Positions 1-64,000 of a stretch of DNA of 64,000 bases are shown one piece after another. The translations under genes were made by a program, and so were the position numbers. The DNA is from Halichondria panicea (lineage: Eukaryota > Porifera > Demospongiae > Suberitida > Halichondriidae). The DNA is taken from contig NC_087384.1 in assembly GCF_963675165.1 (NCBI RefSeq), positions 5,635,182 through 5,699,181 of the forward strand, read 5' to 3'. A model generated the notes under the pieces. The model had not been told where the DNA came from, did not search any database, and saw only the letters and a program-made list of their open reading frames with translations. Every line of letters begins with the position of its first letter. Positions within the stretch are counted from its first letter, which is position 1.

Positions 1-10
1 GTACTATCTA

Positions 11-244
11 CCGTATAGCGCGAAATTTTCGAGGGGCTTAATTTTCGCGGATTTCGTGGGTTAGAATTCTACACGAAAATTAAGTCCACAAAAAGTGTTC
101 TTTAATTAGAATTACCTGCTATCATGCAAAGATTTAAAGGCGTGGCTTCCGGTAAGCAGCCATTCCGCGAACATTGTGCAACGAAATGGTTTTTAGAGGC
201 CAATCCACGAAATATAAGTGCCTCGAAAATTTCGCGCTATACGG
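11..244. repeat. MITE, CCGTATAGC family, complete copy
   Basis: The left end reads CCGTATAGCGCGAAATTTTC and the right end is its inverse (GAAAATTTCGCGCTATACGG). TA dinucleotides at 9-10 and 245-246 fit a TA target duplication, as in Tc1/mariner-like elements. It has no transposase. Other copies are at 5985-6192 and 46299-46540, with decayed ones near 17860-18030 and 50986-51162. Confidence 0.85.
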
Positions 245-302
245 TATATAGAAGTATATCTGCATTGGTACATATACTTATATACTGCTACACTATATAT
301 AG

Positions 303-3300
303 TCAGGAAGTCCAAACATCAATTAGGTCCGCTTCGGCATAGCTAGTCTCCTGATTGGGAATATACTTATAGACTGCAAACTCAAATACACAGGAAATGT
401 TGTTGATCATCACTGTGCGTATACGTTGCTCTTTTCCAAATTTATCTGTCAACTGTGACAAGGCGACTGATTTAAACTGCCTGCATGCAAACAACAGTGC
501 ATTCCAAATGTCAAAATTGATTGTGATTGGCTACTAACGTACTGTTTAGGGGGCTCATAGAGGCGAAACTGATTGGTGAGCTTCTTTGAGCCAACCTTCA
601 CTGGACGAATAATGAGCAGACATGTGTTCCTACGCTCGTACATGTAGTTATCAGGGAATAAATGACTCAGGAGCAGTTTCACTGCATGTGCGTAAAATTA
701 TACGTATACAATTAAAGTGTGTGATGTTATTAATTTACCTATCACCTTCCTTGGTGATGCCTTTATTAGTGGCCCAACAACAACCAAGTCAATGTGTGTA
801 CTGTCAATCGCTCCGTCTATTTTCTTTTTTACCTTAATTTATCAGAAAATAATAATTATAGCTAGTTACGTATGTCTATATTTATACTTACCAATTCAAT
901 TTTGTCTGTGTTTTTGGCGAAACAGTTATCAGGGAGCCTCAACGCTTTGTAAAAGTGATCAATTTCAGTTGTTTCCTCAACATCACTACTAAAATCCAAA
1001 GAGACGACCTAAAGAAGGAATCAAAAAATAATTGGCTTGGTTGTGTATAATTATTTTTGTACATGTACTTGATAGGCAACAAATAATATACCAGGAGCAC
1101 ATGAGAAGATTATACTACGCGGATTCTGTATCCTCCTGCCATATATACAAACCGCAAACCATGGGTCTACCTACCACTATAAGTCTTGCTATATTCATGC
1201 AGAGGTGCAGCTGTTATCGCATTGCTGCAAACATTATTCACTGCACTTAATGATATTCACTATTATAATTATTATATCAAATGGCGTTAATAAGCCTCAC
1301 ACAGAGCACTTGGCACATTATAAACAAGGAAATGTGGTTAATTAATGGACGATATTGAGTCCGCAATACTATATGCATATATAGTAGTATAAGATGTGCT
1401 CCTGATATAGTTAGACACTGGGGATTTATAGATTCCCAAAGGTACTGGTTTAGTATCCCGAGCATATAGCGAGTGTACTACAAGTGGCTGAGGGCTTCTA
1501 AATCACATGGACACCGATAAAACAGACTATAGTGTCTAACTCAGTGCGCATGCATGCGCAAACCTTGCCCTCGAGGCTTGACTATACAATACAATGTTGA
1601 TTGACAACGGATATATATATTAATTAATATGTAAGTTGCAGGTATAAGTCCTGTAGAGTGCATAAGCCCTGTAGAGTGCATGTATACCTCATCTGAGGCA
1701 CTTTTCTCATGCATGCATGCTATATACTTCCCATGCATGCTATACTTCCCATGCATGTATATCTATAATTATATGCCAATTATAAAAACCGCTTTTCAGA
1801 AACTGCATGATTTCATCCTCATGCACTGCACGTAATGAAAAGAGGGTAAAAGAATTCGTAAGAGTTCTGCATGGAAGCCGTACAATCAGCCAGCACAAGT
1901 ATAGCTGAGGCAGAGGCAATGATGACGGGAAAACCCTTGCAAGGCAAATGCAGCTGGGCACACAAGGTTTCAATATATGTGGTGCAGAAGCCCACTAGTT
2001 TATATACACATGATTATATTTATCGATACAGAAAAGTACTCATGCACCTATATCTTCCTCAAGTCATGCTAGACACTTACCGTTTTAAATGGCCTCGCTA
2101 GAACACGAGCAAAGCCCACAGATCCAAAAGAGACATCAACAGCCAAGTTGTTCCCAAGGGGGTAATCTTGTTTAAAAGCATTAACATAATAGTAGATCCA
2201 ACCTCTCATTTCGGAATACAATTCCTGTGATTTTAAAGTGCTTGCATGTGTGCCATGGAATTCATAATTATAGGCTAACCTCAACACAATGTAGATTGCC
2301 CAGACGATCTGTTGTACATTCCTTAAATAAATTTATTTCTGGATTTTCTTGATAACTCTCGTAGAAGTTGGAGAAATAACTATGAAAATCTTTTTTTCCA
2401 GCTCTTCCAGCTACATGCATGCATGGGTAAGATCATGACATGCATATTCAATTCTTTATATGCATGTATAAAATTTTCGTATATTGAAGAGTATCACACG
2501 AAAATTGACTATCGTCAACGTCACTATCCTGTGCGAATATTAAAATACGAAATGATCATGAGTAGTTTATACTATAGTACAAAAATTTGCATCAACGAAA
2601 TTTAACGGTATATATATATATACCTGGCAAAACTTTTGAGAATAAATGTAGTTGCTGGTTATCTCTGTCAATGAGAGCATTCAAGTACTTGCTTATCTGT
2701 GCATTAATTAAGCATACAACAGTGTTTATATCTACAATGTACACACTCACTTGTATGCTCTTGAAAATTTGCCCATGGGTAGTATCAGCACGAAAAAGCA
2801 TTAAGACAAGAAAATTCATATTAGTTTTAATCCTAGGCCTCATCAAATGCTTCAAGTGCAACTCAGGATAGTGCCTGAATAGCCATAGCCATTTTGATTG
2901 ACTTGTGTGCAATGTATATGAAGGCCAGTAAATTGGTGACGGAAAGCTGTGAAACTTTGGGTTGAGGCAGCTGTGAAAGGAGAACTTGGCAATATCTTTG
3001 TGCCCTAGTTGTTCTATGTGCCTAACACAACACCAAACCAAACCAATGATAACCAATAGTGTAGCAATCACCAAGAGACAAAGGTCAGCATATCGTACCA
3101 GATCAAGTATTCTTAAACTAGTGTATATACAAGGAACGTTAATGGTCAATGGCCAACCTTCAGGAATTTCATCGGTGATTTCGAGAACAAATTATGTTAC
3201 TTGCCTCTGGAGTAACGCAAATGTTCACATCCGGGCAACAGAAACTGAATGCGAGTTCACAGTCAAGAAAGAACAAAGAAGTGGCAGCCAAAGACACAAT

Positions 3301-3861
3301 GCATACTGCAAGCTGACATAGCAACTTAAAAATATAACTAAAGAAGATTCCTTGTCCACTGTACGCTTGCTCCAGCCTGGTGACAAGATCAAATTTATTA
3401 GAATCGTATTCTCCAGATTCGTCCCTCAGGTGATCCAGCTTGTTCACGACAGAAAAGAAACTTCTAAAATCTCCTCTGTGGATGGAGCTCCAAACAAAGT
3501 GAGGGATAACCAGAGAAATACCATGGATGAGAATGTAAATCGGAAAATATTCTGTCTTCAAGATGATCCTTGCACAGTAATTGTTGATGTAGCTTGCTTG
3601 ACCTGGTCCAAACTCATACAACACATTCCCTTGCAAGTTTTGATTCTCAATCGCTAAATTGTCAGAGGGAGGGAAACAGAATATACCACCTCCTTTTAGA
3701 AACTCCACGGTCACATTGAGCACACTGAGAGCAAGAATGGTTGAGCTGATGTACTTGATGAATTGATCCCAGAAAAAGTCTTCAAGAACAACAGTGGAGC
3801 TACTTTTCTTCTTTTCACTGTTGCCTAGCAGGTTGTATACAGCTTGGAAACCTTCTGCCAT
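303..3861 (-). CDS. Pannexin/LRRC8-like channel-domain protein with an unrecognised C-terminal region
   Basis: A multi-exon gene, start at 3861, stop at 303. Exons with matching phases are 3201-3861, 2624-3157, 2280-2410, 2081-2224, about 1830-1953, 892-1008, 739-823, 543-681 and 303-480; the end of the fifth is unresolved. Residues 1 to about 340 show four hydrophobic segments (near 37-55, 105-125, 180-203, 240-260), cysteines in both predicted extracellular loops (CFPPS, YINNYC), an IPHFVW motif after TM2, and a cytoplasmic stretch IKTNMNFLVLMLFR. This order and spacing match the N-terminal domain of LRRC8 volume-regulated anion channels and pannexins. Instead of leucine-rich repeats, about 360 residues follow that I do not recognise (e.g. 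RGWIYYYVNAFKQDYPLG, KIDGAIDSTHIDLVVVGP, CLLIIRPVKVG). The reading frame changes near 3158-3200, which fits either a 43-bp intron or a one-base frameshift. It is probably a plasma-membrane channel-like protein; that function is inferred. Confidence 0.7.
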
Positions 3862-4345
3862 GTTTTCAGCCTGTCAGCAAGCTAGTGCGTGTGCATTTTT
3901 AGAGCTTCACTGAAACCACACGTCGGGTTATGAATATTGAATCTGATCGCATGATTGCATGGGCTACGCCCAGATATAGTAGACCTAGTAGTGTAGTGGT
4001 GATCGTTGACATCGAGGCTCTATCTGGACTTCTGGTGAACATGTAGGCTTTGATACTTCGCGTGGAGTCCTGGACGGTCGAACTAGCTTTCTTGTGTGTC
4101 GAACCTTGTATCTCAGGAGGGGCGCATCCCCCCCCTGAATACATAATTCCTCTATGAACTACTTATGATAAATATATTCGCTCTGTTTTGTTTTTTTATT
4201 TTCCCCATCCTCAATTTTTGACTGCTACATAATTACTATTACTAAACTACTTCCTTCTTTTGTAGAGTGTAATTTTTTTCTTAGCCCCGAGTAGGCTTTT
4301 CCCAATTATGCTGGCATAATTTTTTGGAATAATAGGGACCACTTT
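3862..4345. other. Upstream region of the channel-like gene; no gene seen
   Basis: This is the 5' flank of the minus-strand gene that starts at 3861. It has a G/C-run segment (about 4117-4135) and, near 4296-4340, a truncated piece of the 'AATTATGCTGGCATAAT' hAT-type MITE family. No convincing coding exon was found. Confidence 0.5.
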
Positions 4346-5225
4346 CAGTGGCGTTTCTAGGAATATCAGTAGGAGGGTGCTCAGGTCGCGGGACAGCGCG
4401 AAAATTTTGGGGTACGCCCACGCACCGGAAGCCACGCCCGCCATACACGAAGCCGTGCCTACATTAGTGTTACTGCGCATGACAACAGACACGCCTTGAT
4501 TTAATACAATGAGGACAAAGACAATCAATCTTCAAGCAGATCTACCATCTGCATCCTTCTTGGATGACGCCTACAAAACTCATCTATAGCTAGCTACATC
4601 AATATTTACAGGTATGTCACGGTGTATGTGTAGAAGTGATAGTCCAGTTAGTCGTTCTGTTGTCATAGATGATCGTACTGCCGTCTTAATTCTTTTTAGA
4701 CCACTGAAAGACCTCTCTGCTGAGCAGCTAGTGACAGGCAGAGTGTACAATATACTAACCAAGGCTCTGATATTGGGGAACATGGTCGTGGCGTGCTTGA
4801 GAGTAACAGTAGGACTTCGTGGAAGGCTACTATCTCCATGGTCCTTACAGTATTGCTCCCACTTCATCTGCCAGCAGTGTAGCTCACTCTCGATGCAGGT
4901 TGGTGATGGGAGATCATCCTTGTACAGGTCAACTAGTTGGCTGACTTTGGAGCTGTAATCTTCTGCCGAGAGGCCCACCATAATTGATGGAACTGATGGG
5001 CACTGAAGCGAGATTTCATCTCTGTGAGCAGATGGTCGAGTACCGGGATCGATATCGAACGACAGTAGAACTGTGATGGAGTATCAGCAGGAACATTGCT
5101 TCGATGGATTTGTCGACCATATCTCCTCAGTTCTCAAGGTTCTCATCAAAGCTCTTACCAAGGCTCTCGTCGAGGCTAGTGCTATCACCAAGAACATTAT
5201 TCTGTATCGAAACCATAATTTTATT
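4346..5225 (-). pseudogene. Decayed hAT-family transposase, C-terminal part
   Basis: The open frame at 4580-4981 encodes TSCSAERSFSGLKRIKTAVR followed by SMTTERLTGLSLLHIHRD, the hAT C-terminal dimerisation region typical of ZMYM1-like and other hAT transposases. Upstream, a different frame reads FYCRSISIPVLDHLLTEM, a conserved hAT segment just before it. The protein is therefore broken by a frameshift near 4980 and has no N-terminus. The sequence CAGTGGCGTTTCTAGG near 4349 resembles a hAT terminal repeat. A shorter, more decayed relative is at 35676-35982. It is not expected to be functional. Confidence 0.85.
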
Positions 5226-5535
5226 ATAGACGATTAGTTTAATTATTAATTTTAGGGATTCTTATTATTTTTACCCGGTAGAGTGTGATCAGATTCGTCC
5301 ACTGATGGTGGTTGGTTCACTGTCTTGAAATACTTTCATGATTTTGCTGAGTATAGAATCATATACATGTAGTATCTATGATAGAATGATGGAGCAATAT
5401 CTAGCACTAGATCTACGTCTTTACCAGATTGAATGCAGAGGAGGTCGGACATCACTTGAACTTTCACTATATAATTATGACCTTTTAATGACATTCCAGG
5501 CCAAATTGCTTTTCGTTTTTCGGATCTAGCTAGTA
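5226..5535. repeat. Dispersed repeat, left part of a copy related to 40205-40437
   Basis: From about 5432 the sequence matches the inverse of 40205-40437 (for example 'gaggtcggacatcacttgaa' and 'aatgacattccaggcc'). No coding exon was seen. The match resumes after the two MITEs inserted at 5536-5933 and 5985-6192. Confidence 0.7.
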
Positions 5536-5933
5536 CAGTAGAACCTCGATTATCCGGCTTGGCAGTTTTCTAGATTAGAAAATGGGCGTGTCCCTCAAAC
5601 GCGCATGCGCGTTGCAGTTGTTACCATGGAGACATGCCTGCTTATCTTCTGCGCATGCGCAGACAACCATGTGGCACTACTGTTTATCAATATAATAATA
5701 ATAATAATAATTATGGTTTCTCAGCATACATACAGGTGATTACAAAAAAAAAAACAGGGCAATAATATAGTGAGTGGACAGGTGAAGGCTAATCTGAAAC
5801 TAGTCAGATTGCCATGTGAGATAGATTATAGAGAAAGTGGGTGGATCAAGGCGTGGTTTATCTATTCCGGCGGCATATTCACTTATCCGGCCTGCTTCTG
5901 GAACCAAGGTGTCGGATAATCGAGGTTCTACTG
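5536..5933. repeat. Tigger/pogo-like MITE with CAGTAGAACCTCG termini
   Basis: The ends are CAGTAGAACCTCGATTATCC and its inverse, flanked by TA on both sides. The related sequence at 40205-40437 lacks the element and keeps a single TA at that point, which confirms both the boundaries and the TA target duplication. The 398-bp interior has no coding capacity. Confidence 0.88.
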
Positions 5934-5984
5934 TATGGGTATTAGGGTTAGGTCCAGTAACCATCGTAGACACCAAACACAACT

Positions 5985-6192
5985 ACCGTATAGCGGGTAA
6001 TTTTCGGGGGACAAAATATTCGAGGTTCAGCAATATTGAGACATTTTGTGGATAATATTTTCGTGGTTGCTACTTGGATTGTAGGTAAAGGTAGGCAAGG
6101 TCGCTTCATTCGTGGGTAAAATATTCGTGGTCAGACCTCCAACCACGAAAACCACGAATATTTTGCCCCACGAAAATTACCAGCTATACGGT
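5985..6192. repeat. MITE, CCGTATAGC family, with empty-site support
   Basis: The ends are CCGTATAGC and GCTATACGG, flanked by TA. The paralogous segment near 40245 reads 'cacaactagctgtcaac' without the element, while here the same words are split at the TA, so the insertion point is exact. No coding capacity. Confidence 0.9.
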
Positions 6193-6780
6193 AGCTGTCA
6201 ACAGATTCAACGACAGAAACCGTGCAGAATGAAAGCACCGCGGGTGCTGATGCCTCGGTGGAGGTGCCAAAGCTACATAACATAAAACTACTAATAGCTA
6301 GCTTTTATACACACATTGATTATAATATTATTATCATGATGAACATCTTTAATTTTGCTGCATGCAATCAGCGATTGTTGTTAAAAACGATCGATGCCAA
6401 AAGTTCAAGTCTAAAATTATGGCTGCAAGTCAGCAGAGCCTTGCAGCTCTCTGCTCACTCTTGCAGCTACCAATAGCTAGCATTCTAATAAAGAGCTAAC
6501 TACTAAGTAGAGTAGTAACACTCGGTGAACAAGTTTTGCTACGGACTCTTCTGAAAAGGCTGCAATAGCATTCCAAATAAGCAAAACTAGGCATAACTCG
6601 AGAACGAAGCATTATTTTGCAAATCCACGAATTAAAATCCAAGTAAACATGACTAGAAGCCTATATATAGAAACTCTTACTTGCACTTGATTCATCCTTG
6701 AGCAGCTGTAGCGGTCTACACACACACACACAGAGACACACAAACACACTACTGTATACCTCGCTTGCGCATGTGCACCG
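6193..6780. repeat. Dispersed repeat, inverse copies at 15.66 and 25.43 kb
   Basis: The segment from the CACCGCGGGTGCTGATGCCTC words to the 'cctcgcttgcgcatgtgcaccgagg' words matches, inverted, 15662-16235 and 25431-26008. A more distant relative lies at 43900-44340. It contains a CA-rich microsatellite near 6720-6740. This family sits at both ends of the large tandem duplication, so it probably offered homology for that event. Confidence 0.75.
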
Positions 6781-6797
6781 AGGCATAATTACTGTTA

Positions 6798-6899
6798 GCC
6801 TCGATCCCAGGCCGAGTTTTCGCTTTTATAACGGTTAGGCGAACAACCAGTTGTTTGCCTAACCGTTATAAAAGCGAAAACTCGGCCTGGGATCGAGGC
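6798..6899. repeat. Near-perfect palindromic foldback element (GCCTCGATCCCAGG family)
   Basis: Two arms of about 50 bp (GCCTCGATCCCAGGCCGAG and inverse) meet at a short centre near 6847-6850. TA flanks both ends, as in mariner-like MITEs. Related copies are at 25315-25418 (inside the duplication join), 35987-37064 (arms separated by about 1 kb), 19763-19837 and 63211-63300 (divergent). Confidence 0.85.
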
Positions 6900-7158
6900 T
6901 AAATTACTGTGTGACAGCACTGAATTAATTGTGACAACACTGAAAACTACCAAATTACTGTGGTGAAAAAAGATTGAGCTTGCAGGCTATAGCTATAGGA
7001 ACCATGATTATTTCGAAGGTCGCATTGTGTACACGTGCATATGATCATATTGATGGTACAATGCTCAGCCCCTCCCGGCCTACCATATCTCACAACTTGG
7101 TTTTTTTGTAAAAAACATTTTTATAGAAAGCAAGAAACCTCCTTAATAATTATTAGAC
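6900..7158. other. 3' flank of the RECK-like gene; source of templated sequence
   Basis: No gene is seen. The stretch to about 7102 reappears inverted at 25113-25314 in the join between the two duplicated units. Confidence 0.6.
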
Positions 7159-10100
7159 TTACAAAAACAGTGCAAGTATGGCAGTGACACACAAAACAAT
7201 GAGAGATGTTACACTAGCCAAAGTTTGTCCACCATTGCTAGGCCTGAGTATCTCTTCAAACACGGCCGGGGCGGAGATAGCTGCTCCTGCAAACTGGAGC
7301 ACTTGAGGGCGTGCCAAGTCCTCGTCAGGGGGATTATTAATTAACGAAGCCAAATTCATGCTTGCTTCCCCACAAAACACGTCATCGTCAGGTCCCACCC
7401 CCTCCAACGTGATCTCCAGGTTTTCAGAGGATGTGAAAGACACACCCACCTCACAACGCTCGACCGTCTCTACTGAAATGAAGTTAGCATCAATCAGCAA
7501 CTCGACAAAATCGTCAATAGTGCGCACTCTTGGATTCAGTTTCACGAACTCTCCAAGACCTCTGAAATCTATTGCCACAAGAACAATACCACCTGCAGAA
7601 AGAAAGAAAAACACATTGGAGTCAATTCTGTGGTGTGTATAAAGAGGAAGTTTTGTTGGGAGATATTCATGCACACATTAATATTTGCCTACTGTCAAGC
7701 TTTCTGTGTTTCTGAACATTGTTTGATGTTCCTGGCTCTGTTCAGCTATATAATTATATGCACACTAATTGCTAAAAACGGCCGACAAAATAATTTCGTA
7801 TGTAATGGTGGATTTTACTCACCGCAGAGGGCACAGCAACCCTCCTCTGGTCGTACAAGACGTCTGCAGTTGGAGACGTTGTAGATGCATCGCCTAACCC
7901 TGCTCACCCTCTCACAGACTCCCTGGGGGGTCTGGGTGGGGTCACCTTCGTCCACAGCACAACCCCCAGCGTAGTCTAGACGAGCATTCCCAGACTGACT
8001 CCGCAGGACGCAGATGTTGTCGTAGGTCACACCATCAGTACCGCACACCTGCATGATTGAGGGGGTACGTAAGCAATTGCCCATTCTGTAAATACATCAT
8101 TGTTTATAACGTATATACATAGTACGTTTTGGGGGACAAGTTTCACTGCTATACAGAAGTGGCCTATATATAGATTTGAGTGCATGTTCATTTGAGACAT
8201 TGTTGCATGCATGGCCTTTATGTAACAGTTGGCCTTTCGGCCTCTAAGGCGGGTTCCACTGTATACTATACGTATGTTTAGATCAACTGAAATCCATCAA
8301 AACTGAAAGATGTGCATGGGTAACAACGGCTATACTCTGCATGGTGGGTATGTACGAACCTCTCCTCCATCACACTCCTCCCTATCACATGACCCAGCAT
8401 AAGCCACGCCCTCATTGCCAGTATCCTGTAGGAGCTCACAGAGACTGGAGTACGTCTCTCCGTTAGTCCCGCACAAAATTGTGTTCTCATCATCTTCTTC
8501 TGGGCTCTCAGCAGCTGCATATTGAAGAGGGGGCAGGTACGAGTCAAGTATAGAGAGTATGTAACTTATGTAATTTTGTGACATCAGTCATCTAGCCTCC
8601 TACTGTAAGTACAGGTACAGACCTCTAGAAAAGGAAAGACCTAGCAATAACTTAATTGTATCAACCGCAAGAGCAAAATACTGAAAGCTATAATTAAAAG
8701 GAAGCACTTTTAGAGGTGGACAATTACCTCCTGGTGATTCCGGATCCTCAGAAACATCACACTGTAGCGTGTCAAGGTCCACTGCAGGACGGAAATATGC
8801 ATAATTATGTATGTATACGACATGATATTGATAAGATAAGCACTCTATTTAAGATACGTAGAATACGGAGACAGTATTTGGTGTTCCAGCTCACCACACA
8901 ATCTCAATTCATCGGGCTGGCAACCGTCAGGGTCCAGACATGACACTCCACCCCTTTTGATGCACCTCTCCCCCTCAGGGCATTGAAACTGCTCGCAAAT
9001 GTCCTGTACAGATTAACAAAAGTAATTAATACAACCTTCTGTGCATTAAAATGTATACGTACATGTACATGTGCATGTGTACTTAATTATTTACATATTA
9101 TGCATGCATGTATACGTAGGCATACATTGTATTCCACAAGTGACATCTTCATTGAAGATCAATGAAGTAATTTTTAGCCGTGTGACAGTATAATCTTCAT
9201 ACACCTGCGTATACATGTATATGGTAATTGCACTACATGCATGTACGCACGTAGCACAAAACAGAATGCACATAACTCACATAATCAGCGCAAGATCCCT
9301 CCACAAGATCAAATGGTGGGTAGCCACCGCAATATATAGCATGACACTCGGTTTGATACGTCTTTCCGTTGGGAGCACACATGGGAGAGAGGGGAAACTG
9401 GTCACATGACGAGCAGGTGTCTCCGATGGGTGCTTCGGCACAGCGAATGTGTGTGCACTGGATCCTCCCATTACGACATCCACACCTGTTGCAGCCCTCC
9501 TGTTGATATAGACAATGAACTTAAATGATCAGCAAACACACATGATATGCGTGCGTATATAACACAGGTAATAGCTTTGGTGACACATAAGGACTGTTAC
9601 ATTAAACAAGTGTGTGAAATAACACATACTGACCTTACTATATTTTCCCCCCATCATAATTTCATATTACGTAACATTTGTAACTGCATGTTTTCCCACA
9701 CTAAAAGCACAATAATTTACCGTAAACTGGTCTCCGTGAGTGTACTCCAGTCCCTGGTACCGACAGGAAGTAGGTGTGGCACTGAGAGCCCTGCATACTG
9801 ACGGTTCACAGAGTGTGGCTTGTCCGTTGTCACAGAGACACCTGGTACAGCTGACAATATCGAATAAGTACTCTCCATGAGTAGCTGTGAATGTCTCCCC
9901 TACAACCTCCACACTGCAGCCCTCAAACACTGCATGTACAAATGTCTAAAATTACCTAAACTGTATGAATCTCCATTCTTTTATATACTTGCCAGTATTA
10001 AACTAAATTATGGATAAATTGATCATTGATCTGAGGTTAGAGCTCAATGGTTACTAAAAACCATCGATACGATTTATTTTCTTTATACTCAATCCAGTTA

Positions 10101-13100
10101 ACAAGCATGCTAGGTACTGTACTTGTTAATACTCTCACTAATTAGATTCTTTACAAAAGCAAAGCGACAACTGAAATGACTCACTCACCTCTACTCTCAC
10201 AGTCAGGAGCGTCCACAATGTCCATCACTGTTACTTCTGTACCCGTGATGGCCATACCCGTATCGGGGCGGACACAGCGACACACAAGCTCAGCCCCTTC
10301 CTCTCGGCACTGAAGAGCCTCAAAACTGCCGTCAGTGGCACAGTCCAACACTGAGCCCTGTTCACGGGCCACAACACACACACCTGCACAGAGATAGTAT
10401 ATTATCTTGTGGTCAGAGTATGATATTTACCACCAAATTAATGTGTGGCCTCCTCAAAGTCTATAAGACATACCTCTCATCACATGACATGGGATCCCTT
10501 AATTTAATTTATTATGGAACTCCGAAAAAATGGTATCGCTATGATCTGAGAACTCACCGGCAGAATTCTCTGGACGACACTCTCTCCTACCCAGGGCCAC
10601 TCGGCTACACACCAGTCCCTCCCCACAAGGGGGCATGGCCTCCTTCAGCTGACCAAAGATACGACGATCGTTGGCACCAGTGATTCGCCCCCTGGCTCTT
10701 TGCTTGCCTCTCTTCCTCCCAGTGGAGGCCTCACTCGAGTCCTCTGAGTCATCTTCATCTTCATCTTCCCCGGCAATCTCTCCATCACACCTTTCACCCT
10801 CAGCAAGGGCTGTGGGGATGGATGGCACAGTAAGGGGTGAGTAGCAGGGCCGTGTGTGGGCATGCACAATGCAAATGAAGGTGTCACAGCAAGAAACCAT
10901 GACAATAATGTTTTACCATTATATATTTACGGTTTCTATATGCGCACCTATAGGTGCACTTATACATGCACATAACCGTGAAAGTTAAGTTTTTAAAGTG
11001 GTCTGCTGAGGATTAATGTGGGGGATGGGTGGGTGGTCACTTACCGTCTACACAAGATCTCAGTCCAAATCTCCCCACTTTCAGACACACCTGGTCATCA
11101 CTGCAATTACAAGGGTCTTCTGAGAACTCCAGTTCATCAAATTCATCTACATGGGAGGTTACCATGAAAGCAAGAGACTGACAATCACGTACATGTACTA
11201 AACGTGCAGCTAATTAGTCTCTATGACAAATTGTGCCTGGCAGAATACATACATGGGGATTAAGACATGCATATTTAGCACAATGACCTTAATTACAGGG
11301 TATATATGTTACTTAAAGTACACGCCTATACTAACCATAGCATGTTCTGTTGCAGGCTGGACACCCGTCATCATCTTCTACTAGACACTCCTCAGGACAG
11401 CCTTTCTCCAGAAGCCTCTGCACAGTCACACACTTGCTCCTCGATTTGCTACCAGAGAAACTCGTCTCAGTGGAAGAACTTGTGTCGCTAGAATCTGAAC
11501 TGGAGGATTGACTTGAACCAGAACTTCCAGAAGACCGACTTGTTTCAGATGAACGATTTGTTCCAGATGAGCGACTTGTTCCAGATGAGCGACTTGTTCC
11601 AGATGAGCGACTTGTTCCAGATGTGCGACTTGTTCCAGATGTTCTGGAAGACCTACTGGAACCAGAAGATCGTGTCGTCCCAGATGTACCAGTGGATCGA
11701 CTTGTATCACTCTCTTCCTCAGTTGGCTCTTCTACTGTCACTGCAGTTGTCTCAGGATCAGTGGGTGTGGTCTCAGGGTCGGTAGCTGTGGGTGCTTCTG
11801 TGGGTGTATCCGTGGGTTGAGTCTCAGGATCTGTGGGTGTGTCCGTGGGTTGAGTCTCAGGGTCTGTGGATGTGTCAGTGGGTTGGGTCTCAGTGGTGGG
11901 AGCATCAGTCACCTCAGGTTGTGCAGTTGTCGTTGAAGCAGCTGGATCGAGGTGTAGATTTGAAGTTAGTTACATCCCTATACTTATACAATGTATACAT
12001 GGTAGGGTAACATTTCAGAATACAAACTATACATTTTCTGTGAGCAAATGTGATATCAATACTTTATAGGTAGTTGTAATACATTGCCCAAGAAGATTGT
12101 TTCATTATGTAAGAGAAATAGTTATGACAACATGCATGGCTGCATTAAGAATTTGTACTCAAATCTCTAAAGGCAATGTACACAAACTAGTCTTAATAGG
12201 GTTATGATTGCATTATGATATAGATTAGCTGCCAGGACACCGAAGATAATTTGATTACAACCTCTTGTTTGCAAAACAAGCCTATATATATATACGTATA
12301 GGGCAATGGCCATAAGAAGTCATGTATATACGCAAGGCAATTGACATGCATATCGTATTACTACAGAGACTTATACTCTTGTTTTGACATCCTGATATTT
12401 TCCTAATTGAAAAAATTATAACACGAAGTTCTGCATTCTGGCTTGGCTCATTCGCTAAGGTTTATCACTCGCAATCACTCACACGCACTTGGTACTCAAG
12501 CTAGCCTATACCCTTAACTTAACATTAACAACTTACTTGTCATTGATGGTGGTGATGTGGGTTCCATGGGAAACACTGAATAAGTATAGAAGAAGAAAGA
12601 TCACTAGAGCTCTAGACTTACATACACACACTTATTAACGAAGTATATGCACATGCAATAGGATCGCAAATAGTGAGTGCCAACAACTTTCTCACCTTCA
12701 ATGCAGTCAATAAAAAGGTCTTCTTCATCAAAGAAGATACCACTCCCTACCAAATCTCCAGAGATGGGATCAACACATCGACACACACCCAGGTTACACT
12801 GTCTGGCCAGGAACAAAGTGCCATCAGTGCTATTGCACAGTATGTGAGGGCGCTCATCCTTAAGTTCTTGACATGAGAGCATTTCAGGATTGGAGTCTGC
12901 ATGCATGCAATGAGAAGGAAAACAGTATTAACGGACTTTCTAAGTAAATTGGCTTGGTATATTCATGCAATGTCCGCTGCTTCAGAGGACAAAGCACATG
13001 ATTGTATATACCGTGCATGCAGTTGCAGGTTGGCAAGATGCTATATAGCTTCCGTACATGCATGCCCTTGCACTTCCTCTCCTTTACATTTAGCTATAAT

Positions 13101-13340
13101 CATAGTAATATGCATGCACATGCATGCAGCTATACATACATGTGTATAGCTAGGCAAGTATATATATAGCAATCGTAATAATATTGAATATCATGCACTC
13201 ACCAGGTAATGGATCCTGAGCAAAGGTTAGGCACACCAGAGTGAAACCTGCAGGAAATCCGAATGAGTATATTCTATACCAAACAGCATTTTAGCTTCTA
13301 CATTATACTCACCTAGTTTCAGCAATAGAAAGAGCTTCAT
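7159..13340 (-). CDS. RECK-like, GPI-anchored cysteine-rich protein with thyroglobulin-1, mucin-like, VWC and Kazal modules
   Basis: Fifteen exons with consistent phases give 957 residues: 13313-13340, 13203-13247, 12696-12896, 12537-12575, 11336-11941, 11045-11146, 10558-10809, 10189-10383, 9721-9929, 9281-9499, 8895-9003, 8728-8781, 8360-8514, 7823-8048, 7159-7592. A signal peptide (residues 1-19, MKLFLLLKLGFTLVCLTFAQ) is followed by a thyroglobulin type-1 domain (about 33-90, CRCVDP core), a Thr/Ser-rich mucin-like exon (about 105-270), small Cys clusters, an acidic stretch, a second thyroglobulin-1 domain (about 425-488), a VWC-like domain (490-555), and Kazal-type units (CGTNGETYSSLC, CGTDGVTYDNIC). 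The last 200 residues resemble the RECK C-terminus: GCCALCGG, then FCGEASMNLASLIN. It ends in a hydrophobic tail after NGG, typical of a GPI signal. RECK inhibits extracellular metalloproteases; a similar role is inferred. The thyroglobulin and mucin parts are not in vertebrate RECK. Confidence 0.8.
11429..11912 (-). repeat. Coding tandem repeats in the mucin-like exon
   Basis: The exon 11336-11941 contains an array of 'RSSGTS' units (DNA period 18 bp, near 11545-11640) and an array of 'DPETQPTDTPT' units (period about 30-33 bp, near 11745-11890). Both give O-glycosylation-prone Ser/Thr sequence. Copy number is likely to vary between alleles. Confidence 0.85.
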
Positions 13341-13416
13341 GATGTCTGCAGCGTGCATGCAATAAGCTGTATAGCTTGTATTGGTTGCAGTTATGTATTT
13401 GCATGCTCTACTTGAC

Positions 13417-13424
13417 TTTTTATA
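13417..13424 (-). promoter_or_regulatory. TATA-box candidate of the RECK-like gene
   Basis: On the minus strand the sequence reads GCTATAAAAAGTC about 77 bp upstream of the start codon at 13340. The spacing suits a short 5' UTR. It is motif-based only. Confidence 0.45.
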
Positions 13425-14658
13425 GCTAATCCAGCCAACATTCATATACACCGACTGTATAAGTGCACTAATACCAGGCAATGTTTACATTAAAGAATGC
13501 ATCGCATTGGGCATGAAGCACTACAAATACAGTCATGCATTGCACCTAAATGGAATGTCTCATGGTCAGTATACCATGTTAACCATGCAAGCTAGCAAAG
13601 CAAAATCGAATTCACTTTATAGGGATATGGGTGTGCAATGTGTTAATTGTTACCATTTATATATACACAATACCAACGGTGCAGTATATATGCTGTTTAT
13701 ACAATAGCATGCAGTACTGTTAAAAGTCTAATTTAGTGAAAGCTGTTGACGGCGCAGAGGCGGAGATTAAAGGAGGCTACAATATGAAACGCATATGCTT
13801 ATATAGAGACTTTGGGGATTATTAAACATGCGTGGTAGTATAATAATTATTATAAGCTATACATGCAGGGTGACCGCTTACAAAAAAATTATATAGAATA
13901 AGATAGGTGGATTGTACTGTATATACACGTAATTTAAATGCACAGCACAGATCAGACCTAGACATGCAGAGACAAACTAACTCTTGTATACTTCGTAGAA
14001 ATTGCACATAATTATGCTATACATAGCTATATACGTATAGAGAAGACAAACATTAATTTATTATAGCTTATAAATTGGATATACATTAATTGTTAAAAAA
14101 GTATGTCTGGTTTTTAATTGCAACCCTGCATGTGTATAGATAATTAAATACATGCTATATATAGGCAGCACACACTTGTTTTGACCGCATAATCATGATA
14201 ATTAGTGCATGTATATTGTGTGTATATGCCTCAGTTGGAAAGGGTGGTTCTGGATACATCCACACCTTCTGTCCTGCGACCATATTTGAAGTCACACCAT
14301 ATGGCAGTCTAAACCCATTAGTCACCCTTAGTGCCAATTCATGCTTAATGGGAGAACTATGGGAAATAAGTGTAATTGGTAGCATGTAATTTATTGGCAC
14401 TGACAGGCCTGCACGAAGCCATTGTTTATTAGAAACTTTCTAAAGATCCAATATTGTCAGACAAGAAAGAGTAAAGAAACCTGACACACAAACAGAATGG
14501 CTTTGAAACATGATCAGACCAAACTGAGGTGAGAACATGTCTAAACAAAGGTGATCTTAAATCAAATTGATACCACACAAAATTGGCAATGTGTACTGTG
14601 ACAATTAATTAATAGTGGTCGGTTTATACTGTACAGGATTCAAACTTGCATGGGGTCA
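13425..14658. other. Intergenic region, no gene recognised
   Basis: This lies between the RECK-like start and the AKR7 stop. It is AT-rich with TGCATGCA words. Short open frames near 14195-14400 on both strands have no recognisable motif and no splice support. Confidence 0.5.
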
Positions 14659-19686
<5,028 letters not shown>

Positions 19687-19762
19687 GATAGATATGGATA
19701 TGGTATAGTGCAGTGCTAGCGATCAGAGGTAATGTGAAATGGGTGTGGCCACCTTCGGTTCA

Positions 19763-19837
19763 CAAGCTAGCCTCGACCCCAGGCCGATCCGTCTCCAATT
19801 GAACACTAAAAAAATCGGCCTGGGACCTTATTCACTA
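19763..19837. repeat. Small foldback of the GCCTCGA..CCCAGG family
   Basis: The arms 'gcctcgaccccaggccgat' and 'atcggcctggga' face each other across about 25 bp. It is a shortened, diverged relative of 6798-6899. Copy B is at 29535-29609. Confidence 0.6.
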
Positions 19838-19946
19838 GTCTGGCCCTAGACCACTCCCTTGCACGTGATCTGACATGTGCCCCGGGAGGAGTCTGGCCTC
19901 GAGACTAGCTATTCATGCTAGATCTCCTATGAGATGCTAGAGACTA

Positions 19947-19989
19947 CTCATGAATCAGCCGCACTTTCCAAGTGCGGCTGATTCATGAG
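19947..19989. repeat. Perfect hairpin, 20-bp stem, 3-base loop
   Basis: The left arm CTCATGAATCAGCCGCACTT is followed by a three-base loop and the exact inverse. Related words ('gactgattcatgaga', 'agagactact') occur at 40108-40205, so it is probably a relic of a mobile palindrome. Copy B is at 29719-29761. Confidence 0.8.
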
Positions 19990-21570
19990 ACTAGCTAGAG
20001 ACAGACAAGATCCAGAACAAGACAAGGAAGGAAGGTACGTGTAGATATATACAGCACCTCGACCTCATGAGGAGCAATTTTGCTGGCAAACCGTTGGAAG
20101 CTGGTAGAACTCCGAGTGCATGTCTACAATATGTTCAGAAGGAGAGCACTCGATTCATCTCTTTGTTTATCCTGTAACTTAACTGTCGTGACCATTGAAT
20201 TAAGTGATGAATTCACAGTGTCAACCATTAAATTGTACAGTTTGTGCTCAAATATTCTATATGGGCTGCGAAACAAATTCCACCAGAATGTTGAACAATC
20301 CTTCGTGATGATCGAGTGCTAGACTGATCAATAAAACAAAAACTGGATTATGCTAGCATGCAATGTAGGACAACAACATTCGAGTAGGAGTTCTAATAAA
20401 TTCCGCGTACATTAGCTTCAATCACATCATAGATCGTACTGTTCTATCACTGAAAACACAAAGCCAGGCTGAGTCTCTTGAACATCATCTGGGTATATAC
20501 AGTGATATGGCGTACTAAATAGATATTAGACATTGGAAGGTTTTGGAGTAGGATTTATGCTAGCACCACCTATAATGTTTGTCAGGTCTTCCACGGGCAG
20601 TGTAATTGATATTGTACAATCGAAAGCGCTTATTTCAAGAAAATACATTCGTTGAGATAAACAAAATACTTGAGGAAACAAGCATACTATCAGCAGCTAC
20701 AATCCATTGCTGCAATTATGCAAGTTAATAATTGTATCACATTTCACATTACCTCAGATCATGCCCCTCAGTGTCTTCAGCTTCTAAGGTAGAATGAATG
20801 GAGCCTCCAATTAGTACAGGAAGGGTGTATGCCTAGGTTGCTCTTGAGGCTAGCAGAGTCTACCTCTTTGTAGCAGGTACGTTGGCTATTTAGAACGACC
20901 AGTTCATGTGAGAGTAATCCCCCTCGATTTCTTTTCAGGTAACCAACCGACCACTGTCCGATAACACAAAAGCACCTGCCAATGCCCTCCCCTATGCTAT
21001 AGGCTGATTACGTTTCTATCCCTATAATGGTTTTAAGCGCTCTTTCGCAAAGACGCTATACTTATTTCACTCCCCCACTAGGTATGTACCTAGTGTGCCA
21101 CTGATAATTACCATGTCAACAACATATTTCTGACTAAGCCCTAATAAATTATTCTTACCCATTATTCTAATTCTTGAAAAATGTGCCTATTCTCATAAAT
21201 ATTATGGTCCGATTATTCTCATAAAAAATCCTAACAAATTGACAATACAAAATTTAAAAGGTAAACATAAACACACCACACAAAACTGAAACACAACATA
21301 TCATGACTCTCGATGTTATCTTGCTGATAAGCCATTAGGATGTCGTTATGCAAAACTTAATGAAAGGATCTTTACCAAAAATTAACATTGCCCAACTATT
21401 CTTTAGACACCTATTATGCTCCGAGCATAATTTATTAAGTATGCTTGTGTAAGAACCTAAATATTGAGCATGACCATCGGACAATGAAATACATAGTTTT
21501 TGTAAACATAATTATTACACATTATTTGTTCATAAGTTTCTTTGTCTCTGTGCTAAATCGAACATATGTT

Positions 21571-23477
21571 TTACTTCTTTCCTGGCGGGGTTGGAGCTAG
21601 CTTAGAGAGCTGGTCTGCAAGATCCATGGCCATTGCACTCATGGCACAAGTGGGGTTCCAGGCACCGCCAGTCGGCCAGAGAGATCCGCCGGTAAGGTAG
21701 ACATTTTCCACTCCTCGAAACTTGTAGTCGAGACCCACAGGAGCAGTAGGGTCGTCATCTCCCCCAATCCACATAGTGGAAGCTTCGTGCACAAGCCCAG
21801 GGACACGTCTCTCCTTCTTGGTTGGCCTGGCGACTCCATTCCAGTTACCTAGCTCGGGGCTCCAATACTCAATCTGGGTTTTATCTCCGCCAGGGGTCAA
21901 GTAGTCCTCGAGAACTTGAAAAGTGGTATCATCCATAGCATTCCAACATGAGTTGTCTTGATCATTGGCCACAACCTGCAAAACAGCATTGGAAGTGATG
22001 TCTTCACCATTGTCTTTCTTGTACCAGTTTTTCGAGTTTGTATGGTCGAGTTCTCCCAAACAGGCACAAACAAATACGACGTATCCATGGGAGGAGACTA
22101 GTTGCTGGAAGGATGGAGCAGCCACTACATCAGGTAAGTGACGCATGGTGTCGTAGATATTTTCCACTGGCGTGTCATCGATAATTGCCGTTAGTTGGAT
22201 ATGAAACTGTGCTCCTGTAACAGTATCCTTTCCCGGCACATATATTGCAGCCATTTGTAGCAGTCCCTGGTTATCTTGCAGAACTTTTGTGTATTCCACC
22301 TCGGTTTTCTGTGCTGTGAACACGTTTGTCTTTCGTGTGATAGATGTAACAGGAACACGGGCAATGATGGAACTGATAAAATGGGAGGTGAATCGTGCTC
22401 CAATGTTGGCTAGCTCTGGAAATGGAGAGGAATTGAGCATTAAAGTGGTGGGGGGTAGCGTTCCCATGGCAAGAATAAGCTTGGCACTGCCCAGAGTAAA
22501 GTCTCCTAAACTAGTATCGAGGATAACTGCTTTTCTCCCATCGTAAACAATTTTCTTGACACAGCATTTCATGACCACTTTTAGCGTTTGAGGGGTTTTG
22601 TTTCTCTTGCTTTCTTGATTTTTCTGGATAAGAATGTTAAGGATTGGTCCAGACGCAGAAAATTTGTTGTAGTCTTCATACCTGTATTTAGAAAGTACAT
22701 ATGTATAATTATATATACAAGTCATAATAAATTATATAGTAAAGTATATTCTGGAATGCCTGCATGCTGGTAAGTTATGCAATCTCTCTCTCACCTGTAC
22801 ATCTTAGCTCCTACAGCAAGTGGTGCATATTCGATTCTGCTCACAGTTGCTATTTTTTCAGGTACTGGCTTCAGTTTCTTGTAGACCAATTGCTGCAAGG
22901 CACCAAAAATATGACTGTCAGCGCCACTCTCTTTGCTGGAGATTTCGTTTGCTGGGACTACATTGAGCACCCCCTTAGCTGCAGGGAAGTAGGAATGCAC
23001 CTTCGCTTTAAGTTCAGCAGGCCACCCCTCCATCTCATCATCTTTTGGTTCTGGACACCAAGCACTCCAAAACGATGATCGACCACCAAAGTAGTTGTTC
23101 ATGCCATGCTGGAACTTGATGTACTCTCCATTATGCGTGTCTTCAGTGATTCGCCAGTGGAAAGTCTCCGCTTGACCCCCCACAGTGAATGTATAGGCAG
23201 GGGGGAGGTTCTGGAAATGCTCCGGATGAAAATAAGCCCCGCGATCCATCACAAGTATCTTTGCATCAGGCTTGTTGCCAATCATTTGCTGAATAAAGCT
23301 GAGGCAACAAAAAGAAGAACCAACAACAACATAATCAAAATTTCCTGACACGCTATCAATTTTCCACTGCTCCTCGTTCATGAAGTAGATTTTGGTCATG
23401 ATATCGTCGACTGAGACCTCCTGTTGTCCAGCTGTAGGATAGCCATTCTTACTCTGAGTAGGCAATTGGGCCATCAT
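21571..23477 (-). CDS. GMC-family FAD oxidoreductase (pyranose-oxidase-like), copy A
   Basis: Two exons, 22795-23477 and 21571-22681, give 597 residues, normal for the family. Start at the first of the two Met codons at 23472-23477; two more in-frame upstream codons exist but sit near a TATA box. The N-terminal FAD-binding strand is FDYVVVGSSFCC, in which the usual GxGxxG fingerprint keeps only its first Gly. YFGGRSSFWSAWCPEP matches the GG-x-S-x-x-W motif of pyranose 2-oxidase and related GMC enzymes. The C-terminus keeps the catalytic His region (GLVHEASTMWIGG) and WPTGGAWNPTCAMSAMAMD, the GMC C-terminal signature with its Asn. Such enzymes oxidise alcohols or sugars. The substrate is unknown. 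The single intron contrasts with its intron-rich neighbours, which could reflect later acquisition. It lies upstream of AKR7 on the same strand. Confidence 0.85.
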
Positions 23478-23560
23478 GCACCTGAACTGTGCAACTATAT
23501 AAGAGAAGAGTTGAAATAATGATGGACTTGAGTAACAGTTATGACTCAATGATGTCCTGA

Positions 23561-23567
23561 TTTTATA
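23561..23567 (-). promoter_or_regulatory. TATA-box candidate for GMC copy A
   Basis: The minus strand reads GCTATAAAATC about 85 bp upstream of the start codon chosen at 23477. It supports that start over Met codons lying upstream. Motif-based. Confidence 0.5.
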
Positions 23568-24163
23568 GCATTCCAAAAGGAAATTGGGTAGTCTGTGGTA
23601 TTAATCTGTAAACTCCCCCTGGAAGTACATAATTAACATCACCCTAATGCTGCATGGGATCAGGAGTACTCCTGATGGGATGCATGCATGCATGAAAACT
23701 ATATTATTATGTACCAGCCTATATTTATAGATCTATATACTTAGTGATTTTTCAGTTGTGATTTACTGCAGCTGCATGTATAAATAATACATTAAGGGTA
23801 TATAGCGTGCATGCATGGAGGAGAATACTTTGATAGGATTATGGCTTTAGCATAATCCTTGAGTCTACGTATTTGTGCGTATGGATTAATATAATCCACA
23901 ACCGTTTGTACATAATAGATCTGTTTCCTCCTTGAGAAATTTCCAACAATGTTCTCACTATAAAGTGTAAATATAGCTAACTGCAATTACAAGGATTTAC
24001 ACATAATTATAGCAAACATACAACAGATGAGAGTAAGTAATTTTGTATTATGCATGTATAATTATATAGTATACTGATTATAAATGTGGTTCATGGTTCC
24101 TTTAGAAAGCTATACTTTCTTAGAAACCTTGTAATTCAATTGTGTTGGGAGACCACGGCATTC
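23568..24163. other. Upstream region of GMC copy A
   Basis: No gene recognised. It contains TGCATGCA-rich stretches near 23680-23695 and 23805-23820. The same sequence is present upstream of copy B at 33340-33935. Confidence 0.5.
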
Positions 24164-25013
24164 TTTGATGGCTTGTAATTTAATAAAGATTATCAGTGTT
24201 GATACTACTTGGTTGAGAAATTACCACTGTATTTTCACAGATGTCTTGCAATACCACACCACTAAACCAACAGAGGGATATCCATAAAACAGGTTTGACA
24301 ATAGTAATTCTATAGTGCAATACTCTAATATTCAGTTCCAACTTATCTCTGTCTCCCAGTGCTGCAGTCCATGTGCAATTTTGTTCCAACTTGTTGTACT
24401 CTCCCAGTGCAGTGCATGTGCAATTTTATTACAGAGATGTATAATTATAATGCAATGGGACTTCCCCACTTGTATAGCCATGTTTTAAACACACAAATGT
24501 AAAAGGAACTCTCTCCAATGCATACAAGCGGCCTTGTATATATTGAGTGATCCTATATTTATAATTATTTTGAGGACAATTGTATAAGAGTTTATTAGGA
24601 AGAGTACGCAACTTCACTTAAAACTGTAGTGGGCGTTCTGTCTAACTTACGTCTTATAACTACATGCACATGCTGTTTGATGGCTTGTAATTTAATAAAG
24701 ATTATCAGTGTTGATACTACTTGGTTGAGAAATTACCACTATATTTTCACAGATGTCTTGCAATACCACACCACTAAACCAACAGAGGGATATCCATAAA
24801 ACAGGTTTGACAATAGTAATTCTATAGTGCAGTACTCTAATATTCAGTTCCAACTTATCTCTGTCTCCCAGTGCTGCAGTCCATGTGCAATTTTGTTCCA
24901 ACTTGTTGTACTCTCCCAGTGCAGTGCATGTGCAATTTTATTACAGAGATGTATAATTATAATGCAATGGGACTTCCCCACTTGTACAGCCATGTTTTGA
25001 ACACACAAATGTA
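24164..25013 (+). repeat. 512-bp direct repeat, second unit cut by the duplication join
   Basis: The sequence starting 'tttgatggcttgtaattt' at 24164 begins again at 24676 and then runs almost identically to 25013, where the join begins. In copy B the same pair is longer (33936-35011). Short open frames in it are repeated only because the DNA is. Confidence 0.85.
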
Positions 25014-25490
25014 AAGGCAATTGACATGCATATCGTATTACTACAGAGACTTATACTCTTGTTTTGACGATAGTCAATTTTCGTGTGATACTCTTCAATA
25101 TACGAAAATTTTAACCAAGTTGTGAGATATGGTAGGCCGGGAGGGGCTGAGCATTGTACCATCAATATGATCATATGCACGTGTACACAATGCGACCTTC
25201 GAAATAATCATGGTTCCTATAGCTATAGCCTGCAAGCTCAATCTTTTTTCACCACAGTAATTTGGTAGTTTTCAGTGTTGTCACAATTAATTCAGTGCTG
25301 TCACACAGTAATTTAGCCTCGATCCCAGGCCGAGTTTTCGCTTTTATAACGGTTAGGCAAACAACTGGTTGTTCGCCTAACCGTTATAAAAGCGAAAACT
25401 CGGCCTGGGATCGAGGCTAACAGTAATTATGCCTCGGTGCACATGCGCAAGCGAGGTATACAGTAGTGTGTTTGTGTGTCTCTGTGTGTG
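25014..25490. other. Templated patchwork join between the two duplicated units
   Basis: 25014-25068 equals 12334-12388 (direct, an intron of the RECK-like gene). About 25064-25113 equals the inverse of 2469-2518 (intron of the channel-like gene). About 25113-25490 equals the inverse of about 6721-7102, including the palindrome now at 25315-25418. The shared bases at the joins are AAGG, TTGAC and a single A. The last piece ends in a GT microsatellite where unit B begins. Confidence 0.9.
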
Positions 25491-26247
25491 TCTGTGTAGA
25501 CCGCTACAGCTGCTCAAGGATGAATCAAGTGCAAGTAAGAGTTTCTATAGGCTTCTAGTCATGTTTACTTGGATTTTAATTCGTGGATTTGCAAAATAAT
25601 GCTTCGTTCTCGAGTTATGCCTAGTTTGGCTTACTTGGAATGCCATTGCAGCCTTTTCAGAAGAGTCCGTAGCAAAACTTGTTCACCAAGTGTTACTACT
25701 CTACTTAGTAGTTAGCTCTGCACTAGAACGCTAGCTATTGGTAGCTGCAAGAGTGAGCAGAGAGCTGCAAGGCTCTGCTGACTTGCAGCCGGCCATTAAT
25801 TTTAGACTTGAACTTTTGGCATCGATCGTTTTTAACAACAATCATGGTTGATCATTTGGTTGATTGCATGCAGTAAAATTAAAGATGTTCATCATGATAA
25901 TTATAATCAATGAATGTGTGTATAAAAGCTAGCTATTAGTAATTTTATGTTGGCACCTCCACCGAGGCATCAGCACCCGCAGTGCTTTCATTTAATTTTG
26001 CGTCTTAGGCATGGCAATGACGTTGTGTCCACTGGAAAACTTTTATTTTAATTTTAAATGTGGCGATCTTCGGTAAAATTCGTCAAATCGCCTTAAAACA
26101 CCCACCAAATTTTCCAGTTATAAACTACAACTACTGCTAACTAATGAAAAGACTAGCAAAAGCAAAACTTCAGTTAAGATAAGACTTTCACTTTCAAATT
26201 ATCAACAAAAAACAGGCATCGAATACAAAATATACCAAACAACACAC

Positions 26248-29458
<3,211 letters not shown>

Positions 29459-31342
29459 GATAGATATGGATATGGTATAGTGCAGTGCTAGCGATCAGAG
29501 GTAATGTGAAATGGGTGTGGCCACCTTCGGTTCACAAGCTAGCCTCGACCCCAGGCCGATCCGTCTCCAATTGAACACTAAAAAAATCGGCCTGGGACCT
29601 TATTCACTAGTCTGGCCCTAGACCACTCCCTTGCACGTGATCTGACATGTGCCCCGGGAGGAGTCTGGCCTCGAGACTAGCTATTCATGCTAGATCTCCT
29701 ATGAGATGCTAGAGACTACTCATGAATCAGCCGCACTTTCCAAGTGCGGCTGATTCATGAGACTAGCTAGAGACAGACAAGATCCAGAACAAGACAAGGA
29801 AGGAAGGTACGTGTAGATATATACAGCACCTCGACCTCATGAGGAGCAATTTTGCTGGCAAACCGTTGGAAGCTGGTAGAACTCCGAGTGCATGTCTACA
29901 ATATGTTCAGAAGGAGAGCACTCGATTCATCTCTTTGTTTATCCTGTAACTTAACTGTCGTGACCATTGAATTAAGTGATGAATTCACAGTGTCAACCAT
30001 TAAATTGTACAGTTTGTGCTCAAATATTCTATATGGGCTGCGAAACAAATTCCACCAGAATGTTGAACAATCCTTCGTGATGATCGAGTGCTAGACTGAT
30101 CAATAAAACAAAAACTGGATTATGCTAGCATGCAATGTAGGACAACAACATTCGAGTAGGAGTTCTAATAAATTCCGCGTACATTAGCTTCAATCACATC
30201 ATAGATCGTACTGTTCTATCACTGAAAACACAAAGCCAGGCTGAGTCTCTTGAACATCATCTGGGTATATACAGTGATATGGCGTACTAAATAGATATTA
30301 GACATTGGAAGGTTTTGGAGTAGGATTTATGCTAGCACCACCTATAATGTTTGTCAGGTCTTCCACGGGCAGTGTAATTGATATTGTACAATCGAAAGCG
30401 CTTATTTCAAGAAAATACATTCGTTGAGATAAACAAAATACTTGAGGAAACAAGCATACTATCAGCAGCTACAATCCATTGCTGCAATTATGCAAGTTAA
30501 TAATTGTATCACATTTCACATTACCTCAGATCATGCCCCTCAGTGTCTTCAGCTTCTAAGGTAGAATGAATGGAGCCTCCAATTAGTACAGGAAGGGTGT
30601 ATGCCTAGGTTGCTCTTGAGGCTAGCAGAGTCTACCTCTTTGTAGCAGGTACGTTGGCTATTTAGAACGACCAGTTCATGTGAGAGTAATCCCCCTCGAT
30701 TTCTTTTCAGGTAACCAACCGACCACTGTCCGATAACACAAAAGCACCTGCCAATGCCCTCCCCTATGCTATAGGCTGATTACGTTTCTATCCCTATAAT
30801 GGTTTTAAGCGCTCTTTCGCAAAGACGCTATACTTATTTCACTCCCCCACTAGGTATGTACCTAGTGTGCCACTGATAATTACCATGTCAACAACATATT
30901 TCTGACTAAGCCCTAATAAATTATTCTTACCCATTATTCTAATTCTTGAAAAATGTGCCTATTCTCATAAATATTATGGTCCGATTATTCTCATAAAAAA
31001 TCCTAACAAATTGACAATACAAAATTTAAAAGGTAAACATAAACACACCACACAAAACTGAAACACAACATATCATGACTCTCGATGTTATCTTGCTGAT
31101 AAGCCATTAGGATGTCGTTATGCAAAACTTAATGAAAGGATCTTTACCAAAAATTAACATTGCCCAACTATTCTTTAGACACCTATTATGCTCCGAGCAT
31201 AATTTATTAAGTATGCTTGTGTAAGAACCTAAATATTGAGCATGACCATCGGACAATGAAATACATAGTTTTTGTAAACATAATTATTACACATTATTTG
31301 TTCATAAGTTTCTTTGTCTCTGTGCTAAATCGAACATATGTT
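29459..31342. other. Region between AKR7 copy B and GMC copy B
   Basis: Copy of 19687-21570 with the same foldbacks (29535-29609, 29719-29761) and decayed repeats. No gene recognised. Confidence 0.5.
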
Positions 31343-33249
31343 TTACTTCTTTCCTGGCGGGGTTGGAGCTAGCTTAGAGAGCTGGTCTGCAAGATCCATG
31401 GCCATTGCACTCATGGCACAAGTGGGGTTCCAGGCACCGCCAGTCGGCCAGAGAGATCCGCCGGTAAGGTAGACATTTTCCACTCCTCGAAACTTGTAGT
31501 CGAGACCCACAGGAGCAGTAGGGTCGTCATCTCCCCCAATCCACATAGTGGAAGCTTCGTGCACAAGCCCAGGGACACGTCTCTCCTTCTTGGTTGGCCT
31601 GGCGACTCCATTCCAGTTACCTAGCTCGGGGCTCCAATACTCAATCTGGGTTTTATCTCCGCCAGGGGTCAAGTAGTCCTCGAGAACTTGAAAAGTGGTA
31701 TCATCCATAGCATTCCAACATGAGTTGTCTTGATCATTGGCCACAACCTGCAAAACAGCATTGGAAGTGATGTCTTCACCATTGTCTTTCTTGTACCAGT
31801 TTTTCGAGTTTGTATGGTCGAGTTCTCCCAAACAGGCACAAACAAATACGACGTATCCATGGGAGGAGACTAGTTGCTGGAAGGATGGAGCAGCCACTAC
31901 ATCAGGTAAGTGACGCATGGTGTCGTAGATATTTTCCACTGGCGTGTCATCGATAATTGCCGTTAGTTGGATATGAAACTGTGCTCCTGTAACAGTATCC
32001 TTTCCCGGCACATATATTGCAGCCATTTGTAGCAGTCCCTGGTTATCTTGCAGAACTTTTGTGTATTCCACCTCGGTTTTCTGTGCTGTGAACACGTTTG
32101 TCTTTCGTGTGATAGATGTAACAGGAACACGGGCAATGATGGAACTGATAAAATGGGAGGTGAATCGTGCTCCAATGTTGGCTAGCTCTGGAAATGGAGA
32201 GGAATTGAGCATTAAAGTGGTGGGGGGTAGCGTTCCCATGGCAAGAATAAGCTTGGCACTGCCCAGAGTAAAGTCTCCTAAACTAGTATCGAGGATAACT
32301 GCTTTTCTCCCATCGTAAACAATTTTCTTGACACAGCATTTCATGACCACTTTTAGCGTTTGAGGGGTTTTGTTTCTCTTGCTTTCTTGATTTTTCTGGA
32401 TAAGAATGTTAAGGATTGGTCCAGACGCAGAAAATTTGTTGTAGTCTTCATACCTGTATTTAGAAAGTACATATGTATAATTATATATACAAGTCATAAT
32501 AAATTATATAGTAAAGTATATTCTGGAATGCCTGCATGCTGGTAAGTTATGCAATCTCTCTCTCACCTGTACATCTTAGCTCCTACAGCAAGTGGTGCAT
32601 ATTCGATTCTGCTCACAGTTGCTATTTTTTCAGGTACTGGCTTCAGTTTCTTGTAGACCAATTGCTGCAAGGCACCAAAAATATGACTGTCAGCGCCACT
32701 CTCTTTGCTGGAGATTTCGTTTGCTGGGACTACATTGAGCACCCCCTTAGCTGCAGGGAAGTAGGAATGCACCTTCGCTTTAAGTTCAGCAGGCCACCCC
32801 TCCATCTCATCATCTTTTGGTTCTGGACACCAAGCACTCCAAAACGATGATCGACCACCAAAGTAGTTGTTCATGCCATGCTGGAACTTGATGTACTCTC
32901 CATTATGCGTGTCTTCAGTGATTCGCCAGTGGAAAGTCTCCGCTTGACCCCCCACAGTGAATGTATAGGCAGGGGGGAGGTTCTGGAAATGCTCCGGATG
33001 AAAATAAGCCCCGCGATCCATCACAAGTATCTTTGCATCAGGCTTGTTGCCAATCATTTGCTGAATAAAGCTGAGGCAACAAAAAGAAGAACCAACAACA
33101 ACATAATCAAAATTTCCTGACACGCTATCAATTTTCCACTGCTCCTCGTTCATGAAGTAGATTTTGGTCATGATATCGTCGACTGAGACCTCCTGTTGTC
33201 CAGCTGTAGGATAGCCATTCTTACTCTGAGTAGGCAATTGGGCCATCAT
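31343..33249 (-). CDS. GMC-family FAD oxidoreductase, copy B
   Basis: Exons 32567-33249 and 31343-32453; the predicted protein is identical to copy A. The whole gene and at least 1.7 kb of upstream DNA lie inside unit B, and the sequence upstream of that is the original flank. Copy B therefore keeps the ancestral promoter setting, while copy A has only about 1.5 kb before the join. Domain features are as for copy A, including the degenerate GSSFCC nucleotide-binding loop. Confidence 0.85.
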
Positions 33250-33332
33250 GCACCTGAACTGTGCAACTATATAAGAGAAGAGTTGAAATAATGATGGACT
33301 TGAGTAACAGTTATGACTCAATGATGTCCTGA

Positions 33333-33339
33333 TTTTATA
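33333..33339 (-). promoter_or_regulatory. TATA-box candidate for GMC copy B
   Basis: Same GCTATAAAATC motif, 84-90 bp upstream of the start at 33249. Confidence 0.5.
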
Positions 33340-33935
33340 GCATTCCAAAAGGAAATTGGGTAGTCTGTGGTATTAATCTGTAAACTCCCCCTGGAAGTAC
33401 ATAATTAACATCACCCTAATGCTGCATGGGATCAGGAGTACTCCTGATGGGATGCATGCATGCATGAAAACTATATTATTATGTACCAGCCTATATTTAT
33501 AGATCTATATACTTAGTGATTTTTCAGTTGTGATTTACTGCAGCTGCATGTATAAATAATACATTAAGGGTATATAGCGTGCATGCATGGAGGAGAATAC
33601 TTTGATAGGATTATGGCTTTAGCATAATCCTTGAGTCTACGTATTTGTGCGTATGGATTAATATAATCCACAACCGTTTGTACATAATAGATCTGTTTCC
33701 TCCTTGAGAAATTTCCAACAATGTTCTCACTATAAAGTGTAAATATAGCTAACTGCAATTACAAGGATTTACACATAATTATAGCAAACATACAACAGAT
33801 GAGAGTAAGTAATTTTGTATTATGCATGTATAATTATATAGTATACTGATTATAAATGTGGTTCATGGTTCCTTTAGAAAGCTATACTTTCTTAGAAACC
33901 TTGTAATTCAATTGTGTTGGGAGACCACGGCATTC

Positions 33936-35280
33936 TTTGATGGCTTGTAATTTAATAAAGATTATCAGTGTTGATACTACTTGGTTGAGAAATTACCACT
34001 GTATTTTCACAGATGTCTTGCAATACCACACCACTAAACCAACAGAGGGATATCCATAAAACAGGTTTGACAATAGTAATTCTATAGTGCAATACTCTAA
34101 TATTCAGTTCCAACTTATCTCTGTCTCCCAGTGCTGCAGTCCATGTGCAATTTTGTTCCAACTTGTTGTACTCTCCCAGTGCAGTGCATGTGCAATTTTA
34201 TTACAGAGATGTATAATTATAATGCAATGGGACTTCCCCACTTGTATAGCCATGTTTTAAACACACAAATGTAAAAGGAACTCTCTCCAATGCATACAAG
34301 CGGCCTTGTATATATTGAGTGACTGTTTGTATAGTTTTGATAGTCTTTATATATATAGCTTGTATATATAGCTTGTACAGCCATGTTTTGAACACACAAA
34401 TGTAAAGGGAACTCTCTCCAATGCATACAAGCAGCCTTGTATATATTGAGTGACTGTTTGTATAGTTTTGATAGTCTTTATATATATAGCTTTCAATTGT
34501 ACATAGCCATTCCTCCTTCTCCCATTGTGCATGTACGCGAGCGGCAGATCCTATATTTATAATTATTTTGAGGACAATTGTATAAGAGTTTATTAGGAAG
34601 AGTACGCAACTTCACTTAAAACTGTAGTGGGCGTTCTGTCTAACTTACGTCTTATAACTACATGCACATGCTGTTTGATGGCTTGTAATTTAATAAAGAT
34701 TATCAGTGTTGATACTACTTGGTTGAGAAATTACCACTATATTTTCACAGATGTCTTGCAATACCACACCACTAAACCAACAGAGGGATATCCATAAAAC
34801 AGGTTTGACAATAGTAATTCTATAGTGCAGTACTCTAATATTCAGTTCCAACTTATCTCTGTCTCCCAGTGCTGCAGTCCATGTGCAATTTTGTTCCAAC
34901 TTGTTGTACTCTCCCAGTGCAGTGCATGTGCAATTTTATTACAGAGATGTATAATTATAATGCAATGGGACTTCCCCACTTGTACAGCCATGTTTTGAAC
35001 ACACAAATGTAAAGGGAACTCTCTCCAATGCATACACAAGCGGCCTTGTATATATTGAGTGACTGTTTGTATAGTTTTGATAGTCTTTATATATATAGCT
35101 TTCAATTGTACATAGCCATTCCTCCTTCTCCCATTGTGCATGTACGCGAGCGGCAGATCCTGTATTTATAATTATTTTGAGGACAATTGTATAAGAGTTC
35201 ATTAGGAAGAGTACGCAACTTCACTTAAAACTGTAGTGGGCGTTCCGTCTAACTTACGTCATAACTACATGCATGCTGTA
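33936..35280 (+). repeat. Tandem repeat array upstream of GMC copy B
   Basis: The direct repeat of copy A is present here in fuller form. A block running from 'gaactctctccaatgcatac' to 'gatagtctttatatatatagc' occurs three times (about 34278-34365, 34399-34490, 35015-35101). The block 34316-34545 has no counterpart in unit A. The end of the array repeats 'ttgaggacaattgtataagag' (34568 and 35177). Confidence 0.8.
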
Positions 35281-35318
35281 GTACAAACTGTAAAATCAAA
35301 TTTGCAATGAACAACATA

Positions 35319-35514
35319 CTAGAATGTTTTGCGGATGAAAAACCTTTGCGAATGAGCTAAATTAGAAAAATTGACCCTTGCGATCTAACTATTGCGTTCT
35401 GGCAAGGATCATGTGTATTTACTAGTACTAATTTAGGTTTTTTGCGATTTTATTGTTGCGAATTGATCAATTAACTCTCGCAAAGTTCGCATTGTTACTC
35501 ACAAAACATTCTAG
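35319..35514. repeat. MITE with CTAGAATGTTTTG termini
   Basis: The ends CTAGAATGTTTTG and CAAAACATTCTAG face each other, flanked by TA at 35317-35318 and 35515-35516. The interior has repeated 'ttgcgaa' words. No coding capacity. Confidence 0.85.
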
Positions 35515-35675
35515 TAATGATTTATCACTAATGTTCAACTGCCTATAGGAAAAGCAATGAGCAACATAACTAATTTTATTCATTGCCTTTCCTACTACAG
35601 TGCATCCAGTAGATTACCACAAATGTGTGAGTGGTTTTAAATGTTGATTGGAACCGTTCGTGCTGATACCATTGC

Positions 35676-35982
35676 AGTGACGTTTCTAGGAATATCGGTA
35701 GGAGAAATTTTTGGATTCCGTCCACGCACAGGAAGCGACGCCCACGTTTTACTGCGCATTACATGCAGGCAACAATAAAATTATACTGTTTTACACAAGA
35801 AAAGTCACAAAGATATCAATTCTACAAGTATACCATTCAATATTTTTCACAGTGTATCACTATGTGTAGAAGACATAGTCTTGTCAGTCGATTGTTCTGT
35901 GTGATCGTACTGCTGTCTTTATTCTCTTCAGACCGTGCACTGAAAGACTTCTCTGCTGAGCAGCTATACTATATAGCAGAGG
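35676..35982 (-). pseudogene. Short decayed hAT transposase relic
   Basis: CAGTGACGTTTCTAGG near 35676 matches the terminal repeat at 4349. Read on the minus strand, 35885-35965 keeps words of the hAT C-terminal region (CSAEKSF, RLTRLCLL) with frame breaks. Non-functional. Confidence 0.65.
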
Positions 35983-35986
35983 AGTA

Positions 35987-37064
35987 GCCTCGATCCCAGG
36001 CCGAGTTTTCGCTTTTATAACGGTTAGGCGAACAACTGGGCCTGGTACTAGTTGTCTGCGCATGCGTCAAATTTTCATTGTATATTTGTGGTCGGCAAAA
36101 ATATTTAATAAATCAATAATAGAAATTTGTACACAGAAAATGCACAGAGTGAGTACACAAAAGATGTACATAGGGAGCTGCTTCACAAAGGCCTGGGGAG
36201 TTGCCAGTTGTGCTGCAGCACAATTACAGTGACCCAGGGAAACTTCAGGATGATTGAATGCCTTCAAATTACGTTTCAAAAAGATTTAGCAGGCTGCTGG
36301 ACTTCTGTGATTCTAGGCCCCAACTCGTAACTCAGTTAAATTTTGCTTGAGAAAACGTAGATTCTCTTGATGTCTCTGAGCTACCCAGCAACGCTCGAAT
36401 GAGCAGGTCATACTCCAGTCCTGTGAGTATAGGACAATATTAAAAGAAACCAAAGACGGTTAAACCCTTACCTCAAACTGTCCAGTCTCGTCCGTTAGTA
36501 TAGCCAAGAGGAGCACTGTTGGGATAGCTGGATATTAGCCATTGCTCCTAGATCCTGTACAGAGAAGTAGACATTTTAAATACGTGTAGATCTATACATA
36601 TTAAATTTCTCGGTTATAGTGTCATTGTCGACGAGCTGATGATGGCAGCACCAAGTTCACTAGCTCACACTCTTCACTTGATCCACCATATTAATGATGA
36701 AACTATAGTCTACCTACGTACCGGTAGATCTTGCCAAACATGAACAAGACTTAATAGCATAGCCATAGGGCCCACACAAAAATATCTGACCTTAACAAGC
36801 TTGACAAAGCTTTATACCTCTTCCCTTGTTGTTCAGTCTTCAGAATAAGCTTCAGAGAAGAGAGAAGCTTCAGCCATTCCAATCGATTCCAATAATGATA
36901 AAACGGGAACTGACTTCTAGTACACGATAGTACACGAATATAAATGTCACGAAAGTGAACGAGAATATCCATTTGTCAGAATCTGACGAACGACTGACGC
37001 ATGCGCAGACACCAGTTGTTCGCCTAACCGTTATAAAAGCGAAAACTCGGCCTGGGATCGAGGC
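35987..37064. mobile_element. Foldback transposon with long GCCTCGATCCCAGG arms
   Basis: The left arm (35987-36070) and right arm (about 36988-37064) are inverse of each other over about 75 bp, with a slightly longer spacer on the left and inner ends TGCGCATGCGTCA / TGACGCATGCGCA. TA flanks both ends. This is the only long member of the family in the window; the others are solo palindromes. The interior has no transposase I recognise. It has two short minus-strand open frames and, near 36420-36480, a GTAAGG..CACAG stretch that looks like an intron, so it may carry captured host sequence. Confidence 0.8.
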
Positions 37065-37066
37065 TA

Positions 37067-37380
37067 GCAGAGGAGCAGAGGACCTGATCTCACACTCTAC
37101 CTGAATAATTATACAATGATTTTGATGCAGATATTCTGATGATAGTATATCATTGTGCTCCTCACTATAGCCTATAGTGAGAGCACAATGATGTAATTAT
37201 ACTATCACCAGAATATCTGCTTAGCAATGGTTTTGATTCAGATGTTCAGACTGGTGATAGTATATCATTGTGCTCTCACTATATAGGCTATAGTGAGGAG
37301 CACAATGATATACTACACCAGAACATCTGCATCAAAACCATTGTAAGCATAGAGTGTGATCAGGTCCTCTGCTCCTCTGC
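37067..37380. repeat. Nested triple palindrome
   Basis: The outer arms GCAGAGGAGCAGAGGACCTG (37067) and inverse (to 37380) enclose two large hairpins at 37127-37220 and 37238-37330. Each has about 45-bp arms with the shared word 'atagtatatcattgtgctc', centred on 'ctatag'. The two hairpins are also related to each other, so the whole can fold as a three-way structure. Confidence 0.85.
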
Positions 37381-37515
37381 TGGTGATGGTTGTAACTTGA
37401 GTCACTTTAGAATAAAATTATAGCATGCTGTCACAGTACGCATGCCCAGGAAACTTGGATATCTACATGAAGGTGTGGTCTCCATGCAATCCGCAGTATA
37501 TAAAAGCTCTTGTTA

Positions 37516-38479
37516 CAGGGTTTTGCAGAATTCTTGCAACAGGGCTTAACAGACAAAGCAATAACTTCCATATATGGAAGTCAACTGCTAATAATAATAG
37601 TGTACATGTCCATGGAGGTACATATATATGTATATAATTATAATTATTTGAATTAAAAGATGTCCTGTGAGCCTAAGAGAGCATCAGCTTATTCACAAGA
37701 TTTAATTAAGGTGGTGGATGGTGCACCAGGTGGAAATGCAGGGCAAATATTGTTGTGAAGTTGGTGTGTGCAGAACTGTTGGCATAGCTGTGTATTGACA
37801 GATCATTATCAGTTGCTTTTAGTTGTGTTCTTCAAAATATAACCAGACAGAAGATGGTTAATTCTTGTTGCAAAGCAAAGAAGTGAGAGGAGCATACCTT
37901 CAAGACATGTACATTTTCAATGATCATCCTGAAATGTTGATGAGACAGGAGCTGACAGAAGAAATTTCCAGAGGAGATTTGGTTACAATATAAGGCCTAA
38001 GGGGCAAGCCTTCTGTCATCAAGCTTATCAATATCGCCCAATACCACTATTTTGAGGGTGTTTCGTTTATCAACTGTTCCGATATCATTGAAAAGAGCAA
38101 CAGTTCTCACAACCTTATATGAATATAAGCTGATGCTCTCTGGACATCTTTCAATTCAAATAATTATACACATACCAGGGTGTCATACATGATTTTAAAT
38201 TAGAGGGGATTTTGAAAAGTCACCAGAACATTTAAAAAAAGGTCAACAGTTTTTTCAATACCCTGCAGGCTATGGACACTCAGTCGTACGACTGAGTACC
38301 TGAATGCAAATTTTAGGGGGGAGGGGGGAATTGGAGCCAGAGGGGGATAATCATATATCCCTGTATGCTGCATATACATGTACATGTACTCAACATATTA
38401 TTGTCAGCAGTTGACGTCCATATATGGAAGTCATTGCAGTGTCTGTTTAGCCCTGTTGCAAGGATTTTACAAAACCCTG
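37516..38479. mobile_element. Non-autonomous DNA transposon with about 90-bp terminal inverted repeats
   Basis: The left end CAGGGTTTTGCAGAATTCTT and right end (inverse of CAGGGTTTTGTAAAATCCTT) continue as inverted repeats to about 37605 and 38395, sharing 'acttccatatatggaagtca'. TA flanks both. A second inverted pair (agagcatcagctta, 37678; taagctgatgctct, 38126) is nested inside. No intact transposase frame. 38180-38370 contains a relic of the CAGGGTGTCATAC MITE found complete at 50589-50747. Confidence 0.8.
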
Positions 38480-39160
38480 TAGCTAGCTAGCTATAGCTCT
38501 AGTGCAATGCAGGCTCAGGCTCATGCAGCTCCCAGCTATCCAGTAAGTTACAGTAATTAATGTTGAACTTAGGGGGTGCTTGAGCATCCTGAGCCCCTAG
38601 GTGGATACACCACTGCGCATTGTGTATAGGTGAATGAAGCTACAACATAATTATTGATTTCCATAAATCTATACATTGTAAATGGGCGCACAATAGCTGT
38701 ACGCCCACTCTTAATTTGGTGATGATGTCATCAGAACAGTTGAAATTTGTAGTTTTTCAGCGTTATCTCAGCAATGGAATAAGCATAGAGGATGTTCTTG
38801 GTATCAAAATGTAGCCCATTTATCTGTAAACTTACTACAGAAATTTGAAAGCTAAGCTATTAATTTTTCAAAAGTTATTACTCTAACCAAGAGTAGACCT
38901 GAAAACCAGTAAATCATGAATTATATACACTGTGGACACTGTTTATAAGGCCCATAAAGGATAGCCAGGATACCTAAACCATTCAACAATTATCTTATAA
39001 AGTCTGAGAGCTTAGCTGTTTAGTGGTTAGTGTTTTATTATTCTAACCGATTACCCACTTACTATAAAAATTTACTGTTGTATATTAGTTCTATTAATCC
39101 CCCCAAACCCACCACCTCATGTTTTCATTGAATATGTTGTAGCTTATTCATTCACCTACA
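38480..39160. other. Non-coding interior of the nested transposon block
   Basis: 'cctaggtggatacaccactg' near 38598-38617 resembles a hAT right terminus and could pair with CAGTGACGTTTCTAGG at 35676. I found no matching target duplication. No gene seen. Confidence 0.4.
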
Positions 39161-39267
39161 CAATGGTATCAGCACCATTTCTTAGAAAGGTTCCAATCAT
39201 CAACATTTAAATACAACCACTCACACATTTGTGTAATCTACTCTCTATAAGCTGGATGCACTGTAGT

Positions 39268-40204
39268 TGCGGTCAGAGGAGGTCCGACATGCGTGCATCT
39301 ATACAATAATAGTGCAACGTACGCTATGACAAGTACAGTTGAAAACAGCAGTGGTTCTTGGTCAGACATGCATGCAATGGAACTAAGCTTTATGTGTTAA
39401 CGAATAGCTATAGCGCTCTGGACATTCACCGGGACCAGAGTAGTCTCACAGTAAAGAAGCCAGAACTCAAGCATGGCTGTATAGTGCGTATTTGATGTAT
39501 CAAGCTTCAAAATGAAACTGTATTTAGCTAGCTTCAATGCATGTGTGTACAAGGTTTAATTTATACTTTTTTAGCTTTTACCCAACTAAGCTTTTTACCA
39601 TTTGAAAATCTGTCAAAACAAATAACTTTTTTTGCTGAGGCTATCTATCCTACATGTAGCTAGCTGTAAACGCAGTGCCATGGCATCCAAGTGAAAATAC
39701 ACACACAAACAAACATACTTACTATACCGTCTTTCTTTTAATTACAGCGCCGCTAAAGATTTTCATTGGCGCACAAATAACCATAATTCCAGTTTGGCAC
39801 TTATAATATTATTTAGAGTGGTGTTTAGCAATGTAGAGTACTATAATATAGCTATAGTATAGCTGTTTCCACGAGGCTATCAGATCAGTTGTACATGTCA
39901 TACCTTGCTCATAAAAATTACTGAAGGATTGCCTAGGAAAAGCACAAAAACAAAAACAAAATATTGCTTAAAACAGTACATGTGAATGACGTTGTAACAG
40001 ATTGGAGTTATGCACTCGCCGAATTTCTTGTTTCTTTGCTTTTTCGCGCTTTCTTTTCCTGGCAATCCTAGCAACGTTCACATTGCAAATGTTTTTTAAT
40101 AGAAAATAGAGACTACTAATAGTAGTCTCTATTTTAACCGCCCTCTAAAAGTTGGGCGGCCTAATCACGAGTCTGTGTTATAGAGGGCGACTGATTCATG
40201 AGAC
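39268..40204. other. Repeat-derived intergenic DNA
   Basis: 39735-39900 matches the AKR7 intron repeat at 18781. 40108-40200 carries palindromic words ('agagactactaatagtagtctct', 'accgccctctaaaagttgggcgg'). No coding exon was found. Confidence 0.5.
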
Positions 40205-40437
40205 AATATTCTGCACGGTTTTTATCGCTGAATCTGTTGACAGCTAGTTGTGTTTGGTGTCTATGATGGTTACTGGACCAGCACATACTACCCATACTAG
40301 CTAGATCCGCCTAGATCCAGTCATGTTCTACTGCTGAGTCAGCAAAAACAAAAAGCAATTTGGCCTGGAATGTCATTAAAAGGTCATAATTAGTGAAAGT
40401 TCAAGTGATGTCCGACCTCCTCTGTATCCCTTCTGTA
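40205..40437. repeat. Inverse paralogue of 5432-6222 lacking both MITEs
   Basis: Read inverted, it contains in order the flanks of 5536-5933 and 5985-6192, with a single TA at each insertion point. It also has about 35 bp near 40330-40360 that the other copy lacks. Confidence 0.8.
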
Positions 40438-41830
40438 CAGTTCCTCTAGTTCAGTATTCAGAACCAGCTATAGTTTTCTTTCTCCATCCCCACATAACTA
40501 ACATTATCTAGGTAATGCATATCAACATATTCCCAATGCTAAAGATACAATAAATTCAATACAATGGAGTTGCTTTTTTCCAATGTTCTCTCCAAAATAC
40601 AAGACAATGATGTCTTGCACACTACAGCTCACTGACATCATAGCTTAAGACCCACAGAGAACCTGCGATACTGCTGGTCTTATTCACTTGGTTCACATAC
40701 GAGAATTTATTCGCTACCCCATGCACACAGCATGCACCCCGGCCGACGTACCGTGCCAAGGCAACCAAGTTGGTGGACTTCATGACAGATCGAGTTAGAA
40801 CCTCTCCCTAGCTCTGATTTTTACAAGTTCATGACAATTAATCCTGGGAGCATTAATTGTCTTGGACTGAACACATGCATATTGTAAACATCCTCTTCAC
40901 TATATACACTAGCACAGAACAGGACGCAATAGTTGTTAGTGTTTTTGTACTTTTAAATTTGCATGCATGTACGATTGCATGTGTTTCTATGACTTTTGTA
41001 CAATATTCTATAGCTATTTGTGAAGAATATATTCCATCACCCACTCATTCAGTATTCAGTATAAATTATGAGAGACAGTTAGAAATTCATCATAAAAAGC
41101 ACAGATGCAAAATAATTATAATGATCCACAATAAAAATAATTATTTATGAGTTTTAATGTTCGTCTCTGTTTCAGCATGGCTATGAGATAGGACTGTGTT
41201 GCTCCACACGAGAGCAAAGAGCAGCCAGGGTGTCCTATAGTGGGGACGTCCCAGGGACAGCTAGTCTACTTTCGTCAATGTATTTCTCATAACTTGGGTG
41301 CAATAGGTTAAATGGGCTAGGTAAAAAATTAATGACTTAATTGATAGCTTAAAAAGTACATTAAATGAAACACAAATGCTAGCTAATACAAACGTGTCAA
41401 TCTATTTGATCCACTTTAAACAGTTAGGAGAGTCCTCGTCTCTAGTGGCTCTTGACAGCCGCTCCATCGTCCGATATATTCAGGGGGTTACCTGTGTAGG
41501 GAGGGGGCCCAGGTTGTCATGCATAGCGGGGGTATATGCATGGCATAATTAATACTGTGAAATCTGTCTATAGTGGCTGCAATAAAGCAGAGGTGGCCTG
41601 CTAATACAGCTCCAAACATATACACATTATATAGGTGTATTATAGAGGGTGATCTGCTTATGGCAATACCACAACAGACAGTTTCAATGAAATCATACAA
41701 TAGACATGCAGCAAACAATCGATCGATGCACTCAGTGTCGGTTTAATTTGATTCTCAACACCAACTTGATTGAAAGACTTGCTAATTCCACTAAGTATAA
41801 TTATTATACAAACAAAACACTGTCTATCCA
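40438..41830. other. Intergenic region downstream of the RhoBTB gene
   Basis: No gene recognised. It includes the 3' flank of the RhoBTB gene. Open frames on both strands near 40853-41150 have no motif. Confidence 0.5.
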
Positions 41831-44800
41831 TCAGCCCACTCCCTGATCTATGCCACACCCACCTGACTCCTCCCCCTCAGTATCGAGGTACTTGGTCTTA
41901 TACTCGTTCATAGCAGTCTCGTAAGACAGTGGTGGCCATCGATGCTCCTCCACATAAGAGAGGTTGTCTTCGCCCAATTGCAGAAATTGTTCATTTGCCT
42001 CCAAAACATTGAAATTGCTTGAGATGAAGTGGAGGCACCAACTACTGAGCTGAGACGCGTTGTGCAGCTGTGAGGAGAGCAGGAGTCCTGTGTGTGTGTG
42101 TGGGGTGTGTGTGTGTGTGGAGCTGTGAGGAGAGCAGGAGTCCTGTGTGTGTGTGGGGTGTGTGTGTGTGTGGAGCTGTGAGAAGAGCAGGAGTCCTGTG
42201 TGTGTGTGGGGTGTGTGTGTGTGTGTGGAGCTGTGAGGAGAGCAGGAGTCCTGTGTGTGTGTGGGCATTACAGTTTGTAATTCAGTATGGAGCAGTCGAA
42301 TTTCTGTCAACGTAAATATTTCAACGAAGCACTGATAAATTTGTGCTGGAACCGAAATCACTGATTACCTACACAATGATGTGTGTACAGTTGTACAGGC
42401 TGTGTGTAGTGTTAGTTGGTTGGTACGTACATTAGCTGAGGCAACTCAATGAATGTAGGATCGATGTACCAACACTCTCTACAGTCGGTCGGTACTAACT
42501 ACCTCTTATGCCTTGGCCCTTAGTGAGATTGAGGATGGAAAATAGCCACCACTTAACAAACTCTTGGGCATGACCTCACCTATAATTAGGCCCTGGCAAA
42601 TTATGCCGGCATAATTTGGGGCATAATAGGGTTAAAAATTTTGAATTCGGTTCAAATAGGACGGTCCTCTGCTGCTGCTGAATGTGTTTTTTCTCTTTTA
42701 AATGACTCTTTCACATCTAGAAGATTATGTTGAATCTTCAGTTATGTTACAAATGTACAATACAACAAGAGATAATTTTTGCTAATATTATTGCTGAAAA
42801 AAGGACGTCAATGTGGGGCATAATGGGTTCTTTTGACAAGCATAATAGGCTGAATTTGGGGCACTGCTCAAAAGCATAATAGGCAGAAGAAAGAGCATAA
42901 TTTGCCAGGGCCTACCTATAATGTCGACGTTTGCTTTCGCAATAAAATCTTTAGTGGCCCTCTCCACGTGCTTGGAGATGTACAGTTCACACAGTGACAT
43001 CAGCCGACTCATCATGTACCTGTCGTGAGCCAGCAAGGAAGAGGGGAGGAGTCAACAATGCAAGTGACAAACATCATGTGGAGAATATGTATTGCTCTAA
43101 TTTTAAATACACATACCCACTGTATAATTATTATCTGAGGTTGGCTTTCCTTAAATGCAACTGACAAACATCTATACTTTCAAGTTTTGGTCCTCAGTAC
43201 AATAAGCGACTAACTAACGAGCCTATACAGTCAGGAGTGCATGTACTCCTGATACAGTACAACAATTTCACACCTATTGGCCAGCTCCAATATTCCCATA
43301 GAGTCCCCCTCCTCAATGGGAGCGTGGTCAGTGTACAGGTACTCGAGGAAACTCACAAACGTGTCCAATGGTATATCAGGGACGGATATCTGAGGAGAGA
43401 GGAGAGATAAAGGTTCCTGCGTAGTAATTCTGCTGCAATTAATAGAGCAAGATCTTTGTACGGTTCTTGCAAATATTAAGGTATAAAGTGCATCCCAACA
43501 AACAGAGTGATTCTATTTGGGGAGATGAAATCAACTTTATTGTGTGCAGAATTCTGTTATTCTAGCTAGGGATTATAATACACTTTCAGCAAGTGAGGCT
43601 ATAATTTTTTGATTAACCGTATCTATGACAACCTACTTGGTTAGCTGTGCTCTCTTGGAAGGCTCCAGACAACATGGCCGACATGACCTCACATCGTGTG
43701 GTCAGTACTAGTCGGTGAGCGGGGACAACCACACCCTCCACTAGGAAACACACATCAGAGAACAGTTCCTGCGTGTGTGTGGGTATGGGGGGGAGGGTGG
43801 TGATAAAACAGGTACAAGTGTCTTCTATTCTAAAATACAATTGTACAAAAGATGCATCATAATCTCACGCACTCAAAAGTCAGTTACTCGACCCTGATTG
43901 TTGCTAAAGAAGGTTGCCAAAAGTTCAAAGTCCATAATTACGACTGACTGTATGCCGCATTCTCAAAACAGTGCAGCTTTGCAGCTCTTTCCTCACTTGC
44001 AGCTAATTGCAGCTAGCTAGCACTATAATTATATGTTATATCTACAGATTTTTCTACACACGAGTCTGAAGAACGAAGATAATTTTGCAGATTTAAAACA
44101 CTCTTTTCACCTAAAGGATGGGTTCAGGATTGACGTAGCAGTTATCAGCCCTACACCAACAAGTTACTGTAATACTAGTAGATCGTTTAAAAGTAGGGAC
44201 ACATACACTGGGGACCCTGAGATTGTTGCTGCTAAGCTCAACTATAGAAGCCTATACAGAAGCTCGTACGAGTCTACAGACACGTAATGAACACACTACC
44301 GTATACTTCGCTGCGCATGCGCACACCGAGGCATAATGATGCACAAGTACAACCAACCAGCACACAAACACACAGAAACACAGCGTACATACACCTTATT
44401 GAGAAATAGTTGTTTTGTGATGCTGGTGTTTCTAATCGGAATCAGATACTCCTCCCCTTTACGAGCATTCTCACACACCAGCTCCAACTCGGGTAAATTC
44501 AGCAGCTGAGAAATCTTGATTGTTTCGTCAATACATTCGCTCTCTTTGCCAAGTTCCATCACTCCAGTGTAGAGGAATGTTAGGACACGAGTTAGCGCTA
44601 GCTCCGTCACTATGGAGGGGTCAAAGGTCACCTCCATTAACTGCCTACCGTCCAAATCAAGTCTATATAGCGTAAAAATTAAGTATATGGCCTGTTGATT
44701 TCAACACACAATGTTAGATTCATACATACATGTTAAAAATGTATATCAAGAATTATAGGTACAGTAACAGTGTAGCATAAAACAAAGTGTATTTCAGATA

Positions 44801-47800
44801 CATGAAAGTGTGTATATTGTTCTTACCTGGCTTCAATGTGGAGCATCCCCTCCAGCTGCCCTGAGTTGACCGTTTCCATAGTAACCTTATTTAGTCGTGC
44901 CCTGCCGCACCCATCACACAGGCTGTCAACCTGGAGTTGGGAGAGTGGACACTTAAAACCGATACTCGTACAAATTAATAACACGGTAAATAATTACTAT
45001 ACACAAATAGAGCTTTGCAGAAGACGAACATCAGTCTAATTGTGGGCACCCTATAACCGATTAATAGGCCCCAAACTTTCCATAGCTTGGACTTGTGTTA
45101 ATTAACAGACCACCTTAAAGGCTTTTATTACAGCCACTGTTAGTTTAGCTGCCCAAGGGGTGACCACTATAAACACACAAGGACTTTTAACATCCAGAGC
45201 ATTCGTCGGGATTTGAAACTATAAACCCCACCTTAAGTTCCTGAGTCACCCCTAGCAGCTGTCTAAACAGATCTGAAGCAGATGCCAGCACATAGCGATG
45301 GGCATGATACGTCTTGCCCTCCAGTCTGAAGACCACGTCCGAATGAGACGGGTTATTTATCATTTTTGACCAATCAGCAGCAAACGTTGAAGATGGGACA
45401 TTTATTGCAGGTGCTCTTTTCTTTTGCGGTAGTTGAGGGGGCGGGGGGATGTAAGGTTTACTAGCATTCGTGGAAAATGATTGGTCGGATGATCGGGAGC
45501 CTCTATAAGGAGAGACACAAGGTGACATTATAAAATAATACATTAATTAAATTGACTATACCTGTCTATATAATTGTATGGGTATAGACCAACTGTGGCT
45601 GTAATAAAGAGTTGGTCAGCAACACTAGTCCAAACACACACATGCTATGTTCGGAACTATGGGACACATTAACCTGGCAGTATGACAGAGGCCAGAGACC
45701 TGCTTATAGAGTGACCATAATTAATACGTCAATACTTTCAATAACTAGTAGAGCCTTTTAGATACTAATCTATGTTTTATACATTGCCCTATTTAGTATG
45801 CTTTGGGGGCGTAGCCGCTGGATACATACATGTACGATAAAAGATGAATGTTGTGTATTCCAGTTCTAAATGCCCAATGTTTGCAAACTAATTCACCTAC
45901 CGTTTCCATGGCAGTACGAATCTATGTCTCCTCCCTCCACTACGGGAAGTGCGTGCCTGTGTTAGCCCCACCCTCACACAAGCGTCCATAGCCTCCATCA
46001 CACCATATTTTGTTAAGGAACTTGTCTCATAGTAACCCACCGCTCCTGAGAAAAGAGGGGGAGGGTCATACGGTTATCAGATACACAGAAATGTCACATA
46101 CCATTGGATTTCTTATAATAAAAAAAAACACTTCTATATTTAACATAGAAAAACTTAATTTATAATTGATAATCTCCCAGCTAAAAGCTTTCCTAGAAGT
46201 CTACCAGTTAACCACATACTACACGTCACGTATGACATCACATGATACAGTAGCAGTTGCACTACGTGGGAATACCCGTGAGTACAACTGGTTGTATACC
46301 GTATAGCGTGTATATTTTGAGGGTATAAATGTTCGCAGTTTTCGCTGATCAAGCATGTACTGCGAACATTTATACCCACAAATTACATTTATACCCACGA
46401 ATTTAATATCGCATGCATGCATGCATGCTGCAGAAAGGCTGCTATTCCACAAAATTATATACATGTAAATCTGCGAAACCTTTTTACGGTCAATCCGCGA
46501 AAGTTTATACCCTCGAAATATATATGCTACATGTATACGGTAATTACGACAAGAATAGTGTTATAAAAATTTACAGAACTTCCAGGGCCATTCTCAATGC
46601 AAACAGATATTAGACTCTCTAAGTCTTCATACTGTGTGATGTCATACATGATGTAATAGAAATGAAAATGCTATGACCTACATTTTTATTATGCACATGT
46701 ACAATACTGAATTACATTATGCATGTTATTTGTACATGGCATAAATTCCCCACCAAGATCTTTCGCCAGTTGCAGAGCATCTTTGCGAGGGACCTCAGTG
46801 CAGCCACGCCCATTGACCTCTTGACCTCTGAGGTCACACTGGAGCCCCAGTAGCAGTACGGGTATGTTCGGACAATAATGACGAACTTCAGGTATCCACT
46901 TTTCTTTAATCCTTTCAAATGAAGTTTGAGATGTCACGCAAAATGCAACGAAGAAAATGTCAGTGTCGGGATAGGAAAGTCGGCGGAGCCTATCATAGTC
47001 GTCTTGGCCAGCTGTACATGTATTATAGGAAATGAAATAGTGTATGTGTAATTAGCAAAAATGTGTAATTAGCAAAATTAATGTTATACCATAAAAATTA
47101 ATAATCCGAGAGTCGATCAAGAGCAATAATAATAAGATTATATACACGCATGACATAATGACATATTCCCGGTACATATGCAAAGCACATACTAACATCT
47201 CTATTTAAGGCGACACTTTAATAGAGATCACTTCTTTTGAAGATTAAAATTTTTATGTTGAAGTCAAGTGTCATGTATATCTAATTGTAAGCAGCTCTAC
47301 TTATAGTCTATATTTGTCTCGATTTCAGGCACGTTACTTTTAGAGGCGAGAAAATAGCCTAAGCTGGGGATCAACTGGTGTATATGTACACGGCACCAGA
47401 TGTTGACTAGTAGGTGTGGACATGGAGGGGTTTGAGTTAGCTAAGGAAAATCGTTCCCACATCCGGTGCCGTACAATCGTGATGATCTAGTCTGGGAGCC
47501 AGACCTTTTCTCTTCTCGAGGGGGAGAGGGAAGAAAAGGTCTGGAGACTCTTGCAGCATTTCCGTGTGCTCTTGGAATATTAATTAGCAGTTAGAGACTT
47601 GTGACATTGGAGGCTTAAAGAACGAGTATATAGATGTAGAAATACTCAGTTAGCTCTATATCCACATTCCACTATATAGAGCACACAGAAATGCTGCAAG
47701 AGTTTTCAAACCTAATCCCAGCTTCACTTTCTAGATACACTTTACAGCTTTTACTGATACTTGATTTAGCCCCCCCCCCCCCCCCCCCGAGATGGGCCAG

Positions 47801-48079
47801 ACTACCTTTTGATATAGCTCAGGGTGTCACATACTTGGAGCGTCGCCTTAATTAAAGGTATTACGGTAGATACAATTCGTGTTCGTTTATTAATAAATAG
47901 GTAGATCTACCTGTATCCCATAGAGTCACTGAGACTTCTTTTCCGTCCACCACACAAATCTTAGTATCGAAGCAATTGAGCATGTATGTGTTAAAGAAGT
48001 CATTAGCCCATCGATTGAGAAAAGTTGTTTTACCTACTGTACCATCTCCAACTATGACCACCTTCAGCTGTTCTTGCAT
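41831..48079 (-). CDS. RHOBTB: RhoBTB family atypical Rho GTPase with two BTB domains
   Basis: Ten exons with consistent phases give 607 residues: 47911-48079, 46754-47011, 45901-46045, 45232-45502, 44827-44930, 44395-44662, 43637-43768, 43274-43389, 42916-43019, 41831-42087. The GTPase domain (about 1-185) has a P-loop GDGTVGKT and, across the first splice, WDTAGQ. This canonical Rho-like G3 motif is altered in vertebrate RhoBTB1/2. A Pro-rich linker ([13 protein letters not shown]) follows. The first BTB domain ([20 protein letters not shown]) is interrupted by an insert, as is usual in this family. Then come the second BTB ([21 protein letters not shown]) and a C-terminus YVEEHRWPP shared with animal RhoBTBs. 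There is no CAAX box. RhoBTB proteins bind Cullin-3 as ubiquitin-ligase adaptors; that role is inferred from the family. The donor of the ninth exon is formed at a transposon edge. Confidence 0.95.
42067..42270 (-). repeat. Minisatellite made of copies of a splice acceptor and exon start
   Basis: Four units of about 53 bp each carry (minus strand) a CA-rich tract, an acceptor CACACAG and the first bases of RhoBTB exon ten, GACTCCTGCTCTCCTCACAGC. Only the copy ending at 42087 runs into the conserved C-terminal exon; the other three are decoys in the intron. Confidence 0.85.
42587..42914. repeat. hAT-type MITE at a RhoBTB splice donor
   Basis: The ends TAGGCCCTGGCAAATTATGC and exact inverse are flanked by the 8-bp duplication CCTATAAT (42579-42586 and 42915-42922), the hAT hallmark. 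The interior is AT-rich without a frame. The element abuts exon 42916-43019. Confidence 0.9.
43900..44340. repeat. Dispersed repeat in a RhoBTB intron, relative of 6193-6780
   Basis: Shared words include 'gttgccaaaagttcaaagtc', 'cagctctttcctcacttgcagct' and, at the end, 'taccgtatacttcgctgcgcatgcgcacaccgaggcat'. It is a distant copy of the repeat at both duplication ends. Confidence 0.6.
46299..46540. repeat. MITE, CCGTATAGC family, in a RhoBTB intron
   Basis: The ends CCGTATAGCGTGTATATTTTG and GCTACATGTATACGG are flanked by TA. It shares the interior 'cgcgaaagttt..ccctcgaaa' pattern with the copy at 11-244. It has 'gcatgcatgcatgcatgc' near 46410. Confidence 0.75.
47380..47800. repeat. Inverted repeats and poly-C tract in RhoBTB intron 1
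   Basis: Three inverted pairs: 'cggcaccagatgt' (47385) with its inverse at 47459; 'agaccttttct' (47502) with 'agaaaaggtct' (47532); and 'ctcttgcagcattt' (47549) with 'aaatgctgcaagag' (47690). A run of 18 C bases lies at 47771-47788. They look like remnants of small foldback elements. Confidence 0.65.
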
Positions 48080-48580
48080 CTTTATTTTTGTGAGTACACG
48101 AAATCATATTTAAATGGTAAAGGGCGTGTGTTGCTCTTGTACAAAATAGTATCAATCTTACTGTACATGTGTGTGTGGGGTCAATTATTATTCTCTATTG
48201 CGTGGGAGTCACATGCATGCAGTATAAATACTAGCCTCGATCGCGAGACCACGCCGATTCTAATCGGCCTCGATTATAGAGGCTATATAAATACTAGCCT
48301 CAATCCCAGGCTATTATATAAATACAGGCTCATGCACCTATTTTTATTTGCTGGTAAAACACGTACCCAAGTTAATTATTAATTATCCTAAAAAATAATT
48401 GAGCATGAAAAAATGACATTATTATTATGAACAGTAGACAAATACAAAAGCTCACAGCTTCAGAGAAAAAAAATCGTAAATCACTTCTTTTTACAAGTAA
48501 ACTGTACAAGAGTTCTCCTGAAACAAACTTGACATTAATTCAACAATAATAATATATAGTCTCTATTAAAAAGCCATGCA
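48080..48580. other. Short spacer between RhoBTB start and MED13 stop
   Basis: About 500 bp separate two minus-strand genes, so the RhoBTB promoter must lie here or in the MED13 3' end. It contains a decayed foldback ('agcctcgatcgcgag', 'aatcggcctcgatta', near 48233-48320) of the GCCTCGA family. No TATA box stands out. Confidence 0.5.
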
Positions 48581-51500
48581 CTATCTGGGCTGGTCCAGCA
48601 GAGCGAACAGTTGATAGAGCTTTGAGAGTGTAAACAAGTGCAGTGGTAGGCAGGACTTCCTCTGATGAGTGACATGATCCATGGTTAGCCAGGAGAGAGC
48701 ATCAAAACACAACAGGATGGACCTGCATGGGAGGGAATGAGAGGGGAGTCATGATGGCAGACATTTTGAGCCTGGCATCTAATAGATGACACCCGTAAGA
48801 GTGCAATTGTAATTGCTGGTACGTATCTATAAGCACTCAGAATGCAATGATGGCATTTAAGCATAATAAGTTCAAGAATGAAACCTGGTCACCTGTTGTG
48901 ATCAAGCATTGTTTCAACCTGTGTTTCAAGGCCACCTCTATATTACCGCTACTGTGTTGGCCAGCACAAGGGTGACGTCTGAGTCACTATAACACTGTAC
49001 ATGTACATCTCAAATCACATGACTCTCACTGCTAACAAACCAGCGACGCTAACAGACATACATGTGCATAATCCACCATATCACACAGCAGTAGCTCACC
49101 CTAAAGTCTCTTGTGGACTGTCTGCTGTTCTCTCTAGAGGGATTCTATGGCAGTGGAGCAGTACTTTGAAAATAGAGCAGAAATTTTGCGGCTTTTCATG
49201 TCCCCAAAACTCGTTTGGCAACTCTCCCGGAGGGGCGGTAGATATGAGGTACCCGGTGGCTTTGGGCCCCGTATCATCCACTGGTATGGTGTACGACGGA
49301 TGGCTCTTGGTAAGCTCGTCAAAAACGTTTATACCAGATAGCTCAGCTCCGAAGTCAATGCCAGCTGTCATGTCAAGACCTGCAGAGAGTACCAGCATTC
49401 TTACGCAATTGTAGAAAGGCAAATATTTTGTGGTATTGGCGATTGAATCTCTGAGCACGAATATTTTACCCACAAATGAAGCAATCATTGACCACCTTTA
49501 CCTACAGTGCACGCAACCACGAAAATATATCCCATGAACTGACTAAACATTTTGACCCTCGGAAATTACCAACTATAATACGGTGCATTGTATACTGTAC
49601 AATTACATTGTCATTGTACATGTGATGTATTAACATTCACACACTAGCGTTTTATAACTAGAAGCAGATTGTACAGTGTACATCTTTTATAGCTCACACC
49701 TAGCTATGGTATGTACCACTAGTAATAGACCTAGCTACATGCATGTACCACCAGTAGTAGTACAGCTAGACTGTAAGGCTCACCAGTGTCCATGTCTGGT
49801 CCCCCTGCACTGTCCCCGGGTGCAGCGAAGGTGAGACTGAAGAAATCATCATCAGGACCTGTCTCTGTGGCACCGGGTGTGAGGGTGGAGCTAGCACCGC
49901 GGGGGTCTTGTGGGAGCACCATAGTGTGTGTCACCGAGGGGTTGGGATCTGGGGGGTGTGTGAGGGGGGTACGTGTAATTATGATTACATTGTTGTGGAT
50001 CGAGGTGTGTGAAACAACCAGCGTGTTCATTATACAAAAATCTTTAACTAGGAGCGAGGTACTACAAGAATACCAATTAATGTACAGACATGTATAATTA
50101 TATATACAGCATTGCAAAATGTAAATTAATATGAGTATCCTATAATTAAGGTAGTAGCAAGTTTCCATAACTGTGCTACACATGTATAAGTGTAGCAGCT
50201 TGGCCACCATAAAAACGAGCGTCTCCTATGATGCAGTATTAGCGCTGCTACAGGTACACGCACGTATACATGTACATGTATGTATGAGTACTACAATGTA
50301 GTTAATTAGCCTACCGTTGTTTGGGAAGAGCTGTATGTTTCTCTCTGGCTGCACAGAGATAACGATGACATTGGAGATCCTCGGAATGGAAGAGGAGCTC
50401 ATCTTACATGTGCTACAGTCTCGACGCATGCTCTGGTTGACAATGATGAGGCCATCGTTGGGAATGATCGTAGGCCAATCTGGAGAGAAGGGGGAGGGGG
50501 ATCGTATTGACAAACTGTACAACGTAGATGTACTATGTAAGTTGACTCCACAATCAAATATACAGTCATAAAGATGACTTGTATACATCAGGGTGTCATA
50601 CAGGATTTTGAAGTAGAGGGGGGAAATGAAAAAATAACCAGAAAATGTTGCTAAAAAAAGGTCAACTGTTATTTCAATACCCAGCTATGGACACTCAGTC
50701 ATAATTGAAAGGGGGATATCCCCCTTCCCCCCCTGTATGACACCCTGCACATGTACATGTACATGCAGGTAATGTACACGTAGGTACTCTCCAGAATTGG
50801 AGGCAAGAAAGACAAATACCATATACACTGTAAATGTGCCATCTTACGCAGCTACAGAATGCATGCTAATTATGTACGACCTTCCAAACCCACATTAAAG
50901 CCGTTATGGGTGTAAGAAATCCACATTACATGTTGATCCGTATAATAAAGTGGTAATTCTATACACATATGTAAATGAACACCGTATAGGTTATGATTTG
51001 TGAGGATTGACCTCTAACTTCAAAAATTGGTTTACTTCCGGTATTGAAACCTCTCCACTGTAAAGGGTGTGGTCATTTGAACCTCTGTCCTCGAAAATAC
51101 CGAAATGTTTAGTTTGAGCAATCTTTAAAAATGTAGTGCCTCGAAAATAACCCGCTATCCGGTACGTGTATGGTACACGAATGTTCTTGGGTACTAATAT
51201 TAGAGCTTACGTGTGATTTCTGAGGTGCTGGGCTTTCCAAACCGTGTGATGACCACGCTCCACTTGTGCACAGTGCCCGCTACTATAGAGACAACGTAGT
51301 CCCACAGCTGTTTGAGAGCCAGCGAGCAACTCTGGTCAATACTGCATGGGTGAGGGAGAAACGTGCACGGTCAAATGTGACGACTCAAGAATACATACAA
51401 TAAACTAAAAAAGCAGGTCACCCTCTATAATACGGCCAGGTTAATGGCCTCTAAAGTCTCTATAGCAGGACGTACTAGTGAAAAACGACAGCCACTGTTT

Positions 51501-54500
51501 GCTTGCTCAGAGTACATAAGTTGCTACAGTATACACTGTACATGTAGCTAGGACACCATACATGTGTTACTGTTAGTGTATACACTGTATGTAATGTAGC
51601 TACATGTAGGACACCATTCTTTCTCACTTGAGACAAGCTGGGATACCAAGAACAGCTGTGTTGAGCAGCTCCCCCTGTCGGTCACAGCACACCACCAAGA
51701 GCCACCTCCGGTCAGGAGAGACACAATAGCCACAGAACAGAACTGGCTCATCTGGGTCAAACAAGATGTGATGGGTTTGTGTGCCGACTATGGGCCCAAG
51801 GGCACTCAGCGGGGCCTCAGGAGAGAGCACAAACGGTGGAGAACGCAGTTGATGGGTGTTGAACAACTGCAGGTGTGGGGGGGGGGGGGGGGGTAAAGAG
51901 GTGGTTGTATGTGTACATCTACATCCACATGTATGTGTATACAATCTGTGTATTAATCAGTATCCATAAGGTGCGCTAGTAGCGATTAAGCAACAGTGTA
52001 GTCGAAGTCTATATCTAGAGATAGTCAGCACAATTAAGGGGGGAAATGAGTGATAGGTTTAATAATTAGAATAATCACTGAAAAACAATTAATGTACATG
52101 TGTATCTATATACAGTTGATATGTACATGTAACTCACATGTGCCACTTTTTGTCGTTCAGCAGTGGGTCCGAATGATGTTAGGCTCTCGGACAAATCACA
52201 CGCAATTTCAGAGGTGCAGCGAGAGTAGACGGAGAATGCCAGTGAGCGCAGCTGGCCACCTTGACAACTGAATGGACCCAAGAGGTCCTTAGGGTCTATC
52301 AACTGCAGGGAGGGAGGGAGAGAGGGAAACATTCGACTATGTACTATTGTGATTGCAGATACCAGTACATGTATGTTACTGAAGTAAGCAAGATGCAATG
52401 TACATGGCTTTAGAAAGCACGGTACAATTAGTACGCACGAAATTATTGTGCATATGAAACTATGATTGGATCTGACTGATAGACTGGTTATTTTCGGATG
52501 ATTATAATTATACCTAAAGTGCTCGAACAACAACAAAATGGAACAGTTATCGAACGTACATGTAATAGATATATCATACCTGTAGTACCAGCTTCCTCTG
52601 AATAAACTCTGGAACATCTTCACTGGAGAGTAGCTCAGAAAATGTCAGCAACACCTGAAAGCTTTCCTGCATTGTCTTCGAATTTTTCAATTTGGTGAGC
52701 TTGGAGTTGAACTTCTTGTCAGCTGTGTTGCTGGCATCCAAGGGGTTATCGCAGAGGACGTACAGTACTACAGAGACAGGTGTGGGGGGCGTGAGTGGGT
52801 GGGTGGAGGAGGGGTATTCTTGTGGTGGAGAATTGACACGAGTGGAAAGGAGCTCTTCGTCACTCGTAGGGAGGTTGGAGAGAAACGAGACCAGGACTTT
52901 TTTACAGAACCTCTTCAGTTGAACATTTGCAGCAGCTGTAGGGACAAAAGTACAACTTAATCACACGGTGTGTACTGTAGATGTACCTATAAATGAGTCA
53001 ATTGAATTTGGGTACATGTATTTGGCTATCAGTACACACTGCATGTACATTGTGTACTAGACTACATGCACTTGTACAGATGCAACCTTCTATTCCTCGA
53101 GCAACTCGTATACTCATCACAGTTACACAGTCGAACAGCCATTTTTAATTACACTTGCACTACGAAATGTAAAAAGATTTGGCGACCATAATATTCAAAT
53201 TACACGCCTCCACTATAGGTTAATTGCATGACTTATCCAGACAATGGCTACTATCCCAGTGTGAAGCTGCCCCCTCCCTCCTACTCACAGTGTCTAGTGT
53301 CCGTGTTTGGGTCGGTGGTGGTGGATCCCCCGGCAGTGGTGTCAGACTGAGAAGAGAGGAGCACTATACCACCTTCACCCACCCCTTCCTCCAGGGGAAC
53401 GTGCTGACCAAGGTTACAGTTCTGGTGGAAAAAACAACGGTCACACATTAAATTCAAGTGTAAAAATGCTACTACATGTATATACGGGTATAGGAAAGTA
53501 CAGGTACTTTACATCACCTGACATGTCACATGATACATGTAATTTCCTTCATATCTTACACGTGAGAAACATTTAGCTCACCTGCTCAGGCATGCTTATA
53601 ATTATATCATGTATACTGCAGTCTAAGCAATTATGTGTTTGTTTGTTTGTTTGTGATTGATTTTTAAGGTTTGCATACCTTGAACGTGATGGACAGCTCC
53701 TTGAAGTACTTGCGCAGCACTGGTACAATGTCATGTGATGAGATGGAGGGAGGGACCACCACCATGTAGAGCAGACTCTTCTTGAGTGAGTAGGGCTCAA
53801 ACAATAGCTTGTCCTGTACAGTGGTACACACACAGCTAGTACATTGTATCGCCTCAGGCTATACGGATCAACTAAACGAGCTAATATTAGAATGGTGTGA
53901 GGGTGTGAGGAGTGTTAGAAGTGTGGAGCGTGAGAAGTGAGGGTGTGAGGAGTGTGAAAGGAGTGAGGAGTGTGGAGCGTGAAAGGAGTGAGGGGTGTGA
54001 GGAGTGTGGAGCGTGAAAGAAGTGAGGGGTGTGAGGAGTGTTAGAAGTGTGGAGTGTGAAAGAAGTGAGGGGTGTGAGGAGTGTTAGAAGTGTGAAGCTT
54101 ACCCATGCAGGTAGTGCTAGTGGCGAGACTGAGAGCCAGTCGTGGTCGTAGCCCACCAGCACAGGGGGGAGGGGTAGTGGGAGGCAGTCGTCTCCAATGG
54201 CAGCTGTATAGGTGGGTGTAAAGGGGATGCATAAATGATACACACACACCACCATGCACACAAATGATACACACACACACACACACACACCATGCAATCC
54301 ACACTGTACATAAACAGTGGAAAGCACGATACACTGAAGCAAAACGAGCCTGGAAGCAATCAGTGATCTAGACTGACTGCATGTAAATGTAGTTGTGGCC
54401 TCTTAAAGTCCATACGTGCACTATAGCCAAGGCTAGGGATGCGGCGATTATGCGAGCATAATTTTGAGAATAATAGGTAGCTTGGAGCATTAGGAATTAT

Positions 54501-57500
54501 GCGGGAATAAACGGTAGAGTGGGTGGGAATAATTATGCCACGTGGCTATCACTCTAAATAAAGCACAATTACCATTACTTGTGTTGCAAAATATGATTTT
54601 TATTGTGTTTTAATGAAGAATAATAAATTTTTTATGAGAATAATAGGCTGAATCACTGAGAATAACGGGCTGAATCACTGAGAATAATAGGCTATAGCTT
54701 GGGAATTGGAGAATAGAATAACCGGTAAAATTTGGAGCATAATAGCATCAAGCCTAGCCAAGGCCACTTACTTTGACTGGGAGTGAGTAGTTGGAGGTCT
54801 TTGAGTGACAACGGTCCCTTGGTAGTGAACTTGAGACAGGGGGCGTGATGGAACGAGTTCTGAAAGACCATGCGTAGATCCTTGAGTCTCTTGGTCATAA
54901 ACTTGGTGGGCAGGGTGAGCAGGTCCAGTATCCAAGCACCTGCAATGGCACATCATGGGATAATAACATGTAGCTAGTGTACAGTGTACAATACAGCAGT
55001 GCAACAGCAGCAGACTAAATAACAATTCTAATTATACTTGTGTGTTACATATACGTGTACAATGTACCTGTATACATGTGTGCTACTAAATGCATACATG
55101 TAGCTAGTCCTAAAGGCTGATGCCTTCAGCATGATGTATAATTATAATGGTGGACAAAAAAAAAATCGGTACACGTACAGGTACATGGAACTGAGGGAGA
55201 GTTTATAAGCTAATAAAATTAAGCAAAAAACACTATATTCGGAATCCTTTTAGCAGCCAACTGATTTCACCATACATGACGGTGGGTGGTAAAAAAAGCT
55301 GTGACCTCGACGTGATTCGAACACGCAACCTTCTGATCTGGAGTCAGACGCGCTACCATTGCGCCACAAAGTCACTTCACAAAATACAACAGTGTTCGAA
55401 CTCACCAAACCACAAATAATGTCAGTTCACTGTACCTGAGTTATCCTCCTTGGAGATGGTTGGTTTGTTGGCCAGCTGCCCTCCTCCGCCCCCTCCCAGC
55501 TTCCTACCCGCGTTCACGATGAGCTGGTTGGAATTTCTAATGGCGGACACCACACTGTGTGAATGGTAGAGTCGACTAGATAGCTTCTCGTGGATCTCTT
55601 CTGATTTTTCGAGTAGTTGTAGCAGAAGTTGGCTCTGTCCGTGAGAGAGGGTGTGACTGGTGGGTGTGGTCTGGTCGTCATGGAGACTGTTGGAGCAAAG
55701 CGTGAGGCAGTAGTCTTGGAGTAGTTCCACAAACTTGATTACTTTGAGAGAGTGTGCTGCGCAGATAAAAACGTAGAATTGTATATAACAAACACGTAAA
55801 GCCTACAGTACAGTAAATGCACACATTGAACTAATCTATAAAGACACTTAGAAATTTGAGATACAAATCATAACGACTTTATGCCCACTTTAGTTATACA
55901 ATACTGTAAACACTGTTGTACATAATGACATCGTCCAAACACTCACCACTATCAGGCTCCATCGGGTCGCCAGCTCCACTAGACACACTCGGCCCACGAG
56001 GTTTGCTCTCAGGCAACAGCTTCGACATCACACCCAGTGGCGAGTCCCAACCACCACCGCCGCCCCCTCCACTCACACCAAGCTCCTCCCGGAAACCGAG
56101 GCTCGGATAATCGGCGATACCAAACGTCATTATCGGCTTCTCCTCCTGATACCCCATCAGTTCCGATGTAGAGCCCATGGTACTGTCCATACCTCCAATA
56201 TCTGCCACACTGTCCAGTTTGAGTCTTCTCTTGGACATTAGAAAGCTTTGTATGGTCGACATTAGAGGTCCGGCACTGAATTGCATTTTTTCCGAGAAAT
56301 TTGTACCGAGTGCCGCGTCGAGTAAAGAGAGATTGACGTACAGAGCATGTGCTTCGGGGAGGACGGGCATTAGACGATTTGTGTTTGCGGAGAGGGGGGT
56401 GGGTGTTATTGATGGGTCGTATGGAGAGGCTAACGGGGTCATAGAGGGCGTAGTTATGTGGAGAGGAAAGCGTGACGGTGCTTTCGGGTGTGGGTAGGCT
56501 GGAGAAGATGTGAGGGTGTGTGGGGTGTACATGTGTGGGCGTTTCTGTGCCGTGGTGAGGGGGAGTGTGAGCGAGTCTCGGATGGAAGCCCTACTATTGC
56601 CCATCACCGGAGGGAAGATGAATTTTTGAGGCTCAGATTGGGAACTGCTACCAGTTTTGCTAGAGCTGTATGTGGACAGAAACATGGGAATTGCACATGT
56701 AAATTAAGCACATACATGTGTACATGTGTACATGTACATTTTTGTACAACATACATTGTACAACATACATTATATTGACCGCTACCTGTACATGTACATG
56801 TAGGATTTTCCAGTGTATTACATCTACACGTACATGTACATGTACACGTAGCCTGTAAGACTGTAAGTGCAGTTCTGGAATGCAATCAATTAATCTCAGA
56901 CTATATGGCGGCGAGCATGGCTAGTGACAAACCTGGTCTCAGATCCAGATCCGACAGACTGAGAGGAGGAGCCCGTGTCTCCATTGGACGAGGTGGTGGG
57001 CGTGTAGATGTAACGGTCCGCTAGTTTCTCTGCAAGACTGGGAAGGTCGGAGAGGGGCAGAGGCTCAAACTCAGGGGGCACGTACAAGTCATCACACAGA
57101 CCCTGTGCAGAGGACACAGGTACATGATGCATAGTACACATACATGGATATATGCAGTCAACATAAATTGAAATAATACATGACTGATGTAATCATGTGA
57201 CGTCCAATATCATAAGGACTAGTTACCATTATTTAAATTGTAAAGATCGTAAAATATATGTACCTATAGGGTCACAATTCACACACACCCACACACCTAC
57301 ACCTACACCCACCCACACACACACACACGTCACTCACAGCATTGTTATCCCAGACAGCAGTAGTCCCACAAACCTCCATCCTCTCCTCAACCTTTATCTC
57401 CTCGTATTTGGAATCAGATTCGGGCAGATTCACTGAGGGAGGGGTAGGATAGATACGAGACAACTCAGCCGCGTCAACAACAGTGAATGCCTGCACAAGA

Positions 57501-60500
57501 CACGAGGAAGGTTAGCAGTAAAGTGTGCGCATAGTATGCACATGATGTCATGATAAATACGTCCATATTATTCATTGACAATTCATGCACATGTGCAAAA
57601 CAAAGTGGACCTACATGTACATACACATGTACACATGTACATGTACATGCAGTACAACAATGTCCATTGCTCACCTTGACTCCTCTGGTGTGCCGTGAGG
57701 TGTCCATCCTTTCCTCCCTGTCCAGCCTGCCATTACTAAGCCCCAGCTGGGAGCCCTGAGAGAGAAAGAGAGAGAGAGAGATAACAAGTGTAAACTTATC
57801 ATAATGGGAAATTAGTCAAATGTGTACATGTATTGTATCACTGTGTGTGCATAAATAAATACAAGCAATGTGAAAACACAGATACACCTAGTACTGTACA
57901 GTAGCCATACATGTACATTGTATATTGCATGAGCAGCTACATGTAGGTTTAGCGTTTACCTTTAACACATAGCACTTAAAGAAACTGTGCAGAGTGTAAA
58001 AGACAAATATGAAGTGACAATTAATAGGAGTGCATGAATTCCTGGTATTACCAAGTGTGTATAGTCAACATTCAGTGTAGCACTACATATACATGTACAG
58101 TATATCATACAGCAAGGACTGAAATTGTGTACACATTATACACATTGCTGAAGTTGCATGTACATGTACATGTATGCATGCAAGTACAGCTGTAAAAACT
58201 CACTTCTTGTCCATCGTCCTCCTCATCGCTAGCAAACAGGAAGTCCTGGGGACAGCTGCTGTCGATGAGCACGGCCTGCTCACTGATGAGGTCGATAGTG
58301 CCCTTAGGCTTTATCCCTGATTCCAACTGGAGCCCACCACCATTAAAGAAACCTCCTAGCAACGAGTCAGTCCTTCCCGTGGTGTGGTCATCTGTAGGGG
58401 AGGGCAACCACTCTACAATGGACAAATAATTATCATGAATTTACATGTACACGTGTACAATTGTCCGTGTCCTTTTGGGGGGAGTTTATATATGCATATA
58501 ATTGTTGTACATGCATCGTCAGCAAATTTACGCAAAGAAACATTATGAATACATAATGTACATGCATGTATAATATTTAACGACGGTACGGTACATGTAC
58601 ATGCATGTACAGTACGGTACGTATATTAATAATAAGCAGTATCTATAAAACAGGATAGTATCGATTAAAGTAGACTAGTGTATACATATGCATGACATCA
58701 TAGTCCCTAGCTCTCACCAGGTAGGCCGTTCATTGGCAGTTCTTGTCCCTCCATCTTTATCCCGCCAATACCACCACCCACCATCTTGCTGCCAGACAGC
58801 GGAGTGTACGGCAGAGCATGACCACTGGGAAACAGTATTTGCAATACTGACACATGTAACATATGGAAATCTTGAGAAAGCATACATGCACAAATTTACA
58901 TTAAATGTATGAATCAAACAAGCAATAATGGCTGACACGCACAATGCCATACATGAATGTCAACCTACTGCACATGCATCCTCACTATATGGAAGCCTAA
59001 ACAAAACACTGAGGATGTTGAATGTTACGAAACACGAAGATAAGTACAGTACTAGCTGTTAGGGTACCTGACACTCTTCCTTGGTGAGTGGGTTGCTGGG
59101 TTACTGGGTGAGCCCACTGTGGGTCTCGCCTCCAACGGCAACTGCAGACTCAGCAGCGACTCCGCACTCTCTGCAGAGCATAAACAAAACAATCAACACA
59201 AAGTACAAGCATATTATCATGAGAACTTGTCTAGCAAACCCATATTAGGCAAACACTCGACTTCCCCTCAGTTTTACTGAATGAGTGGTGGGGACACACA
59301 CGAGGTATTGTATTATAACCTTACGTGTGCATTGTATAGTACTGACTGTATACTTACACATGGTACATGTACATGTAGCTGCCATAAATACGGGGAATTC
59401 TGCAATTTGCAACATCACCCCTCCCCTCCACATAGCCTACCCCCACTGAGCTCACCCCTCCCCTCCACATAGCCTACTCCCCCCCACTGAGCTTACCTCT
59501 CCCCTCCACATAGCCTAACCCCACTGAGCTCACCCCTCCCCTCCACATAGCCTACCCTACCCCCCACCCCCACTGAGCTCACCCCTCCCCTTCATATAGC
59601 CTACCCTACCCCCCACCCCCACTGAGCTCACCCCTCCCCTCCACATAGCCTACCCTACCCCCCACCCCCACTGAGCTCACCCCTCCCCTTCATATAGCCC
59701 CCCTCCCCTCCACAAGCCTACCCCCCACCCCCATTGAGCTCACCAGGCAGATTGAGAGAGTCCCACCAGCTGTGTTCCCGTGACCCTCCTCCATGCTCAG
59801 ACAGCTGCTCGCTGTTCGAACGGGTAGAGCCTTGAGAGGACGTGAACAGAGACTTGTCGTAGGACTTGTGACTGGTAGTGAACGTCTGTCCAGCTGTGGA
59901 TGAGACGAATACCATAAAACATGAACTAGGTCCTAGATATGCAAAGATGTGCATGTGATGCATAATGATATGTACATACATGTAGATGAATACAGAAATA
60001 CAGCTGACAGTCACACTTACTTTACATGTACATTAATTCGCATCATATACTCATTTGTACAGTTAATTATGTACACTGCACAACCTCACAGTAACTGCAA
60101 CAATCTTAATATCGTACATGTATATGCACAATTCATTGCTATGTATATATACGGTGCTCACCAGTGTGGACTACATGTACAATGTACACCTGTGCTCAGT
60201 GCTCACCAGTGTGGGAGGAGGCGAGAGAAGCAGCTACCGAGAGACTGATGGTGGGGAGGGGGGCACCACGGGTCGCCAAGCCGAAACTGGATGCCTTAGA
60301 GTGGGGAGAGGGAGATAGTGGGCGTGGCACTGCTGGCGAGGAGAGGTCAGGGTTCGCATACCTACATATAAACAGTGGGTCAGTAAGTAGTGTGTATGCA
60401 TTTACTGTACATGTCTGAATTGTAGTTGTAAAGAAACAATTCAATATAATTATGTATGGGATGTCTGCTACTTAGTAGTGCAAAGAAACCTCAAAGATCA

Positions 60501-63124
60501 ATGGCAATTACTTCAAAGCTATGATTGTACATGTACACAGTGTACTCGTACAAAATCCACAGTCAAATTGAATAATGCTAATTTGTGGTTGCAGCACCAG
60601 ACACCAGAGCAAGCACTCACATAGGCAGGCCTGGTTTGCTGAGCCTCCTCTTGATGTTTAGGATGGGCGTGTTAGCCAGATGCAGTGTGCCAGGGGTGGC
60701 CAGCTCCCTCATCGTTCGACCACTGGGGTAGGGCTCGTACCGACTGCTACTGCGGGTCCCCGTACGGAGAGGCAGGTCTAGATGGGCGGAGGAACGTCGG
60801 TTGCTGTGTGGGGGGGGGGAGGGTTAGCTTACATGTACTTGTTTCAGAAGAGCTACGTACAAGTATATAAAGGTTAAGGAACATACCCTCTGGAAGGTAC
60901 TTGGTCCTGACATTTGCAGAAAGCAATCTCTTTCTGTTGCCTGCGATAATAATGAACATGCACATATAATCGAAAATATGTATATGCACACTGCACATGT
61001 ATACGAAGCAATCAACGATTGAACATAGCAAGCAATAAAGTGAGCTTGCAAACCAAGAGTGTTCTATGAAGCACTCTGTTCTGTATAGTACTAACAGTGT
61101 AATTTACGAACAGAGCGACTCTTATCGATCCTCACTCCTACCCATCCCTACTACTATTACAGTGCTAATGATACTAGTCCAACTCACTGCACAGCGTCGA
61201 TGCATCCGGCCGAGTCCCAACTCGCCTGCATGGAGTCAAGGAGACTCCTCTGGTCCAGACTGGAGGGGGGTGGGCTGGGGCGTGGCTCCTCACACCCGTG
61301 GTAGATGAACACAAACTACACACACACACATGGGAGGGACAACACAGCCGGGATTATGGCAACACTCAAAGCAAAAATGAGTATCTCAAGCAAAATATCA
61401 AGAGAACAATAACCTTAATTATAATACTGTCAGTACATGTATACGACACGAAACCTCTTTTACGACAAATGTACTAGTACACGTACACGTACACGTCGTC
61501 TACGGTTCCTGTACGTGCAGACTTTGAAAGCTGAGTACACACATAGCAACAATGTTGGCATTTCTTTGAACAGGAAATTTAATCTGCCTATGTATACATA
61601 CATGCACATGCTCATGATAGTTATACTGCACACATGTGTGTAACTTACACTACTATGATTATGACCCTATTCCTAAGTTTATGGACAATACAAATCAGTA
61701 TCTTATTGCTGTACACATGTGTGCTGTGCCCAGAATGTTTGAAATGTGGTGGTTATTTTCTATCTTTAAACTCAATTCAGCACTATTAAGCCTAAAAAGT
61801 AAAGTTCTATTTTGCTTAAAAGCACAAAAGGCTCTTAATAAAACCAGAAGCTATAGCTATAGGAACATTTAAAGCCACTAGAGGTAGTTATTTTTGCTTA
61901 GAGGTGTTTAGTACATGCACCACCGACCAGTGTGGGCACGTCCTTGTATACATATCGAACGAGTCAGATGTTACCTCACCTGTGAAGGGTATCTCATCCG
62001 GACTCCGCCCAGGACGACCTCGATGGCGGCCGGCAAGTTGGGGGAGGGGTCTACAGCAAATCGTTGAGGGTAGAACAGTTTCCACTCGTCCAGCACCTCT
62101 CTGATGCCACTGTCCGATAGCTTGTAGGTGTGGCCTGTCATCACAGCATTCAGACCACTCGGGCTCAAGATCACTGTATGTGGGCGTGACGGGAGGGAGA
62201 GGGGTTAAACACTCACATGTAGGTATGTATACACCTACGGGTAAAGGCAAACACACACACGACCATAATACCGATTGACACATTTTGGACTAATGTACAT
62301 GTATAAATGAACTACGGCTCTGAATAACATCTTTCATAGGTAATAAAAAGAAATTGTAAGTACTAATAATTACCAATACACATGCAGCTGTTCATGCAGT
62401 GTACATGTATGTGTAATATGTGACATGATCAACAAGGTACAAAGGTACATGTATACAGGAATTTAGTCTGACCTTGCAGCCCTGTCGAGGAAGCGAGTGC
62501 CTGGTTGATGTGAGAGGGTAGGAGGGGCTGGAGGTGTGGTCCCGCACGCATGTCTACACTGGCACAGATGTAGCGGTGGGCGTGTACAAAAAAGGAGAAA
62601 CTACACAAAAAACACCCACGCGAGCTGGGGAGGGGAGAAACCAAGGTTAACACTACACTTCCTGTTTGATATGATAATCTTGGTTTACACGAACTAACAT
62701 CAAAGTGTGCATACTAATTACATGTGCGGTCACGTATACAGTGACCCACAAACAAGAAAGACAGAACAGACATGAACATGCGCGTAGGGAATTGTATCCA
62801 TGTACATGACTATCTAATCACTCCTACAGCTTGATATTAATAATAATTAATATACGGGAGATTAGTATATTTATTAGTATGGTTAAAAGTGCAATATGGT
62901 ACTAATAGCACGAGTAACAAGCAATGGCAATTAAGGCCTTTAATTGCACGAGGCAAAGACCGAGTGCTATTAACCTTGCCAGTGCTTGTTATGAGTGAAA
63001 GATATTCAAATCACAAACAAACTATGTACATGTATACAACCCTCACCTTCCGTCAGTGGCCACGGAAGAGTCAGCTTTGGCAAACCACTTGCCCAGTGGA
63101 AGGAACGTCTCACTCATGAGCGAC
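48581..63124 (-). CDS. MED13: MED13, Mediator kinase-module subunit, 5' end outside the window
   Basis: Exons: 63047-63124, 62473-62624, 61980-62173, 61188-61315, 60887-60940, 60621-60803, 60207-60361, 59744-59893, 59068-59170, 58718-58824, 58204-58412, 57675-57755, 57338-57490, 56933-57102, 55947-56665, 55436-55756, 54772-54939, 54103-54203, 53679-53813, 53289-53421, 52580-52935, 52138-52302, 51628-51866, 51211-51341, 50315-50479, 49784-49948, 49100-49379, 48581-48722. Family landmarks, in order: FVHAHRYICASVD; MTGHTYKLSD..EWKLFYP..PAAIEVVLGGVRMRYP; LSRIYPTPPSVN; LVGYDHDWLSVSPLALP; LFCGYCVSPDRRWLL; LKQLWDYVVSIV; ATGYLISTAPPGELPNEFWG; and the C-terminus LSWLTMDHVTHQRKSCLPLH. MED13 links the CDK8/cyclin C/MED12 kinase module to core Mediator in the nucleus and blocks RNA polymerase II binding. 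The low-complexity middle is poorly conserved, as expected. About 200 N-terminal residues are missing beyond the edge. Some middle exon edges are tentative. Confidence 0.93.
50589..50747. repeat. MITE with CAGGGTGTCATACAGG termini in a MED13 intron
   Basis: The ends CAGGGTGTCATACAGG and CCTGTATGACACCCTG are inverse of each other. The interior has 'ggtcaactgttatttcaatac' and 'tatggacactcagtc', both also at 38165-38300. 159 bp, non-coding. Confidence 0.85.
50986..51162. repeat. Decayed CCGTATAGC-family MITE in a MED13 intron
   Basis: Left 'accgtataggttat' and right 'aacccgctatccggta' are recognisable termini. The interior 'cctcgaaaataccg' is shared with the family. Confidence 0.6.
53888..54098. 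repeat. Minisatellite next to a MED13 splice donor
   Basis: Repeated 'gtgaggagtgttagaagtgt' and 'ggagcgtgaaaggagtgag' words, period about 35-50 bp, fill the intron right up to the donor of exon 54103-54203 (minus strand GTAAGCTTCACAC). The repeat unit itself contains the TTCACAC part of the donor flank. Confidence 0.75.
54434..54756. repeat. hAT-type MITE beside a MED13 splice donor
   Basis: Flanked by the 8-bp duplication GCCAAGGC (54426-54433 and 54757-54764). The ends TAGGGATGCGGCGATTATGC and inverse-like GCATAATAGCATCAAGCCTA are imperfect. The right duplication starts at intron position 8 of the donor of exon 54772-54939. Confidence 0.82.
55302..55373 (-). tRNA. trnW-CCA: tRNA-Trp (anticodon CCA)
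   Basis: A 72-nt cloverleaf on the minus strand: acceptor arm GACTTTG pairing with CGAGGTC plus discriminator A, D-arm TGGCGCAATGGTAGCGCG, anticodon loop CTCCAGA (CCA), and T-arm GGTTCGAATC-type B box (GTTCGAATC). It is followed within 10 bases by a run of seven T, a Pol III terminator. It has no intron and no encoded CCA tail, as for eukaryotic nuclear tRNAs. It sits inside a MED13 intron (54940-55435) in the same orientation as MED13. Confidence 0.97.
59430..59740. repeat. Minisatellite made of copies of a MED13 splice donor region
   Basis: Seven or so units of 'ccactgagctcacccctccc', with 'ctccacatagcctacccc' between them. Each unit carries on the minus strand GTGAGCTCA, the donor sequence of exon 59744-59893 (GTGAGCTCAATGG). 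Only the copy at 59738-59743 adjoins conserved coding sequence. Confidence 0.85.
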
Positions 63125-64000
63125 CTACAAAAGAGAGAGAGAGCAACTCATTGTAAGACATTCGACTGACACTAAAGGCAGTCTCTAACTGCAGTTATCA
63201 TTGCTTCACATAGCTTTGTTCCCAGGCCAAATTTTTCTTTGGAGACATACATGTACATTGCAGCGTTCCATTAAAAAAAAAAACGGGCTGGGAACGATGC
63301 TATGCTTGACCATACAGGAATTATACATACTTATACATACTGTACACATACACACGTAGTAAGTTTATTTTTACAGCATGTCCCCCATCAAGTAATGACA
63401 TGCAGCAGTCAGAGGCAAAGCCATATCTGTGCAATCTCGACACTATATTTAATGAGCATCCATGACCACATCATAAAAATTATTATTATTTCAAGACATA
63501 AGAAAAGCAGCTTTGTTTGTTCTATAATGAATTGATTGATTGATACACAGCACATTAACCAGAACAGATACAGGCTATGTACAGAGTAAGTAAAGAGGTG
63601 TCGTATGTCTCAAAACATTTATTAAGTAGAGAAAATTAGGCTTTATTATAATATGCTGCAAAGTATATGCCACTGCATATAATATAGACCACCAAAAAGC
63701 TCAAAACATGAGCGTGTAGTGATAACTAAAAGATGTGTTACGAACAACGTCATCACTATCTTTGTACATGTACATGACATATATTATATAAGCAGTCTGA
63801 CTAGTACAGTTGCATGTACTGTATCTTAGATCACCTGACAATCACATTCTATGACTCATTTACCTCACATAATTACACATGACAAGTACAGGTTCTATTG
63901 CTTGCATAAAACATTAGGAAGTTCAATGAACAAGTACGTGTAGAACTGTAAAGACTACGTATGTGTATGTCATGTATCTGTATAAAAACGTACATTGTAC
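63125..64000. other. Intron of MED13 to the window edge
   Basis: No further MED13 exon was found here, so the preceding exon is probably beyond 64000. It includes a foldback (63211-63300) with arms 'ttgttcccaggcc' and 'gggctgggaacgatgct', another relative of the GCCTCGATCCCAGG family. Confidence 0.5.

Follow-up and report, generated by a model that had tools for sequence, protein, structure and literature searches.

Duplicated genes and other features of the window

The window, a 64,000-nucleotide stretch of contig C8 (5635182–5699181), contains a segment of about 9.4 kb that is duplicated in tandem; the duplication was identified by self-BLAST and by comparison of the two copies, units A and B. 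Judged by its genes, the DNA is probably that of an animal. Both units carry exons resembling those of a GMC oxidoreductase and of an aldo-keto reductase. The main features are as follows.

15659–25017, plus strand: unit A, the first copy (self-BLAST, A/B alignment)
25485–35015, plus strand: unit B, the second copy, with A-type sequence from 25485 on (A/B alignment, base-by-base walk)
16405–18449, minus strand: aldo-keto reductase-like exons, duplicated (18270–18449 scored against PF00248, E 3e-10, and PDB 2bp1, E 1.1e-8)
21574–23600, minus strand: GMC-type oxidoreductase-like gene, duplicated (PF05199, E 7e-6, in 21574–22731)

One of the six reading frames submitted for the aldo-keto reductase-like gene scored in Pfam, and its other exons were assigned by eye. 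The best four of the six PDB matches to the scoring exon are AKR7-type aldehyde reductases, and we take the exons to be AKR7-like. In the GMC-like gene, the upstream exon (22794–23600) was also assigned by eye and had no Pfam match, and the GMC exon had no match in the PDB. A protein search with the GMC-like gene gave moderate matches, including those in Oopsacas minuta (50% identity) and Dysidea avara (47%), beside others in bacteria and a plant, so that a sponge host would be a guess. A database protein, P0001, is 99% identical to the GMC exon and differs upstream of it, from the exon edge at window position 22731. The comparison suggests that P0001 comes from another allele or another assembly of the same species. 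A further match, P0122, is encoded on a 1.3-Mb contig in ENA data and is 100% identical to a protein of the window over 97% of its length; the contig may derive from a second individual or from the same one.

Elsewhere in the window, a hAT transposase dimerisation domain was detected at 4583–5083 (PF05699, E 1.3e-9). Segment 3172–3873 gave a Pannexin-like match above the cut-off and an innexin match below it, with 13 related proteins, all of them unnamed, and would gain interest if the host were a sponge. On the minus strand, 44299–47051 gave Ras-family and weak BTB matches, and we presume it to be possibly a RhoBTB-like gene.

Relationship between the two units

Units A and B differ at a single position over 8,831 bp (15720–24550, compared at an offset of 9772), with position 18142 being C in A and A in B. 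At the right end, 24549–25017 in A and 34547–35015 in B are identical at 469 of 469 positions. The 131-Mb genome (39 contigs) was searched by scoring the best candidates and skipping common words, so that absence from these results does not prove absence from the genome. Among the best 40 of 1,487 candidates, the full-length unit was found at no third place; only A and B were recovered, with B in two pieces because of a 226-bp deletion in A. The possibility that a second haplotype had been written into the assembly as a tandem copy was not favoured, given one difference in 8,831 bp and the failure to find either the unit (best 40 of 1,487 candidates) or the array at its right end (best 40 of 1,898) on other contigs.

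The right end of both units (34241–35279 and 24164–25015) is occupied by a complex local array with offsets of 131, 512, 607 and 738 bp, and the best 40 of 1,898 candidates included no match to it outside C8. Segment 16705–17067 has many genomic relatives at about 70–84% identity. Some are found in another tandem pair, L029–L030 (C5:632001–652000), which has a spacing of 9.2 kb and, judged by its divergence of about 2%, would be older than the duplication in the window.

Structure of the junction

The junction between the units is a patchwork of three copied pieces, bounded by four joins (J1–J4). A further discontinuity, Jdel, lies within unit A. The joins, pieces and donors are listed below.

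24549–24550, plus strand: Jdel, overlap GA, where A is missing 226 bp of B and the A/B offset shifts from 9772 to 9998
25014–25017, plus strand: J1, overlap AAGG, end of unit A to donor 1 (base-by-base walk)
25064–25068, plus strand: J2, overlap TTGAC, donor 1 to donor 2 (base-by-base walk)
25113, plus strand: J3, overlap A, donor 2 to donor 3 (base-by-base walk)
25485–25491, plus strand: J4, overlap TGTGTGT, from donor 3 into the start of the unit, at corresponding positions in two copies of one repeat (base-by-base walk)
25014–25068, plus strand: copy of donor 1 (12334–12388, direct; self-BLAST 55/55, E 2.5e-23)
25064–25113, minus strand: copy of donor 2 (2469–2518, inverted; self-BLAST 50/50, E 1.3e-20)
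25113–25491, minus strand: copy of donor 3 (6724–7102, inverted; 379 bp, 0 mismatches in a base-by-base walk)
12334–12388, plus strand: donor 1, still in place (genome search)
2469–2518, minus strand: donor 2, still in place, with two weak relatives elsewhere (genome search)
6724–7102, minus strand: donor 3, still in place; outside the repeats, its sequence was recovered only at this place and at the junction (genome search)

An earlier note on this DNA had described the junction as 55 bp identical to 12334–12388 in the same orientation, about 50 bp identical to 2469–2518 and about 380 bp identical to 6721–7102, the last two inverted, with microhomologies AAGG, TTGAC and A. When the junction was aligned locally to the whole window, as that note had proposed, the exact joins were recovered. 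The first two pieces matched over their full length, the third became 25113–25491 aligned to 7102–6724, and the walk gave precisely the three microhomologies. The note had also placed all donors less than 25 kb upstream, and they lie 12.6–22.6 kb from the join, within 23 kb, in mixed orientation and in one 10-kb neighbourhood. Kazal-type inhibitor domains are found near donor 3 (7818–8096 and 9236–9520, the second below the Pfam cut-off).

No substitutions were found between the pieces and donors 1, 2 and 3. All three donors remain in place with identical copies at the join, which agrees with the note's view that the sequence was copied rather than moved, and movement of the donors was rejected. 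In the genome, the donor-1 query had two matches of two scored, the original and the join. The donor-2 query had four of four, comprising the same two places as exact matches and two weak matches (77–79%). With donor 3, two of 54 alignments extended beyond query base 68, where the repeat ends, one at the donor itself and one at the junction, with 40 of 419 candidates scored. On the basis of these searches, the idea that the donors are dispersed repeats was rejected for the first two and for the non-repeat portion of the third.

The length of the overlaps was compared with that in 200,000 random joins drawn in the window. At least one base was shared in 45% of the random joins, at least two in 17%, at least four in 1.9% and at least five in 0.6%. 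Three overlaps summing to at least 10 bp have a probability of 0.0013, and four summing to at least 12 bp a probability of 0.0009. The overlaps of 4, 5, 1 and 2 bp at J1, J2, J3 and Jdel are therefore jointly longer than expected by chance (P about 0.001), with those at J3 (1 bp) and Jdel (2 bp) ordinary when each is taken singly. Plain chance as the source of the pieces was rejected by the self-BLAST E-values together with this null.

A repeat pair and a palindrome at the fourth join

J4 differs from the other joins in that it falls within two copies of a dispersed repeat of about 560 bp, listed here with a palindrome that was copied along with donor 3.

6228–6788, minus strand: repeat copy at donor 3, providing homology at J4 (89.5% identity over 581 bp to 15659–16220, inverted)
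15659–16220, plus strand: repeat copy at the unit start (self-BLAST; further loci compared)
25313–25420, palindromic, no strand assigned: 108-bp palindrome copied with donor 3 (96% self-complementary; source 6795–6902; about 65 bp from J4)

Thirty-nine further places in the genome match the repeat part of the query (40 of 3,327 candidates scored, 47 alignments), and in the six further loci that were compared the match begins at about the same point. The junction matches the donor copy up to and including 25491 and the unit copy beginning at 25485, with the shared TGTGTGT lying in a TG tract inside the repeat. With both strands counted, the window offers 128,000 sites, and a blind jump would be expected to hit the corresponding one roughly once in 10^5 attempts; the switch at J4 was therefore probably guided by homology. 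About 9 kb separates the two repeat copies, which are oppositely oriented. Direct repeats at both ends of the unit, as NAHR would require, were not found; the unit's right end (35015) lies in an unrelated array, and the repeats at J4 are inverted relative to each other.

The palindrome may have caused the switch at J4, from which it is separated by the short distance given above. It belongs to a palindromic element with arms of about 52–56 bp that is found at 6795–6902 and 25313–25420, and also at 35985–36039 and 36995–37070, with many copies genome-wide. The donor-3 copy of the element folds into a long hairpin.

A 226-bp deletion in the first unit

The 226 bp missing from A are found in B as follows.

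34323–34548, plus strand: 226 bp present in B and missing in A, placed to within the 2-bp overlap (A/B alignment)

Both edges of this segment are spanned by paralogous copies in the array of unit B, the left edge by 33936–34361, which resembles 34674–35101 (98.4%), and the right edge by 34372–34674, which resembles 34979–35279 (96.7%). Because these copies span both edges, the form in B looks ancestral. The deletion lies about 465 bp from J1. Since only one base has changed in 8.8 kb after the duplication, an unrelated deletion so large and so close is unlikely, and the deletion is probably a fifth break of the event that produced the patchwork. It sits in a repetitive tandem array and may instead be independent of that event. 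Slippage within the array was not favoured as its source, as 226 is not among the array offsets and only GA is common to the two edges.

Origin of the junction

We consider it likely that the junction was made in a single episode of break-induced replication in which the template was switched serially, as in MMBIR or FoSTeS. A replication fork would have broken or collapsed here and been restarted by break-induced replication, with the new strand leaving its template repeatedly. Read from left to right in the ancestral order, the path would run along the unit, omit the 226 bp (GA) and continue for about 470 bp more, before turning back to 12334–12388 (AAGG), then in inverted orientation to 2518–2469 (TTGAC) and on to 7102–6724 (A). 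The last switch would enter the start of the unit via the second, opposed copy of the same dispersed repeat, and the unit would then be copied again to give a tandem duplication with a patchwork join. In the opposite reading, from right to left, the path would begin with the homology-guided switch and the microhomology jumps would follow; the sequence is compatible with either direction.

The retained donors and their mixed orientation, their distance of 12.6–22.6 kb, the 379-bp piece, the microhomology and the repeat-guided switch all fit break-induced replication. Copies of retained donor templates stand at the join, as FoSTeS/MMBIR would lead one to expect, and microhomology exceeds chance for the joins jointly, with J3 singly as the exception. 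The single base at J3 counts against template switching, as blunt joining also produces such overlaps. Four or five joins occur in units that have hardly diverged (1 base in 8,831), so that a single recent event would be a simpler account than five independent ones; all segments are on one assembled contig. The earlier note had read the junction as FoSTeS/MMBIR. Serial switching still appears to be the best reading, with the modification that the event mixes homology at J4 with microhomology and probably includes the deletion in A. We have assumed, as that note did, that the join is germline.

Among the alternatives, a homologous-repair intermediate that failed could have been joined by polymerase theta-mediated end joining, giving the patchwork and the duplication together through several primer–template switches. 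Worms lacking HELQ-1 accumulate tandem duplications, roughly 100 bp to 10 kb in size, with the junction hallmarks of the theta pathway, and 14% of that pathway's products in these mutants resemble patchworks (PMC8654963). The overlaps of 1–5 bp and the pieces of 50–55 bp suit such an origin as well, but the templated inserts described in worms map to sequence flanking the break (PMC8654963), whereas the donors here are well outside the flanks, one piece is much longer and one join uses repeat homology. The sequence alone accommodates both, and the distance of the donors and the length of the third piece favour replication, making the theta pathway an unlikely source. Separate ordinary events (repeat exchange, insertions and a deletion) stacked at one place are the least credible of the explanations considered. 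J4 by itself resembles recombination between repeats, but an exchange between opposed copies about 9 kb apart would yield an inversion and not a duplication, and the absence of substitutions between pieces and donors, with one base change in 8.8 kb, leaves little time for four or five rare events.

An artefact of assembly or library preparation, in which a chimeric molecule made the assembly graph circle back so that one unit was written twice, is very unlikely. The near-identity of A and B would fit, DNA amplification is reported to yield chimeric reads (PMC6515389), and the 1-base and 226-bp differences could be two alleles if local heterozygosity is low. Nevertheless, A and B are not identical, the chimeric molecule would need four exact jumps, and no other contig with the unit was found among the best 40 of 1,487 candidates scored. 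Less credible still is a scenario in which end joining captured loose pieces of DNA where the junction of a tandem duplication had broken. Extra fragments from a sister or homologue would leave the donors in place, and the overlap at J3 is just 1 bp, but pieces of 55, 50 and 379 bp would all have to come from one 10-kb neighbourhood with overlaps of 4–5 bp, and one fragment would have to join the unit at the corresponding point of the repeat that the two share.

Comparison with known systems

Tumour genomes contain rearrangements described as local n-jumps and cycles of templated insertions (PCAWG, PMC7025897). The junction described here resembles them in that several templates in mixed orientation are strung together and the string returns to the host locus and replicates a host segment again, the use of local templates corresponding to local n-jumps in the classification given there. 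The cycles are from tumours and typically join different chromosomes, whereas the pieces here are local, 50–379 bp long, and found in an assembled, animal-like genome with one repeat-guided switch. Human PLP1 gains attributed to MMBIR/FoSTeS likewise involve several switches per gain, and in two of the cases described one switch occurred at opposed L1 or Alu copies and the others at microhomology or microhomeology (PMC6902434). Those gains are human disease alleles. Templated insertions produced by MMBIR in the human germline, some from three or more and up to five templates, are kept as germline variants, but are reported not to produce complex rearrangements in general; here the pieces lie within the junction of a tandem duplication (PMC8421209).

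In yeast, some segmental duplications formed by BIR and MMIR involve dispersed repeats and others microhomology or microsatellites. The two routes account for different duplications there, whereas both kinds of switch are found in one join here (PMC2518615). The theta-pathway products of C. elegans helq-1 mutants are similar in combining patchwork insertions with tandem duplications of up to about 10 kb, and differ in the source of the inserts (PMC8654963). In Drosophila, 14 of 644 CNV breakpoints carried both added or deleted bases and microhomology (PMC4056370). A literature search on sponge genomes and MMBIR found no paper.

Similar joins were sought in 264 kb around this one, using pieces of at least 35 bp with at least 98% identity. 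The scan yielded 117 pieces and 25 abutting pairs, 14 of which were listed after merging: six from this join, five from a tandem array, one from the palindromic element and two from a single uncharacterised place near window-coordinate 106835. The scan was small and insensitive, missing J3 itself because the donor-3 alignment, once extended, falls below 98%, and other such joins may have been missed too. The join is a well-preserved and unusually clean example of a class of scar that is already known.

Significance

A more detailed scenario, which we regard as unlikely, has a single restart beginning with a homology switch between opposed repeats beside a fork-stopping palindrome; microhomology would then have carried three jumps, the 226-bp slip would have come last, and no mutation would have followed. 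If a whole restart is recorded in this join, palindromic mobile elements would seed such gene duplications in the lineage. As the pieces have no mutations relative to their donors and switches at homology and microhomology are mixed, the junction is a readable example of gene duplication that would have arisen by a replication accident. It illustrates this outside the usual model species, and its exact breakpoints are suited to a population test.
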